Shown here: positions 1 through 64,000 of the stretch, one piece after another | Position numbering within the stretch: the stretch's first letter is position 1 | Layout: every line of letters starts with the position of its first letter | Assembly: GCA_016342455.1 (NCBI GenBank) | Contig: JAEIOE010000001.1 | Span: forward strand, 60,096 to 124,095 | DNA: 64,000 nucleotides | Direction of reading: 5' to 3' | Source of the DNA: Mycoplasmatota bacterium | GTDB lineage: Bacteria > Bacillota_I > Bacilli_A > Izemoplasmatales > Hujiaoplasmataceae | Translations under genes and position numbers: made by a program | Notes under the pieces: generated by a model | What the model was told of the DNA's origin: nothing | Seen by the model: the letters and a program-made list of their open reading frames with translations, nothing else | Databases searched by the model: none

Positions 1-798
1 GAGTTCAAGATCCTGGCGTTATCTGAACTAGATAAAGAATATAATTCACACTATAGTAAAAAAGAGGTAGGAGAAGATGGAACTCATTTATTCTTCGGTA
101 CCGCATCCCATTGGATGAAAAGGAATGGTAAAGTATACGTTGATTATCAACAACCAACACAAGTGCCTTTGAATATTAGAGGTAATGCTGAATCATTTAT
201 ACGAATTAAAGATGTAAAGATGAAATACCCTACAATGCTAAAGTTATATAGATTACCATGGAAGCTACTTTATAAACTGCTATATAATGTCATTGATTTA
301 TATGAAAACTTCCAAGAACGATTAGGTAAGTGGACTAGACGTACAGGGAAGAAGATTCGTAAGAGATATGACTATAATTTTCTATACGGATTTTTTAGAT
401 ATAGTATATATTTTGTGAACAAGGTTAAAAAGTATTTTGATAAATGGAATTATATTGTCTTCAGCGTCAACTTAGAAGATGTTGAGGGAGAAGTTATTAA
501 AGAATTAACACTCAAGATAAATAATCAGGATGAATATTGGAATGAACAAAGATTATATGATTCAACTTTCTTATCTAAGGGCTATGATGACAAATATAAA
601 GCTTCCAAGAAAAAATGGAAAGACTTAGATTCATGGTCATCAGTAACGCCTAAGTCAAAAGAGTTGAAGGAAATCCATTCAAGGTTCATTAACAAGGCTT
701 TTTTTGGTTTTGAAGATGTAAGTAACACGCAAGAGGAAAACAATGTAAAACAAGCAAATACTGCTACTGAGAATGAATTTAAAGAACTAAAGTTTTAA
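1..798 (+). CDS. C-terminal part of a Zot-like (filamentous phage pI-type) ATPase, truncated by the window start
   Basis: Frame 1 is open from base 1 (EFKILALSELDKEYNSHY...HLFFGTASHWMKRNGKVYVDYQQPTQVPLNIRGNAESFIRI...LYDSTFLSKGYDD). The 'Q..PTQVP.NIR..AE' and 'YDS' patterns resemble Zot-family proteins. A Rep_trans gene follows. Confidence 0.5.
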   Translation, partial: EFKILALSELDKEYNSHYSKKEVGEDGTHLFFGTASHWMKRNGKVYVDYQQPTQVPLNIRGNAESFIRIKDVKMKYPTMLKLYRLPWKLLYKLLYNVIDLYENFQERLGKWTRRTGKKIRKRYDYNFLYGFFRYSIYFVNKVKKYFDKWNYIVFSVNLEDVEGEVIKELTLKINNQDEYWNEQRLYDSTFLSKGYDDKYKASKKKWKDLDSWSSVTPKSKELKEIHSRFINKAFFGFEDVSNTQEENNVKQANTATENEFKELKF

Positions 799-984
799 AA
801 AAGCGAAAGCAACAGTCAAGAAATCATGGAATAAATGCATAGCTTTTATGCCGTGAAAGTTCTTTACAGTTGAGGGCGTAATGCTCTTGAATTGCTAAAA
901 CATACAAATGTTTTGGCTCGCCAAAGGCACAGCAAGAATTTTAAAAATTAATTAGTAAAAATACACGAAAAGTAAAAACAATAG

Positions 985-1010
985 CCTCGAAAGGCGTATG
1001 CCTGAAGAGG
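985..1010. other. Nested perfect hairpin CCTC-GAA-AGGC-gtat-GCCT-GAA-GAGG upstream of the rep gene (candidate replication or transfer origin element)
   Basis: Direct reading of an inverted repeat just before the RBS of the 1032 ORF. Confidence 0.5.
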
Positions 1011-1031
1011 TTTTGGAGAGGAGCGATTTTA

Positions 1032-2252
1032 ATGGATAAATGCCTTCCGGCTGGGGGTTGTAATAACATCCCCCCTACAGGGCAAGTAAACGTTTCACAG
1101 ACCAATCTGAATTGTCTTATTTCAGAGGTAGAGTTAGACAAAAGAATTTTGTTTGACTGGTTATCTTATACTTTTGATGATTTTGACGGATTTGATATAT
1201 TTTCAGGAAATACGAAACTAGATGGTAATTCTAGTTTCGTTCTCAAAGAATTACTTAGATTACTTGGTTCTGAGACGTTAGATTGGTCAAAATGTAATCT
1301 TGAAGAAAAAGCATTTAATGGTTATAAGTTTTCTTTAATTATAGGTGAGTCAATCTATATTAATTTTTGTGGGCCAAGGTCAAGCAGAAATAAAAAAACT
1401 ACTCAGTTATTGATGCGTGGTGAAGGCTGTAGAGAATTTATAGAGTATCAAAATGGAAATTGGTATGATTTATTTCATTTCTTGATAACCAAAACATTTG
1501 GCCATTTTAAAAGAATTGACTTAGCGATAGATGATTTTCAAGGAAAGGAATTAGACATCTATGATTTGGAAGAACCAGCTAGAAATAAATTATGGGTAGG
1601 TTCATTTAGATCGTTACATATTATACATAGTATAGACTTTACAAGCGAGTCTCCACGAAGCAAAGGATATTCATTGACTTTTGGCTCTGAAAAGTCAACA
1701 CAGTTACAAATATATGATAAAAATTTAGAACGAGCAGCTAAAAAGAAAGAGACATTTTCAACGAATACCTGGTACAGGTATGAGATGAGATTGAAAGAAA
1801 GTAAAGCAGATAACTTGGTTCTAGAATATTTAAAGGTTATAAATTGCAAAGATGACAAATTTGCGTTAGCAAAGTTGTCTTCTGGCATATTACGAGGCTT
1901 ACTTGAGTTTAAAGACAAAACAGATGTTAAAAGTAGAGTAAAAAATAGAAAAATTATGAAAGGCTGGGAAATATTTTTAGAATCATCAAAAAAAATAGAT
2001 TTGAAAAGCCATTATAAAATAGAACGAACTATCGAACAAAAGAAAAAGTGGTATAAAGAATCTATGACAAAATTAGATTCAAAGTTTTTTTTATCAAATC
2101 CTAAAGAATATATTTTTAAACATATGGATAACATATACAAAGTTATACACAAATTAAATGAACAAGATATTAAAGCAATAAATAAGCAGAGAATAGTTGA
2201 GGGATTAAAGCCGATTTGTAAAAAAGATATAATGCAAAAATATTCAAAATAA
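1032..2252 (+). CDS. Replication initiation factor / Rep_trans (MobT-like) protein
   Basis: FDWLSYTF..., FGHFKRIDLAIDDF, STQLQIYDKNLE..., WYRYEMRLK: typical Rep_trans/Orf20-type motifs. Confidence 0.75.
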   Translation: MDKCLPAGGCNNIPPTGQVNVSQTNLNCLISEVELDKRILFDWLSYTFDDFDGFDIFSGNTKLDGNSSFVLKELLRLLGSETLDWSKCNLEEKAFNGYKFSLIIGESIYINFCGPRSSRNKKTTQLLMRGEGCREFIEYQNGNWYDLFHFLITKTFGHFKRIDLAIDDFQGKELDIYDLEEPARNKLWVGSFRSLHIIHSIDFTSESPRSKGYSLTFGSEKSTQLQIYDKNLERAAKKKETFSTNTWYRYEMRLKESKADNLVLEYLKVINCKDDKFALAKLSSGILRGLLEFKDKTDVKSRVKNRKIMKGWEIFLESSKKIDLKSHYKIERTIEQKKKWYKESMTKLDSKFFLSNPKEYIFKHMDNIYKVIHKLNEQDIKAINKQRIVEGLKPICKKDIMQKYSK

Positions 2253-2373
2253 GAATATATTCAAAATAAAATTTTGAAAGGTTCTAGAAGGATGAGAAAA
2301 TTGAAGCTATTTATTTTCTCTCTCATTTTTTAAATATTCTATGATATAATCATTAAGAGCAGAGGGGTTAAAA

Positions 2374-3393
2374 ATGTACAAAATTTATAATAGAAGATAT
2401 ACTGGTAGTAAAACGAAATTGATTGATTGGATTTTTGAAATAATTAATAAAAATTGCAATGGAAAATCTTTTGTTGATATTTTTTCAGGAACAGGTGTTG
2501 TTTCTTATTATGCATCAAAAAATGGATATGAAGATATTACACTAAATGATTTGCTATACTCAAGTGTTGTAATTTATAACGCATTTTTTGGTAGCGAAGA
2601 AATTGATATATTAAAATTAGAAAAAATCATTGTTGAATTAGAAGATTTATCTAAGTTAGCTAAACCAAATTATTTTTCGAAAAACTTTGGAGGCAAATAC
2701 TTTGAAGAAGAAAATGCGAGAAGAATAGGTTATATTAGACAAAGTATTCAGTTACAAAAAAATATAAACAATAGAGAAAAAGACGTATTAATAGCTTCTT
2801 TAGTATATTCAATGGACAAACTTGCAAATACTGTTGGACATTATGATGCATTTTTTAAGAATATGAAAAACACTAGACAGTTTGAATATAAGATGATTGA
2901 TATTGAAAACTTTGATTCAAAATTCAATATATTTAGAGAAGACGCTAATAAACTTATTAAAAACATTAGTGGAGACATATTATATATAGACCCTCCTTAT
3001 AATTCGAGACAATATAATCGTTTCTACCATGTTATAGAAAATCTTGTTGAATGGAAAAAACCTAAATTATTTGGTACTGCTTTAAAACCTAAAGATAACT
3101 CAAATAGTAGTGAATATTGTAAAGTGAAAGCACCTGAAGTATTCGCTAATTTAATAGAAAATTCTAATTTTAAATATATTGTTGTATCATATAACAATAC
3201 TTATAATTCTAAAAGTAAATCATCTAAAAATAAGATTACTTTGGAACAAATTGAGGAAACATTGAATAAAAAAGGAAGCACTAAAATTTATACAAAAAAC
3301 CATCCTCATTTTAATGCAGGGAATACCGATTTTGATAATCATATGGAATTACTTTTTGTTACAAAGGTTGGTGAAAAATTTGAAGACAATTAG
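2374..3393 (+). CDS. DNA adenine methyltransferase (D12/Dam class)
   Basis: RYTGSKTKLIDWI...FVDIFSGTGVVSYYAS; ILYIDPPYNSRQYN (DPPY). Confidence 0.9.
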   Translation: MYKIYNRRYTGSKTKLIDWIFEIINKNCNGKSFVDIFSGTGVVSYYASKNGYEDITLNDLLYSSVVIYNAFFGSEEIDILKLEKIIVELEDLSKLAKPNYFSKNFGGKYFEEENARRIGYIRQSIQLQKNINNREKDVLIASLVYSMDKLANTVGHYDAFFKNMKNTRQFEYKMIDIENFDSKFNIFREDANKLIKNISGDILYIDPPYNSRQYNRFYHVIENLVEWKKPKLFGTALKPKDNSNSSEYCKVKAPEVFANLIENSNFKYIVVSYNNTYNSKSKSSKNKITLEQIEETLNKKGSTKIYTKNHPHFNAGNTDFDNHMELLFVTKVGEKFEDN

Positions 3394-4288
3394 ATCACCA
3401 TTATTCTATGTTGGTGACAAAAAACAGTTAATTAGCCAAATGTTACAATATTTTCCAAAAAACATATGTAATTTTTATGAGCCATTTGTTGGTGGAGGCA
3501 CTGTCTTCATGAATACAAAGGCTCAACAATATTTTTTAAATGACATAGATGCTTATATTATTGGAATTCACAAAATGCTGATTGAAAAATTAAAAACTAA
3601 ATCAGTGGCTAATTTTTTAGATGATGTTTTGTTATATGCTCGCAATTATGATTTGTCGAGATCATTTTATGAAAATATTATTCCTGATGAACTTAAAAAA
3701 GCAAATAAAAAAACATACTATTCAAAATATAATAAAAAAGGTTATAATAAGTTAAGAGAAGATTATAATAAATCCAACAGAATGGATTTTTTCGTTTTGT
3801 ATCTACTTTTGATATATGGATTTAATCGAATGATTAGATTTAATGGAAGCGGTAATTTTAATTTGCCTGTTGGAAATGTTGATTTTAACACAAATGTTAG
3901 AAAAGCGCTCGAATATTATGGAGAGAAGATAAGAAATGTAAAAATGGAGTTATTTAATTTGGATTACAAGAAATTCTTGAAAAAATTCACTTTAAATAAT
4001 GATGATTTTGTATATTTTGATCCGCCATATTTAATTTCAGGTTCAGAATATAATAAACTATGGTCTAAGAATGATGAAAAAGAATTGCTTGAATTACTAG
4101 ATGAGTTGAATGCGAAAGGAATAAGGTTTGCTCTTTCTAATGTTTTTAAACACAAAGGTAGAGAAAACACCTTACTGATAGATTGGGCTGTTAAATATAA
4201 TGTGCATTACTTGAACAGTAATTATATTTCATATCATGATAATACAATAAAGAAAGATACTATTGAGGTTTTAATTCTTAATTATTAA
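3371..4288 (+). CDS. Second DNA adenine methyltransferase (Dam family); start likely GTG 3371 or TTG 3380, overlapping the upstream gene
   Basis: SPLFYVGDKKQLISQM...FYEPFVGGGTVF; FVYFDPPYL. Confidence 0.9.
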   Translation: MKNLKTIRSPLFYVGDKKQLISQMLQYFPKNICNFYEPFVGGGTVFMNTKAQQYFLNDIDAYIIGIHKMLIEKLKTKSVANFLDDVLLYARNYDLSRSFYENIIPDELKKANKKTYYSKYNKKGYNKLREDYNKSNRMDFFVLYLLLIYGFNRMIRFNGSGNFNLPVGNVDFNTNVRKALEYYGEKIRNVKMELFNLDYKKFLKKFTLNNDDFVYFDPPYLISGSEYNKLWSKNDEKELLELLDELNAKGIRFALSNVFKHKGRENTLLIDWAVKYNVHYLNSNYISYHDNTIKKDTIEVLILNY

Positions 4289-4350
4289 TCCAGTCAGATT
4301 ATAAGCTGCCGTTTTTATGAAAAATATGTTTTATTAAAAGGAGTTGTAAG

Positions 4351-5919
4351 ATGAAAAAACGCAAAAGAGTACAAAGAAAATACAAACAGATGACTTTTGA
4401 CACTAGTGTTAGGAACCCCGAAAGGTTAATGCCTATTTTAAAACTCATTAAAGACTATAATGGAAAAGTGTTAGATGATAAAACTGTTTTAGAAATTGTA
4501 TGTTTAATATATTTGAATGGCGTAACAAAAAGTGACAAAGTACATATTGATGAGTTTTCAACAATAGATTCGATAAAAGCATCAGTAATTCGAGCAAATA
4601 AAAGCAGGAATTCTGATGGTGGATTTCCAAAGGGATACCAATCTAGATTTTGGACTTATATGAGAACTTTATCTGAATTTGGTTTTGTTTACGCTAGATA
4701 TAATGATCAATTTATGATTTCAAAATTAACTTTAGAATACTTTGAAGAAAAATTTGATGAACAAGAAATCTATGCTATTCAGTCAATCCAATACAATAGA
4801 ATGTCACCATATAGAAGGGTGTCAAATGATTATAATTACTTTGAATTCTTGTTTAATATATTAAAAAAATTAAAAGATAATGGAAAAAACTATATAAATC
4901 ATTTTGAATTTATAGCGAGTACTTTTTCTTATTTTGGTGATGAAGATGAGTTTATTGATTTAATAGAAAATAGAGATTTTAAATCAAAAGAAGAAGTGTA
5001 CAAATATTTAGAAGATTTAGATCCTACAATTTTGACAACAGAATATTCATACAAAAGAGTGATTAGTGATTATCCTGACACAATACTTAGAGTTCTCAAA
5101 TTAAATGGTATGATTTCATTAGAATACAAAGGGATGCTTAGAATATTATTGAATGATGATTATATAGAATTCTATAAAGAGCTGTTTAAGTTAAAAAGCA
5201 ATATAGTTGATTCTCAAAAGGAAGATGAAATATCATATTTTGAGTATATAAATAATAATGCTAATATTATTAATAAATCTAAGGAATACAGAATCGAAGC
5301 ACTGCCTCCAGTTGAGACTAATCAACGATTAAAATCGTATATTACCCAATCTTCAGTTACATTAGCTGAAATAATTGATGAGTTAAAAAAAATCGAAAAA
5401 AATAGAGATACATCAAATCCAAAATTTAAGTATTTCCAAGCACCTTTGAGATTGGAATTCTTAATATCATTACTTCTTGTTTCAGTTTATAATACAGAAT
5501 TAGAGGTTAAACCAAATTATAAAATGGACAGTTTAGGTGCACCTATTACTACTGCTCCTGGTAGAAAAGGTGATATTGATGTATACACAAAAGATAATAG
5601 GTTCTGGCTCATTGAGGTTACAACTATAAAAAGCAGACAACAGCAAGTTAATTCGGAAACTACTACAGTGGTTAGGCACCTACTATCAGAAAATGGATCA
5701 TATAATAGCAGGTATTTATCTTTCGTTGCGCCAGTAATACATTTAGATACAAGAGCCTGGTTTGATTATACCATTTTTAAACATAATTCTTTATCAACCG
5801 ATATATACATCAAACCTTCAAATATAACAGATTTTATTAACGTATCCATACTGAAAAATAATTTAATAGATATTGAAAAGTATAGTTCTAACGTAATCAG
5901 TAGTATGCAAATACAATAA
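4351..5919 (+). CDS. AlwI / N.BstNBI-like type II (IIS) restriction endonuclease
   Basis: TSVRNPERLMPILKLIKDYNGKVL...; PITTAPGRKGDIDVYTKDNRFWLIEVTT...VVRHLL resembles the AlwI/BstNBI catalytic region; follows two methylases. Confidence 0.75.
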   Translation: MKKRKRVQRKYKQMTFDTSVRNPERLMPILKLIKDYNGKVLDDKTVLEIVCLIYLNGVTKSDKVHIDEFSTIDSIKASVIRANKSRNSDGGFPKGYQSRFWTYMRTLSEFGFVYARYNDQFMISKLTLEYFEEKFDEQEIYAIQSIQYNRMSPYRRVSNDYNYFEFLFNILKKLKDNGKNYINHFEFIASTFSYFGDEDEFIDLIENRDFKSKEEVYKYLEDLDPTILTTEYSYKRVISDYPDTILRVLKLNGMISLEYKGMLRILLNDDYIEFYKELFKLKSNIVDSQKEDEISYFEYINNNANIINKSKEYRIEALPPVETNQRLKSYITQSSVTLAEIIDELKKIEKNRDTSNPKFKYFQAPLRLEFLISLLLVSVYNTELEVKPNYKMDSLGAPITTAPGRKGDIDVYTKDNRFWLIEVTTIKSRQQQVNSETTTVVRHLLSENGSYNSRYLSFVAPVIHLDTRAWFDYTIFKHNSLSTDIYIKPSNITDFINVSILKNNLIDIEKYSSNVISSMQIQ

Positions 5920-6120
5920 ATGGTTTTTCCTACGCCATTTTATTGTGATATATGCATGAATATGTTTTTCAAAACGGATTTTTTGAAGAATTATAACAAG
6001 AATTATTGTATGTAAATAACGTTTGATAGAACATAGTAAAGCTAAAAACTATTAGTATGAAATGTAAAACTGATAGTATCATATAGAAATTAAATATTAT
6101 TTTGAAAAAGGAGTTTAATT

Positions 6121-6840
6121 ATGAATTATGAAAGTTTAGTTATCGATTGTACAAAGGTTTTTCAAGGAATTACTAAAAGTTATAATATGGTGAAGGTCAG
6201 ATTTGATCGAAGGAATGAAGAGGATTTGGCTATTCTTCAAGCTATTGAAACAGAAGCGAAGAAACTTGCTCCAAGTGTTAATAAGCAAGCAGCTTCTGAA
6301 ACAGAGAAAACCAGGGATACTGAAACATTATATGCAAATGCTTTAGCTGGTATGTTAAGTGAACACGCCTGGAAACATTATTTAAATAGCGGTGTATTAC
6401 AAAATGGAGTTACAGTTAGTTCTACTGAAAGTAAGACGTCAATAAATCAAATAGACTTATTATCAAGTAATGGAAAAACTATAGAAGTAAGGTCATCAGG
6501 AGTTAAAAACGGTATAAAATTCGCACTTTGCAATTCTGAACATATGTTTGATATATTGGGCCCTTATACCAATGGTGTTAAACCTACCGCTATATATAAA
6601 GACATATATTTAAGGACTTTATTTAATTATGATTTATCTAAATTAGTTACCATATTTAAGGAAAATATTATTATAGTTTATTTATTAGGCGGAGCCACAA
6701 AAAGCATGATGCAAGATCCGACTGTATATGAAATAAAATCTATGAAAAAAGATGACCCAAATGGTCCAGAAGGTTCTGAATATTATTCAATTAAATATAG
6801 TAAAGCCCTAGATACAATTCAAATTACTCAAACAATTTAA
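6121..6840 (+). CDS. Hypothetical protein, possible PD-(D/E)xK nuclease
   Basis: LSEHAWKHYL ... INQIDLLSSNGKTIEVRSS pattern; adjacent to R-M genes. Confidence 0.4.
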   Translation: MNYESLVIDCTKVFQGITKSYNMVKVRFDRRNEEDLAILQAIETEAKKLAPSVNKQAASETEKTRDTETLYANALAGMLSEHAWKHYLNSGVLQNGVTVSSTESKTSINQIDLLSSNGKTIEVRSSGVKNGIKFALCNSEHMFDILGPYTNGVKPTAIYKDIYLRTLFNYDLSKLVTIFKENIIIVYLLGGATKSMMQDPTVYEIKSMKKDDPNGPEGSEYYSIKYSKALDTIQITQTI

Positions 6841-7043
6841 TTCAAAATTTTCGATTTAATACAGGATAAAGTCATATAAAGAGCAGGAATACTCGAAAAA
6901 TCAAGAAAAATCATGCATAAAGCATTCATAATTTAGGGTTTTTAAATATTTTATGCACTTTATTAAATATTTTTTGTGATTATATATATCTTTTTTTAAC
7001 CAATGTGATACAATTGATAATGCATAGAAAGGAAGTGTTTAGA

Positions 7044-7307
7044 GTGGATAAAAAAATTGCTCTACTCTCTGAATTCGAGTTTTTTGCAACCAATAAAGAA
7101 GAACTACTTAAAAAATACTATGGTAAATTTATTGTAATTAAGGACCAAAAGGTTCAAGGAAAATATAATTCCATTGAGGAAGCAATTGTATCCGGGATGA
7201 AAAGTTTTGAACTTGGAACTTTTTTAGTTAAGCAATGTATTCCTGGGAGCGATGAACAAACATTCCATTCTCGAGTTTGCTTTGATGAGAATGCAAGCGT
7301 TTTATAG
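7044..7307 (+). CDS. Small hypothetical protein (likely GTG start with RBS GGAAG)
   Basis: ORF track; [18 protein letters not shown] segment; overlaps the next gene. Confidence 0.55.
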
Positions 7308-7836
7308 AAAACACAAGGGGCTTGCCAGTTCCCTTGTGAGTGATGTAGAAATCACTAATCCAGTCCTTTCAAGATATATTCACAAAGAACCAACCGAAAT
7401 ATTTAATTATACAGCAATTTGGGACACCGGCGCTCAGGCCTCTGTAATTACGTCGCGAGTCGCTAACGATTTACATTTAGTAGCAATAGGAGTTAGTACA
7501 AATTTTGGAGTACATGGACCAAAACAGACAAATAAATATGTAGTTGATTTTATATTACCAAATCATGTTTATGTCCGGGATGTTCAAGTAACTGAGGGAT
7601 TGTTACGTGGTTTTGATGTGCTAATTGGAATGGATATTATTTCTATTGGTGATTTTGCAGTCTCAAATTTCGAAAACAACACCTCTTTCACATTTAGGTT
7701 CCCTTCTCAAAAAGATACAAATTATGTTGAAGAGGTAAAAGAACCAGCTCATTCAACAAAAATTGGGAGAAACTCACCTTGTCCTTGTGGCAGCGGTAAA
7801 AAATACAAGATTTGTGATTGTAAAGAATATCATTAA
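7252..7836 (+). CDS. Retropepsin-like aspartic protease with C-terminal SEC-C zinc motif
   Basis: [12 protein letters not shown] (DTGA), [13 protein letters not shown]-terminal [18 protein letters not shown]. Confidence 0.75.
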
Positions 7837-7848
7837 CAAAGAACTATC

Positions 7849-7873
7849 AAAACCGGTTAATTCCGGTTTTTTT
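7849..7873 (+). terminator. Rho-independent terminator
   Basis: AAACCGG..CCGGTTT followed by a T-run. Confidence 0.75.
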
Positions 7874-7989
7874 CTTGCAGATTTTTTCTTGCTTCATTAG
7901 TAGTTGAATCAAAGATTTAAACTAAAAGAAGAAGATTATATATAATTACTTTCATAGTCTCCATACAAATTATTGTGACAATTATTTTT

Positions 7990-8020
7990 GAATGAAACGA
8001 CTGAAAATCCATACATCTCG
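7990..8020 (+). repeat. Dispersed repeat R1 (GAATGAAACGACTGAAAATCCATACATCTCG)
   Basis: Shares the core ATGAAACRACTGAAAATCCAT with six other intergenic copies. Confidence 0.8.
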
Positions 8021-8167
8021 AATTGTCACGTCCATTTTCAATATTTTTAATATATATAGCTGTAAACGTTTTAGTATATTTGTTCACGAAGTTTGTTAGA
8101 TCACTTTAATTATCACTAAAATTGTGATATCATAAATTTAATAATAATCATATCAAGGGGTTGAAAT

Positions 8168-8399
8168 TAATGAGAAAAGAAATTGGCTATATAATGTTCC
8201 TGTTCGCATACTAGAATCATTGTTTTTTATTATTCTAATATTTGGTTACGCCGTCAATTATTATTTTTTCCCGCAATCTCTTTGGGGTTCAATATTTGAT
8301 GATTTAGGAGATATTGCCGGATCTATAACTTTGCTTGCTCTTCTGCTACATAGCAGCGCATTCATTTATATTGGAGATAGATTTATCCATGATAAATAG
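8168..8399 (+). pseudogene. Frameshifted small membrane protein
   Basis: ATGAGAAAAGAAATTGG needs one extra A to read MRKRNWLYNVPVRILESLFFIILIFGYAVNYYFFPQSLWGSIFDDLGDIAGSITLLALLLHSSAFIYIGDRFIHDK*. Confidence 0.55.
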
Positions 8400-8440
8400 T
8401 GTTGGTTTCGATAGAATAGAATTATGCATTTAAAGATTAT

Positions 8441-8471
8441 TGCATGAAACAACTGATAATCCATTAATCGA
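8441..8471 (+). repeat. Dispersed repeat R2 (TGCATGAAACAACTGATAATCCATTAATCGA)
   Basis: Same repeat family. Confidence 0.85.
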
Positions 8472-8495
8472 AAAAAAATATAAAGGAGAATTATT

Positions 8496-8843
8496 ATGAG
8501 AAAATTATTATTAAGCATTATAGCTATCATGAGTGTAATTGTGTTGATAGGTTGTAACAACGGAGAAGTTACTTTAAAAGATTATAAGTCAGTTTTTGTC
8601 GACGCAGGATATACAGTAGATAAAGATAAAGATATGACTTTTATTCTAGCTGCATCTGAAGCAGAAGATGTAATCAGATTATATAAAGATGATGACGAAA
8701 TTTACATATATGAATTTGAATCAAAGGAAGCATTTGAAAGTTCTATAATCAAAGGTGCTGATGCAACGTATGATAGATTCGCAATGGGTTGTGATGATGA
8801 AACAATGATAGAACTTTTTAACGAGGTATCAAATTCAAAATAA
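8496..8843 (+). CDS. Small lipoprotein
   Basis: MRKLLLSIIAIMSVIVLIGCNN lipobox; RBS AAAGGAGAA. Confidence 0.75.
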   Translation: MRKLLLSIIAIMSVIVLIGCNNGEVTLKDYKSVFVDAGYTVDKDKDMTFILAASEAEDVIRLYKDDDEIYIYEFESKEAFESSIIKGADATYDRFAMGCDDETMIELFNEVSNSK

Positions 8844-8926
8844 ACGAAAAATGTTATAGAGAGTATTAGTGAGTTATAAATTTAATTATGTTTTCAATTT
8901 ACAAATAGGTTATCAAGAATTTCTTT

Positions 8927-8950
8927 TGCAAGAAACAACTGAAAATCAAT
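8927..8950 (+). repeat. Dispersed repeat R3 (TGCAAGAAACAACTGAAAATCAAT)
   Basis: Same repeat family. Confidence 0.75.
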
Positions 8951-8981
8951 GTGTTTTATAACATGTCAAGAATATAAGAAT

Positions 8982-9010
8982 AAACAGCAAATTTACTTGC
9001 TGTTTTTTTT
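8982..9010 (+). terminator. Rho-independent terminator
   Basis: AAACAGCAAATTTACTTGCTGTTTTTTTT. Confidence 0.8.
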
Positions 9011-9039
9011 ATGATATAATATGTTTTGGAGATGGTTAT

Positions 9040-9228
9040 ATGTTAAGAAAAATTAGAATATATGGTATGATATTTATAGCCTTTGTTTTGACACCATTTG
9101 GTGTAATTTACTTCATTGCAATCGGATTGAATGGATTAATAGAAAGTATAGGAGTTATATTATTTGGATTAGCTTTAACCCTTGCTTTTGGGCTGTTAAT
9201 GCTACTAATTAAAAAGGTTGTTTCCTAA
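9040..9228 (+). CDS. Small membrane protein
   Basis: Two hydrophobic segments. Confidence 0.55.
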   Translation: MLRKIRIYGMIFIAFVLTPFGVIYFIAIGLNGLIESIGVILFGLALTLAFGLLMLLIKKVVS

Positions 9229-9295
9229 AATATATACTAGATTTAGAATGAAGTTGTGCATTTTAGGTCTCCAAAACCGTTATTAGGTGTTTTTG

Positions 9296-9326
9296 TGCAT
9301 GAAACGACTGAAAATCCATTAATCGA
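9296..9326 (+). repeat. Dispersed repeat R4 (TGCATGAAACGACTGAAAATCCATTAATCGA)
   Basis: Best consensus copy. Confidence 0.9.
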
Positions 9327-9515
9327 ATAAATTGATATATAGGTGGAAAATTATGAATTGTGAAGAAAAATGAAAGCAGAAAAAAATGATAAAACAATAT
9401 AAACAAGAGCTTCTTATGATAAATTTTCAAATGTTAATGCTATTACAAAACAATGAAAATAAGGAAGAAGAGTATCCAAGTTATGTAAAAATATAATAAA
9501 GGAGAGTTAATCAGA

Positions 9516-10028
9516 ATGAATGAATGGATGATATCATTTATCACAGCTGTAATTGTAATAGTTTTAAGGGAAGTCTTAGAGAGATTAAATTCACATTATA
9601 AAGCAAAAAGGGAGTTTCTAAAAGAAAACTTTAATGATATTAAGAATATCTATTTAAGTATTGATAAATTGATAATGAATTATCAATATACTAACAATGA
9701 TATATTAAATTTGAGTATGCTTGAGTTTGTGTTCGAAGAACTTAAATCCTTCATGGAACAAGCGTATGATATCGTAAACTTAGTTAGACTATATATTCCT
9801 AAAATTGACAATCAAAGCAAGGGCATGGAGTTGGCTAATGAACTTTATACACAACTTATTGTTGAGAGCCAGAAATTGCATAATTCATTGTCTAATGATG
9901 AAAAGAAGCGACAGGAAGATATTTATAATATAATTAATAAAAAATATGATATTGAAATAAGAACAAATGTTATCAAATATGTACTTAAGCCGTTGAAAGA
10001 AGATTTAATCAAATATTTACATAAATGA
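9516..10028 (+). CDS. Hypothetical protein with N-terminal hydrophobic segment and helical body
   Basis: ORF with RBS AAAGGAGAG. Confidence 0.6.
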   Translation: MNEWMISFITAVIVIVLREVLERLNSHYKAKREFLKENFNDIKNIYLSIDKLIMNYQYTNNDILNLSMLEFVFEELKSFMEQAYDIVNLVRLYIPKIDNQSKGMELANELYTQLIVESQKLHNSLSNDEKKRQEDIYNIINKKYDIEIRTNVIKYVLKPLKEDLIKYLHK

Positions 10029-10211
10029 TACAACGGCATGGTTGTAAATTATGTTACATAAGATTTTAGCTTATAGCCTAATATATTTATTTAAACATTA
10101 TTTTTAAGGAACGATACAATTATATACATCTGAATACTATATATTTTTATTGTTAGTCTTCAAAACTGTTTTAACAGACATTTATGTTGAGTAGATATGT
10201 GAACTATTAGT

Positions 10212-10242
10212 TTCATGAAACAACTGAAAAACCATTAATTAG
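10212..10242 (+). repeat. Dispersed repeat R5 (TTCATGAAACAACTGAAAAACCATTAATTAGA)
   Basis: Same repeat family. Confidence 0.85.
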
Positions 10243-10254
10243 AAAGGTAGAAAA

Positions 10255-10488
10255 ATGAATAGTATCGTTAAAGAGTTAGAAAAAAAAGCCAAAGCATTTA
10301 AAATTAAAATACCCATCGAAAAAAGAGAAAACCTTGATAGCTATGAGAATATGTCTGAAAGTCAACTTCAATATAAATCCAATATGGGCGATGGGTTAGC
10401 TACTTTGGCATTGGTTAGGTCTTTTTTAGCTGTACAACAGACACAACGTGTAATAATCAGACCTGCTGATTATATTATGGCTGTTTAG
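10255..10488 (+). CDS. Small hypothetical protein
   Basis: ORF with RBS AGAAAGG. Confidence 0.5.
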   Translation: MNSIVKELEKKAKAFKIKIPIEKRENLDSYENMSESQLQYKSNMGDGLATLALVRSFLAVQQTQRVIIRPADYIMAV

Positions 10489-10569
10489 GGTGCAATACTA
10501 GTTAAAATTTATATCAATACTTGATATATCTTGCAATAAATTAGTGGTTATAGGCTTGTTTGGTTTCAA

Positions 10570-10600
10570 AACAAAAAGCCAACTATAAGTTGACCTTTTG
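10570..10600 (-). terminator. Terminator downstream of the precursor peptide gene
   Basis: Minus strand AAAAGGTCAACTTATAGTTGGCTTTTTG. Confidence 0.6.
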
Positions 10601-10609
10601 ATTTTTCCT

Positions 10610-10801
10610 TTAACAAATAAAAATGATTAATGCTGGCAAGATACCACAACCGGTTGGATCTGCCAAACTTGCTCCGCTTCCGCCACCATTTCCACAGGTA
10701 GTATCTGTTTCCAGACAATTTACTTGCATTTCGCCATCATCACTTAATGAACTAACTCCGTCATCTTCGTCATTCCAAATGGGATTACCTAAAGAATTCA
10801 T
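10610..10801 (-). CDS. Candidate RiPP precursor peptide (63 aa, four Cys, Gly-rich centre)
   Basis: MNSLGNPIWNDEDDGVSSLSDDGEMQVNCLETDTTCGNGGGSGASLADPTGCGILPALIIFIC; strong SD AGAAAGGAGGTTCAT-ATG; own terminator; adjacent to an ABC exporter and two radical SAM/SPASM genes. Confidence 0.8.
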   Translation of the reverse strand: MNSLGNPIWNDEDDGVSSLSDDGEMQVNCLETDTTCGNGGGSGASLADPTGCGILPALIIFIC

Positions 10802-10894
10802 ATGAACCTCCTTTCTAAAAAAATATTTATGTTGTTATTAAGAACTACGATAATATAGTAAACAAAATTAATGCAATTTCTGCGAGGTGTCAGT

Positions 10895-12547
10895 ATGAAA
10901 AATAGAACAAAATTATCTTGGGAATACTATAAAAAGCACAGGATATTATACTTTGGCTTCATTTTGGTTAAATTATTGAGAATAGTAGTAACAATATATT
11001 TGCCATTATTTTTTGCGAATATTATTACTTTTTTGGCAGATAAAATGTTTGAGAGGGTGTATAAATACATTTTCTTATTAGCTCTGTTTAGTATAATATC
11101 AATTTTACTAAAATACATTCAAAAGAATATAGAAAACTTCTTGAAAATTAGTGTAAATCTTATTATAAAAGAGAAGTTAGTAAAAAAAATATCGTTGCTT
11201 CCTTGTTATTTATATGATGCTTATAAAGACTCTAAGGTTTTTAACATTTTAACAAGTGATTCAAATAAAGTGGCAGAATATCTTCTGTTATTAACGGATT
11301 TTGTAATTAATATTTTGACAGTAATAATAATTGGAATTGTGATTTTTAATCTTAACATATTACTATCACTTATTATTATACTTGCATATCCATTAACTAT
11401 TTTAATTAACTGGTTATATGGAAAAAAAATAAAAAAGTCTTCAGAAAACCTGATTATAGCATATGACTCGTATATTTATGCAGCGGAAAAGGTGTGTAAC
11501 AACTTTGACTTAAACATTATAAATAGCCATCCAACGAAACTTCAAAATTACTTTCTTAAGCCTTATTTAGTATTCAAAAATAAATTGCTTGCGCAAAAAA
11601 AACTACAAGTTAACAATACACATCTTATTGGTTTTATTAGCCTAATTAGTTATTTTCTCATACTAATAGTGGGCGTCAGATTAATAATAAATGGACAAAT
11701 AGAACTTGGCATACTAATAGCATTTATTTCATTTTCTAATTCATTTACAACTACTTTGAATTCGATAGTATTCTTTAATACCAATCTTCAACCAACTCTT
11801 ACTTCCATAGATAGAGTAATAAATTTTCATTCTGTCTATATGAAATATTATGAAGAAAATAATTCAAAATTAGAGTATAAATCTAAAATAACTAATATTA
11901 TGTTAGAAAACATAAGCAAACATTTTGGTGATAAAGAAATATTGAGAGACGTTAATATTAATATTCCTATAAACTCGGTTGTAGGAGTAGTCGGAGAAAA
12001 TGGTGCTGGAAAAACAACTTTATTCAAAATATTATCACATATGTACCTTCCGGATAAAGGAAGAATTGGTGTAAATAATACTTGGGTAAATAGTATCAAT
12101 TTAGAATCGATATATTCAATCTTCTCATATGTAGGGATTAACAAGACTATTTATAAACTTACCGTGAAAGAAAACTTGCTTTTTTCCATTAGGGATAATG
12201 ATTTTGATGAAACAACTTTAAACAATTTACTAAAAACAGTGAATATTTATTCGGATATATTTTCTTTGAAAGAGAATATAAATACATCAATAAATAATGA
12301 AAATGATCTGTCTAGTGGCCAGATTCAAAAGATTCAACTAGCTCGTATGTTTCTCAAAAATAATCCTGTTTTAATAATTGATGAAGCTCTAAGTGAGTTA
12401 GACGAAACTTCAAGGAAATTAATACTTATGTATTTAAAATTATATAAAAAGGATAAAATAATTTTTATCACTTCTCATAACCAAAAAGATCTTTCCACAT
12501 GCGATATAGTTTTGAATATAAAAAATGGAAAAATAATACAAGTATAA
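10895..12547 (+). CDS. ABC transporter (fused TM and ATPase), probable peptide exporter
   Basis: GENGAGKTTLFK Walker A, LSSGQIQKIQLARM signature, VLIIDEALSELD Walker B; no C39 peptidase domain. Confidence 0.9.
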   Translation: MKNRTKLSWEYYKKHRILYFGFILVKLLRIVVTIYLPLFFANIITFLADKMFERVYKYIFLLALFSIISILLKYIQKNIENFLKISVNLIIKEKLVKKISLLPCYLYDAYKDSKVFNILTSDSNKVAEYLLLLTDFVINILTVIIIGIVIFNLNILLSLIIILAYPLTILINWLYGKKIKKSSENLIIAYDSYIYAAEKVCNNFDLNIINSHPTKLQNYFLKPYLVFKNKLLAQKKLQVNNTHLIGFISLISYFLILIVGVRLIINGQIELGILIAFISFSNSFTTTLNSIVFFNTNLQPTLTSIDRVINFHSVYMKYYEENNSKLEYKSKITNIMLENISKHFGDKEILRDVNINIPINSVVGVVGENGAGKTTLFKILSHMYLPDKGRIGVNNTWVNSINLESIYSIFSYVGINKTIYKLTVKENLLFSIRDNDFDETTLNNLLKTVNIYSDIFSLKENINTSINNENDLSSGQIQKIQLARMFLKNNPVLIIDEALSELDETSRKLILMYLKLYKKDKIIFITSHNQKDLSTCDIVLNIKNGKIIQV

Positions 12548-12582
12548 TAATAAATTTTAAAAATCAAATTAAAGATTAAAGT

Positions 12583-13920
<1,338 letters not shown>

Positions 13921-13929
13921 GGGTCCACC

Positions 13930-15285
13930 TTAAAAAATGAAGTCTTCCAATTTATCCATACAAAAAGCATTTTTATAGGCTCCACAATTTGGACTATTTA
14001 TTGGAATATTTGATCCTATTAACTCTAATGGGCAACCCGATAAACAAACATGTCTAAATTCACACTTTTTACAATCGTATATATTGAATATATTTCTATT
14101 TTGAAATTCCAACAGTTTCTTCTCATATATTCGAATTTTGGGATAAAATTCTCCTATAATACCTAATGAAGGATCGACACACATACAATAATATGTTTTC
14201 CCGCTTGGGCCGAAATTCAAAGAAACGTGATCGGGAACACCACATTTAGAAATTTGGTGAGGTATCTGCCCATTTTTTCTTAGGATAACTGAAGCGAGAT
14301 TTGACAAAGAATAAAAACTGTCTACTGTATATTTTGTTCCCTTAACGATGGCTTTTGTTGCTTTTCTTAAATTTATATAATCTTCTAAATTATAATAATC
14401 CTTATCTGTTAGAGAGTCTGATTTATGATTTATTATATAAGTAGATCGAAAGGAAATATTTTTAAAATTAAATAATTCAAATGAATCTAGTATGGTTATT
14501 AATTTTGAGAGATTATCAGGCGAATGCGCATCAACCATCATAGTAACTACTCTTATTTTAATATCTTTTTTAGCAAGATATTTAATTCCATTCAAAATTT
14601 CAGTAATATCTATTTGTACTTTACTATTGTTAATTTCTTTAATAACATTATTATCCCCATCAAGAGATATCTGAACCTCACTAAAAGCATTAAAATTTAT
14701 ACGATTTCGAAATTTGTAGATATTAACTCCATTTGTAAAAAGAATTATATTTTTAACTTTGTTCTTAAATTTTTGAATCGTGTAATTTATTGTTTCTATT
14801 TGGGCTTCTAATAATGGTTCACCACCGCTTATTATAATATTTTCTAAACGAAACTCAGAATTACAATTTTCAAAATAGATACGCAAAAATTCATATATTT
14901 GATCAATTTTATGAATACTCATAACGCCTTTGGTGTCTGAATACCTTTTTTGATAGCAATAAGCGCATTGGAAATTGCATGCATAACTATAATTAATAGT
15001 TATTGATTTGATTTTATCTCCTAATTTGTTACAAGCGGAAAATAGTTCTTTATCAAATATGGCAATTTGATTATCAGATAGAATCTGTTTTTCATTAATG
15101 AGTTTCTTATAAAACACATCTTCAGAGGTGTTCAATTTTGTGTCAGAAGCTATCTTTCTGTCTATCTTATGTAATAATTGATATTCGATCTCGCTAATTT
15201 TTTTTCGTCGATAGGAAATAAGATTCATAATATATTGGTTTTCTTTATATTTATAACAAATATTATTAAATAATACTCTTTTCAT
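13930..15285 (-). CDS. Radical SAM/SPASM peptide maturase (second)
   Basis: YACNFQCAYC, IISGGEPLLE, CKKCEFRHVCLSGCP...NCGAY; RBS AGGAGG. Confidence 0.9.
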   Translation of the reverse strand: MKRVLFNNICYKYKENQYIMNLISYRRKKISEIEYQLLHKIDRKIASDTKLNTSEDVFYKKLINEKQILSDNQIAIFDKELFSACNKLGDKIKSITINYSYACNFQCAYCYQKRYSDTKGVMSIHKIDQIYEFLRIYFENCNSEFRLENIIISGGEPLLEAQIETINYTIQKFKNKVKNIILFTNGVNIYKFRNRINFNAFSEVQISLDGDNNVIKEINNSKVQIDITEILNGIKYLAKKDIKIRVVTMMVDAHSPDNLSKLITILDSFELFNFKNISFRSTYIINHKSDSLTDKDYYNLEDYINLRKATKAIVKGTKYTVDSFYSLSNLASVILRKNGQIPHQISKCGVPDHVSLNFGPSGKTYYCMCVDPSLGIIGEFYPKIRIYEKKLLEFQNRNIFNIYDCKKCEFRHVCLSGCPLELIGSNIPINSPNCGAYKNAFCMDKLEDFIF

Positions 15286-15496
15286 GATTCCTCCTTATGT
15301 AATATAATATAATATAATTATGTATAATTGTGTTTTTATAAAACAGGAAAACTGATTACTTGAATTACTAGTCAACAAAATGTATAATTAATTTGTAAAA
15401 AGAAGAAGTTAGATGTTCTGTTTATTATATTTATATCATAAAAATTTATTAAAAACAATTACATATCATTAAATATTTATTTTAAGGAGAGTTAAT

Positions 15497-17035
15497 ATGT
15501 TGAAAAAGTCATTTAAAAGTTTTATACTTATACTTTATATAGCATTTCTTTTTGGATGCGAAAATACTTCTGTTTCTTCAACTTATCCAGAAAATACTCA
15601 ATCAATAAATATTGAATCATATGTTGCATATACTTACTCAGACTCAATTACACAAGAGGAAAAACTAGAATTTGTTAACATGAATTCACATAATATAGAA
15701 ATCTTGTTAGAAAACTGTATTTTAAATGAAGAAGTCTTGAATTATTATATAAGCAATGAGTCATATAATTACTATAATATTAGAACAAACACTATTTATT
15801 TAAATATTAATGATTATGCTACATTTGATGCCATATTATACCCCATAATAAACATTCACAGTACATATACAAACTATGGGTTAATGTATGGGTTATCATA
15901 TTTTTTAAGTAATGAACTCGGATATGTTGATTCTGACACACATATAAATGAGACTAGCATACCTGATTACCTTTTTGATGAGGGTAATGATTACATGCAC
16001 GAATTACTATATCCTTTTTTTAATGAAGATTACTCAACTGAAAGTCAAATACGAGATGCAAAAGAGTTTTCTATTATAATCTCAAACTATATAATAACTA
16101 ATTTCTCTATGGATAACTTCCTTAGTTTATTATCAAACACAGATGATTTCGAAGAATTTGATTCAAGTTTTGTTTCCTATAAGAATTTGTGGCTTGAAAG
16201 CTTGGAATATGAAAGTACTATTTACAGTTCTGAATTCCCTGTTCAGTTTTCATGGGAACATGTTTACAGTAAGCTAGAGTGGCGAACAAGTCATGGCTTT
16301 TTTGTAATAAATAATGACTTTGAGGATGACTTATATGGAGAGAATTATGGAGCTTATAGTTTATTAAATAATATAAACTCACTAATGATTACAATTAATC
16401 AATTTGAGTATGAAATGACTCAAGCTGATATCTTGTTAAAAGATGAGAATACAGAATATCCAAACTTGTCAGTAACTTTTACATTTAGGCTAAATATGAG
16501 TTTCTATAATGGTCAAGGAGAAATTACTGTTATGACACTTGGAACTTTTCTACATGAATATATTCACTATCTTACTGCACATTATATGGATATTGCAGGG
16601 GACTCTAATAAGTGGTTATTTGAAGCAGTTGCACATTATTTTCAAAACACTTCGTTGTTTGTGCAAACAGTCATAGATAATGCATTGATAACAGACCAAA
16701 ACGAGCATGGGGCTGATTCATTTTTATCTATATTTTCTGACCATTATGCCTATGAATTTGATTGCTCGATTAATGTGTATGAGATGTATGATATCTTTCA
16801 ATATCTTTCGAATAATTATGATGGTGTAACTGAATACCATTCGGATTATCATATTCAATATATTTCCTTTTTTAATCATATTATCGAAACTTATGGTTTT
16901 GACACTTTTATGGAAATACTTGTTGACCAAACTTTAATGGATGAATATTTGAGCAATGATTGGGACGGACTTATTCTAGAGTGGGAAACTAATATTAAAG
17001 CGAATTATGTTTGGCTGGATAATTACCTTTCTTGA
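15497..17035 (+). CDS. Lipoprotein zinc metallopeptidase (HExxH...E, gluzincin-like)
   Basis: Lipobox FLFGCENTS; TFLHEYIHYLTAHYMDIAGDSNKWLFEAVAHYF. Confidence 0.75.
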   Translation: MLKKSFKSFILILYIAFLFGCENTSVSSTYPENTQSINIESYVAYTYSDSITQEEKLEFVNMNSHNIEILLENCILNEEVLNYYISNESYNYYNIRTNTIYLNINDYATFDAILYPIINIHSTYTNYGLMYGLSYFLSNELGYVDSDTHINETSIPDYLFDEGNDYMHELLYPFFNEDYSTESQIRDAKEFSIIISNYIITNFSMDNFLSLLSNTDDFEEFDSSFVSYKNLWLESLEYESTIYSSEFPVQFSWEHVYSKLEWRTSHGFFVINNDFEDDLYGENYGAYSLLNNINSLMITINQFEYEMTQADILLKDENTEYPNLSVTFTFRLNMSFYNGQGEITVMTLGTFLHEYIHYLTAHYMDIAGDSNKWLFEAVAHYFQNTSLFVQTVIDNALITDQNEHGADSFLSIFSDHYAYEFDCSINVYEMYDIFQYLSNNYDGVTEYHSDYHIQYISFFNHIIETYGFDTFMEILVDQTLMDEYLSNDWDGLILEWETNIKANYVWLDNYLS

Positions 17036-17075
17036 ATATTCTGTAATAAAAGGAGTTAGTATCGAGTATATCTTG

Positions 17076-17106
17076 TGCATGAAACGACTGAAAATCCATA
17101 TTGCTA
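17076..17106 (+). repeat. Dispersed repeat R6 (TGCATGAAACGACTGAAAATCCATATTGCTA)
   Basis: Same repeat family. Confidence 0.85.
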
Positions 17107-17148
17107 TTAAGATTTTAAACTATTTAGAAAATATAGAGGTAGATACAT

Positions 17149-17502
17149 ATGACATTCCACAGTATTAATTTTGTCTATATAGGTTTATGGATATTTGTGT
17201 TCTTGGGCTTTTTACAAGGAGCTTCCTTAGATTATTTATGTCCTAATTATGAAGGTGTAAGGAAAGTGAATCTCCATCGATTTAGTAAATTCTTTAAAAT
17301 GAGTAAAACATATAAACCTAAAATGTGGATTAAATCATTTATTATGCAACTAGTTGGATATATATATATTATTGTCTCATTTGTTTTGATAATAATATCG
17401 TTATTTCAAACTTTAGAAACTACTATATTTATCATTTCAATATATTCTATAGCTGCTTTAATATATTTTGTTGGCGGGTATATTTATACGAAAATATATT
17501 GA
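17149..17502 (+). CDS. Small membrane protein
   Basis: Multiple TM segments. Confidence 0.6.
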   Translation: MTFHSINFVYIGLWIFVFLGFLQGASLDYLCPNYEGVRKVNLHRFSKFFKMSKTYKPKMWIKSFIMQLVGYIYIIVSFVLIIISLFQTLETTIFIISIYSIAALIYFVGGYIYTKIY

Positions 17503-17511
17503 GATACTTAT

Positions 17512-17542
17512 TGCATGAAATGACTGAAAATTTATTATTTGG
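17512..17542 (+). repeat. Dispersed repeat R7 (TGCATGAAATGACTGAAAATTTATTATTTGG)
   Basis: Same repeat family, diverged. Confidence 0.75.
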
Positions 17543-17573
17543 ATATTGAAAGCCTAAAAGATTTATAACTGTA

Positions 17574-17605
17574 AAAAAAAGAGGATTTATTTAGATCCTC
17601 TTTTT
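17574..17605. terminator. Bidirectional terminator
   Basis: AAAAAGAGGATTTATTTAGATCCTCTTTTT. Confidence 0.85.
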
Positions 17606-17756
17606 AATAGAAATGATGTCATGTTTTTAATGTTGACAGATTGTCAATTTATTATTCAAAATACTTGATTTGATTTGAAATAGGTGTCAAAACAGGTGTC
17701 AAATAGTAAATAGATGATATACAACCCCTATGTCTCGGGCAAATATATTTTTAATA

Positions 17757-17808
17757 CAACTGACTTGTAATCAGTAGGTTGCGGGTTCAATTCCTGCTTT
17801 CGGCACCA
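17757..17808 (+). other. tRNA-Thr(TGT) 3' half fragment = attachment-site copy A
   Basis: CAACTGACTTGTAATCAGTAGGTTGCGGGTTCAATTCCTGCTTTCGGCACCA; anticodon and T arms intact, 5' half absent. Confidence 0.85.
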
Positions 17809-18206
17809 TTAAAGCACTCTAACTATAACGAACAAAACGTTATGTTATCTAGATAAGATGGACTTTGGTCCGTCTTTTTTTTGCATTTAATGCGTAAAAT
17901 ATGTACCAAATAAATATCAAAAGTTTCAATTATTGCAACTTAACCCTCTACATACAGGGGTTTATATCAAAATTCTAGTTCTGATATCTTAGATAACGGA
18001 AACATTGAAATCCTGATTTTTATGATAAATTAGTCGCGCTAACCCTAGAACTTCAAGGATGCTACACAAATAAATAATGCTTTTTAATAATAAGACATCG
18101 AAATGATCAAACCCTAGAACTTAATATATTGGGTGTAAAAATCATCACTTTTTTGTACTATTGGAAATTCAGGGTTTCATCTTTCAAAAATATAACTTTT
18201 TTTAGT
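17797..18206 (+). repeat. ~400-bp direct repeat copy A (tRNA 3' end, terminator, element-end region)
   Basis: Near-identical to 22048-22461. Confidence 0.85.
17857..17882 (+). terminator. tRNA-Thr-associated terminator, copy A
   Basis: GATGGACTTTGGTCCGTCTTTTTTTT; repeated downstream of 22060 and 44640. Confidence 0.8.
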
Positions 18207-18490
18207 TAACACTTTTCAATTACATATCAAATTTTTAAGAAGGAAATGAAATTGATTCATTTAGAATTGATTACAATTACCAACAACAAAAGTGGGTTTG
18301 TGTAATGATATTCACATTGCTTCAAAACATTGACTTCATTGAATCTAATAGGACAATCATATTGATGACATTAATATATTATCATCGATTGTTTTTATAA
18401 AATGAATGTGGTAGAATACAATTAATTAATATTCTATTTGTGATTTTTTATATTAGATAGGATATTAAATCAATCAGAGGAGGTGACAAA

Positions 18491-18838
18491 ATGAGAGAGT
18501 TATTAAGAAAATATAGATCAACAATAATTATTTCATTTATTGTCCTCTTCATAGTAGGATATCAAGTTTATAGAATTACTCAACTAGACATACATTATTT
18601 GGGAGAAGAAGTAAGTTTACATATAGCACCTAGTTATATCATACTTTTAGCAATCGTACCACTAGCACTAATTCTTATCGTTTTACTTCCTGGATTCGTT
18701 ATCGTATCCATTACTTTTAAATTACCTGTTTTTAATCCTGAATTTAATAGAACGTATTTCATATATACAGAACGATTAAATATGTCCTTTGTAAGGATAT
18801 TTAACCGAAGTAAAATATACAAGGTCATTCGCTGTTGA
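18491..18838 (+). CDS. Small membrane protein
   Basis: Two TM segments; RBS GGAGGTGAC. Confidence 0.6.
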   Translation: MRELLRKYRSTIIISFIVLFIVGYQVYRITQLDIHYLGEEVSLHIAPSYIILLAIVPLALILIVLLPGFVIVSITFKLPVFNPEFNRTYFIYTERLNMSFVRIFNRSKIYKVIRC

Positions 18839-18889
18839 TTCATTATTTTTACCATATAATTTTGTAAAAATAATGAAAGGAGAACATAA

Positions 18890-20470
18890 TTGAAAAAGAT
18901 AATTATAATTGCCATCCCAAGTGTATTATTGATGGCAATTATTGGTATATATGTATTTATCCCTTCCATACTACCTGTATGGCTTGTCATTAGGCATGTT
19001 GGGATATATTTATTATTTACTTATGTAACAGTGTTAGGATCCGTTTGGATATACAAATTCTTGATAACAAAAGCACATACTTCGGTTAGGCTTTGGCTTA
19101 TTAGGGGATTGGTTTTGATAAGTGGAGGAATCATTTTACTTGGAGGCAGTGAACTTCAATTATATTTAGTAGATGCTTATGAAATACCTCCAATCACAGG
19201 GTGTGTATATTATGACAAATATGATAACTTAATATATAATTCGCAATACCGCGGAACTTGTCCAGAATTAGAAAATCTAACCTATACCACTTTTAGTCCC
19301 GAAACAATACAAGATTCTTTAAGAGAAACACTTTCATTTGATGTTAAAGAAACAGCATTCAATGTTATAGACAATGAAGAACATAGTTATCATTTAAGTG
19401 TTAAAATTGAACTGGAGTATGAACCAATAGATGCGTTTCAAGTAGTGGTAGGAACCACACAAGAAAAATCAATTCAAATGATAAGAATTGAATCAGAAGA
19501 ACTTGTTCATGTTAGAAATCAAGAGACAGGTATTACAAGTCATCTGCAAAACAGATACTTAAAAATTGTTGAAAATGAGTTTGGAGAAATGTTATTGGAT
19601 AGCGAAGTCACAGAATCTACAACAAGATCTACAATAACAGAATATTCAGATTCGCAAGTGTATACCATTGATATTGATGAGATAGATGGCTTAGAATCTT
19701 CAGATATTACTACATTAGAACCTGTCATAACGATCCAAGAAGCTATATATACAGAAATTCCTGATGAAGGATATGGGTTTGATGGTGAAACCAATGAAGT
19801 ATTAAATCATTATTATGATATTGAAATGACAGAACAAGTAATGGCAAATGGAACAGAGAGTAGTCCAATTATATTTGCTGAAGGAAAAAGAATGAATACT
19901 GTAAATAGTGTGAATCTCATTCCTAATGTACCATATAGTCAAACCATTGGATACAGGTCAACCTATGGAGAAAGTCGATGGTGGAGTTTTTCAGAACGTT
20001 ATGATATATCAAAATCATCCGTTTATCCCTCTAGAGATGTTGAAATAGGGTATCATTATTATAATGATGTTTTCCAAAGTGATGAATTAAAACATCTGGA
20101 TTATTATACAAAAACAGATGTGAAATATGAAACCACAGAAGAAGTATCTATAAAAAAATACGAGCGAGAAGAGAGCGCTTATTTAATTGATCAAGGAAGA
20201 AGTATCGAAGTCATACAGACAGATTATGGAAAGAAATTAACCTATTTTTCTACAAACAGAGCGGATGACGGAAAGTATACTATCTATCCCGATACAATAA
20301 GCGAGTTGATAGAGGATGATATTATATATTCCGATTTCATGCCTTTAACAATGTTCTATAATTCAAAAGCAATCTTATTTGATGTTTCAACCTTTAAGCC
20401 GCTTTATATGATTCAACAAAATAACTTATTGTTCTATGGTGTTGAAAGCGGAGTTTTAGTTTACTTGTAG
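18890..20470 (+). CDS. Membrane-anchored hypothetical protein (TTG start)
   Basis: RBS AAAGGAGAAC; N-terminal TM segments, large soluble region. Confidence 0.7.
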   Translation: MKKIIIIAIPSVLLMAIIGIYVFIPSILPVWLVIRHVGIYLLFTYVTVLGSVWIYKFLITKAHTSVRLWLIRGLVLISGGIILLGGSELQLYLVDAYEIPPITGCVYYDKYDNLIYNSQYRGTCPELENLTYTTFSPETIQDSLRETLSFDVKETAFNVIDNEEHSYHLSVKIELEYEPIDAFQVVVGTTQEKSIQMIRIESEELVHVRNQETGITSHLQNRYLKIVENEFGEMLLDSEVTESTTRSTITEYSDSQVYTIDIDEIDGLESSDITTLEPVITIQEAIYTEIPDEGYGFDGETNEVLNHYYDIEMTEQVMANGTESSPIIFAEGKRMNTVNSVNLIPNVPYSQTIGYRSTYGESRWWSFSERYDISKSSVYPSRDVEIGYHYYNDVFQSDELKHLDYYTKTDVKYETTEEVSIKKYEREESAYLIDQGRSIEVIQTDYGKKLTYFSTNRADDGKYTIYPDTISELIEDDIIYSDFMPLTMFYNSKAILFDVSTFKPLYMIQQNNLLFYGVESGVLVYL

Positions 20471-20474
20471 TTCT

Positions 20475-20499
20475 TAGGCAATCTTCGGATTGCCTTTTT
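20475..20499 (+). terminator. Rho-independent terminator
   Basis: AGGCAATCTTCGGATTGCCTTTTT. Confidence 0.85.
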
Positions 20500-20595
20500 C
20501 TTTAATTCAAATTTCCCAAATTTATTTTGGATTGCTAGAATTATATTGTTGTGGTATAATTGTGGTATAATAAAACCATAGAAAGAAGTGATAAT

Positions 20596-20853
20596 ATGCC
20601 ACAAATCATTCCAATAAGAGAATTGAAGAACACAGCTAGTATTTCAAAATATGTAAATGAAAGTAATGAACCTGTATTTGTTACAAAAAACGGGTATGGT
20701 TCTATGGTCATTATGAGCATAGAAGTATACGAAAGAGAAATTGCGAAGAATCAAATCATTGAACTAATAAACGATTCATTGAAAGACAAAGACTCACTTA
20801 AAGTTGATGGCCCTATGTTTATCAATGAAATGAAATCAAAATATGGCAAATAA
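20596..20853 (+). CDS. Phd/YefM-family antitoxin
   Basis: MPQIIPIRELKNTASISKYVNESNEPVFVTKNGYGSMVIMSIEVYE. Confidence 0.85.
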   Translation: MPQIIPIRELKNTASISKYVNESNEPVFVTKNGYGSMVIMSIEVYEREIAKNQIIELINDSLKDKDSLKVDGPMFINEMKSKYGK

Positions 20854-21013
20854 ATATATAATTTTCCCTAAGGCTCAGCAGGATCTTGAAAATATATTCA
20901 AATACATTTCTATTGATTTAACCAATCCAGAAGCGGCAATGCTTCTCATTGAGAAATTTGAAAATATATTTAATGAATTAACATTGTTTCCGAAGACTTA
21001 TCCATTCATCTAG
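20843..21013 (+). pseudogene. Truncated RelE/ParE-family toxin
   Basis: MANKYIIFPKAQQDLENIFKYISIDLTNPEAAMLLIEKFENIFNELTLFPKTYPFI* then in-frame NEALIVQ*. Confidence 0.7.
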
Positions 21014-21030
21014 AATGAAGCACTGATTGT

Positions 21031-21080
21031 GCAATAACTGCGTATGTATGATTTAAACTACGCAATTATTGCGCTTTTAT
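21031..21080. terminator. Bidirectional terminator hairpin
   Basis: GCAATAACTGCGTA ... TACGCAATTATTGC (13/14 pairing). Confidence 0.7.
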
Positions 21081-21129
21081 ATTGTTTTAATGTGCAATTT
21101 GTATTATAATATAATCAGGTGGTGATGAT

Positions 21130-21600
21130 ATGTCTATTAAAGAATTACGTAAATCATTAGATTTAACACAAAAGGAAGTATCAAAATTAGTGAATATCCC
21201 GTTAAGAACTTACTTAAATTACGAGAATGATGAATCAAAGAAGAATACAATGAAATATAACTATATTATGGAGAAGTTAGAGGAGTATGGTTATATTGAT
21301 GAAGAACATGGATTATTGTCAATAGAAAAAATAGAAAAAATTACTTCATTAGTATTAACTAAATATGATGCAGAATATTGTTATTTGTTTGGATCTTATG
21401 CGAAAAAGACAGCTACAGAAACAAGTGATGTTGATTTACTATTATCTTCATCCATTACAGGAATGAAGTTTTATGGTCTTGTAGAAGACTTAAGAGAACA
21501 GCTTAAGAAGAAGGTAGAAGTCATAACTGTATCTTCTTTAGAAGGGAATTTAGAACTGCTCAATGAGATATTAAAGGATGGAATAAAAGTATATGGATAA
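21130..21600 (+). CDS. mntA: MNT-domain nucleotidyltransferase antitoxin with N-terminal HTH (MntA-like)
   Basis: XRE-like N-terminus; LFGSYAKKTATETSDVDLLL. Confidence 0.8.
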   Translation: MSIKELRKSLDLTQKEVSKLVNIPLRTYLNYENDESKKNTMKYNYIMEKLEEYGYIDEEHGLLSIEKIEKITSLVLTKYDAEYCYLFGSYAKKTATETSDVDLLLSSSITGMKFYGLVEDLREQLKKKVEVITVSSLEGNLELLNEILKDGIKVYG

Positions 21601-21928
21601 TATAAAAGGTAACAAGTACTACATTAATAAGATTCTGCTAGATCTTGATTTTCTAATAAAGCATACTAAAGATATTTGTAAAAATGAATTTAGAAAGAAT
21701 GAGCTTCTATTAGATTCAATTATGTTCCGTTTCATTCAAATATCAGAACATATAAAGAAATTAACTCCTGATTTTAGAAATAAGTATGCCAATATTCCAT
21801 GGAAAGATATAATTGGACTTAGAAATCGTATAGTTCATGAGTATGGAAATGTTGATTTGAATATTATTTATGATACTGTAAAAGTGGATATTTATGAAAT
21901 TGAAAAGTTATTTAAATCTATTGATTAA
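21593..21928 (+). CDS. hepT: HEPN toxin (HepT-like)
   Basis: IIGLRNRIVHEYGNVD (Rx4H); overlaps the MNT gene. Confidence 0.85.
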   Translation: MDNIKGNKYYINKILLDLDFLIKHTKDICKNEFRKNELLLDSIMFRFIQISEHIKKLTPDFRNKYANIPWKDIIGLRNRIVHEYGNVDLNIIYDTVKVDIYEIEKLFKSID

Positions 21929-22024
21929 AAAGTTTTTTGAAACATTTTGTAATATATTCATATTGATTCTAGCCAATATCAAATTGATATTCCTTTGATA
22001 ATAATATCAATTAGTCACTAATGT

Positions 22025-22461
22025 TAGCGACTTAGCTTCACGGTCTACTTTCGGCACCATTTAAGCATTCTAACTATAACGAACAAAACGTTATGTTATC
22101 TAGATAAGATGGACTTTGGTCCGTCTTTTTTTTGCATTTTATGCATCAAATATGTATCAAACACATTTTAAAAGTAACAATTTTTGGAAGTTAACCCTTT
22201 ACTTACAGGGGTATATATCAAAATTCTAGTGTTGATATCTTAGATAATGGAAACATTGAAATGCTGATTTTTATAATAAATTAGTCGCGATAACCCTAGA
22301 ACTTCAAGGATGCTATACGAGTAAATAATGCTTTTTAATAATAAGACGTCGAAATGATCAAGCTCTAGAACTTAATATATTGGGTGTAAAATCCTTCACT
22401 TTTTTGCACTACAGGAAATACAGGGGTTCATATTCTAAAAATGCGACTTTTTTTAATTAGA
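22025..22461 (+). repeat. Attachment-site copy B plus ~400-bp direct repeat
   Basis: TAGCGACTTAGCTTCACGGTCTACTTTCGGCACCAT followed by a close copy of 17797-18206. Confidence 0.85.
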
Positions 22462-22649
22462 ATCCAAGAACAAAAGTATTGTTCATTTAGAATCAACAAC
22501 AATGAGCCGTATCACAAATGACCTAAAAGAACGTCGAATATTGCATATTTAGTACTATCAATGAAAGATAGTGCTTTTTTATTAGCTATTTAATATTAGG
22601 TTGAAAAGTGTTATAATTTTATCAAGTATACAAAGAGAGGATTTTACTA

Positions 22650-24218
22650 ATGGAAAAAAAGAAGAAGAATGAAAAAAAATTTGAGGAAGTTCTATGGGAT
22701 TCAGCAAATGATTTGAGAGGATCTGTTGAAAGCTCGGAATATAAACATGTGGTCTTATCTCTTATATTCTTAAAATTTGCGAACGATAAATTCAATGTAG
22801 TAAGGAATAATTTAATTGAAGAAGGAAAAGAGCAATATATTGAAATGGAACCTTTCTATACGAAAGAGAGGGTTTTTTATGTTCCAGAAGAGTCTCGTTG
22901 GGAATATATCCTTAAAAACGCAAAACAGCCAAACATAGCCCTATTAGTCGATACTGCTTTATCAAGATTAGAAGAAAATAATGATTCACTTAAGGGAGCT
23001 TTACCAGATAATTATTATTCGAGGTTAAGTTTAGAGAGCGGTAACTTAGCTTCTTTAATTGATAATATAAATAATTTAAATACTATTAAAGACCAAGACG
23101 AAGATATTATAGGAAGAGTCTATGAATACTTTCTAAAAAAATTCGCATTAAAAGAAGGAAAAGGTAAGGGAGAGTTCTATACGCCAAAAACTGTAGTAGC
23201 TTTGATTGCAGAATTAATTCAGCCTTATAAAGGCAAAATATATGACCCAGCATGTGGTTCTGGCGGAATGTTCGTTCAGTCTATTAAATTTGTTGAAGCC
23301 CATCACGGAAATACAAAAGATGTTTCAATATATGGGCAGGAAAAAAGTTCAACTACATATAAGCTAGCTAAAATGAATTTAGCGATAAGGGGAATTCTAG
23401 CGAATCTTGGAGAAAAAGCCGAAAATACCTTCACTCAAGATCAACACAAGGATTTAAAAGCTGATTTTGTTATGGCCAATCCTCCTTTTAATCAAAAAAA
23501 ATGGAGAAAGGATGAAGAACTTGTTGATGATGAAAGATGGTTAGGATATGATGTACCTCCAACCGGAAACGCAAATTATGCTTGGATTCTTAATATTTTA
23601 TCAAAATTAGGCGTAAATGGAGTTGCAGGTTTTCTGCTTGCAAACGGATCACTTAGTGGAGGAGGAACAGAATATGAGATAAGAAAAAAACTTATTGAAA
23701 ATAGATTAATAGATGCTATATTATATTTGCCTAGAAATTTATTCTATACTACAGATATTGGTGTTTCGCTATGGATTATCTCTAATAACAAAAAAAATCA
23801 AATTATTGAAATTGAAAATGAAAAAATAAAATTACGAAATAGGCTAGATGAAATATTATTTGTTGACTTGAGACAGTGGGGAGTTTCTTTTGAAAAAAAA
23901 TATATTGAATTCAGTCAAAAAAATATTACAAATATATCTACTACATACCATAATTGGCAAAGTTTTTTAAATTATAAAGACTATAAAAACATACCTGAAT
24001 ATTGCTATTCAGCCAATATTAAAGAAGTGCGAAGTAGAAATTACTCACTTGTTCCTAGTGAATATATTGAGTTTACTAATAAAGATGCGAATATTGACTT
24101 TAAGAAGACAATGTTTAAATTGACAAAAAAATTACAAAGTCTATTAATACAAGAAGAGCAATCCAAGGAAGAACTATTGGATGTTTTAAAGGAAATAGGA
24201 TATGAAATCAATTTGTAA
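22650..24218 (+). CDS. hsdM: Type I restriction-modification methyltransferase subunit
   Basis: GEFYTPKTVVALIAEL, DPACGSGGMF, FVMANPPFNQKKW. Confidence 0.95.
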   Translation: MEKKKKNEKKFEEVLWDSANDLRGSVESSEYKHVVLSLIFLKFANDKFNVVRNNLIEEGKEQYIEMEPFYTKERVFYVPEESRWEYILKNAKQPNIALLVDTALSRLEENNDSLKGALPDNYYSRLSLESGNLASLIDNINNLNTIKDQDEDIIGRVYEYFLKKFALKEGKGKGEFYTPKTVVALIAELIQPYKGKIYDPACGSGGMFVQSIKFVEAHHGNTKDVSIYGQEKSSTTYKLAKMNLAIRGILANLGEKAENTFTQDQHKDLKADFVMANPPFNQKKWRKDEELVDDERWLGYDVPPTGNANYAWILNILSKLGVNGVAGFLLANGSLSGGGTEYEIRKKLIENRLIDAILYLPRNLFYTTDIGVSLWIISNNKKNQIIEIENEKIKLRNRLDEILFVDLRQWGVSFEKKYIEFSQKNITNISTTYHNWQSFLNYKDYKNIPEYCYSANIKEVRSRNYSLVPSEYIEFTNKDANIDFKKTMFKLTKKLQSLLIQEEQSKEELLDVLKEIGYEINL

Positions 24219-25368
24219 AAAATTAGGCGTTTTAGTCGAAAAAGTTGATAATAGAAATGCAGATAGTAACATTAATGAACTTAGAGGTGTTAAGATAACA
24301 AAAGAGTTTATGCCTTCAGTTGCTAATATTCACGGAACAGATATGAAAAAATACAAAATTGTTTATCATAATATGTTCACTGCAAACTTAATGCATGTTG
24401 ATCGAGATAAAATTATTCCTATAGCTTTATGGGAAAAGGAATACCCCATAATAGTGTCACCTGCATATGATGTTTTTAGAATTAAAGACGGAGTTGGAGT
24501 TATACCAGAATATTTAATGCTATGTTTTAAAAGAAAAGATTTTGATAGAAATGGGTGGTTCTTTAGTGGCAGTAGTATTCGAGGCAACTTAACTTGGGAT
24601 AAGATATGTGATATTAAAATCCCAGTTCCATCTCTTGAAGCTCAAAGAAAAATAGTATCCAGATATAGCACTTTTACAAAAAGAATTGTATATTTAAGCA
24701 ATTTGGTTAAAATATTTAGAAATATTGGTGTAAATATATTAAAGAAAAAGTTTGATGCAAATAAAATAGATCCACTTACTATAAAATATGACGATGAAAG
24801 GCTAAAGGCATATTCAATAAATACTCTTGATAAAATTGCTCGAAAGATCAATGCAGGAGGAACGCCCTCCAGAGACCTAAATGAATATTGGGAAGACGGC
24901 TCAATACCGTGGTTAAAAATAGGAGAAATAAATAATAGTTTTATATTTGACTCAGAAGAATATATTACAAATAAAGGACTTAGTAATTCATCTGCCAAAA
25001 TTGTTAATGAAGATTCATTATTACTTAGCATGTATTGCGTTTCAGAAGAACCTAATGTCGGAATAAATAAATTTCTTACAACAACAAACCAAGCGATATG
25101 TGCTATTGAATTCGATGATTATAATCGCTTAGCATATATGTATTTTTACTTTTTAGCATTCAGTAGAAGGATGCTTAGAAGAGCAAATGGCTCTGTACAA
25201 ACGAATTTGAGCAAGAAAATAATACAAGAATTTCACATAATCGACATATACAAAGAAAAAAGTAATTATACTCTTTTTACAAAGATTCTAAATCAGATTG
25301 AAAATTATGAGAGACAGAGAAATATACTTGAAGAAATGCAAGCATTGTTAATATTTGAAATGGAGTGA
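24202..25368 (+). CDS. hsdS: Type I restriction-modification specificity subunit
   Basis: Between hsdM and hsdR; INAGGTPSRDLNEYWEDGSIPWLKIGEI. Confidence 0.93.
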   Translation: MKSICKKLGVLVEKVDNRNADSNINELRGVKITKEFMPSVANIHGTDMKKYKIVYHNMFTANLMHVDRDKIIPIALWEKEYPIIVSPAYDVFRIKDGVGVIPEYLMLCFKRKDFDRNGWFFSGSSIRGNLTWDKICDIKIPVPSLEAQRKIVSRYSTFTKRIVYLSNLVKIFRNIGVNILKKKFDANKIDPLTIKYDDERLKAYSINTLDKIARKINAGGTPSRDLNEYWEDGSIPWLKIGEINNSFIFDSEEYITNKGLSNSSAKIVNEDSLLLSMYCVSEEPNVGINKFLTTTNQAICAIEFDDYNRLAYMYFYFLAFSRRMLRRANGSVQTNLSKKIIQEFHIIDIYKEKSNYTLFTKILNQIENYERQRNILEEMQALLIFEME

Positions 25369-25373
25369 TTTTT

Positions 25374-28300
25374 ATGGGGATATTTGATGAGTCCACTTTA
25401 GAACAAGCTATAATCGAATTGCTTCAAAAGCAAAACTATGAATATATTCATGGTTCTTTTGTTCATAAAGAATTATCAGAGGTATTATTACTCGAAGATT
25501 TTAGACAATATATCCACAGCAGATATTTTGTTTATTCTCTTTCTGATGATGAAATTCAAGCAATAACTTCAGCCGTTTTGAGTATAAGAAGGAAACCATT
25601 GTATGATGCAAATAAAGAGTTTTTGTCATATCTTATGGAGGGGTTTCAGTTAAACCGTAAAGAGAAAGATGAGAAAGATTTGTGGATTAGATTAATTGAT
25701 TTTGATAACTTAGACTCGAATATTTTTAAAATTGTTAATCAACTAGAAATAAAGGATAAAGAAAAGAGAATTCCTGATTTAATTTTATACGTTAATGGAT
25801 TTCCTCTGGTTGTTTTTGAGTTTAAGACAGCGATACAAGAAAACACAACTATACACGATGCTTATACACAATTAACTACCAGATACAGAAGAGATATCCC
25901 TGATTTATTTAAGTATAATGCTTTTGTGGTTATTAGCGATGGAATCAACAATAAATATGGCTCTTTCTTCGCTCCATATGATTATTTTTATTCATGGAGA
26001 AGAATTGATGCGAATAGTATTGAATTTGATGGAATAAACTCATTGTACACATTGATTGAGGGTTTGTTTACAAAGGAGAGGTTACTAAATTTAATTCATG
26101 ATTTTATATATTTTCCTGACTCACCTTCAACTGAATTCAAAGTAGTTTGTAGGTATCCACAATTTTTTGCGGCAAAAAAAATTCATAACAATATACTCAA
26201 ACATATGAAACCTAACGGAGATGGAAAAGGTGGTACTTATTTCGGAGCTACTGGATCTGGAAAAAGCTTTACAATGCTTTTCTTAGTTAGGCTACTAATG
26301 AGAGATAAAAAATTGAATAGTCCTACGATTGTTCTAATCACAGACAGAAATGATTTGGATAAACAATTGTCTGAACTCTTTACTGATTCAAAGAAATTTA
26401 TTGGAGATAAAGATGTCTTAAAAATTTTAGATAGAGAGCACTTGAAAGAAAAGCTTAGTGATCGAAATAGTGGGGGAGTTTATCTATCAACAATTCAAAA
26501 ATTTACTGAAAATACCGATTTGTTAAGTGAAAGAAGTAATATAATTTGTATTTCAGACGAAGCACATAGAAGCCAAACGAATATTAATCAAAAAATAATA
26601 ATTGATGATGATGGAGCGCATAAAAGATTTGGGTTTGCTAAATATTTACATGATTCTTTACCAAATGCTACTTATGTAGGATTCACTGGAACACCAATAG
26701 ATGCAACATTGGATGTTTTCGGTGAAGTAATTGATTCATATACAATGAAAGAATCTGTAGAAGATGGCATCACAGTAAATATTGTATATGAGGGAAGGGC
26801 TGCCAAAGTATTACTTGATCAAGAAAAAGCTAAAGAAATTGAACAGTACTATGAAAAATGCGCTGAAGAAGGGACAAACGAATATCAGATAGAAGAAAGT
26901 CAGAAAGCCGTATCTAAGTTAGATGTAATTATCGGAGATAATCAACGTTTAAATACAGTTGCTGATGATTTGATTGCTCACTACGAAAGAAGAGTTTTTG
27001 AAAACGCTACAGTGAATGGCAAGGCTATGATTGTATGTATGAACAGAGAGATAGCATTCAACTTATTTCAAAAAATAATTGAAAGAAGACCTGAATGGGC
27101 TGTTAGCAAAAAAGCTTCTGATAATGTAGATCTAACAGAATTGGATAAAAGGAAACTTGTCGAGCTTCCTTTTATTAACCTTGTTGTAACAAGAGGAAAA
27201 GATGATAAAAAGGGATTATATGAGCTGGCAGGCACAAAACAACATCGAACAGAGCTTGATAGACAATTCAAAAATGAAAAATCGAATTTTAAGATTGCAA
27301 TTGTTGTAGATATGTGGCTTACCGGTTTTGATGTACCATCTCTAGATACTATGTATATTGATAAACCATTGCATGAACATACACTTATTCAAACAATTTC
27401 TCGAGTCAATAGAGTTTATCCGGGAAAAGAAAAAGGACTAATTGTTGATTATTTTGGGTTTAAATTCCACATGAATATTGCACTTAAACTGTTTAATAAG
27501 TCTGACAGTGAAGTGTTTGAGGGAATTGAAGAAGCAATAAAGATTGTAAAAGATGAACTTGATATTTTGAGAAGAATATTTAGGAATTTTAATGATAAAT
27601 TATTTTTTAAAGGAACTCCAATTCAAAAACTTGAATGTTTGAATCATGCCTCTGAATATGTTCAAATGACTGAAGAATTAGAAAAAAGATTTATGGCTTC
27701 AGTTAAACGCCTAAAATCTGCTTTCAATTTATGCAACGCGAGTGATGAAATTATTCAAAATGAAAGAGATTATATTTATTTCTATGGAGCTATAAGATCA
27801 ATTCTTTTTAAATTGACAAAAGGCGAAGCTCCTGATACCGCTCAAATGAATGAAAAGGTAAGAAAAATGATTGAAGAGGCTATTTTAAGCGAAGGAGTTG
27901 AAGAAGTATTTTCTAAAAATAAAGTAGTGGGTTCAAGATCTATTGATATATTTTCCGATGAGTACCTTGAAAAAATTAATCGAATACCACTCAAAAATAC
28001 AAGAGTTAAAATATTAACAAAACTTCTTAAAGATGCAATAGAAGAGTATAAAAAAGTCAATCGTATTAAAGGAATGATATTCTCCGAGAAATTAAAGAAA
28101 CTAGTTGATGCATATAATGATAGACATGCTGATAAAGTTTATGCAGAAGAAGTTCTTGATAATGTAGCAGAGGAATTAGCTAATTTATTAAAAGAACTTG
28201 ACAATGATAAAAATTCTTTCAAAGAATTAGGAATTGATTATGAAGAGAAAGCATTCTATGATATATTAGTTTCTATTGCAAAAAAACATGATTTCTATGA

Positions 28301-28535
28301 AGAATACTTAGAAAAAGAAGGAGAGCAAAGATTACTCGATCTATCAAAGGAAATGAAGTCCATTGTTGATGATAAATCAAGATATACTGATTGGGCCAAA
28401 AAAGAGGACATTAAGGCAGATCTTAAGGTGTCTATAATATTAAAAATGGCAGAATATGGTTATCCTCCTGTAGTGCAAGATGAAGTGTTTAAAGAGATAT
28501 TTTTGCAAGCTGAAAATTTTAAAAAGTATTTGTAA
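25374..28535 (+). CDS. hsdR: Type I restriction endonuclease subunit
   Basis: FEFKTA, ATGSGKSFTMLFL, DEAHRSQ, VGFTGTPID. Confidence 0.95.
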   Translation: MGIFDESTLEQAIIELLQKQNYEYIHGSFVHKELSEVLLLEDFRQYIHSRYFVYSLSDDEIQAITSAVLSIRRKPLYDANKEFLSYLMEGFQLNRKEKDEKDLWIRLIDFDNLDSNIFKIVNQLEIKDKEKRIPDLILYVNGFPLVVFEFKTAIQENTTIHDAYTQLTTRYRRDIPDLFKYNAFVVISDGINNKYGSFFAPYDYFYSWRRIDANSIEFDGINSLYTLIEGLFTKERLLNLIHDFIYFPDSPSTEFKVVCRYPQFFAAKKIHNNILKHMKPNGDGKGGTYFGATGSGKSFTMLFLVRLLMRDKKLNSPTIVLITDRNDLDKQLSELFTDSKKFIGDKDVLKILDREHLKEKLSDRNSGGVYLSTIQKFTENTDLLSERSNIICISDEAHRSQTNINQKIIIDDDGAHKRFGFAKYLHDSLPNATYVGFTGTPIDATLDVFGEVIDSYTMKESVEDGITVNIVYEGRAAKVLLDQEKAKEIEQYYEKCAEEGTNEYQIEESQKAVSKLDVIIGDNQRLNTVADDLIAHYERRVFENATVNGKAMIVCMNREIAFNLFQKIIERRPEWAVSKKASDNVDLTELDKRKLVELPFINLVVTRGKDDKKGLYELAGTKQHRTELDRQFKNEKSNFKIAIVVDMWLTGFDVPSLDTMYIDKPLHEHTLIQTISRVNRVYPGKEKGLIVDYFGFKFHMNIALKLFNKSDSEVFEGIEEAIKIVKDELDILRRIFRNFNDKLFFKGTPIQKLECLNHASEYVQMTEELEKRFMASVKRLKSAFNLCNASDEIIQNERDYIYFYGAIRSILFKLTKGEAPDTAQMNEKVRKMIEEAILSEGVEEVFSKNKVVGSRSIDIFSDEYLEKINRIPLKNTRVKILTKLLKDAIEEYKKVNRIKGMIFSEKLKKLVDAYNDRHADKVYAEEVLDNVAEELANLLKELDNDKNSFKELGIDYEEKAFYDILVSIAKKHDFYEEYLEKEGEQRLLDLSKEMKSIVDDKSRYTDWAKKEDIKADLKVSIILKMAEYGYPPVVQDEVFKEIFLQAENFKKYL

Positions 28536-28578
28536 ATATACTACAAGTATAAGATAACCGCATTAGAATATAGAGGGG

Positions 28579-29484
28579 TTGAAATCAGTGAGAGATGCTA
28601 TAAATAATCTTATAAAAAGTACTTATATACTAAAATATAAATTGCCTGAATCTGATATTCCTAAAACAACTATTACAACACTAAATGATTATTGCTATGA
28701 GCCCATTTCAGACAATAGCGTTGCAGAAAGTATTTATAATAGCATTATCGACTATTGCTTAAATGAAACAGAGATTGATATCACAAAATTAAATGAAAAT
28801 CAAATATATGCTATAGAAAATCGTTTGCGATATCTTTCTGAAGATTCACTTGATACACAACTTAAATATGGCTTTTTTGGAGAAACACTTCTTAATATTA
28901 TATTAGAAGTGTTATTCAATTCGTCAAAAATCATTGCTAAAGGATATTTCTACAGCCCAGTGGAAAAATCTGAACCAAAAGGATATGATTGTTTCCACTT
29001 TGTAGAAAGTGACACAGGAGAAAAGGAATTTTGGTTCGGTGAATCAAAAATGTATAAGTCTATTAGCCTTGCAACAAAAAGTGTTATTGATAATATTAAT
29101 AAATCATTATCAAAGAAGTATTATGAAAGTAATTTGAGAGTTATTCTATCTAGAGCTAATGATTTAGATGAAACAAATTGTACGCCATTATTTTTAGATA
29201 TTCTTTACAAAATTAAGCAAGGACCAATTTCTCTATTTGATGAATTCAAAAATAATAATATTAAAGTAATGTATCCTATTTTATTGGCATATGATGATAG
29301 CTCAACTAGTTATAAAGGTAAGATAACTAATTCTGTTCATAAAATACAAAATAAGATTGATCAGATAAGTTTGATTAACGAAATAGGAGCAAGCATTATA
29401 TTTATATTAATCCCGATGGGGAGTGTAGTAAATATTAAAAAGGATGTTTTAAAATGGATTTCTCAGCAAAAATCGATTTTGTAA
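28579..29484 (+). CDS. hamA: HamA-like (DUF1837) Hachiman effector
   Basis: LKYGFFGETLLNIILE...KGYDCFHFVESDTGEKEFWFGESKMYKSI (PD-(D/E)xK-like); overlaps a helicase gene. Confidence 0.75.
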   Translation: MKSVRDAINNLIKSTYILKYKLPESDIPKTTITTLNDYCYEPISDNSVAESIYNSIIDYCLNETEIDITKLNENQIYAIENRLRYLSEDSLDTQLKYGFFGETLLNIILEVLFNSSKIIAKGYFYSPVEKSEPKGYDCFHFVESDTGEKEFWFGESKMYKSISLATKSVIDNINKSLSKKYYESNLRVILSRANDLDETNCTPLFLDILYKIKQGPISLFDEFKNNNIKVMYPILLAYDDSSTSYKGKITNSVHKIQNKIDQISLINEIGASIIFILIPMGSVVNIKKDVLKWISQQKSIL

Positions 29485-31697
29485 TATCGAGAGTTAATAA
29501 TTATGATTTAAGTAGAAATCAACATTCACAACTAATAATCCAAATTTGTGACCTTTTTAGTTGTGCGATGACTGAAGAGTTGTCTCAACATCAGCTATCT
29601 CTGCTATACTTTTTATCAAATTTAATTGGAGTCCCTCAATATTTTGATTTACTGTGTAAATTGAAAAATATTCAATGCGATATTGCTTTCTCTAATAATC
29701 TGATTGTTTCAAGTTTAGTAAGAGAATCTTTCTTATTCATTGATTCAAAAAACAAAGTCCATATTTTTCAAAAGGAAATAATTGATACATTCAGTTCTTT
29801 TGAACAGAATAGATATATAATAAGTGCGCCGACTTCCTTTGGAAAAACTTTTATTGTTTTTCATATTATAAAAAAAATGAAGTATGAAAACATTGTGCTT
29901 ATATTTCCTACAATCTCTTTGCTCTCAGAAAATCTCCAACGGTTACTTAATCTTGTTTCAAATAGTTACTTAAGGAAGTATAAATTAATAACATTAAGCG
30001 AAGAAATTCCAGATTCCAAATTGAACATATTCGTTTTCACTCCGGAAAGATTTATGACGTTTATTGATAAAAACCCAGGATATAGGTATGATTTTGTTTT
30101 TATGGATGAGTTATATAAAATTGATAATGAATTTTTATCTAATGATGAAAATTTTGAAATAACTGAAAACAATAGAGATATTTCTTTTAGAATTGCTTTG
30201 GAAATGGCATTATTTCGTACAAATGATTGTTTGTTGGCGGGACCATTTCTTCATTATTCCTCAAATGAAACCATGATTAATTTTGTTGAGGATAATGGAT
30301 TTGTATCATTAATCTATAACGATATAGAACTGGTTCAAAAAATTCATATCACATATAAAAATCTGAGAAGGCAGGCATTTGATAATATAGAATTCAAAGA
30401 TGCAAAATCAAGTTTAAATAAAGGTGATAGAATTGCAGCAATTATAGCTAAAATTGCCATGGACGAAACGATTGTTTATTGTCCTAGAAAACACCTTGCA
30501 GAAGAATACGCAATAAAATTAGTTGCAAAGAAAATTTTTAAAACTAAGCATGATGATAGATTTGATATGTTTATAGAACATCTTGAAAGAAATTTTACAA
30601 AGCACTGGTGTTTAGTAAAAGCACTTAAAGCTGGGATTGGAATACATCACGGAACAATACCTAAGTATATTCAAAGAGAAATTATAGATTTATTTAATAA
30701 CGGATTAATAAAATGTATATTTTCTACAACCACTATTACTGAAGGCGTTAATACCACTGCCAAAAATATGATTATTCTTTCTCATAAGAAAGGGATAAAG
30801 GACCTTAAAAAATTTGATGTTTTAAATATTATTGGGCGTGCCGGAAGATTTAATCAACACTTTGTTGGAAGAGTATTTATTCTTGATGAGGAATTGAGTA
30901 TTATACTTGATTCAGAAGATGATATCTTATCTCATAAAAACTATGGAAAAGACACAATTAAATCTGATCTAGACTTAGCAATTACTAAGGAAAAATATTT
31001 ATCTGGCAGTCAATCCAGTAAAAAGCAAGATATAAATGAAAATTATAATGAGAACGATATTCCTCAAAATGTTAGAGACACGTTCTTAACTATCTTCCCA
31101 GATGAGAAAATTAAAATATATAAGCTAATCTTACAAGTAATGACACGTAAACCTAAATACATTCCTGATATAATTGAAAATATTAATCATAGAAGAGTAT
31201 CAAGAGATGGACTTCAGTTACTTATAGATGTGATTAGAAGAGTTATACCAAAAGATGATAAATTGTATGGTTATACAGAAAAAGGAGACCATGAGTATTC
31301 TGTCATAACTTTTATGTTAAATTCATATATGATTGGTGGGTTTCCTAGCTTGTTAAAGTATGAAATTGAACATGGAACCAAAATTGACACCGCTGTTAGA
31401 AAAGCCGCTAAACTCGTATATAATATTTTCAGATACGAATTAGTAAAACATATTGGACTAATAGATCTTGTTTATAGAACTATATATGCTAATATATATA
31501 AAGTTAATTTAGACGAGGTAAACGGATTTAGTTCTTTGTTAAGCTATTTAGAGTATGGAGCATATTCAGAAAAAGGAAGAAAAGTTAGTGACTATGGGGT
31601 TTCTCAAAACTTATTAAAATATATTGATAATAATAAGATTATATTGGATGATTATGAGAAAATACTAAATAGAGAAATTGAAAAAATAACCTCTTAA
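29454..31697 (+). CDS. hamB: HamB-like SF2 helicase (Hachiman)
   Basis: ISAPTSFGKTFIVF, FMDELYKI, TTTITEGVNTTAKNMI, IIGRAGR. Confidence 0.8.
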   Translation: MDFSAKIDFVISRVNNYDLSRNQHSQLIIQICDLFSCAMTEELSQHQLSLLYFLSNLIGVPQYFDLLCKLKNIQCDIAFSNNLIVSSLVRESFLFIDSKNKVHIFQKEIIDTFSSFEQNRYIISAPTSFGKTFIVFHIIKKMKYENIVLIFPTISLLSENLQRLLNLVSNSYLRKYKLITLSEEIPDSKLNIFVFTPERFMTFIDKNPGYRYDFVFMDELYKIDNEFLSNDENFEITENNRDISFRIALEMALFRTNDCLLAGPFLHYSSNETMINFVEDNGFVSLIYNDIELVQKIHITYKNLRRQAFDNIEFKDAKSSLNKGDRIAAIIAKIAMDETIVYCPRKHLAEEYAIKLVAKKIFKTKHDDRFDMFIEHLERNFTKHWCLVKALKAGIGIHHGTIPKYIQREIIDLFNNGLIKCIFSTTTITEGVNTTAKNMIILSHKKGIKDLKKFDVLNIIGRAGRFNQHFVGRVFILDEELSIILDSEDDILSHKNYGKDTIKSDLDLAITKEKYLSGSQSSKKQDINENYNENDIPQNVRDTFLTIFPDEKIKIYKLILQVMTRKPKYIPDIIENINHRRVSRDGLQLLIDVIRRVIPKDDKLYGYTEKGDHEYSVITFMLNSYMIGGFPSLLKYEIEHGTKIDTAVRKAAKLVYNIFRYELVKHIGLIDLVYRTIYANIYKVNLDEVNGFSSLLSYLEYGAYSEKGRKVSDYGVSQNLLKYIDNNKIILDDYEKILNREIEKITS

Positions 31698-32157
31698 ATC
31701 AATATAATGAATGTAGGTGGAAAGATGATTGAATTGACTAACAATTTATAGATTTGCAGTTTAGCTTTTATATATTTTAATTTTTATAACAAATAATTAC
31801 TCAAACTATTTGAGTGAAGTTCTCAATGGCTCAAAGCAGAATAGAAATAAGTAATGAATCCTAAACTTTGTGAATCGGACACGACTAAGTAATTAGATAT
31901 CTCCGATAAAGGCAGGAAGCAGAAACTCATGGCTAAAACAAAAATGAAATAAGTGTATATAAAGTCAAATACAATATCAGTTATTATGGGGGATATAGGG
32001 GGCATACATCTATATGATATATGAACTTATATACGGGGATAAATAGATATAGAAAGGATATTATGAATCTAAATATATTTGATAAATATATTATATTAAT
32101 GTCCATAATGATGTGAATTGTATTGAGTATTAAGAATTAATAATAAAAATAATATTT

Positions 32158-32189
32158 GAATCTATAACTTCGGTTATAGGTTCTTTTTT
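32158..32189 (+). terminator. Rho-independent terminator
   Basis: GAATCTATAACTTCGGTTATAGGTTCTTTTTT. Confidence 0.85.
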
Positions 32190-32208
32190 ATTCGTTAGGA
32201 GGAAATGA

Positions 32209-32583
32209 ATGAAAAAAGGAATTTTAATTAAGAGAAAGAGCGATGGGAAGAAGTTAGAAATTAAACTAGTAGATCTTCATTCTGATAAAAGTGTAAGCGA
32301 GTTACATCAAATATATAAATTACTTGAGGTTAGCTTAATTGATGTTGTCGAATATAAAGGAATGTCAATATATGTTGATGATGAAGGATTATTAAAAGAT
32401 GATCCAAAACTTACTATGCATATTAAAGACAGAAATCAATGTTTGTTTGGAAATCTACTTATATTAGGAAGTGTAAATGATGAGGGTGAAACTATGGGAA
32501 TAACAAAGGATGATGCAACTGCATTTTGCGATTCCAAAATATTTGTTCATCCTAAAACCGAGAGGGAATTAATTGCATGGTAG
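32209..32583 (+). CDS. DUF3846-like protein
   Basis: IHVKDRNQCLFGNLLILG-like region. Confidence 0.5.
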   Translation: MKKGILIKRKSDGKKLEIKLVDLHSDKSVSELHQIYKLLEVSLIDVVEYKGMSIYVDDEGLLKDDPKLTMHIKDRNQCLFGNLLILGSVNDEGETMGITKDDATAFCDSKIFVHPKTERELIAW

Positions 32584-32644
32584 AAATCTAGCAGTTGCAA
32601 TCAATATATTGCAACTCTTCAACAAAACTTAAAAGGAGGAAAGT

Positions 32645-32929
32645 ATGCAACAGAAGAAATATTATCCTAGTAAAAGAGATAATAACAATTCAAGTATCAC
32701 AAAACCATTTGCTAATGTGAACAGAACCAGGTATAAACAAGGTCATCAGAATCAGCTCTTAAACGCTTCTAGAAGGACTGAGACTTATTCTCAATATAAG
32801 ACTGTAATCGTTACAGAAAGTGTCAATATAGTTGATTTTAACAGCGATGATTTTGAATATGAGTTTGGAGACAAAAAAGTTAAGAAGAAACAGCATAACT
32901 ATAACAATAATCAAAGGAGGAAATACTAA
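32645..32929 (+). CDS. Hypothetical basic protein
   Basis: ORF with RBS, co-directional operon. Confidence 0.5.
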   Translation: MQQKKYYPSKRDNNNSSITKPFANVNRTRYKQGHQNQLLNASRRTETYSQYKTVIVTESVNIVDFNSDDFEYEFGDKKVKKKQHNYNNNQRRKY

Positions 32930-33247
32930 ATGCTAAACCAATGTATATTAGTCGGAAAGGTTAGCAAGATTGCTGTAAACAATGATGATGAAATCATAAT
33001 GACTTTAGGAATCAAAAGAAATGTTAGAACAGAAGATGAGTTAATAGAAAATATTGATTTCATTGATGTTAAGATATCGAAAGAAATCGATGCAACTGCA
33101 ATTGACTACATAAAAAAAAATGCAACTGTAGGTATAAAAGCCAGAGTACAATCAGTAGAGTTTGATATTGATGATAGTTGCATAAGGGTCGCAGAAATCA
33201 TTGCAGAGAAGATAACATTCATCAATATTAAGAATGATGATGAATAG
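32930..33247 (+). CDS. SSB/OB-fold-like protein
   Basis: MLNQCILVGKVSKI... start typical of SSB-like proteins. Confidence 0.65.
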   Translation: MLNQCILVGKVSKIAVNNDDEIIMTLGIKRNVRTEDELIENIDFIDVKISKEIDATAIDYIKKNATVGIKARVQSVEFDIDDSCIRVAEIIAEKITFINIKNDDE

Positions 33248-33627
33248 TGTATAAAACTATACATCTAGAAAAAGACGTCTTCGAGGATGTCTATTTTTAT
33301 AACCTCAAAAGTAGTAAATCACCTCTTTTGAACCTGTTTTATGAACAAACAGACTTATGGACACTACTTTATGCAAGTATTCAAGATGAAATACTACTTA
33401 AACTGATAGTATTTAACCTAGAGTTTAATATAGCTCCAGTTCATACATTTATAAAATATTATGAATCTGAGCTAAATAATCATAACTTAAACAGATTTCA
33501 TAAGCAATGCATCGGTTATCATGTTGCATTTTTGCTTGCAACGCTTGGATACAAAAAAACAAAACGAATCTATAGAAAGGATGCGATTATTAAATACGGT
33601 TCATTCTTTGAAAAGATTGCACTGTAA
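33247..33627 (+). CDS. Hypothetical protein
   Basis: ORF overlapping the upstream stop. Confidence 0.5.
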   Translation: MYKTIHLEKDVFEDVYFYNLKSSKSPLLNLFYEQTDLWTLLYASIQDEILLKLIVFNLEFNIAPVHTFIKYYESELNNHNLNRFHKQCIGYHVAFLLATLGYKKTKRIYRKDAIIKYGSFFEKIAL

Positions 33628-33655
33628 TGCATAACACAAAACAATGGAAGTAATC

Positions 33656-34102
33656 ATGGAAATAGTAGAAACATATTTGAAGATTAAAGACGATGCAATA
33701 CTTAATATTGCATCGATAACAAATGCAACTATGGGTGCAACTATCTTTAGGGATATGTTTGGTGATAATTCACAAGAATGTCTTGGGATAATTTGTTTAG
33801 ATACTAAAAATGTTCCTACGCACTTCTCGATTATTTATAAAGGAACTGCAAACTATATAGTTATATCACCAAAAGACATATTAAAAGTTGCACTTTTAAG
33901 CAATGCAACTTCAATTATTATGGGACACAATCATCCGTCTACGGATTTGAGTCCATCAGAAAATGATTTACAAACAACAAGGAGCATAGTGAAAGCTTGT
34001 AAGATTGTTGATATTAAACTGCTAGATCATTTGATTATAAATTCTTATGGGGATCACTATAGTATTAGAGAACACCATTCAAAGGAGTTTGGCAAAAGCT
34101 AA
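33656..34102 (+). CDS. RadC-like JAB domain protein
   Basis: IIMGHNHPSTDLSPSENDLQTTRSI...LLDHLII. Confidence 0.85.
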   Translation: MEIVETYLKIKDDAILNIASITNATMGATIFRDMFGDNSQECLGIICLDTKNVPTHFSIIYKGTANYIVISPKDILKVALLSNATSIIMGHNHPSTDLSPSENDLQTTRSIVKACKIVDIKLLDHLIINSYGDHYSIREHHSKEFGKS

Positions 34103-34110
34103 ACTCCTTT
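34081..34110 (+). terminator. Terminator overlapping the radC-like stop
   Basis: AAAGGAGTTTGGCAAAAGCTAAACTCCTTT. Confidence 0.65.
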
Positions 34111-34162
34111 ATTCAACAGGCATCACTTATGATATAATTATTCACAAGGATGGTGAGGGATA

Positions 34163-34912
34163 ATGTATAAAGTTGCAAGAATTAAAATTATTCCAAATAA
34201 TATTGGTAATGAAGATTTTGATGATTTAACAGTAGATTTTTTGTCAATGCTATACAAAAATGGACAAATACTATCTGAGTATATAGTTGAAAATCATGAA
34301 ACTTATTATTTAGCAACAGTTACTACAACTGATGACGATTCATTAGATTCAAAGTATTTTAATAAGTATATTCATATGGTATTAGAAAAAATAGACTATA
34401 GTGTAGAAATGGTGTCTGATGACGCATTATCTGAAGAGTCTTGCAAGTGTAAAGAACATGATTTTTATTTCCTTGCTCCTGTTTATAGTGAGGAATCAAG
34501 TCCCGTTTACTGTGGTAATTGTGGTAAAGAAATCCCATTAATCCATTTACCATATATAAATAATGATGAAGAGCATTTTTGGGTTTTATCATTCCAAAGA
34601 GAATTTAAAGCTGTAGACACATTATGGATGGATAGCTTATCAGATAGATTTACAAGAAGGCAATTACTTAAACACGATTCACAGTTAAGTAAAGCTGCTT
34701 TGGGAATTTGTAGGGACTTGGAAGAAAAAGTCAAGAAACCAGTCTTATACTTGATGCCTCCAAAGTATATGTTTAGTCTGTTATTTAAAAAGGACGAGAC
34801 AATTGATGTTTGTCCTAAATGTGGTAAACAATTAGAAATGGTTGATACAGAACAGGCAATTGACAAAGTATGTTGGGATTGTAGGCTTGGATTTAAAGAA
34901 GCTTCCAAATAA
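34163..34912 (+). CDS. Zinc-ribbon protein (DUF2310-like)
   Basis: CGNCGKEIP...CPKCGKQLE...CWDC. Confidence 0.6.
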   Translation: MYKVARIKIIPNNIGNEDFDDLTVDFLSMLYKNGQILSEYIVENHETYYLATVTTTDDDSLDSKYFNKYIHMVLEKIDYSVEMVSDDALSEESCKCKEHDFYFLAPVYSEESSPVYCGNCGKEIPLIHLPYINNDEEHFWVLSFQREFKAVDTLWMDSLSDRFTRRQLLKHDSQLSKAALGICRDLEEKVKKPVLYLMPPKYMFSLLFKKDETIDVCPKCGKQLEMVDTEQAIDKVCWDCRLGFKEASK

Positions 34913-34994
34913 ACTAATTTAATACATTTAAGAGTCTAGATTAATTTCTAGGCTTTTTTATTTATATGTTAATGTATTCTTAATCTTCTATGAA

Positions 34995-35046
34995 ACACCC
35001 AACAAACCATTAACGATATATATATCGAATCATTAATGGAGGGTGT
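34995..35046. promoter_or_regulatory. Nested palindrome upstream of the recombinase operon
   Basis: ACACCC..CCATTAA-CGATATATATATCG..TTAATGG..GGGTGT. Confidence 0.6.
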
Positions 35047-35051
35047 ATCAT

Positions 35052-35156
35052 ATGGAAAATCATAAAGAAAATCGTATACTTGAATTATTATACGAATTAT
35101 TATTAAGGAACTTAGAAAGGAATAGAAAGGAGAAGCAAGATGGACAAGATGAATAA
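35052..35156 (+). CDS. Small ORF (34 aa) preceding and overlapping the serine recombinase gene
   Basis: MENHKENRILELLYELLLRNLERNRKEKQDGQDE; overlaps the recombinase start. Confidence 0.45.
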   Translation: MENHKENRILELLYELLLRNLERNRKEKQDGQDE

Positions 35157-36705
35157 GAAAATTGGACTATATATAAGAGTTAGTTCTGAAAAGCAACTTC
35201 TAGAAGGTTTCTCCTTTGAAGATCAAGAAGAGAAATTAATAGAAGAAGCCAAAAGAGATAAAAGAGAATACATCTTATATAAAGATGGTGGAATTACTGG
35301 AAAGAATATGGATCAGAGACTAGGGTTAAAACAACTTATGAAAGATGTTGAATTTGGTCTAATAGATAAAGTTTTTGTTACTAAGATATCAAGACTTGCT
35401 AGAAACTCAAGAGATCTAGAAAATATCATCTATGAGTTTGAAAAGAACAATGTCTATTTTAAAGCAATAAGTGATGGAATAGATACATCTACACCAATTG
35501 GAAGTGTAATGGTTAAATTACTTGGAATCTTTGCAGAGATGGAACGTGATATCATCATTGAACAAACTCGCGCAGGTGCAGAGAAAAGAGCTAAGGAAGG
35601 AAAAATGTATGGCTCAGGACCAATCTTAGGATATGACAGAGTGCCTAATGGTAGAACAATGAAAATAATTCCTAATAAAACCGAGAAGCTAATCATAGAA
35701 AAAATATTCAACATGTATTTAGGTGGATATGGATATAAAGCAATTACTAACAATCTTAATAATGAAGGATATCGAACAAAGAAGCATAAACTATTTGCAA
35801 TCAATACCGTTAAAACGATATTAGAAAATCCACTTTATGCAGGGTACATCAGATATGGAAAATACAAAGATTGGACAAAGAAACGAAGAAAAGGATTATC
35901 TGAACAACACATCTTAGTTGAAGGAAATCATAAAGCGATTATTTCATATGAAGATTACCTAAAAGTTCAAGAAAGAATGAAAACGAATCAACGTAAAAAA
36001 CCAGCTGTAGGAAAATATATTTTATCAGGTGTTTTAACTTGTCCTGAATGTGGAAGTAAAATGGTTGGATCAAAAACTGTATATAAAACTAAACGTGGAA
36101 AAGTTGAAAAACTATATTACACATGTTCTAGATTTCACAATAAAGGAATCACTGCTTGCCATTCAAATGGTGTAAGAGTAGATTTGATTGATCCTATCGT
36201 AATTAAAAAGATTGCTAAGAAATTGGACTCTGAAAACCTTGCAGATACTCTTTATGATTATATTGTTAATAGTACTATAGATGTAAATAGTTATGATGGT
36301 AAGAAAAGGTTACTTGAAGTAGAAATATCAAAACTATCTACTCGTAAAATTGAATTAAGAGGGTTATATACTGAAGGTATTATTTCAACAGATGAACTTA
36401 AAGAAGATATTGAGAAAATTAATCATAAAACAATTGAATACCAGAGGTTAATCAACGACTTTGAGAAAGATTGTAATATCCAAGAATCTACCCCAGTAAA
36501 TATATCAAAACAAGACGTACAATCATTCTTATCTAATATATCAAATGCACTTAAAACTAATGTTGAATCAGAGAAATTAAAGGTGAAAGAGTTGATTAGA
36601 ATTATTGTGAACAAAATTGATGTTAAAAGTAAAGCCAGACTTGACATTGACATAGATATAAATTATAAGGAGATATTATACAAGTTCCTCGAAGCCGACC
36701 AATAG
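35140..36705 (+). CDS. Large serine recombinase
   Basis: GLYIRVSSEKQLLEGFSFEDQ, TKISRLARNSRDL, recombinase domain, zinc ribbon CPECGSKM...CSRFHNKGITAC. Confidence 0.95.
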   Translation: MDKMNKKIGLYIRVSSEKQLLEGFSFEDQEEKLIEEAKRDKREYILYKDGGITGKNMDQRLGLKQLMKDVEFGLIDKVFVTKISRLARNSRDLENIIYEFEKNNVYFKAISDGIDTSTPIGSVMVKLLGIFAEMERDIIIEQTRAGAEKRAKEGKMYGSGPILGYDRVPNGRTMKIIPNKTEKLIIEKIFNMYLGGYGYKAITNNLNNEGYRTKKHKLFAINTVKTILENPLYAGYIRYGKYKDWTKKRRKGLSEQHILVEGNHKAIISYEDYLKVQERMKTNQRKKPAVGKYILSGVLTCPECGSKMVGSKTVYKTKRGKVEKLYYTCSRFHNKGITACHSNGVRVDLIDPIVIKKIAKKLDSENLADTLYDYIVNSTIDVNSYDGKKRLLEVEISKLSTRKIELRGLYTEGIISTDELKEDIEKINHKTIEYQRLINDFEKDCNIQESTPVNISKQDVQSFLSNISNALKTNVESEKLKVKELIRIIVNKIDVKSKARLDIDIDINYKEILYKFLEADQ

Positions 36706-37147
36706 AGCACAGACTTCCTTTACACGAAATCTCAAACCTCAAATTCAGGGTGTATATACTGCCTTGTTACCAAGAAATTAGAGGAATATAGGATTCGATA
36801 ATATATTGGCTATTTTTAGCGGTTAGGGGCGAGGCATGCGCAAACTCGAATCCGACATTTCAGAAAGTAATAAAATCAGCAAAATAGCATTCTTATGTAA
36901 ATATTTATTCAATATTGGCTTTCAAAATATCTGAAAAGGGGTTATAATCCATTATAAGGATATTTTACTATTGATTAATAATAGCGCAGTGAGTACCTTT
37001 AGAGAACTCGTTGCCATATATGACTATGCAATTGTGCTGTTTTTTTTGAGTTTGATGGAAATGAAATCTACGATTTTACATAACGCCCAAACTCACGGTA
37101 AAAACATCTGATCAAATTGAATGTGTTTTACGAATGGAGGTAAAATA

Positions 37148-38080
37148 GTGGGCGAATATAAGCGCGGGGAGTATTTAAATAATCTGATCAAAAAAAGAGG
37201 TATATCGCAGGAACAACTTGGCAAAATAGTAGGTCTTAGTAGACAATCTGTAAATGAATATATTAAAAAAAATTCATATTATAAGATTGATGATTACATT
37301 ATTATGTCCAGGGAGTTTGATGTATCTCTTGATGATTTAATTTTTGGTGGTAAGAAGCGAACTACGAAGCTAAGAAGGTTTGCTATGAAGCTATTAGATA
37401 AAATGAAGATAGAGAAACTTCCTAATCAACCAGATGGCCTTGGTAAGTACTTGATAGACTACGTGATTGAACTAGATGATTTAGAAAAGTTCAATTTCTA
37501 TCTTAAAGAAGATGTATATCAAATTCCTCTTCATAATCATATTGGATTATTAAAGTTTTTAGTTAGACATAATCAACACGAGTTATTAAGAAAAGGAATT
37601 AGGAATACGATTGTTGATCCTAAAAGTAAAAACAATTATCTATTAAATCGATCCTTTGAATTTCCTGTATTGGATTTTGTACAAAGTCCAGGTAAACATT
37701 TTTTTGAGAGAAGCAATCATCAATACAATTCTTTAAATACATATCAGAAGGAATTTGTGGATGTAATTCTAGATACTAATTCAAATGATATTCTAGACTT
37801 GTTACCTTATGCTCCAAAAGCAAATGTAAATGATTATCATTCCTTATTTTATTGGGCTATAAAAACAAATAAAGTATTTGTTGTAAAATACTATATTGAT
37901 AAAAAGAATGATTATATAACCCAATCATATTTTGATACTGCCATTCATGAAAATGCTTGGACTGTTGCAAAATACTTTTTTGAAAATATGGAATTGAAGA
38001 CATTAGCAAATCTAAAAAAAATAAAAGATACAAAATACAAAAAAGTGTGGACAAATAAATTGAATGATATAGACAGTTAG
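37148..38080 (+). CDS. XRE-family HTH regulator with ankyrin-like C-terminus (GTG start)
   Basis: LIKKRGISQEQLGKIVGLSRQSVNEYI; RBS GGAGG before GTG. Confidence 0.7.
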   Translation: MGEYKRGEYLNNLIKKRGISQEQLGKIVGLSRQSVNEYIKKNSYYKIDDYIIMSREFDVSLDDLIFGGKKRTTKLRRFAMKLLDKMKIEKLPNQPDGLGKYLIDYVIELDDLEKFNFYLKEDVYQIPLHNHIGLLKFLVRHNQHELLRKGIRNTIVDPKSKNNYLLNRSFEFPVLDFVQSPGKHFFERSNHQYNSLNTYQKEFVDVILDTNSNDILDLLPYAPKANVNDYHSLFYWAIKTNKVFVVKYYIDKKNDYITQSYFDTAIHENAWTVAKYFFENMELKTLANLKKIKDTKYKKVWTNKLNDIDS

Positions 38081-38142
38081 ATAAACATTTTTATATCTTG
38101 TAGTAAATCAATAAATTTAGTTATTGAAGGAGTAAGAAGTCT

Positions 38143-41100
38143 ATGAACTATCAAGGTGGTTATGAATTTCAAGACAAAATTGCAGTGTACCTTTCGCTAA
38201 TGGAATATACGGAAAATACTGACAGCAAAATTACATGTGAAAAAAAAGAAGTTAATAAGGATTATTTTGATGATATAATAATAAATTCTAGTGAATTAAC
38301 AAAAAAAATACAAGTCAAATATTCTTATGATAGTGAGATTAGTGTAAGTATGCTCTCAAGTGGGGATCTCTGCCTTTTAGACTATTTTTATACTTATCAG
38401 CAACTTTCTGAAGAAAAAGAAAAATTTGAACTTAAGATAATTACTAACCGTAAGCTGGAAAGCAATCTGTTCGTACAAACATCAGAGTATAATTTTGGGT
38501 TGCTTAAATATCATTTGAAAACAGAGGCTGTCATAAAGGATAACGAAATAAATCGTTCTTTTGTTAAAATAAGAAGAGATTTGAAGTTAGAAGATTACGA
38601 AGCTTTTAAACATTTTCTTAATGAATTAGAATTTTACCAAGTTCCTAAAGATGTGTCGTTTCAGTTTTTCAATGAAGGTAGTTTTGAGTCACTTATTCTA
38701 GATTGTTTAGAAAATAAAGTTGGTATAGGTTATTTTCCTTACGAGAACTATGACTCAAGGCTGGTCGCGCTTAGAATAGAGGAAATATTTAGAGCGTTAA
38801 GAATTGGGAAAAACAAAAAAAATTTATTGAGTATAGGAAAGTTGTTTGAATTAATAGGAATTAAGAAAATATTTGATACTTTATCTCATCGTTTTCCAAT
38901 TAATGAATCAAAATATATTAGAAGAGATAATATAGCAATTAATGTAATAAATCTTCTTGAAAAAGAAAATAGAGTACACTTAGTTGGTGAACCTGGTGCA
39001 GGTAAATCATGGTTTATAGATACGTTTGTTTCTAAATTATCATATACTTGCATGAAGTATTGCTTTTTCATTAGTTTGAATGATAAAGATTATAAAAACA
39101 GGGTAATGTATAATAATTTTTTATATAATATAAAATATCAATTGTTGAAAGAATCAATATCGTCAAAAGAGTCATTTAAATTGCTTGGAGCAGTTAAAGA
39201 AGATGAATTAATAAGTTATATTAATAATATAACACAAAAATTTATTTTGGTTTTAGATGGCCTTGATCATATCACTAGAATCAGTAAATCAAATGATTTA
39301 TTAAAGCTAAGTGAGTTTATTAAAAAGATTCATAATGATAATGTCAAGATTCTATGTGTAAGTCAACCAATGGAAATATTTGAGGGTTTCCACTTTATAG
39401 AGTTTGATAAACTTACCGATGATGAAATAGGATCATATCTAAATTTATGTGGATTTAGTAAAATTCCTAAAAATATTATAGATATATCTGGGCGTAATTT
39501 TTTGTATTTAAGTTATTTAACAAAAAAATACGATGGCACGATACTTCCAGAAACACTTATTGATTTTGAATACGATGGAGATATAAGAGAGTATTATAAA
39601 TATCTCATAAACGGAGAAAGTTACAAGAATGATGTATTGTCCTTGATAGCCTGTACAAACATACCATTTACAGAAGAAGAGATAAGAAGAGTTCTTCATC
39701 AAAGAAAAATTGAAGATGTAACCAAAGCAATAACTCAATTGAAACATTTATTTAATTTTGATAAAAATAGTAACATCTATATTTATCATGAAAGTTTAAA
39801 AAGATACTTCCTTGAACAGTTTGTTGACATAGGCGTAGATTACAAAGCCAAATACTTTAAAGATATTTTGCATATTTTAGTAAATGATGAAGAATACAAC
39901 TTATTTGCTTCAAGAAAGAAATATATATTCTATTTACCTTTATTGATGGATTTAGAATATTTTGAGAAAGTAATATTCTGTTTTAGAAGCGATTTTGTTA
40001 GTCGATCTATTTCAGACGGGTTTTTATTGAGAGATATAAATAAGAACTTTGATTGTTTTACAATATCTGCAAAAGAAACTGACAACCCTTCAATGCTATT
40101 AGAATTGAGTGAAATGAGAAAACAATTGAATAGCGCTAACGAACACATTTCCGAAATGCTTGACATATATTATTATAATTTAATAAATATTAATAACAAT
40201 AATGAATATATCCAGAACGAAATTGAATACGATTTTACTCAATATTACGGGGATTTAATCGTTCCAATTAACAAAATTATATATTCTGAGAATATTAGTG
40301 ATGCAACTGATAAAGAATTAAAGTTAATTGATAATGATTACTTAAAGTCCATTTACTTAACCAAATCAATATCCAAATTAAAAAAAATAAATATAGACAC
40401 ATTAAAATCATTAAAGTTTATTGACATAAATTTTTTTGATTTCACAAACTTAGAAATAAGCGATGAAATCGCAATTCTATTAGGCGTTAGACGCGATTAC
40501 AGTCATATACAATCAAATTTAATTAAGGTAAAAGAGTTGATTCAAAAAAACTATATTTCACAAAACGATTTATTTGAGTTGCTTCCCAATATTGTGAATT
40601 TGTCTACTTCAGAAATGGAGGAGTTTGAGAGTTTTAAAGGAAGCGAATTATGGAAAGATAAATTTTACTATGTATTCATAAATACATATAATGTAAACAC
40701 AAATTTATTTGATGAACAAGTACTGGAGTTTTTAGATATTCTAAAACTGAAGAAAAAATACATATTTAAAGGGAAACCAAGGTCTGTCGACTTTTATTTT
40801 AAAAATAGTGAATTATTTTTCTTGGTAAAGTATTTAATTGATAATATTAAAGATAAGAGTAATTATGAAAAAGCTTTGCTAATATTACAATATTCTAATG
40901 AAGAATATCAAAGGTCAATTCCAAATTTAAACATTTTGGATGTCTTTTACTATATTAATGTCTTGGAAAAAGGAAAATATGTTGACATATTTATTAAGTA
41001 CATAAATAAATATCTAAGAGGAAATGATGAATACTATTTTGATTTATCAAAGACCACATTAGATATTATTCATTTTACTGAAAACGCAAATGAGAGTAAT

Positions 41101-43221
41101 CTTTTTATGAATTTTTCTAAAGAAGTATGTTCTTATACAATGCATAAAGACATGTCTTTAGATTGTTTAATAGAGGGCATAAAAACTTTAGAAAATTCGG
41201 AAGATAAAATACACAAATATTTTACACTATTAGATATTACAAAATATGTCAGAAAAAGAACAGATGGTAAAGAAACTAAGCATTTTGAGTATTTAGTCTT
41301 TAATGATTTTTATAATAATTTTACAGGTGAAGCAATAAAATATTTAATTATTAATTTAAGGACAGACATAAATAGATGGCAGAATAAAGAAATGCTAGAC
41401 TACATTACAAATAATATTTGTTTTGATGATGAATTATTAGAAATTATATATTATAAATCATTAAATACGAATGATACAAGTATGGTATTTGATAGATACA
41501 GTAAACTATTAGGAAACGCTAACGAATTATTTGAAAAAGATTTATTATATAAAATTCATAAGTTAAACAATTATGAAACAACGCTTGATGTAGATGTTTT
41601 GAATGAATTTATACATAAAATCAATAAAAAATATGTCAACTACAAAGATATATCTGATTTTAAATGCAATGACAAACCTGAAAAAATTGAATCAGAGAAG
41701 AGAAATATTATTCGAGAAAATATACCGGGGAATTTATTTTGGGAAGTAGCTAATAATCAACTTATAGATTTCAAGGACCCTATAACAAAAGAATACGTTT
41801 TATTAAATATAGAAGTGTTACTGGATATTTATGATAAAAAGTATAGTAGACAGATAGTATACAACAACATTATGGCTTTTGAAGAAATTATAGATAGTTC
41901 TAATCTAGGTGTAGATAGGAAGGTAATGTTTTATTTAAAAGCTTTTGCATATATACGAGGCGGATGGGGAGAATCATTTGAGCATTTTGATTTGTTTCTA
42001 AAAGCTTATTCATTGGATGCTGATATGACTACAAGTATTATATTGGACTTCCTTGCAGAGGATATTACTGGAAACATATATACTTTAAAATCATCGTCAA
42101 ACAAATTAAGAATCATAAATTTAATTGAACCAAATAATGATTTAAGACATTATGAAATTATTGAGTCTTATGAAGCTATGCTGCTGCCATATTATGTTCC
42201 AAAAGCTTTCGATTTAATAAAATCACTAGATATTAATTACTTAATCTTCCAGTTAATGTTAGAAAAAATGAAAATGTTAAATAGGGAAAATATAATCAAT
42301 ACAATAAGTGTTCTATATCACTTTAGAAATGAAAAAAAGTATTCCGAATCAATAACAAGTGCATTAATTGATTTTTTTTCAAATTACGATAGCAGATTTC
42401 CGCTAGTATATGTGATTACCTTCGAACTTTTTAATGACTATTTGGGAGCAAAGAAAGATTTAATAGATATAACAAAAATTTTAGATTCTAATGATTTCAC
42501 TTTAAAAGTATATTTTAATAGAATTGAACTGTGTCCTGTGCCGGAATATGATTATAATAATATATATTTATCTACATGGTTAAATATGTTAGGATTACCT
42601 CAATTTTGCAATTTTTTTGAAATTAATAAAGCATTAGAAAAATCTCGTGATTCTTTAGAATTTCAGACCATATTAAATAAGGATTTAGTTAACTGGGATG
42701 AATTATATTCGGTTGAAAATCCTAACTTAATAAGGATGAATGAACAATATCTGTTCATTCAAGAATTATTTAGCACTTATAAGGATTGCAAATATGAGTT
42801 ATCTTGTGATATTTTCATTAATTATACAAAATTTAGAATTTCAGATTTAGTTCTTCAAAACTCATCTCAATTTATCCCAAGAATAAATTCAAAAGAAATT
42901 ATTGAAGAAAGAAAATATGAGTATCATAATTCAAAAAGATACGTGAATTCTTCAAAGCATAGATTTTTGTCTGATCTATATGAGAAAGATATACTTTTCT
43001 ATGATGTTTTATCGCATTCAACGCTTGTGCCATATCATATAAATATGAAAACAGAAACAGATGAACTAATTATTAGTAAAATAATTCTTCCTACTGAAAA
43101 TGATCCAATTAATAAAGTAGAAAGAATTATAGTAAATATTCAAGTGATCTCAACAAAATCGAATGAATTGGTGAAAATTACATTTAAAGATTTCTTGAGT
43201 ACGATATATAAAATCAAGTAA
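38143..43221 (+). CDS. Giant STAND-type P-loop NTPase with N-terminal Cap4/DUF4297-like nuclease domain (Avs-like defence candidate)
   Basis: N-term GYEFQDKIAVYL...DDIIINSSELTKKIQVKYS; VHLVGEPGAGKSWFIDTF; KFILVLDGLDHITR; ~1000-residue helical C-terminus. Confidence 0.7.
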   Translation: MNYQGGYEFQDKIAVYLSLMEYTENTDSKITCEKKEVNKDYFDDIIINSSELTKKIQVKYSYDSEISVSMLSSGDLCLLDYFYTYQQLSEEKEKFELKIITNRKLESNLFVQTSEYNFGLLKYHLKTEAVIKDNEINRSFVKIRRDLKLEDYEAFKHFLNELEFYQVPKDVSFQFFNEGSFESLILDCLENKVGIGYFPYENYDSRLVALRIEEIFRALRIGKNKKNLLSIGKLFELIGIKKIFDTLSHRFPINESKYIRRDNIAINVINLLEKENRVHLVGEPGAGKSWFIDTFVSKLSYTCMKYCFFISLNDKDYKNRVMYNNFLYNIKYQLLKESISSKESFKLLGAVKEDELISYINNITQKFILVLDGLDHITRISKSNDLLKLSEFIKKIHNDNVKILCVSQPMEIFEGFHFIEFDKLTDDEIGSYLNLCGFSKIPKNIIDISGRNFLYLSYLTKKYDGTILPETLIDFEYDGDIREYYKYLINGESYKNDVLSLIACTNIPFTEEEIRRVLHQRKIEDVTKAITQLKHLFNFDKNSNIYIYHESLKRYFLEQFVDIGVDYKAKYFKDILHILVNDEEYNLFASRKKYIFYLPLLMDLEYFEKVIFCFRSDFVSRSISDGFLLRDINKNFDCFTISAKETDNPSMLLELSEMRKQLNSANEHISEMLDIYYYNLININNNNEYIQNEIEYDFTQYYGDLIVPINKIIYSENISDATDKELKLIDNDYLKSIYLTKSISKLKKINIDTLKSLKFIDINFFDFTNLEISDEIAILLGVRRDYSHIQSNLIKVKELIQKNYISQNDLFELLPNIVNLSTSEMEEFESFKGSELWKDKFYYVFINTYNVNTNLFDEQVLEFLDILKLKKKYIFKGKPRSVDFYFKNSELFFLVKYLIDNIKDKSNYEKALLILQYSNEEYQRSIPNLNILDVFYYINVLEKGKYVDIFIKYINKYLRGNDEYYFDLSKTTLDIIHFTENANESNLFMNFSKEVCSYTMHKDMSLDCLIEGIKTLENSEDKIHKYFTLLDITKYVRKRTDGKETKHFEYLVFNDFYNNFTGEAIKYLIINLRTDINRWQNKEMLDYITNNICFDDELLEIIYYKSLNTNDTSMVFDRYSKLLGNANELFEKDLLYKIHKLNNYETTLDVDVLNEFIHKINKKYVNYKDISDFKCNDKPEKIESEKRNIIRENIPGNLFWEVANNQLIDFKDPITKEYVLLNIEVLLDIYDKKYSRQIVYNNIMAFEEIIDSSNLGVDRKVMFYLKAFAYIRGGWGESFEHFDLFLKAYSLDADMTTSIILDFLAEDITGNIYTLKSSSNKLRIINLIEPNNDLRHYEIIESYEAMLLPYYVPKAFDLIKSLDINYLIFQLMLEKMKMLNRENIINTISVLYHFRNEKKYSESITSALIDFFSNYDSRFPLVYVITFELFNDYLGAKKDLIDITKILDSNDFTLKVYFNRIELCPVPEYDYNNIYLSTWLNMLGLPQFCNFFEINKALEKSRDSLEFQTILNKDLVNWDELYSVENPNLIRMNEQYLFIQELFSTYKDCKYELSCDIFINYTKFRISDLVLQNSSQFIPRINSKEIIEERKYEYHNSKRYVNSSKHRFLSDLYEKDILFYDVLSHSTLVPYHINMKTETDELIISKIILPTENDPINKVERIIVNIQVISTKSNELVKITFKDFLSTIYKIK

Positions 43222-43461
43222 AAAGCCGTATATTTAAAAATGTAATATCCCTTTAATTCTAAATTATCCTGTTATAAATATTCCCCTAACTGCGATAAAC
43301 TGAGCCGTATCACAAACTAAAATATTTTAGGAGTGGTAGATACTTTTATACAGGGATAATAATTAATACAAATTATCCTCGAAGCCTTGACGTGACTGAA
43401 ATATCGTGTTAAACTAACTTTGAGGATAAAATATACGATAAATTAGTCACGAGGTGAAAAC

Positions 43462-44511
43462 ATGTATAATCTACCATACGAAGTAAATCTAAATTCTATT
43501 GAAATATTAAAACAGCTTAGTGTTGCTAATAATAATATTGGTGAATTAAAAGGAATATTGAATCTTTTGCCAAATCCTAAATCGACATTAAGTCTCATTT
43601 TAATTCGTGAATCCAAAGATTCATCTGCAATTGAAAATATCATTACAACATATGACCAAATTTTCAAAGAGATTGTTTCGAAAACCCCATCTGGTGGAAA
43701 GCCTAAGGAAGTTGTAAACTATAAGTTGGCTATTGAACATGGGTTACAACTAATAAGAGGAAATCACTTTATCAGCACGAATACCCTAGTAGAAATCCAA
43801 GAAAGAATTGAACAAAACAAAGGAGGAATTAGGAAACTTCCAGGAACTGTAATAATTAATGATTCAACAAAAGAAATTGTTCATACTCCACCTCGAAATG
43901 AGAAACTAATCAGAGAATATATGCATAATTTAGAACAATATATAAATTTAGAATCAGAATATGATCCGTTGATTAACATGGCACTTATTCATTTTCAGTT
44001 TGAAAGTATACATCCTTTCTATGATGGAAACGGAAGAACAGGAAGGATATTGAATATTCTATATTTAGTTTTGAAAAACAAAATTCAAGAACCAATTCTT
44101 TATTTAAGCAAATACATTATCGAAAATAAAAACGAATATTATCGTTTGTTAAAAATTTGCAATGAAGATATTGCTAATATTCCTAATTTTGTTCTATATA
44201 TATTAAGAGGAATTACAGAAACTTCAAAAAACACAATTGAACTTATTATGTCAATCAATCATTCTATTGAAATTACAAAAGAAGAAATGAAAGAAAGATT
44301 ACCAGATATCTATAGATTTGAAATTGTTGAGCATTTATTTTCTTATTTATATACAAAAAACGAATATTTTAGAGAAAATCTAAACATTTCTAGAGCGACA
44401 GCAACCAAATATTTGAAAGCGTTAGAAAAGGAAGGATTTATAGTGTCGGAGCGTTTAGGCAAAGAAGTCATATATAAGAACGTTCAGCTATTCAACTTAC
44501 TAAAAGACTAA
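43462..44511 (+). CDS. Fic-domain protein with N-terminal inhibitory motif and C-terminal wHTH
   Basis: IHPFYDGNGRTGRI; SSAIEN inhibitory-type motif; C-terminal NISRATATKYLKALEKEGFI. Confidence 0.9.
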   Translation: MYNLPYEVNLNSIEILKQLSVANNNIGELKGILNLLPNPKSTLSLILIRESKDSSAIENIITTYDQIFKEIVSKTPSGGKPKEVVNYKLAIEHGLQLIRGNHFISTNTLVEIQERIEQNKGGIRKLPGTVIINDSTKEIVHTPPRNEKLIREYMHNLEQYINLESEYDPLINMALIHFQFESIHPFYDGNGRTGRILNILYLVLKNKIQEPILYLSKYIIENKNEYYRLLKICNEDIANIPNFVLYILRGITETSKNTIELIMSINHSIEITKEEMKERLPDIYRFEIVEHLFSYLYTKNEYFRENLNISRATATKYLKALEKEGFIVSERLGKEVIYKNVQLFNLLKD

Positions 44512-44601
44512 ATATAATCACAATATAGATATCATTATAGGGACGCGCAGCGTAACAAATAACATCTGATATTTAAGTATCTGCCGGTCCGAGTTATATG
44601 A

Positions 44602-44716
44602 TTATTAGCGACTTAACTTCACGTTCTACTTTCGGCACCATTAAAGCACTCTAACTATAACGAACAAAACGTTATGTTATCTAGATAAGATGGACTTTGG
44701 TCTGTCTTTTTTTATG
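44602..44716 (+). repeat. Attachment-site copy C plus tRNA-Thr terminator repeat
   Basis: TTATTAGCGACTTAACTTCACGTTCTACTTTCGGCACCATTAAAGCACTCTAACTATAACG... as in copies A and B. Confidence 0.85.
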
Positions 44717-45009
44717 CTTTTTTTATAAATAGCAGAAACACAATTAAATACGAAAACCGTAGAAGATGATGTATAGTTCATTTAGAATCAATAACAACGG
44801 GTCATATCACAATAAATAATGAAAAAAGTAAAATTTTTGATAGATAGGATTTCACCTTTATGTTATAATTTTTACGAGCAGGTAATATGATTGTTACCAA
44901 GAGTATAATTCAATAGACAAAAACTATAATAACAGATAGTATAATAAGTGAATTTAATTCATTTTTTAATAGTTTTATTTAAGACAAAATATTCTAGGAG
45001 GAATTACAA

Positions 45010-47637
45010 ATGGCTATTGTTAGACCATTTAAGGCACTACGTCCACGTAAGGACTTAGTTGAGAAAGTTGCATCACTGCCTTATGATGTGATGGATAGGA
45101 AAGAAGCGAAAGATATGGCTAAAGGAAACCCTTATAGTTTCCTACATATTGTAAGATCAGAAATTGATTTTCCGTCTTCAACTGATCCCTATTCAGAAAA
45201 AGTATACGATAAAGCTCGAAAGAATTTAAAAGTGTTTGAAGAGGACGGGATTTTAGTTCAAGATGAAAAACATTGCATCTATATCTATCGTCAAATTATG
45301 GATGGTAGAGAACAAACAGGATTTGTTGGTTTAACATCAGTAGATGATTATGAAAATAATATAATTAAAAAACATGAACTAACAATGTTGCAAAGCGAGC
45401 AAGACAGAATATATCATTTTGATGCTTGTGATGCAGATACTGAAGCAATTTTCTTATCATATAGAGATGACTCTAGACTAAACGAAATTTTATCGGAATG
45501 GACCAAAAAACAACCAGTTTCAGATTTTATTAGCAATGATGATGTAAGTCATATTGTGTGGGTTATTGATGAAGAAAAAGTAATCTTAGAAATTATTGAA
45601 CGTTTTTCAGAAATTAATAGTTTGTATATTGCGGATGGTCATCATAGAACAGCATCTGCAGTTAAAGTAGCTAATAAGAGAAGAAATGAAACACCAAATT
45701 ATACTGGCGATGAAGAGTTTAACTTCTTTATGAGTGTTATCTTCCCTGAATCAAACTTGAAGGTTATGGACTATAATCGTGTTGTACACGATTTAGGCGG
45801 AATAACGCTAGAATATTTTTGGGATGAAATGAGAAAACTTTTTGTAATCGAAGAAATGAATTCTCCTTATAAACCAATTGAAAAATCTACTTTTGGTATG
45901 TATGTTAATAAAAAGTGGTACAAAATGATTTTGAAAAAGGATTGCTGCAATTTTAAGAGTATCGTTGATCAAACGGATGCAGCAATAATAGAAAAATATG
46001 TTTTTAATGATATTTTAGGAATCAAGAATTTAAGAAGTTCTTCTAGAGTTTCTTTCGTTGGAGGAATCAGAGGACTCAAAGGCTTGAAAGATAAAACTGA
46101 CAAGCTAGATGGCTGTGGAATTGCAATGTATCCAACGTCTATGGCTGAAATTATGAGTGTAGCAGATAAAGGTTTAATCATGCCGGCTAAATCTACATGG
46201 TTCGAACCTAAATTGAGAAGTGGATTATTTGTACACAAATTTGATAGCTTAGGTTCTTCATTAGAGGGTGATGGAGATGTTTCAAGTCAAACGAAAAAAT
46301 ATATTGAAGACACTTTAAAAACAGTTAAGCAAAGAGATACTCATCAAAAAGAATTTATTCAAGCAGTAACGGAAGTGTTTCATTCACTTGGCCCAGTACT
46401 AGAGCAACATTCTGAATATATAGAAAACAATATTCTTGAAAGAATCGTTGAACCTGAAAGAGCTATTCAATTTAGAGTGCCTTGGGTAGATGATGAAGGA
46501 GTTACACAGGTTAATAGAGGGTTCAGAGTTCAATTTAATGGAGCAATTGGTCCTTACAAAGGGGGGCTACGTTTCCATCCGTCTGTATACTTAGGGTTAA
46601 TTAAATTCTTAGGATTTGAACAAATATTTAAAAATAGTTTAACCGGATTACCGATTGGCGGAGGTAAAGGGGGATCTGATTTTAATCCTCTTGGAAAATC
46701 TAATGAAGAAATCAGAAGATTTTGCGTTAGTTTTATGACAGAATTATATAGACATATAGGACCTAACATAGATGTTCCTGCGGGAGACATTGGTGTAGGT
46801 GGGCGAGAAATCGGATATTTATTTGGACAATATAGACGAATTCGTGGTGCATTCGAAAATGGTGTATTAACGGGTAAAGGGTTAGATTACGGTGGATCAC
46901 TAATTAGACCTGAAGCTACAGGTTATGGAGCAACATATTTTGCACAAGAAGTTTTAAAACATGAGAATTTAGATTTTAAGAACAAAACAGTTGCAGTATC
47001 AGGATTTGGTAATGTTGCTTGGGGTGTTTGTAAAAAAGTTAGAGATTTAGGTGGAAAAGTTGTAACATTAAGTGGACCTGAAGGCTATATTTACGATCCT
47101 AATGGTATCGCAACTCAAGAGAAAATTGATTTTATGTTAGAAATGCGTAATAACACTAATGGTAAAATCCAAGATTACGCTGATAGATTTGGTGTGGAAT
47201 TTTTCGAAGGAAAAAAACCTTGGGAAAGAAAAGTGGATTTAATTATGCCATGTGCTACTCAAAATGAAATCCAACCAAAAGATGCAGAAATGATTATTAA
47301 TAATGGTGTGAAATTTATCGTTGAAGGATCAAATATGCCTACAACTAACGAAGCGGTAGCAATTTTACAAGCTGCTGGAATAGTAATTGGTCCTGGTAAA
47401 GCTGCAAATGCTGGTGGTGTTGCAACTTCTGCTTTAGAAATGAGTCAAAACTCACAACGTATACATTGGACTGCAGAAGAAGTAGATTCAAAATTACTTG
47501 GAATCATGAAGAATATCTATAACTCTTGTGTAAGAGCGAGTTCTCGTTATGGATTTGGTTATGATTTAATCGCTGGAGCGAATATTGCTGGGTTTACAAA
47601 AGTTGCTGATGCAATGATTGCACAAGGTAGATATTAA
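45010..47637 (+). CDS. Fusion: DUF1015 domain + glutamate dehydrogenase
   Basis: N-term MAIVRPFKALRPRKDL...YIADGHHRTASA...WFEPKLRSGLFVHKF; C-term GPYKGGLRFHPSV...LPIGGGKGGSDFNP...ATGYGATYF...GSNMPTT. Confidence 0.92.
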   Translation: MAIVRPFKALRPRKDLVEKVASLPYDVMDRKEAKDMAKGNPYSFLHIVRSEIDFPSSTDPYSEKVYDKARKNLKVFEEDGILVQDEKHCIYIYRQIMDGREQTGFVGLTSVDDYENNIIKKHELTMLQSEQDRIYHFDACDADTEAIFLSYRDDSRLNEILSEWTKKQPVSDFISNDDVSHIVWVIDEEKVILEIIERFSEINSLYIADGHHRTASAVKVANKRRNETPNYTGDEEFNFFMSVIFPESNLKVMDYNRVVHDLGGITLEYFWDEMRKLFVIEEMNSPYKPIEKSTFGMYVNKKWYKMILKKDCCNFKSIVDQTDAAIIEKYVFNDILGIKNLRSSSRVSFVGGIRGLKGLKDKTDKLDGCGIAMYPTSMAEIMSVADKGLIMPAKSTWFEPKLRSGLFVHKFDSLGSSLEGDGDVSSQTKKYIEDTLKTVKQRDTHQKEFIQAVTEVFHSLGPVLEQHSEYIENNILERIVEPERAIQFRVPWVDDEGVTQVNRGFRVQFNGAIGPYKGGLRFHPSVYLGLIKFLGFEQIFKNSLTGLPIGGGKGGSDFNPLGKSNEEIRRFCVSFMTELYRHIGPNIDVPAGDIGVGGREIGYLFGQYRRIRGAFENGVLTGKGLDYGGSLIRPEATGYGATYFAQEVLKHENLDFKNKTVAVSGFGNVAWGVCKKVRDLGGKVVTLSGPEGYIYDPNGIATQEKIDFMLEMRNNTNGKIQDYADRFGVEFFEGKKPWERKVDLIMPCATQNEIQPKDAEMIINNGVKFIVEGSNMPTTNEAVAILQAAGIVIGPGKAANAGGVATSALEMSQNSQRIHWTAEEVDSKLLGIMKNIYNSCVRASSRYGFGYDLIAGANIAGFTKVADAMIAQGRY

Positions 47638-47707
47638 TTTGCTCTGGTATAGATATATAATGGAATGGTCAGTATAATTATCTGTACAAAAACAAAATAG
47701 AATTTAA

Positions 47708-47734
47708 GGAATAACCAAAATTGGTTATTCCTTT
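47708..47734 (+). terminator. Rho-independent terminator
   Basis: GGAATAACCAAAATTGGTTATTCCTTT. Confidence 0.75.
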
Positions 47735-47782
47735 AGTCTGTAGTTACAAATGAGTCATACTAAATAAAATTTAAGAAGGAAA

Positions 47783-47827
47783 TAAAAAAAGAAGTACCAT
47801 TTTATGATGATGGAACTTCTTTTTTTT
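47783..47827. terminator. Bidirectional terminator
   Basis: AAAAAAAGAAGTACCAT...ATGGAACTTCTTTTTTTT. Confidence 0.75.
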
Positions 47828-48359
47828 ATTTAATGACAAATACATGTCTTTCTATTTGTGATAAATTTCCGGAGGAGTCCTCTAAAAGATAAATAAGGAT
47901 ATATTCTCCTGGAATATTTGTATTGACAGTTCCTACAACAGTAACGATTACAACTTCCATTGAATTATCAGTTGTAAAGACAGATGCATCAATCCAGGTT
48001 GAATCAACTCTAACTGTATCGATTCCAGGATTCAATGTTCCAACTGGAGCGGTTTCATCGATCACAGTTACAATTCTTTCAATGGTTTTAATGACGTTTT
48101 TATATTCGATTTGATAAACAATGGTATATGTTCCAATCTTAGTGATATCAACATCGTTATAAATTACTTCGTTTTGAACAGTGAAACCATAAGCTTTGCT
48201 AAGAGCACCAGAATCTATAAATTCAGAATTGACTTCTACGGTATCTATACCTTCCTTCAAAATTATTGTGACATCCTCTTCATCGATAGTTGTACAAGAA
48301 GATAAAGACAGTGGAATGAATAAAAGCATAAATATAAGGCTAATTTTTTTCATATTCAT
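47826..48359 (-). CDS. Lipoprotein with Ig-like (DUF5011-type) repeats
   Basis: LSLSSCTTIDEE lipobox; two 'GIDTVEV/GIDTVRV...' repeats. Confidence 0.75.
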   Translation of the reverse strand: MNMKKISLIFMLLFIPLSLSSCTTIDEEDVTIILKEGIDTVEVNSEFIDSGALSKAYGFTVQNEVIYNDVDITKIGTYTIVYQIEYKNVIKTIERIVTVIDETAPVGTLNPGIDTVRVDSTWIDASVFTTDNSMEVVIVTVVGTVNTNIPGEYILIYLLEDSSGNLSQIERHVFVIK

Positions 48360-51234
48360 CCTCCTTGAATGTCAATTGAGATAGAGTAACAATAGTCGTT
48401 AAAACACTTGTATCAAGGACAGTAACTACTCTTGTCTTTGTATAAATTTGATTCATATATTCAACTTGATAAGTAATATAATATACACCAGCAACCATAG
48501 GATTTACTTCACCGCTAATAATAACTTCGCCAATAGTAGATGTCGCTCCAGATTCGATATAGGATTGTCCTAGATAGATTGTGGATACTCCAGCGTTTAA
48601 TGTAATTTCAACAGAAGGTGTTGCTTCAATGACTCGAATATAACGATTAATCGTATATACTAATTCTTCTTTATCGTAAAGCATATAATTTACTATATAT
48701 TTTCCCGGAAGCGAGTTATCTAAATCAGAATCTATTTCTAAAGTTAGTGTAGAATCAAGTAGGTTAATTGAAGAATCAAGATATTGTTCGCCAACAGTAA
48801 TGGTATCTATACTAGGGTTTAATGTAACGCTATTTTCAATGAAGGTTCTTTCGAAAACGGGATAAAATTCCAACGATTCCATTACTGTAACATCTGTTTC
48901 ACTCCAAGATAGAAAATTATAATCAAAAGATATTGTAGAAGGTCTTGTAGGATTTTGAGGATATATTATTATTTCACCATAGCTTTGAGAAGAACTAGAG
49001 ATAATGTTTCCTAAGCCATCATAAAAGTTAATACTGTATTGTTCCTCTTCATATAAACCATAGATTGTAATATTTTCAGTAATTATTGAGGGAATATATT
49101 CTTCTGTATAGCTTGAATCAAGATACCACCCTTTAAATACATAACCATCGATATCAATTATCGGCATAACAAAAGGGTCTAAAGACTCAATATAGATGGT
49201 ATCATAATGATTATCACCAATCCACAAGTTAATAGTATGTACAGAATCGACAAATTTAGCATATAATTCAAAGTTTTCTGTGACTGGCGCTAAGGTGTAT
49301 AAATTAATAAAGCCTTCATCTAAATACCATCCAGCGAAGGTTTGAGTTTCGCTCAAAGGGATATCGATGATTGGTAAAGTATTATACTCCACTTGTAAAA
49401 ACGATGAACTTTGTTCGATATTTAAAGTGATTTGGAAATAATTAATGTTAAGCTTTGCATACAAATCAAGATTAGATGAGATAGTCAAATCATCAAAAGG
49501 CATCGTATATTCCATATCTAAATACCATCCAGCAAATTCATATCCTTCCAATGTGATAAGATATTCTGGTATTTCTTGCCCTGACTCAATACTCACATTA
49601 TGATATAACGTTTGATCTACATAATAATTGATTTGATAATAAACAATTTCTTGAAATTTAGCATATAAAGTTAAATCTGAAACAACTATTTGTTGAACAT
49701 ATTCAGTTTCATAATTTTCATCTAAATACCAAGCAATAAAATTACTTCCTGCAAGTGAAGAACTAGGTAAACTAAAAGTATCTAAATGCTCCACAATCAA
49801 GTCATCTACAGCACTACCTTCGGTAATGAACCGAACAGTGTGATATGAATCAGAATATAATGCATATAAGGTAATATCACTCGTGATTGGCAAATTGTAA
49901 TCAAAAGGAATTGTTCGATTGGAATCAATATACCAACCCACAAAAACTTGATTATCTAAAACAGGTGTTTCTGTATCAATAAGGTAGCTACCGTCTATAA
50001 TATATAAGGAATCTAAATAGCTTCCAGGAATTGTTTCAAATGATACTTCATAAAAAGAAGTTGAGAATAATTTATTTGCATCAATTAATCCATAGCCATA
50101 ATAAGGATCTAAAGAGTTATCTCCTAAATCTAATGCGGTTGCATATAGTTTTTGTTTAATTTCGTTGATAGTAGCGTTTGGATATAAACTCATATATAAT
50201 GCGATAATCCCACTAACATGTGGAGCCGCAAAACTTGTTCCTGATCCCATAACATAACCACTGTTCATCGATGTTGTAATAATGTCACTACCAGGAGCGG
50301 TTAGATCAACCGCATCATTGAAAGAAGAATATATTGCGATTTCCATGTCTTCATCAACAGCACCAACGGAGATACACTCCTCAAATGATGCTGGATACAT
50401 TAATTCGTCCGTTCCCTCGTTCCCAGAAGCTCCCACAACCACGATTCCGCTCTGTGTAGCAGCTTTGATTGCCTCTTCGGTTTGAGGGTTGGCATAATTG
50501 CTACCAAGCGATAGATTGATAATATCGGCTCCTTGTTCAATAGCGTAGTAAATAGCTTCAATGAGATCACTGTCTTTAAATGAGTCTTCATTAGTCACAT
50601 TTGTTTTAATGATTAAAAGAGAAGTGTTTTGGGTAATCCCAGCAATGCCTTCAGAGTTATCTTTATTTGCTGCTATAATTCCAGCAACCATTGTTCCGTG
50701 TCCATAATCATCTTCAATAGCTGATAATCCAATTTCATTTGTAACTATATTTTTAGAATAAGGTGATATTCTACCAGAGAATTCCGGATGAGAAGTATCA
50801 ATTCCGGTATCAATAATTGCGATTAATATGTTACTAGTACCAGTTGTATAAGTCCACGCATCAATAGTATTTGTGATTTCTAAGCCATACTGTTGTGATA
50901 AATATTCATCTTCTGTACTTGTTTTCCAAGCTGGAGCATTAATAACGGAATAAGTATTAAAGTAGAAATCATGGTCTAACATAAAAGAAGAAGAATAGAC
51001 TTCATTTTGATATAATGCATAACCATATTCACTGTAAGATACTAAATTAATATGATAATCTAAAGCAATTTGATTGGCTTCTTCAAATGATTCTACAGGA
51101 TGTATGTATTCGTTTTTTACAAGGTTATAAGTTATTTCATTACTAGCAGTTGACATAAACGAAAAAGAAGTCATCAAAATGATGGCCAATAAAATTGTTA
51201 GGGAAAAATGTTTCTTGAATAACATAAAAATCAC
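48340..51234 (-). CDS. Secreted subtilisin-like serine protease (S8) with InlB-type repeats and C-terminal Ig-like repeats
   Basis: AIIDTGIDTSHPEF (D), YGHGTMVAGIIAA (H), GTSFAAPHVSGIIA (S); repeated FxGWYLD...LYAKF units. Confidence 0.93.
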   Translation of the reverse strand: MIFMLFKKHFSLTILLAIILMTSFSFMSTASNEITYNLVKNEYIHPVESFEEANQIALDYHINLVSYSEYGYALYQNEVYSSSFMLDHDFYFNTYSVINAPAWKTSTEDEYLSQQYGLEITNTIDAWTYTTGTSNILIAIIDTGIDTSHPEFSGRISPYSKNIVTNEIGLSAIEDDYGHGTMVAGIIAANKDNSEGIAGITQNTSLLIIKTNVTNEDSFKDSDLIEAIYYAIEQGADIINLSLGSNYANPQTEEAIKAATQSGIVVVGASGNEGTDELMYPASFEECISVGAVDEDMEIAIYSSFNDAVDLTAPGSDIITTSMNSGYVMGSGTSFAAPHVSGIIALYMSLYPNATINEIKQKLYATALDLGDNSLDPYYGYGLIDANKLFSTSFYEVSFETIPGSYLDSLYIIDGSYLIDTETPVLDNQVFVGWYIDSNRTIPFDYNLPITSDITLYALYSDSYHTVRFITEGSAVDDLIVEHLDTFSLPSSSLAGSNFIAWYLDENYETEYVQQIVVSDLTLYAKFQEIVYYQINYYVDQTLYHNVSIESGQEIPEYLITLEGYEFAGWYLDMEYTMPFDDLTISSNLDLYAKLNINYFQITLNIEQSSSFLQVEYNTLPIIDIPLSETQTFAGWYLDEGFINLYTLAPVTENFELYAKFVDSVHTINLWIGDNHYDTIYIESLDPFVMPIIDIDGYVFKGWYLDSSYTEEYIPSIITENITIYGLYEEEQYSINFYDGLGNIISSSSQSYGEIIIYPQNPTRPSTISFDYNFLSWSETDVTVMESLEFYPVFERTFIENSVTLNPSIDTITVGEQYLDSSINLLDSTLTLEIDSDLDNSLPGKYIVNYMLYDKEELVYTINRYIRVIEATPSVEITLNAGVSTIYLGQSYIESGATSTIGEVIISGEVNPMVAGVYYITYQVEYMNQIYTKTRVVTVLDTSVLTTIVTLSQLTFKEDEYEKN

Positions 51235-51370
51235 CCTCTGTAAATATATACGTTAGAATTAGTATTTTTATTGGTTTAAAAATAGTTATATATATATTAT
51301 AGTATTAAAAAACCAGGAGAGAGAATAACAAGTTGAAATAAAAAATATTATAATGAGGCGTATCACATAA

Positions 51371-51406
51371 AAACAGTAAATTCGTTTGAGCGAATTTACT
51401 GTTTTA
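51371..51406. terminator. Bidirectional terminator
   Basis: AACAGTAAATTCGTTTGAGCGAATTTACTGTT. Confidence 0.75.
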
Positions 51407-51427
51407 TATTGTTTGTACTATTTAATA

Positions 51428-52576
51428 TTATAATTTTCGATCATAAAGTCTAAATATTTTATATAATTCTCCTCCAAGTTTTTCTATGGCTTGACGAGAT
51501 CTATAGTTTTTAGCAGCTATTGTGGAAGCGTCAATATGTGTATATCCACGTTGTTTTAGTTGTTGAAAATATTCTTGATACATCATATTAACGATACCCT
51601 TACCCTGATAATCTCTTACAACCATTTGAATCATTCCTCTGGCTTGGGTGATTTTGTTTTTATAATACAATAACTTGATAATCTGGAATATATTCCACTT
51701 GCCTTTTAAATGGATGAGCGCTTGATTGAAGTCCGGGACTACCATAGCAAATCCAATAGGACGACCTTCATCGGTTCTAACTATTTTAATAAGTTCAAAG
51801 TCAAGAAAACTTTTCCAGGAATCAAGAAGTTCATAAAGTTTGTCACCTTCTGGGACTCGCAAATCGTCGTCTTCATAAAGTGATTCATTGAATATCTGTA
51901 TTACGTCTTTAACTTCACTTTCTAAGTGTTTTTTGTCAGCGTTCATGACATTGACATGGTATCGTTTTTTAAGCTTTTCTAGTACTTCAAATCGTTGATA
52001 CGGAACTTTATCAAGTGCAATACTGTAAGCATAAAAATCATCATTTGTACCAAAACCATAGGTTTCGAAAAGAGATTGATAATACTTCTTGTTGTAGACA
52101 TTCATGATAGCTGGTATCATATCAAAACCTTCAATAAGTACTCCTCTTTGATCATCTGGATCTAATGGATTTGTATTACCGTAATAGTAGTCTAAGCCTT
52201 GTGATTTAACTCATTTGTCGGCCTGTTTGAAGATTGCATTCGCAACTTCTTGGTTTTCGATTGATTCGAAAAAGTTGAAGGCTGCTTGTCGGCGTTCTAA
52301 AGGAGTCTTCGGTCTCGCAGTAAACACTTCCAAATAGATTCTTGCGCTGATTATATCATTGAGATAAACATTAAAAGCTATGCAAGGTTCAACACTTTTT
52401 TTGTACAATAATTTGTTAATCAGCATGATTTTTAATTCTTTGCGTATTGGAAAAACATAATACGGATCGTTTTTATATAGGATTTCATGTAAATGAATGA
52501 AGTTTTCGATTTCTTTTTTGTTATCTACAATTCTAATTTCAATATTTTTATTGTTTGAATTTGTTTTGTTTTTCAT
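51428..52576 (-). pseudogene. GNAT-type N-acetyltransferase (YghO-like) interrupted by one in-frame TGA at 52211-52213
   Basis: ORFs 52211..52576 and 51428..52120 share one frame; only the TGA separates ...IFKQADK and VKSQGLDYYYGNTNPLDPDDQRGVLIEGFD... Confidence 0.7.
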
Positions 52577-52597
52577 AATATGACCACCTTATATGAG

Positions 52598-54712
52598 TTA
52601 TGATATTTCTTCACCGTTTTCTAGGATGACTTCACCAGCCAAGGCTGAAATTATTGCATCAAATGACCATATTTCAGCTTTTGAATCACCGGACATATCA
52701 ATGTATTCTACTTCAATTTCAGCGATACTCGTATCATATCCAAAATTCATTAAGAAGGCACTTCGATTGTCAGAACAAAATAGATTTAATGAATTAGTAA
52801 TAGAAAAATTGCTGTTTGCTACCCCACCAACAAACATATCAAAATCACCTATTTTCATATTATCCCAGTATATATTTGGATAATCCATTTCGTTAATTGT
52901 TACAATAACTTTAATGTAGTATTCATTAGAAATAAAATTATCTTCAAATGCATCTTTAATGAAATTTGCGAGAATTGTATGTCCATCTGAAAGAACAAAA
53001 TCTAAATCAAGATTAATAATGGTGTAGTTATCAACCGTACCTCTTTCATACAAACCTAAAGCCATCGCTGTGTCTAATGCTAAATTGAAGTATTCAACAG
53101 CTTTCTCTAGGTTATATCCATAAGTTTCTGGACTCATATCACTTCCAACACTCATTCCTATATCAGTGTATCTATAATTAATTCCTTTTTCTATACTGAG
53201 TAGCGCGGTATCAGTAAATAGTCTATCAATTGGAACACCATTACCTAAAGCTTCCGTTAATGCTAATCGATCAATCGCATAAAACATTGCTAAACGGAAG
53301 TTTTGATCAGCTAGGATAGGTTCTGGAGTATAATTTGTATCTGGAAACAATTTATTGAACTCTGCAACTGAACCGGTAGCATTTAAGTTTAATCTGTTAA
53401 TTATTCCATTAGGAACTTCAACTACATGATAATTGTCTCTGTACTCACTTACATCGTTTATACTAACTTTAAAATAATCTAAATATCCATTATCAAATAA
53501 GTCTTTGATAGTTGAATAATCTCCTGTTAAGTGAAACTCAAAACCAGTATAAGAATACTTATCCTTATCATAATACATTGGATTTTCTTCTAAATTCAAT
53601 ATGTCTTCGTTAATTGAAGTAATATAATATGGTCCTGAATAAGCGATATTTGTGAAACTATCGCCATAATTTGTTTCTGAGTCACCATCATTTTTTAGAA
53701 AATTATATAAGTCAGTATTGATTGGAGTTAAATGTATTGAACTTAACAAATACATTACATCCCAAGAGTCTAGTTCTGTGATGAAGGTAAATTCAATATT
53801 GTTGTCAACTACTTTGAGGCCAACATCTTCCCAAGAGCCGGAACCATCCATATAATCTTCTAGTCCTTCGATTATATGGGCAGAGGAAAGAAAATCATTT
53901 CCGCCACTGACAGCTCTAAACCAAGAGCCATCAATAGCTAATTTATAGGTGTCAACAAAATCAGTTGCACTAATAGTAGTATCATAAGAATCGATATTAT
54001 TTAAAAATATCGAGTTAGTTTCAGGACTAAAATACCATTCTAAATTATCTTTAATAGGAATTTGCCATTTATATGATACTGTTATATCAAATTCTGATTG
54101 GCTCGATTCAATAGGGATTGGTTCATTGGAAGCCATAGAAGGGACTAAGTTGAATCCGTTTTCCGAATCATTAATAACGAAATCATATAAACTATCTAAA
54201 TACAGTTCCATTATGATAGAATCACTACTTGTGTCAGCTATCCATTGGTTATAAGTTTGACCAAATGCACTAACAGTAGATCTGAAGGTGTATTCTCTTG
54301 TATTCCCTAAATGACCATCACCCATTAAAACAGATGAATCATCAATCGTCATTGATCCAAATTCATCTCCATAAGCAAGGACGCTAATATACTTGTCAGT
54401 AGGTAAATCTACACGGTGGTTATATATATAATAATCAGCTCCTGCATATAGTGGTATTCCACTATACATGGTATCTAACAAATAATCTTCTGCGGCCGCT
54501 AGAAAAGTTTCTCTAATGGTATCATTTGCAAACTTAAAATTATAAAGACCTTCCGCATAAAAAAATTCTACAGGAGGTTCCGCTTCGGTCGTTGTAACTT
54601 CTTCAACTGTAGTTGTGTAAGTAGTAGAAGATGTTGCTGAAGAATTATTGTTATCACAGCCTATACAAAAAGATATAGTGATTAACAAGCCAATGAATGC
54701 TATTTTTTTCAT
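52598..54712 (-). CDS. OppA-like (SBP_bac_5) solute-binding lipoprotein
   Basis: Lipobox SFCIGCDNN; ATDFVDTYKLAIDG, DQNFRLAMFYAIDRLALTEAL. Confidence 0.8.
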   Translation of the reverse strand: MKKIAFIGLLITISFCIGCDNNNSSATSSTTYTTTVEEVTTTEAEPPVEFFYAEGLYNFKFANDTIRETFLAAAEDYLLDTMYSGIPLYAGADYYIYNHRVDLPTDKYISVLAYGDEFGSMTIDDSSVLMGDGHLGNTREYTFRSTVSAFGQTYNQWIADTSSDSIIMELYLDSLYDFVINDSENGFNLVPSMASNEPIPIESSQSEFDITVSYKWQIPIKDNLEWYFSPETNSIFLNNIDSYDTTISATDFVDTYKLAIDGSWFRAVSGGNDFLSSAHIIEGLEDYMDGSGSWEDVGLKVVDNNIEFTFITELDSWDVMYLLSSIHLTPINTDLYNFLKNDGDSETNYGDSFTNIAYSGPYYITSINEDILNLEENPMYYDKDKYSYTGFEFHLTGDYSTIKDLFDNGYLDYFKVSINDVSEYRDNYHVVEVPNGIINRLNLNATGSVAEFNKLFPDTNYTPEPILADQNFRLAMFYAIDRLALTEALGNGVPIDRLFTDTALLSIEKGINYRYTDIGMSVGSDMSPETYGYNLEKAVEYFNLALDTAMALGLYERGTVDNYTIINLDLDFVLSDGHTILANFIKDAFEDNFISNEYYIKVIVTINEMDYPNIYWDNMKIGDFDMFVGGVANSNFSITNSLNLFCSDNRSAFLMNFGYDTSIAEIEVEYIDMSGDSKAEIWSFDAIISALAGEVILENGEEIS

Positions 54713-55156
54713 AATTTAACTCCTATTTACTAAATGTTTTTCAAAAAATATTAAAAATAGATTTGATACAATACAATTATATCATAAGGAAAAATCTCTT
54801 TTAGGTCAAAAATGAATTTTTGTTATAATATATGGCGAATTGGTAAAAAAAATAATAAATGAGTATATTTGTTTATATTGAATTATAGAATGACCATTAA
54901 AATATTAGACATAATAGATAATTAAAAATTCTAATGTCTCCGCTTTATTAAAATTGACTTATGTCACTTGAAATTGTATAATTTAGTAGCGTAATAATTA
55001 TAATAAGTATTGTTAAAAATACTGAACATAACCATACTAATTATCCACTTAGATTGGCAATTTATCTTCACAGTCTACTTTTTTGCACTATTTCTCATGT
55101 ATTTAAGTCGACCATATTTAAAGCATACCATTTATTTTTATAATAAGGTAGGACAT

Positions 55157-56548
55157 ATGAATACAGTTACAGAAAGAAAATCAAAATTAATACTCAAAGA
55201 TAAACCGATTTGGAAAGGGATAGTATCCCTAGCTTTTCCGGTTTTTTTAGCGAATATATTTAAAACATTACATGATTTGGTTGACGCTTACTTCTTAGGG
55301 CAACTTGGAGATTCAGCTGCTGCTAGTGAAATGCAAGGAGCAATTGGACTTACTTGGCCTATTTTCTTTGTATTCTTATCATTTGGTATGGGTATTAGTG
55401 TTGCAGGTAATGCTCTAATTGGACAGTACATTGGAAAGAAAGATTACGTTAACGCAAGAAAGTATGCTACAAATGTTGTGTATTTAGCCATTGTATTAGG
55501 GGTTGTATTTACCTTGTTTGCTTATATATTAGCTCCAACAATCCTTGGATGGATGGGTGTTGAAGGTAATAAATTAGATTATGCTATTACTTATCTAAGA
55601 ATTAGATCCTTTGAATTAGTAATTTTATTCTTAACTTTCGCTTTCCAAGCAGTAAGAAGAGCAACTGGAGATACAATAACTCCAGTCTTAGTAAGTTCTT
55701 TTGCGATTTTAATGAACATTATATTAACACCTTTACTAGTTCTATATTTTGATATGGGAATATTTGGGGCTGGATTAGCTACATTATTAGCTAATATTAT
55801 TATTCTACCAATCACAATTATTTTGTTAGTGAAAAATAAAAAAGGCCTAAGTATGAAGTTTAAAATTTCGCATATCAATATTCCAATTATTAAGGATATA
55901 TTTAGCATTGCTTTGCCAGCTTCGTCTGGACAATCAATTCAAGCGGTAGGTTTTATTATATTGCAAGCTTTCATTGAAAACTTCGGTATAGCAGTAACTG
56001 CATTTTACCTAGGTAACAGGATTAATTCATTAGTGATGTTCCCGGTTTCTTCTGTTAGTACAATTATAGCTGTTTATGTGGCTCAAAATATTGGGGCTGG
56101 CAACACCAAAAGGGCTAAATCCGCCATTAAGCAAGGAATGGTAATGAGTGTTGGTTTAATGATTATCGGTGTTTTATTAATCCTTCCTTTTAGAGAGACA
56201 TTAGTAGGGATATTCAGCGATGATCAAGAGGCAATAGCTTTGGCTGTAGAATATATGTTGTTTGTTGCAATAAGTCTGCCATTTATGGCTGTGTTCCAAG
56301 TCTTTTTATCTACTTTCCAAGGTAGTGGAGATACAAAATTCTCATTTTGGCTGTCTTTAATTAGATTGTGGGTATTTAGATTACCATTAGTATATATAAT
56401 GATTACGTATACGAATTTAGGACCAACCGGAATATGGATTTCCATGTTGATATCTAATGTCTTGGCAGTATTAGTGGGACTTGTGTTGTATACTAGAGTT
56501 AAATTTATACCAAAAATAAAATTATCTAAACAAATTGAGGAGATTTAA
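55157..56548 (+). CDS. MATE-family efflux transporter
   Basis: SLAFPVFLANIFKTLHDLVDAYFLGQLG; 12-TM pattern. Confidence 0.9.
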   Translation: MNTVTERKSKLILKDKPIWKGIVSLAFPVFLANIFKTLHDLVDAYFLGQLGDSAAASEMQGAIGLTWPIFFVFLSFGMGISVAGNALIGQYIGKKDYVNARKYATNVVYLAIVLGVVFTLFAYILAPTILGWMGVEGNKLDYAITYLRIRSFELVILFLTFAFQAVRRATGDTITPVLVSSFAILMNIILTPLLVLYFDMGIFGAGLATLLANIIILPITIILLVKNKKGLSMKFKISHINIPIIKDIFSIALPASSGQSIQAVGFIILQAFIENFGIAVTAFYLGNRINSLVMFPVSSVSTIIAVYVAQNIGAGNTKRAKSAIKQGMVMSVGLMIIGVLLILPFRETLVGIFSDDQEAIALAVEYMLFVAISLPFMAVFQVFLSTFQGSGDTKFSFWLSLIRLWVFRLPLVYIMITYTNLGPTGIWISMLISNVLAVLVGLVLYTRVKFIPKIKLSKQIEEI

Positions 56549-56549
56549 A

Positions 56550-57668
56550 ATGAAGAACATTGTTTTTCCCGATTATAATCGAAGTTTAATGAATATCACG
56601 ACCTCGATTTTAAAATATTATGGAGTCAAGTCTAATAAGGCATCCTTATCTATTTTAGAAGACGAGTTAAATAAAAATTATAGAAATGTAGTATATATTT
56701 TAGTAGATGCTATGGGGACTGAAGTATTAAAAAAACATAAGAAACAAGCGAGCTTTTTGTTAGAAAACAAGATTGAGACGCTTACAACTGTCTTTCCATC
56801 GACAACAGTAGCTGCTACAGTTAGCGCATTAACTGGAAAATCACCTATTGAAAACGGGTGGATTGGTTGGTTACAGTATATCAAGGAAGAAGACAAATCT
56901 GTTATTTTCTTTTATAACAAAGATTTTTATGATGAAACAGTAGAATTTGATTATGATGTCAGCGAAAAGTATGTTCCAGTAACAAAAATATATCAACAAA
57001 TAGAAGAAGTTAATGATGATGTAGAGGCAATTGAAATCTTTCCGGAATTTAGAACCCCAGAACATAAAACTTTTAGAGATATGACTAATACAATTATTAA
57101 AGATTGTAAAAAAGAAGGAAAGAAGTTTATATATGCTTACTGGGATAAACTAGATACTTATTTACATAAAACAGGAACTAAATCATTAGAAGTTAGAAAC
57201 CATATCGAAGAGATTAATTCAGATATAAGGTATTTAAGTGAATCATTAGATGATGATACACTAATTATCGTTACAGCAGATCATGGAATGATTGATATTG
57301 AAGAAATTGAACTTTGGAAATTTGATAAAATAATTGAAACATTTACACACAATCCTTCCATTGAAGCGAGAGCGACAGCTTTCTTTATTAAAGAAGGAAT
57401 GGAAGAACAATTCGTTACTGAATTTAATAAAAATTTTAAAGAAAGTTTCATATTATATAAATCAGAAGACGCAATAATAACAAAAATATGTGGCGAGGGT
57501 GTTAATCACCCCAAAGCAAAAGAATTTTTGGGAGACTATTTTTCAATTGCAATTGACAAGTACTCTTTTAAATTAAGTAATTCAAAAAGAGCATTCAAAG
57601 CTCAACATGCTGGGTTAACCAAAGAAGAAATGTTAATTCCGTTAATCGTAATTAGACCAAAAAAATAA
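56550..57668 (+). CDS. Alkaline phosphatase superfamily / nucleotide pyrophosphatase-like
   Basis: YILVDAMGTEVL, TVFPSTTVAATVSALTGKSPIENGWIGW, IVTADHGMID. Confidence 0.88.
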   Translation: MKNIVFPDYNRSLMNITTSILKYYGVKSNKASLSILEDELNKNYRNVVYILVDAMGTEVLKKHKKQASFLLENKIETLTTVFPSTTVAATVSALTGKSPIENGWIGWLQYIKEEDKSVIFFYNKDFYDETVEFDYDVSEKYVPVTKIYQQIEEVNDDVEAIEIFPEFRTPEHKTFRDMTNTIIKDCKKEGKKFIYAYWDKLDTYLHKTGTKSLEVRNHIEEINSDIRYLSESLDDDTLIIVTADHGMIDIEEIELWKFDKIIETFTHNPSIEARATAFFIKEGMEEQFVTEFNKNFKESFILYKSEDAIITKICGEGVNHPKAKEFLGDYFSIAIDKYSFKLSNSKRAFKAQHAGLTKEEMLIPLIVIRPKK

Positions 57669-57690
57669 GCCACTAAATAGTGGCTTTTTA
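57667..57690. terminator. Terminator
   Basis: AGCCACTAAATAGTGGCTTTTT. Confidence 0.8.
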
Positions 57691-57692
57691 TA

Positions 57693-58055
57693 TTATATTA
57701 GTGAAGCTATTACATGTTCAGCAGTTGCCGGGTTTGTCGCGAGAGCTATTTGATATACGTCACTTAGTCTCAACAAGGCAGATACATCAGGCTCGTGAGG
57801 TTGAGCAGTTAATGGATCTCTAAAGAAAAATATAATATCAATTTCTCCATTAGCTACTTGAGCACCAATCTCTTGGTCTCCACCAAGTGGACCGGAACGG
57901 AAACACTTTATATTGAGACCTGTAGCTTCAATTATTTTGTGTCCTGTTGTACCTGTAGCAACTAATTGATGCTGTTTCAATATATATTTATATTTCTTTG
58001 CAAATTCAATCATTTCTGGTTTCATTTTATCGTGAGCAATCAGTGCAATTTTCAT
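57693..58055 (-). CDS. mgsA: Methylglyoxal synthase
   Basis: [18 protein letters not shown]...LVATGTTG...[38 protein letters not shown]. Confidence 0.95.
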
Positions 58056-58203
58056 ATTATTTTGTCTCCTCTATCAGTAATCTAAGTAATATTATATCAT
58101 GAAAAAAAATATGCTAGTAGAAATTTGAAGAATACAACAAAATATTCTTGCTTTTTAAAAATTGATTTGATATAATGTAATAGCGTCAAAATAGAATATA
58201 CAT

Positions 58204-58288
58204 GGAGGGGTAGCGAAGAGGCTAAACGCGGCAGACTGTAAATCTGCTCCCATCGGGTTCGGCGGTTCGAAACCGTCCCCCTCCACCA
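58204..58288 (+). tRNA. tRNA-Tyr (anticodon GTA)
   Basis: GGAGGGG...CAGACTGTAAATCTG...long variable arm...GGTTCGAAACC...CCCCTCCACCA. Confidence 0.95.
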
Positions 58289-58476
58289 TTTTTTTAAAAA
58301 ACAGATTAACACGACTGAATTTTGAGTAACTATAAGGCTCATATCTCAGTCGATAATATTCACCTTATAGTCTCGAATGAATGTAACGGAAGTGTTACAC
58401 CCAAATATAAAGTATCACACTTGGAACAGAAAAGCAACACCAAGTTGTGAATTTTTGGAAGGAGACTATTTTTTTT

Positions 58477-58689
58477 ATGGAAAAAAAGACTAGATTAAAA
58501 GAAATTAGAGAACAAAAAGGATTATCTCAAAGAGAAATTGCTAAGATGATTGATACCTCACATACTTCTATATCGAGATATGAAAAAGGTGTCTCAATGA
58601 GCGATGAGACAATTAAAAAAATCTGTAGAGCTCTTGAAATTAATGCAGATTACTTCTTAGGCCTTGTAGATAATAAGAAAAAAGACTGA
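58477..58689 (+). CDS. XRE-family HTH regulator
   Basis: LKEIREQKGLSQREIAKMIDTSHTSISRYEKG. Confidence 0.88.
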   Translation: MEKKTRLKEIREQKGLSQREIAKMIDTSHTSISRYEKGVSMSDETIKKICRALEINADYFLGLVDNKKKD

Positions 58690-58695
58690 TTATTC

Positions 58696-60425
58696 GAAGT
58701 CACTGAAAAATTAGGGTATTTAAAAAGAGATAAAATCCAAAGATGGAAATTATCTCTTTTTTCGTGAGTTTTATAGTATAAAATAATAGAAACAAAGAGA
58801 ATTACTTCATTAACTTCATAATTCTTTTGATGTTTACTACGAAAATTGTAGTAGCAGCTTGGAGATTCATACCTGAAATACCATGCGAGTCTGCAAGACC
58901 AAACGCATGGGCATTTTTAAGTTCTGAATTTTTAGCTTCAATTTTATATCTATCTTTAACCTTTAATTTAAATCCCTCAGTCTTTTGAAACTCCATATGT
59001 TGAGTATGAGTATTTGATTTAATAGATACGGAGTAAGATTTTGTATTAGCACCTTCTTTATAGCAAGTTCCTTTTAGAGGACATATTTTACATTTATCAA
59101 TATCAAAATAGTACGTTTCAACCATTGTTTTGCCTTCAATTTTATGTTTCTTTTTACCAGAAGTTGTCATTTTAATAGCCATATGGCCTTCGGGGCAAAC
59201 ATACATACCCGCATCTTTATTATAGAAGAACCCCTCCACTTTTCGCTTATTACCTTCCGAGACGGATCGACTTAACTTCGAGTATAATTTAAAATTATCA
59301 CCTTCATTAGCTAATTCAATATTATCTTTTTCTGAATAAGCAGCATCGCCTATAACCGCTTGAACTTCCATACCAGCTTCCCTTGATTTATTCACTAGAG
59401 TTTCTAACTGTTTTCCATCGTGTTTTTCACCTGAAGTAACAGTGGCAGCAGTAATGATTCTTTCATCACTCATAGCAATATGAGTTTTATAACCAAAGAA
59501 ATGTGTATCAGCGTTTTTGTGGCCTACTTTAGCGTCTTTGTCTTTAGATAAAGCCAGTTCGCACATATGATCATCAATGATTTCATCCAAGTAATCAACT
59601 CCCTCTTTAACATGTCCATAGAACATCAAACGTTCATCTTGTCTAATAACATCACATAGTTTTTTCGTATATTCCATTTCGACATCTAACAGACCTTTTG
59701 CTTTATAACTAGGTTTTTGTGGCATTTTATTTTTATATGCTTCATCTATTTTATATACATTTTCACGCAAGTCTTTCGATAATATCTGTAGTATTTGATG
59801 CGGTGATTTTTGATTATACCTAGCGTTTGTATGAGTAGAATCAACTATAATTGTCTTACTGTTTAAAAGTCCTTTCTCTTTAGCAATTTTGACCGTCTTA
59901 CCAATTAATAAATCTAAGATATTCGTATCTTTTAGTCTTTGTCTTCTAAATTTAGTTAGTGAACTAGAATCAATAACTGGATCTTCAGGATTCAACCCTA
60001 AAAAATACTTATAAGACATATCGGTAAAAGCTCGTTTAACAAGTCCTTTATCACTTGTGGGATATAAGGCTTTTAGCAGCAAATATTTAAACATCACAAT
60101 TGGATCTACAGCACCCCTACCCATAGTTGCGCTATACTTATCCTTAAGTTCTTCGTAAACAAATTCAAAATCGATTAGTTCATTGATTTGTCTTAACTCG
60201 TTATCTTCAGGAACTAAAATATTATAAAGTTCAGAATATCTACTCAAACTCATTTGTGTTTGTGCTTTTAACATAATACCACCGCCTACATATATATTAT
60301 ACCATATTTAATATATTTAAGCGCTAGATATAGCCAAATATAGCGTTTTTTAATGCATTTTGTGGATAACTCAAATTTCTTCAAAAAAAAGCCCATGATT
60401 TCTCATAGACTTTTTCAGTGACTTC
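58696..60425. mobile_element. IS1182-like insertion sequence, 1730 bp; terminal IR GAAGTCACTGAAAAA, flanking 8-bp direct repeat GATTATTC
   Basis: Left GATTATTC|GAAGTCACTGAAAAA; right TTTTTCAGTGACTTC|GATTATTC; encodes a transposase. Confidence 0.9.
58802..60274 (-). CDS. IS1182-family transposase
   Basis: YKYFLGLNPEDPVIDSSSLTKFRRQRL; GDAAYSEKDNIELA; DRYKIEAKNSELKNAHAFG. Confidence 0.9.
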   Translation of the reverse strand: MLKAQTQMSLSRYSELYNILVPEDNELRQINELIDFEFVYEELKDKYSATMGRGAVDPIVMFKYLLLKALYPTSDKGLVKRAFTDMSYKYFLGLNPEDPVIDSSSLTKFRRQRLKDTNILDLLIGKTVKIAKEKGLLNSKTIIVDSTHTNARYNQKSPHQILQILSKDLRENVYKIDEAYKNKMPQKPSYKAKGLLDVEMEYTKKLCDVIRQDERLMFYGHVKEGVDYLDEIIDDHMCELALSKDKDAKVGHKNADTHFFGYKTHIAMSDERIITAATVTSGEKHDGKQLETLVNKSREAGMEVQAVIGDAAYSEKDNIELANEGDNFKLYSKLSRSVSEGNKRKVEGFFYNKDAGMYVCPEGHMAIKMTTSGKKKHKIEGKTMVETYYFDIDKCKICPLKGTCYKEGANTKSYSVSIKSNTHTQHMEFQKTEGFKLKVKDRYKIEAKNSELKNAHAFGLADSHGISGMNLQAATTIFVVNIKRIMKLMK

Positions 60426-60427
60426 GA

Positions 60428-61390
60428 TTATTCAGTCTTTTTTTTATATATATCTATAAATTTATTATATGTTTCTTCAAAATTAAAATTTATTTCTTTG
60501 GCCTGTCCAATTTCGTGCTTTATTCTTTCCCACTCAGTCTTAAAATATAATCTTAAATGCATTGATACTTTATCCATAATGATTTTAGATTTTTGTAAAT
60601 AATAAGAGAATAAATCATTTTCAACATCAGTAACAAACGGCAAATCTAATTCATAATCAAGGTAAATTTTTTCAACCATTTTTTCATTATATTCAGATTG
60701 AGTTGAACCAAATATTAACTTATCTTGTGAAGATAGGGTATATTTACTGATTTCATCATAATAATTTTTGACTACATTAAATGTATCTGAATCAAGAAAT
60801 TTTAATTTGTATGCTTCGGAACATTTATAGTAATATCCGTCTTTAGAATAATTTTTTAACTCAGTTACTTTATTTAAATATCCAGCCATATCTTCATATT
60901 TTTTGATAATATCAAGTTCAATTATATTTAGGATATTCAACTCGTTTTTAAGAAACGAGATAAAGGCGTTAATTGATTCAAGGGATTCTGAAGCGAGTTT
61001 CACATTATTTTTAAAATTGTAATTAGGAATATTTAATAAAGATAGAATATTTATTTCAAAAATATTAGTATTCGTTTTTAAGTTTCTTAGCCAATCCATT
61101 CTATATTTTGTTAGGATGTTTGCTTTTCTTTCTACAAGACTGTTAATTGAATCTTGATTCATTTGTTTGAATTTAAGTTCATATGTTTGTTCAATTTTCT
61201 TTATATTGAAAACCGAAGACATAATTAAAGTAAAAGCAGCTAAACTAATACTTATTATCGATATTATATCACTTGCTTCAAAATCATTTTTAAATGCTTG
61301 TATGATGAAATATATATTTGCACTCAGCATTAAAATAAGTATAATGAAAAATAGCCAATTTTTTTTCCAATTCATAATATCCCCCCGCAT
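60428..61390 (-). CDS. Hypothetical membrane protein
   Basis: Two N-terminal TM segments; RBS-like sequence upstream. Confidence 0.6.
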   Translation of the reverse strand: MRGDIMNWKKNWLFFIILILMLSANIYFIIQAFKNDFEASDIISIISISLAAFTLIMSSVFNIKKIEQTYELKFKQMNQDSINSLVERKANILTKYRMDWLRNLKTNTNIFEINILSLLNIPNYNFKNNVKLASESLESINAFISFLKNELNILNIIELDIIKKYEDMAGYLNKVTELKNYSKDGYYYKCSEAYKLKFLDSDTFNVVKNYYDEISKYTLSSQDKLIFGSTQSEYNEKMVEKIYLDYELDLPFVTDVENDLFSYYLQKSKIIMDKVSMHLRLYFKTEWERIKHEIGQAKEINFNFEETYNKFIDIYKKKTE

Positions 61391-61400
61391 AATAGTAACA

Positions 61401-62303
61401 TTAATTTAATTGTTTATCAATATTATCAATCAAATTGAACTTAGAATAGTCACTTTTTGCTTTTTTTAAAGACATATGTAAATATATTTCTGTTGTACTA
61501 ATATCTGTATGGCCTAAAATTTTTTGAATTATGTATATATCACAGCCATTTTCAGCTAAAGCAGTAGCCATTGTGTGCCTAAACATTCTTGCATTTAACA
61601 TCTTTAAACCTAAATCAACCTTGATTTTCTTCATAACCCATTCAAGGTTTCGATAAGTAAAAGGTTGGTGACCGATATAATTCCAAAGGAGATATTTTCT
61701 TTGAGGACCTAAATCAATATATTTCATAATCAATGATTTTGTAAGCTTTGTAAAAAATACGGTGCGCGCTAATCTTGTTTTAGTTCTAGTCAAGTATATT
61801 GAACTTTCATTAAAATCAATATTAAATATTTCTATGTTTAATAATTCGGATTGTCTTACACCCGTATCAAGAAGCAATAATATAATAATTTTCCTAGTAA
61901 GATAATACGGATTACTTTCATCCATTGATAGAGTATAGTCTATAATTTTTTTTAAGTCATTTTCGTGAATAATATTATAAGACAGTTTTGTTTCTCTTAT
62001 TTTCTTCAATGAAAAGAGAGCTTCGTTATCTATATTATGATACTTAAAGACTTGCTTCAAATATAGTATTCTTTTGTTTTCGGTTATAGGCTTACAGGTT
62101 TTTCTAGCAAAAATCCTGAATTTTGTTAATGTAGCTTCATTTAATTCACGTGTGTAAATGATGTTGTAAGTATCAAAAAACTTGATCCAACCTCTAGCAT
62201 GTGATTCTTGATATCTAACTGTTTCTATTGCTTTTTCCATTTTAGAGTACTCCTGATAGTCTCTAATAAGATCTTTTAATGCTGCTTTTCTCTTTTTTTT
62301 CAT
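61401..62303 (-). CDS. Tyrosine recombinase (phage integrase family)
   Basis: DTGVRQSELL; MFRHTMATALAENGCDIYIIQKILGHTDISTTEIYLHM. Confidence 0.92.
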   Translation of the reverse strand: MKKKRKAALKDLIRDYQEYSKMEKAIETVRYQESHARGWIKFFDTYNIIYTRELNEATLTKFRIFARKTCKPITENKRILYLKQVFKYHNIDNEALFSLKKIRETKLSYNIIHENDLKKIIDYTLSMDESNPYYLTRKIIILLLLDTGVRQSELLNIEIFNIDFNESSIYLTRTKTRLARTVFFTKLTKSLIMKYIDLGPQRKYLLWNYIGHQPFTYRNLEWVMKKIKVDLGLKMLNARMFRHTMATALAENGCDIYIIQKILGHTDISTTEIYLHMSLKKAKSDYSKFNLIDNIDKQLN

Positions 62304-62502
62304 TCTTTCCTCCTGTATGGATATTCTCGAAAGTATTCTTTTTGAGAACTCCTTAAACTAATAGAATTATACTAGAGAAAGTATCTTTTTTTTAAATGAA
62401 CTTGTAAATATTAATTATAACTATTATAATATACTTTATAGAATCTAATATTTTGGAACTATATATTTTAAGTATTTTCTTTTTGATAATGGAGGTAATA
62501 GT

Positions 62503-63921
62503 ATGAAAAAAATAATATCTTTTTTTTCAAAATTTTTTAAGAAAATTAATAGTTCTAAAAAAGAGCTTCGAATATCTATTAGTACTTTGGTGCGACATTT
62601 AAAATACAGGTATTTTATTTGGTATGATTTTCATACATTAGTAAAAAGATCCAAAATTTATCGTTCAACAAACCCTAAAAAAGTACAAGAAGATGAGCCA
62701 TTAAAGCGGAGTTACTATTTTTCTTTTGTAGAGAGAATAGGTGGAATGTTTATGTACCTATTGATAACGTTCTTAATGATATATATAGCATATACTTTTA
62801 GAGATGATGTAAATACTATAAGTGAATCGCTTGGAATTGCATTATTTTTAGGACCATTATCATACTTTGGACTTTCAGTGACTGCTTTATCTTTTGGCTT
62901 ATCTAGAAACAAAACAGTAATTTTTAATATAGAGCAGCCATCCTTTCTGCTAAAAACATCAATTTTTAAAGTTACTATAGTGGGGGCGATAGTGTTGTGT
63001 GTTATTCTTATAGTTCTTTCAGCAATAATGTTGGTAATAGCTGAATTTGAAATGGTATTCTATAATGCTATAGTTATTTTTATTTATAGTTCAATAATAA
63101 TCTCATTAGTTATTAGAAGTCTAAATAATCCTAGTTATATTACCTTTTCTAATTTGTTTGTCAGGGAGAAAGAAACTAGAGAAAAGCCCAATATTAAGAT
63201 ACTGAATTATCTAGTTTTAAAAAAAGATGAATCACAAATAATCAACCATATATTAAAATATAATAGATTCGAAAACTACGGTAATATAAGAATGCTTCAG
63301 ACTCAAGAGGATCTACTTGAAATAGTATTGGAAAAAATAGAGAATGATGATGATTACTATAACGAGTTAGAGTCAATCACGAGGATAAATCTTAAACTAG
63401 CCAAACAAAATAAAAAGCAACTGTATATGCTTCAAGAAGCGTATGATTTGAAATCAAATTATGAGAAGTTATACGATGCATTATTGAAACGCGAAAAGTT
63501 TTCTGATTACTCTAATTTAATCGAAGGGGTGTTAAAGCAAAGTACTTCATTTATTAAATGCAAAAGGCTGAACCAATTGCTATCCTGGAATCCAAGCAAT
63601 CTTGATGAAATATTAGAAAACTCGAGTGACGAAGAGAAAGAATATATTTCGAAATTTGTAAAGAAGAGGTACTTAAACCGTAATAGGGTTATCAATGAAG
63701 CATTAGCTAAGAGGGAAATTGCTTTTTATCTTCTTAAGGAAGGGTTTGAATGTAAAAGCAGATTACAAATATTGAGGTCTAGTTTAAAACAGCACAATTG
63801 GCAATTGCTCTTATGCACAAATTTAGAAAAGGAGAGTATTATTTTCATAAATTCATATGAAGAGTTAACCTCTAAAAACAATGTAGAAGCAACCTTTTCG
63901 AAATTAGACATTACCCTGTAA
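62503..63921 (+). CDS. Hypothetical membrane protein
   Basis: RBS GGAGG; four TM segments followed by a soluble helical domain. Confidence 0.6.
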   Translation: MKKIISFFSKFFKKINSSKKELRISISTLVRHLKYRYFIWYDFHTLVKRSKIYRSTNPKKVQEDEPLKRSYYFSFVERIGGMFMYLLITFLMIYIAYTFRDDVNTISESLGIALFLGPLSYFGLSVTALSFGLSRNKTVIFNIEQPSFLLKTSIFKVTIVGAIVLCVILIVLSAIMLVIAEFEMVFYNAIVIFIYSSIIISLVIRSLNNPSYITFSNLFVREKETREKPNIKILNYLVLKKDESQIINHILKYNRFENYGNIRMLQTQEDLLEIVLEKIENDDDYYNELESITRINLKLAKQNKKQLYMLQEAYDLKSNYEKLYDALLKREKFSDYSNLIEGVLKQSTSFIKCKRLNQLLSWNPSNLDEILENSSDEEKEYISKFVKKRYLNRNRVINEALAKREIAFYLLKEGFECKSRLQILRSSLKQHNWQLLLCTNLEKESIIFINSYEELTSKNNVEATFSKLDITL

Positions 63922-64000
63922 ATAAATAGGTTGAATGTCAAGGATAGGGGTTCAACTAAATAAAAAGAAAAAAGAGGTGTTATTCCAAAGTTTGGAATAA

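Follow-up and report, generated by a model that had tools for sequence, protein, structure and literature searches.

A candidate radical-SAM RiPP precursor in a tRNA-Phe-type cassette array of a Mycoplasmatota bacterium

A short ORF with the signals of a gene

Does a 63-residue reading frame on the minus strand of a Mycoplasmatota genome (10610–10801) encode a peptide that the products of its neighbors modify and export, and what kind of genomic setting does it occupy? The window analyzed here, in whose coordinates all unprefixed positions are given, is a 64,000-nt stretch of DNA (assembly GCA_016342455.1, contig JAEIOE010000001.1, positions 60,096–124,095), for which an earlier note, made from the letters alone, had singled out this ORF as a precursor peptide. 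The coordinates, translation (MNSLGNPIWNDEDDGVSSLSDDGEMQVNCLETDTTCGNGGGSGASLADPTGCGILPALIIFIC), ATG start, and four cysteines given there are all correct: these are Cys29, Cys36, Cys52, and Cys63, the last being the final residue of the peptide. The peptide combines 10 acidic residues with a complete absence of Lys, Arg, and His, and has a hydrophobic tail in addition to its even number of cysteines. We provisionally place a boundary between an acidic leader (approximately residues 1–28) and a Cys-containing core (approximately residues 29–63).

The signals around the ORF are those of an expressed gene. Its Shine-Dalgarno region (AGAAAGGAGGTTCAT, 10802–10816, minus strand) matches the anti-SD complement over nine bases (TTTTTAGAAAGGAGGTTCAT-ATG), as against at most seven in 34 large genes of the window, thus bearing out the perfect Shine-Dalgarno sequence claimed in the note. 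In 40 dinucleotide-preserving shuffles, comparable chance ORFs (ATG-initiated, at least 63 aa long, and with an SD match of at least 7) arise at a mean of 0.025 per window. The codon usage of the ORF (log-odds 0.335 per codon) lies above the mean of the 34 genes (0.269), while 27 shadow ORFs average 0.035 and none of them scores higher. The gene also has, as was claimed, what is probably its own terminator, namely a hairpin with a T run (AAGGTCAACTTATAGTTGGCTTTTT, 10568–10600, minus strand; –15.8 kcal/mol, z = –3.25), which is not listed by a simpler but stricter consensus scan that presupposes a fixed layout and demands at least three G-C pairs.

No homolog of the peptide was recovered from 61 relatives, plasmids, phages, and IMG/VR (with Clostridia and other phyla covered via plasmids only), and at 14 loci with related radical-SAM genes that we read, no similar precursor aligned convincingly; within the searched sets it is therefore an orphan. 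Hence, no conservation backs the reading frame, which counts against our best explanation, and the relation of the peptide to the neighboring enzymes and its chemistry are likewise things that we infer. The lack of homologs is also what favors the view that the ORF is spurious and that either an antisense ORF (10623–10805, plus strand) or nothing is expressed here. However, the Shine-Dalgarno sequence, codon usage, and hairpin of the minus-strand ORF are all far from chance, whereas neither the first nor the second of these speaks for the antisense ORF (SD match 3, codon log-odds 0.122). Homologs keeping the plus-strand frame, which the note had named as the observation that would count against its proposal, did not turn up any more than homologs of the peptide. 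We accordingly regard the minus-strand ORF as almost certainly a real gene, and a spurious origin as highly improbable. A likeness to lanthipeptides, prompted by the C-terminal cysteine and by class III lanthipeptides near a match in Anaerococcus, was set aside as superficial, and no lanthipeptide synthetase is seen at the window locus.

The exporter, the radical-SAM pair, and the likely product

Divergently oriented to the precursor gene is one for an MsbA-type ABC exporter with membrane and ATPase domains (10895–12547, plus strand), whose probable start is at 10895 (SD match 6) rather than at the first ATG (10871), and in which no peptidase domain was found. This gene is in turn convergent with two tandem minus-strand genes coding for radical-SAM/SPASM enzymes, which we term enzyme A (12583–13920, 445 aa) and enzyme B (13930–15285, 451 aa). 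The two are 28% identical and share as invariant residues the three cysteines of the CxxxCxxC motif (C106, C110, C113) and the SPASM cysteines (C346, C364, C400, C403, C409, C413; enzyme A numbering). Enzyme A additionally contains a run of about 20 Asn residues encoded by an in-frame (ATT)21 trinucleotide tract (13446–13509); the run lies in a loop missing from enzyme B and one relative, and the length of the tract could change without a frameshift.

In profile comparisons, enzyme A matches the Clo7bot, TIGR04463, CefB, and PapB maturase families, all far under their curated cut-offs (the best score, 98.9 bits, compares with a threshold of 600, so that assignment to one of these named NCBIfam families is not supported), and gives lower-scoring matches to cyclophane- and dynobactin-type families. 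Enzyme B matches MoaA and PapB, and on its own scores better with MoaA than with any peptide maturase. A profile into which A, B, and one relative were combined recovers CteB (PDB 5wgg, E = 5.9 × 10–28) from the N-terminal recognition region through the SAM and SPASM domains; a structure model of enzyme B was too poor to use (pLDDT 42.7). Farther along is a gene for a lipoprotein-like protein with a zinc-peptidase-like HEYIH...E motif (15497–17035, plus strand), a candidate leader protease or unrelated cargo, which gave no Pfam or PDB match and a structure model too poor to use (pLDDT 35.5). No immunity gene was recognized in the cluster. The only other free small ORF with a good Shine-Dalgarno sequence in the interval codes for a 77-aa protein lacking cysteines (10255–10488, plus strand) and without a Pfam match. 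Elsewhere in the window, an 875-aa ORF (45010–47637) resembles, as judged by eye, an in-frame fusion of a DUF1015-type protein with glutamate dehydrogenase.

This locus thus has the organization of a SPASM RiPP cluster: a short precursor ORF beside radical-SAM enzymes, both of which possess the CxxxCxxC motif and SPASM cysteines. Given that no other precursor-like ORF accompanies the ABC exporter and the tandem pair of radical-SAM/SPASM enzymes, a RiPP precursor is its best reading, and the proposal of the note gains support, of a contextual and statistical rather than a comparative kind, from the gene-grade signals, the completeness of both enzymes, the adjacent exporter, and the absence of a rival small ORF. 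We propose that the product of the gene is matured to a secreted RiPP of anionic character, and that the N-terminal recognition region of enzyme A, enzyme B, or both would bind the acidic leader of the precursor. Enzymes A and B would probably act as a pair, in the manner of thuricin CD, to introduce cross-links (thioethers formed by cysteine being the most likely) into the core of about 35 residues, with the ABC protein then exporting the product. As no peptidase domain was found in this exporter, a separate protease, possibly the HExxH lipoprotein, might remove the leader. By analogy to other clusters of this kind, the product is likely to be a narrow-spectrum bacteriocin. To this explanation as a whole, comprising the precursor, its paired enzymes, its export, and its carriage as cassette cargo (see below), we assign a probability of roughly 0.7.

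Its parts are not equally firm. That the peptide is a substrate of the two radical-SAM enzymes appears likely from the gene organization, even though the precursor gene is transcribed separately from the enzyme genes, at a distance of 1.8 kb and with the exporter gene in between, and enzyme B alone resembles MoaA more than peptide maturases. The separate promoter and the position next to the exporter gene instead of the enzyme genes, along with the hydrophobic tail and the even number of cysteines, would equally suit a real small secreted or membrane-active peptide that is not a substrate of the enzymes, e.g., a bacteriocin that the ABC protein exports without modification or with disulfide bonds; however, such a peptide would leave enzymes A and B without a substrate in the cassette, and we consider it unlikely. 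The cross-link type is less settled, with thioethers being favored, albeit by a limited measure. Several other chemistries (C-C or C-O cross-links, epimerization) are performed by SPASM enzymes, with the cysteines then serving another purpose, and both the lower-scoring cyclophane- and dynobactin-type matches of enzyme A and the C-terminal cysteine, which fits no canonical donor position, are compatible with these. Against this stand the cysteine content of the core, the best matches of enzyme A being maturases of Cys-rich peptides, and the best PDB match being CteB, a thioether enzyme. A non-thioether modification seems rather doubtful, if less so than a peptide that is not a substrate of the enzymes.

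Among the thioether-type classes, the donor-before-acceptor order of sactipeptides, whose thioethers link Cys sulfur to an alpha-carbon, is possible for C29, C36, and C52 but impossible for C63, which as the last residue cannot donate to a downstream acceptor. Likewise, the repeated Cys-X3-Asp/Glu pattern of PapA-type ranthipeptides is reduced here to a single motif (C29–D33). With no residue following Cys63, we do not claim membership of the peptide in either the sactipeptides or the ranthipeptides.

A tRNA-Phe-type cassette array within a tRNA-Thr island

The cluster occupies one interval (10213–17077) of a repetitive array, which, together with the island described below, is an addition to what the earlier note had recognized. 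The array (7990–17536, plus strand) is comprised of seven sites running in one direction, starting at 7990, 8442, 8928, 9297, 10213, 17077, and 17513 and resembling TGCATGAAACGACTGAAAATCCATT; the cluster is bounded by the fifth (10213–10236, plus strand) and the sixth (17077–17100, plus strand), with the above 77-aa ORF directly following the former. In the array site GCATGAAACGACTGAAAATCCAT, the right half corresponds to the anticodon loop and stem of tRNA-Phe, and the layout comprises GCATGAAACGA, followed by CTGAAAA (the anticodon loop) and then TCCATG with the 3' side of the tRNA. In most of the window sites, nothing of the tRNA 3' half follows TCCAT, and several of the sites are degenerate copies. 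A search of the window with the site pattern returned six matches against none expected. Just to the left of the array, there is an ORF (7252–7836) for a small aspartyl protease of the retropepsin-like type, with a SEC-C motif at its C-terminus, the Pfam matches being weak for the protease part.

The same site is present in 11 of 35 related genomes, all from the same family, while a reversed-pattern control gave none. In other genera of this family, small, often single-gene cassettes flanked by such sites lie beside tRNA-Phe; several of these arrays are headed by the intact tRNA-Phe gene, and CTGAAAATCCATG with the remainder of the tRNA-Phe 3' half is repeated at many junctions. Integron-like, same-way arrays are seen at loci L043, L044, L045, L046, L047, L048, and L049, spanning several genera of the one family; the cargo in a relative includes an AbiEi/AbiEii pair (L048:5713–7148). 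Across seven arrays, the 29 intervals have a median length of 916 bp, 15 of them with a single ORF of at least 90 aa, and no site on the opposite strand was found. The ORFs are oriented along the direction of the sites in 46 instances and opposed to it in six, the latter including the two radical-SAM genes of the cluster and three from a recombinase-bearing element (contig C29). Individual cassettes recur between genera: a 117-aa cassette of the window (17149–17502) has an 84% identical counterpart in another genus, and a 102-aa cassette of the same genome an 80% identical one in a third genus.

Contig C29 of the same genome carries, between tRNA-Phe and the first sites, genes for a tyrosine recombinase and a Viral_Rep (CRESS-type) protein. 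A complete 3.3-kb element with a 58% identical tyrosine recombinase occurs in a relative, flanked at one end by an anticodon loop with the 3' half of the tRNA and at the opposite end by GCATGAAACGA together with the same 3' half. Since this element is delimited by a tRNA half and a site, its type of recombinase appears tied to the site by position. A CRESS-type Rep (Viral_Rep in L049) adjoins the tyrosine recombinase at L049:3810–5599 and at L082, in what are small integrating elements at tRNA-Phe; the tRNA-Phe-type recombinase of L049 is encoded at 4739–5599. The array in the window contains no recombinase of the tRNA-Phe type, those found being on other contigs; a tyrosine recombinase elsewhere in the window (61401–62303) was set aside as the enzyme of the array, being only 32–40% identical to the tRNA-Phe type.

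To the right of the array, the 3' half of tRNA-Thr(TGT) is repeated over 54 bp without a mismatch (17757–17810, plus strand). This copy is the right-hand boundary of an island of 25,213 bp, at whose left-hand boundary, upstream on the same contig, lies the intact tRNA-Thr gene (G000:C20:52614–52690), with the left copy of the 54-bp direct repeat at L078:12140–12193. Another tyrosine recombinase, the integrase, is encoded beside the intact tRNA gene (L078:12286–13569), along with an HTH protein at this left end. An integrase next to an intact tRNA gene and a direct repeat of the tRNA 3' end on the far side are what define a tRNA-associated island. Besides the cassette array, the cargo includes a Rep_trans protein and methyltransferase-like genes. 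In the one relative that was read for an empty tRNA-Thr site, none was found: shared sequence starts only at window position 18399, and there is no tRNA-Thr there. With the array on this island, the elements are nested: the cluster in a cassette, the cassette in an array, and the array in an island.

As a pattern, the cassette array is certain, and it is likely to be a product of site-specific recombination. We suggest that its junctions are tRNA-Phe anticodon-loop sites that would be recombined in trans by the tRNA-Phe-specific tyrosine recombinase. From the sites, the recombinase-bearing element, and the tRNA-Thr island, the peptide then has the appearance of cargo in a cassette system that is tRNA-based and resembles an integron. 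Whether the array works as a capture system is a more tentative matter, to which we give somewhat less than even credence, and the same applies to the general proposal that this low-GC family captures single genes at tRNA-Phe in an integron-like fashion, via a tyrosine recombinase borne on integrating CRESS-Rep elements, the system having also moved onto a tRNA-Thr island, where its cargo is a complete orphan two-enzyme RiPP cluster. A possible, though somewhat less probable, alternative is that the repeats were left behind by one tRNA-Phe island after another, accreted in tandem and no longer moving. This has a precedent in the tandem ssrA islands of Dehalococcoides, where repeats of the 3' end of the RNA gene bound tandem cargo units, many of them without an integration module (PMC3146451), and it accords with the truncation of most window sites at TCCAT and the degeneracy of several. 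However, remnants of islands would not readily account for cassettes of down to 0.4 kb with one gene, for the same cassettes in different genera, or for the good conservation of the sites across genera.

Comparison with known systems

The closest working model for the cluster, going by published descriptions, is the sactipeptide thuricin CD. Like thuricin Z/huazacin, it has two radical-SAM/SPASM enzymes, and its TrnC and TrnD form a tight complex, with neither working well alone (PMC12093266). The present cluster differs in that only one precursor was found and one cysteine is C-terminal. Ruminococcin C, whose precursor of some 63 residues carries four donor cysteines split between two halves to give a double hairpin (PMC8172795), shares this distribution of cysteines with our peptide, a likeness of layout only and not homology; its acceptors come after each cysteine, which is impossible for Cys63, and a single enzyme is described for it. 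With respect to the ranthipeptides (PapA/PapB, SCIFF/CteB), the enzymes match the PapB and CteB profiles, and the precursor has one Cys-X3-Asp stretch (C29-LET-D33) with the PapB spacing (PMC9413430); however, PapA has six such motifs and SCIFF six cysteines, as against one motif and four cysteines here. If our reading is right, the peptide would represent a radical-SAM RiPP unseen before and with no relatives known, and it would offer one more case in which to test the action of two SPASM enzymes on a single substrate.

The genomic setting matters more than the peptide. A literature search for a tRNA-based cassette array surfaced only integrons and the tandem ssrA islands, which is weak evidence of novelty, few subscription papers having been covered. 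The ssrA islands, along with cis-mobilizable elements and tandem accretion, resemble the array in that repeats of an RNA-gene 3' end bound tandem cargo, but the former use a serine recombinase, and the units of the array are far shorter (median 0.9 kb). Integrons, in turn, share with it the organization of same-way, short, often single-gene cassettes with a common recombination site, and a tyrosine recombinase is present in the family; the array differs in deriving its site from tRNA-Phe and in having its recombinase in an integrating element with a CRESS-type Rep, which is not beside every array. With its site tRNA-derived, and integrons proper being marked by foldable attC sites with R/L boxes and by an IntI with an extra domain, we do not file the array as an integron. 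If the proposal holds, bacteria would have, in short cassettes joined at a tRNA-derived site, a natural means other than integrons of acquiring and exchanging individual genes, among them clusters for peptide antibiotics and systems for abortive infection.

Follow-up and report, generated by a model that had tools for sequence, protein, structure and literature searches.

The window, by which we mean the whole stretch of 64,000 nucleotides that was analysed, belongs to contig 20 in a low-GC genome of 2.43 Mb. It contains the gene for a protein of 1692 residues, which is preceded on the same strand by the gene for an HTH protein (Table 1). Both open reading frames had been reported by a first-pass annotation made from the sequence alone, and both are present and intact at the positions given there. 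They are separated by 62 nt with no terminator-like site in between. The ATG start codon of the large gene is preceded by AAGGAG. The frame of the HTH gene opens at an ATG (position 37121), but an alternative GTG with GGAGG 7 bases upstream is the likelier start because of the better ribosome-binding site. For the large gene, a chance open reading frame is excluded by a full-length homologue (34% identity) and by motifs conserved in about 76 relatives. The closest relatives of the large protein come from Izemoplasmataceae and Acholeplasmataceae (Mollicutes in the NCBI taxonomy).

Table 1. Features of the locus and their positions in the window.
Feature	Position	Strand	Evidence or remark
Block of 22.6 kb between 109-bp direct repeats	22024..44713	.	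repeats 22024-22132 and 44605-44713, 95% identical
Element backbone genes (94 aa, SSB, 126 aa, RadC)	32645..34102	+	common to G059 element
Large serine recombinase of the carrying element	35140..36705	+	Resolvase 1.3e-35, Recombinase 3.8e-26
Promoter-like site TTCAAA-16-TATAAT, palindrome TTATAATCCATTATAA over -10 box	36921..36957	+	possible autoregulatory operator, weak
XRE HTH regulator	37148..38080	+	Pfam HTH_3 E 4e-7
Cap4-like nuclease/STAND NTPase/helical-repeat protein	38143..43221	+	ORF, 1692 aa; ~76 aligned homologues
Cap4-like PD-(D/E)XK nuclease domain, aa 6-170	38158..38652	+	D43, D44, Q57, K59; profile matches
STAND NTPase core and winged-helix region, aa 260-565 (approximate boundaries)	38920..39837	+	NPHP3_N, NACHT, Foldseek Avs3/Avs4/NLR
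Walker A GEPGAGKSW, aa 282-290	38986..39012	+	G285, G287, K288 essentially invariant
Walker B region ILVLDGLDH, aa 368-376	39244..39270	+	D372, G373, D375, H376 essentially invariant
H549-x-S551, winged-helix (NACHT/NLR 'H-x-S' type motif)	39787..39795	+	essentially invariant, ~76 homologues
Helical repeat scaffold/candidate sensor, aa 566-1425	39838..42417	+	hhalign to family, prob 100; all-helical model
C-terminal tail, aa 1426-1692, mostly lineage-specific	42418..43218	+	replaces family module of ~300 aa
SoFic adenylyltransferase, next cargo gene after the sensor	43462..44511	+	PADLOC SoFic 4.9e-95

Domain architecture of the large protein

The N-terminus had been described as Cap4/DUF4297-like, and the profiles agree. 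The isolated N-terminus matches the PADLOC model of the CBASS effector endonuclease (Cap4-type) at 2e-5, and Pfam Cap4_nuclease is matched in 3 of 25 aligned homologues (best 1.2e-5), the window protein itself being below the Pfam threshold. It has the PD-(D/E)XK core with the D...QxK pattern: residues D43, D44, Q57 and K59, the last two forming Q57-x-K59, are 97–99% conserved in about 76 homologues. The domain is predicted as an alpha/beta fold with a pLDDT of about 90.

The P-loop ATPase of the first-pass annotation was also recovered. Residues 278–407 match NPHP3_N (1.7e-7, above cut-off), while the match to Pfam NACHT (4e-5) reaches 23.9 bits against a gathering cut-off of 26.7. Among the residues of the NTPase, G285, G287, K288, R320, D372, D375, H376 and H549 are 97–100% conserved across the homologues. 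The protein thus has an N-terminal effector, Walker A and B motifs with a winged-helix histidine, and C-terminal repeats, which is the arrangement of a STAND effector-sensor protein.

The AlphaFold2 model of residues 1–700 was computed from an alignment of 54 sequences and has a mean pLDDT of 87.5; a plasmid-derived row was left out of the alignment for structure predictions. Its best match among solved structures is Avs3 (Foldseek E 7e-14, 772 alignment columns), and further matches are Avs4 (2e-9), the plant NLR RPP1, MalT, Avs5 (8e-8) and CED-4. The TM-scores to solved structures are low (about 0.2–0.3), which presumably reflects a differing domain arrangement, so that the match is one of domains and their order, not of the overall pose. 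Searches of PDB sequences with phmmer and profiles gave no STAND or Avs match, and these were found by fold comparison alone.

The model of residues 640–1692 is an all-helical solenoid of moderate-to-low confidence (mean pLDDT 63, below 50 in the final 115 residues), in line with the long helical C-terminus noted before. Ranked by Foldseek E-value, its matches are generic solenoids. Avs3 is matched with a probability of 1.00 and a TMq of 0.32, the highest among the PDB matches listed (the next being 0.15), at an E-value of only 8e-3. This E-value and the pLDDT of the candidate sensor region count against the protein being a defence sensor.

The scaffold and its exchangeable C-terminal end

Homology of the window protein to the family profile covers residues 6–1506 (E 3e-117), and by hhalign it extends up to residue 1425. 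The scaffold carries the motifs SYTxHKD (HKD being residues 1001–1003) and TDGKET (residues 1040–1045), of which (R/H)KD and TDGK are kept even in L131, a relative on a Pseudomonas aeruginosa plasmid. Family members are usually 1860–2150 residues long, and in most of them a conserved module of about 300 residues makes up the end. This module is fused in 37 loci, and in about 10 it is an ORF of its own beside the large gene; the separate form, located in the next gene, occurs in some Pseudomonadota and Actinomycetota.

In the window protein, HMM searches detected no such module, and comparison of the tail with the family module by hhalign gave a probability of 0.6%. A copy was not detectable either in L007, the one full-length close relative, with a tail colinear with that of the window protein at 28% identity. 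The idea that the tail is a shortened copy of the module was dropped in view of the hhalign value. A frameshift truncation of the large gene was likewise rejected, given the colinear tail of L007 and the absence of any remnant in the 240-bp gap before the SoFic gene.

Distribution of the family

A search of genome contigs with the single sequence found no relatives. With a five-sequence alignment as query, 80 loci were found in a genome collection in which each species is represented once. They belong to more than 10 phyla, including Bacillota, Bacteroidota, Pseudomonadota, Actinomycetota, Chloroflexota, Myxococcota, Campylobacterota and Mycoplasmatota; plasmid-borne relatives occur in Moraxella, Pseudoalteromonas and Pseudanabaena. 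The window protein forms one clade with L007 and L008 (support 100/99). A search for relatives in E. coli by DNA similarity found none, and no copy of the family was found in the phage records and viral contigs searched.

At other loci, BrxL, type I restriction–modification (R-M), AbiEi, SoFic, PD-Lambda-4 and Mads proteins are among the immediate neighbours of the homologues, a list compiled without a control set. These neighbours speak for a defensive sensor, with less weight for want of such a control, and the absence of the family from the phage records and viral contigs searched speaks against one.

The NCBIfam library has no equivalog for the large protein, and the family is without a name in the PADLOC, NCBIfam and Pfam libraries used. 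A limited literature search did not find a description of it; an earlier mention in the main Avs and bNACHT papers or their supplements is possible. We know of no activity, phage phenotype or ligand for any family member.

Comparison with named defence systems

No PADLOC Avs model matched the window protein at E-values up to 1, while in the same library the Avs3a protein of a Priestia plasmid (L144), which served as positive control, scores 1653 bits. Models of Avs4 and Avs5 are contained in this library. Avs3 (AVAST type 3, Avs3a/Avs3b) resembles the window protein in its Cap4-type nuclease, STAND domain and very long helical C-terminus, and its partner gene avs3b is paralleled by the separate C-terminal module of some relatives. 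However, the Avs3a profile misses the window protein, and no avs3b-like partner ORF is located between 43221 and 43462. Four Avs3a-type proteins were compared with the family by hhalign, genuine Avs3a sequences being taken from plasmids. The nuclease-STAND part gave weak similarity (probability 33–54%) and the C-terminal part a probability of 0.6%, in keeping with the earlier remark that the C-terminus matches no sensor that can be named; for the C-terminal module against Avs3b, profile–profile comparison gave 0.1%. The weak likeness in the N-terminal part and the nil likeness in the C-terminal part count against the defence-sensor reading. Searches for Avs3a found none in the genome or in a sample of its phylum, a sample in which no control match occurred, and the Avs2 profile PDLC02164 had no match in the genome.

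For the family as a whole, the nearest STAND core by sequence is that of Avs1b, which was matched in 17 of 23 relatives, at 4.6e-15 for the best; this match covers the STAND core only and does not come near the 1500 bits of the NCBIfam cut-off. Avs1 comprises Avs1b together with avs1a and avs1c, and the Avs1b model did not match the window protein. In its annotation Avs1b is a STAND protein with a protease, whereas the window protein has a Cap4 nuclease. Avs4 and Avs5 share the effector-STAND-repeat layout but have no sequence match to the window protein. The nuclease of Avs4 is of the Mrr type. The effector of Avs5 is a Sir2 NADase (PMC12931631).

Outside the Avs group, the bNACHT proteins, bacterial NLR-related proteins reportedly treated by Kibby and colleagues in 2023, are similar in having a NACHT-like NTPase and an N-terminal effector, and the NACHT score of the window protein is just under the cut-off. 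The nucleases of CBASS (Cap4) and Lamassu (LmuA) belong to the same fold family as the N-terminus of the window protein. Unlike in these systems, no SAVED domain, CD-NTase or Lamassu partner gene was found beside the large gene, its neighbours being the XRE regulator, the recombinase and SoFic.

The Avs likeness proposed by the first-pass annotation therefore holds for layout and fold, with Avs3 and Avs4 as the top solved matches of the N-terminal 700 residues, and fails for any named type, as the profile searches for Avs1 to Avs5 gave no assignment. The large protein would work like an Avs protein, and membership in any of the numbered Avs types is not shown.

The carrying element and the HTH gene

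The locus is part of the block between the 109-bp repeats, of which a third, partial copy lies at 17.8 kb and none elsewhere in the genome. The block contains type I R-M genes, Hachiman (HamA 3e-85, HamB 4e-226), the backbone genes, the recombinase, the HTH gene, the sensor gene and SoFic, and so provides a defence context. Another genome (G059) has the same order of 94-aa protein, SSB, 126-aa protein, RadC and recombinase (74, 48, 80, 72 and 72% identical). Next come an HTH gene and Thoeris ThsB (3e-43), the latter in the slot held by the sensor in the window. Since the G059 backbone carries both an HTH gene and ThsB, comparison of the gene orders indicates that the HTH gene is most probably a component of the mobile element, where it heads a variable cargo slot.

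The HTH protein had been described as an HTH/ankyrin-like regulator with repeats. The XRE-type HTH was found; the ankyrin-type match (Ank_3, E 0.023) is below cut-off, and the repeats are weak at best. Relatives of the protein in G059 (35% identity) and G041 (29%) have no large-gene homologue next to them, and the genes upstream of large-gene homologues elsewhere differ from the HTH gene.

Proposed function and alternative explanations

The large protein is most likely an immune sensor of the NLR/Avs type with a nuclease effector, and probably serves in defence. This mechanism is the likeliest in view of what is known of STAND proteins and because Avs1 to Avs4, which have nuclease effectors, respond to phage proteins, among them terminase and portal (PMC12931631). 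In the resting state, the STAND NTPase would hold the sensor inactive. Binding of a protein of an infecting phage by the helical C-terminal scaffold would lead to ATP-dependent opening and oligomerization, by which the N-terminal Cap4-like nuclease domains would be brought together to cut DNA. This would end the infection and probably also kill the cell (abortive infection). The HTH protein, as a regulator that arrived with the carrying element, may control the sensor transcript by repression and would stand outside the sensing machine.

The system type is already known; the interesting part is the unnamed family with its exchangeable C-terminus. The family is large, and its nuclease and NTPase hardly vary, in contrast to a C-terminal end that is fused in some members and detached or replaced in others. 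Few triggers of bacterial NLR-like sensors are known. We tentatively consider, as a possibility rather than an expectation, that this Avs-like family uses a modular C-terminus to sense some phage protein that is neither terminase nor portal, a C-terminus in which the module is fused, separate or, in the Mollicutes-type lineage, replaced. If so, swapping the end of the sensor would alter what is detected, and exchange of modules between relatives could directly test whether the end module selects the phage protein.

The protein might instead be a divergent true member of the Avs1–Avs3 lineage which recognizes the large terminase of phages. In fold, Avs3 ranks first among the matches to the N-terminal model and reaches the highest TM-score with the C-terminal one, the STAND core of the family resembles Avs1b, and the fused or separate module recalls the avs3a/avs3b gene pair. 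We nevertheless regard this as rather unlikely: the PADLOC Avs models, the genome searches for Avs3a and Avs2 and the comparisons of C-terminus and module with Avs3a and Avs3b were all negative, and no copy of the module was detected in the window protein. A guard against plasmids or other incoming mobile DNA, rather than phages, would fit the position of the sensor on an integrative element with restriction genes and the plasmid location of some relatives. Phage defences are commonly located on plasmids, however, and the closest architectures with known triggers answer to phage proteins (PMC12931631), which makes a role of this kind improbable.

The remaining alternative concerns the partner gene. 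If HTH and nuclease-STAND proteins formed a dedicated two-gene system, the HTH protein would be an antitoxin-like repressor or a sensing partner, as their common strand, the short gap free of a terminator-like site and the palindrome over the -10 box of the promoter might suggest. Yet no HTH homologue adjoins any other large-gene homologue, the two closest included, and the HTH protein's own closest relative stands behind the same recombinase, ahead of ThsB. A conserved partnership was rejected on these grounds. The palindrome also argues only weakly for an operator, because its count is not above chance. A dedicated pair is thus improbable and the reading as a two-gene operon doubtful; it is the one point at which the first-pass annotation went too far, the finding itself being real. 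For the large protein as such, a defensive sensor with Avs-like architecture in a defensive neighbourhood, a role in defence is probable, as that annotation had suggested.

The locus illustrates how a unit of recombinase and regulator can be combined with interchangeable defence cargo, the sensor here and Thoeris ThsB in another genome. The recombinase of the window shares 72% identity with that of L132.

Direct repeats bracket two blocks in the window

A direct repeat of 109 bp (88 bp in the first copy) occurs three times in the window with 95–97% identity among the copies, and no further copies were found in the rest of the genome. The copies bracket two blocks of 4.2 and 22.6 kb, an arrangement which resembles serial integration at one site. 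The larger block, which contains the sensor gene, also carries a type I R-M operon and a complete Hachiman system (PADLOC: HamA, 2.8e-85; HamB, 4e-226) with overlapping hamA and hamB genes. The gene pair at the left block edge is an MntA/HepT-type toxin–antitoxin. The 526-residue ORF of the smaller block yielded no matches to Pfam or PADLOC.

Features in the window and at related loci
Feature	Location	Strand	Remark
Direct repeat, three copies	17794–17881, 22024–22132, 44605–44713	all same
526-aa ORF	18890–20470		within smaller block
XRE + nucleotidyltransferase gene, then HepT-like gene	21130–21928		left edge of block
Type I R-M operon	22650–28535
Hachiman (HamA + HamB)	28579–31697		directly after R-M operon
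DUF1015–Glu/Leu/Phe/Val dehydrogenase, single ORF	45010–47637
Subtilase with Listeria–Bacteroides repeats + ORF for bacterial Ig-like domains, in partial overlap	47826–51234	minus
Mobile backbone + cargo	L132 107–12845		genome G059, contig 31
Separate C-terminal module gene (examples; others similar)	L003 12736–13608; L004 12718–13581
PD-Lambda-4_A-like protein	L003 4184–7927		upstream neighbour of Moraxella relative

Related loci and flanking genes

The backbone genes for RadC, SSB, serine recombinase and HTH protein are common to the window and locus L132, where Thoeris ThsB forms the cargo past the HTH gene together with a small membrane protein resembling 8xMP and an ATPase resembling HSP90. 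Some Pseudomonadota and Actinomycetota encode the C-terminal module of the sensor family (about 300 residues) in an overlapping gene of its own, whereas elsewhere it is fused; this arrangement parallels avs3a/avs3b. In the PD-Lambda-4_A-like protein, the first 250 residues match Avs4 (2e-67).

Beyond the right repeat, the DUF1015–dehydrogenase fusion has counterparts (74–80% identical) in other genomes from the same taxonomic order, with a serC/serA-like pair on one side there and an aminotransferase-like gene on the other. A frameshift may have divided a single surface-protein gene into the subtilase and Ig-like-domain ORFs.
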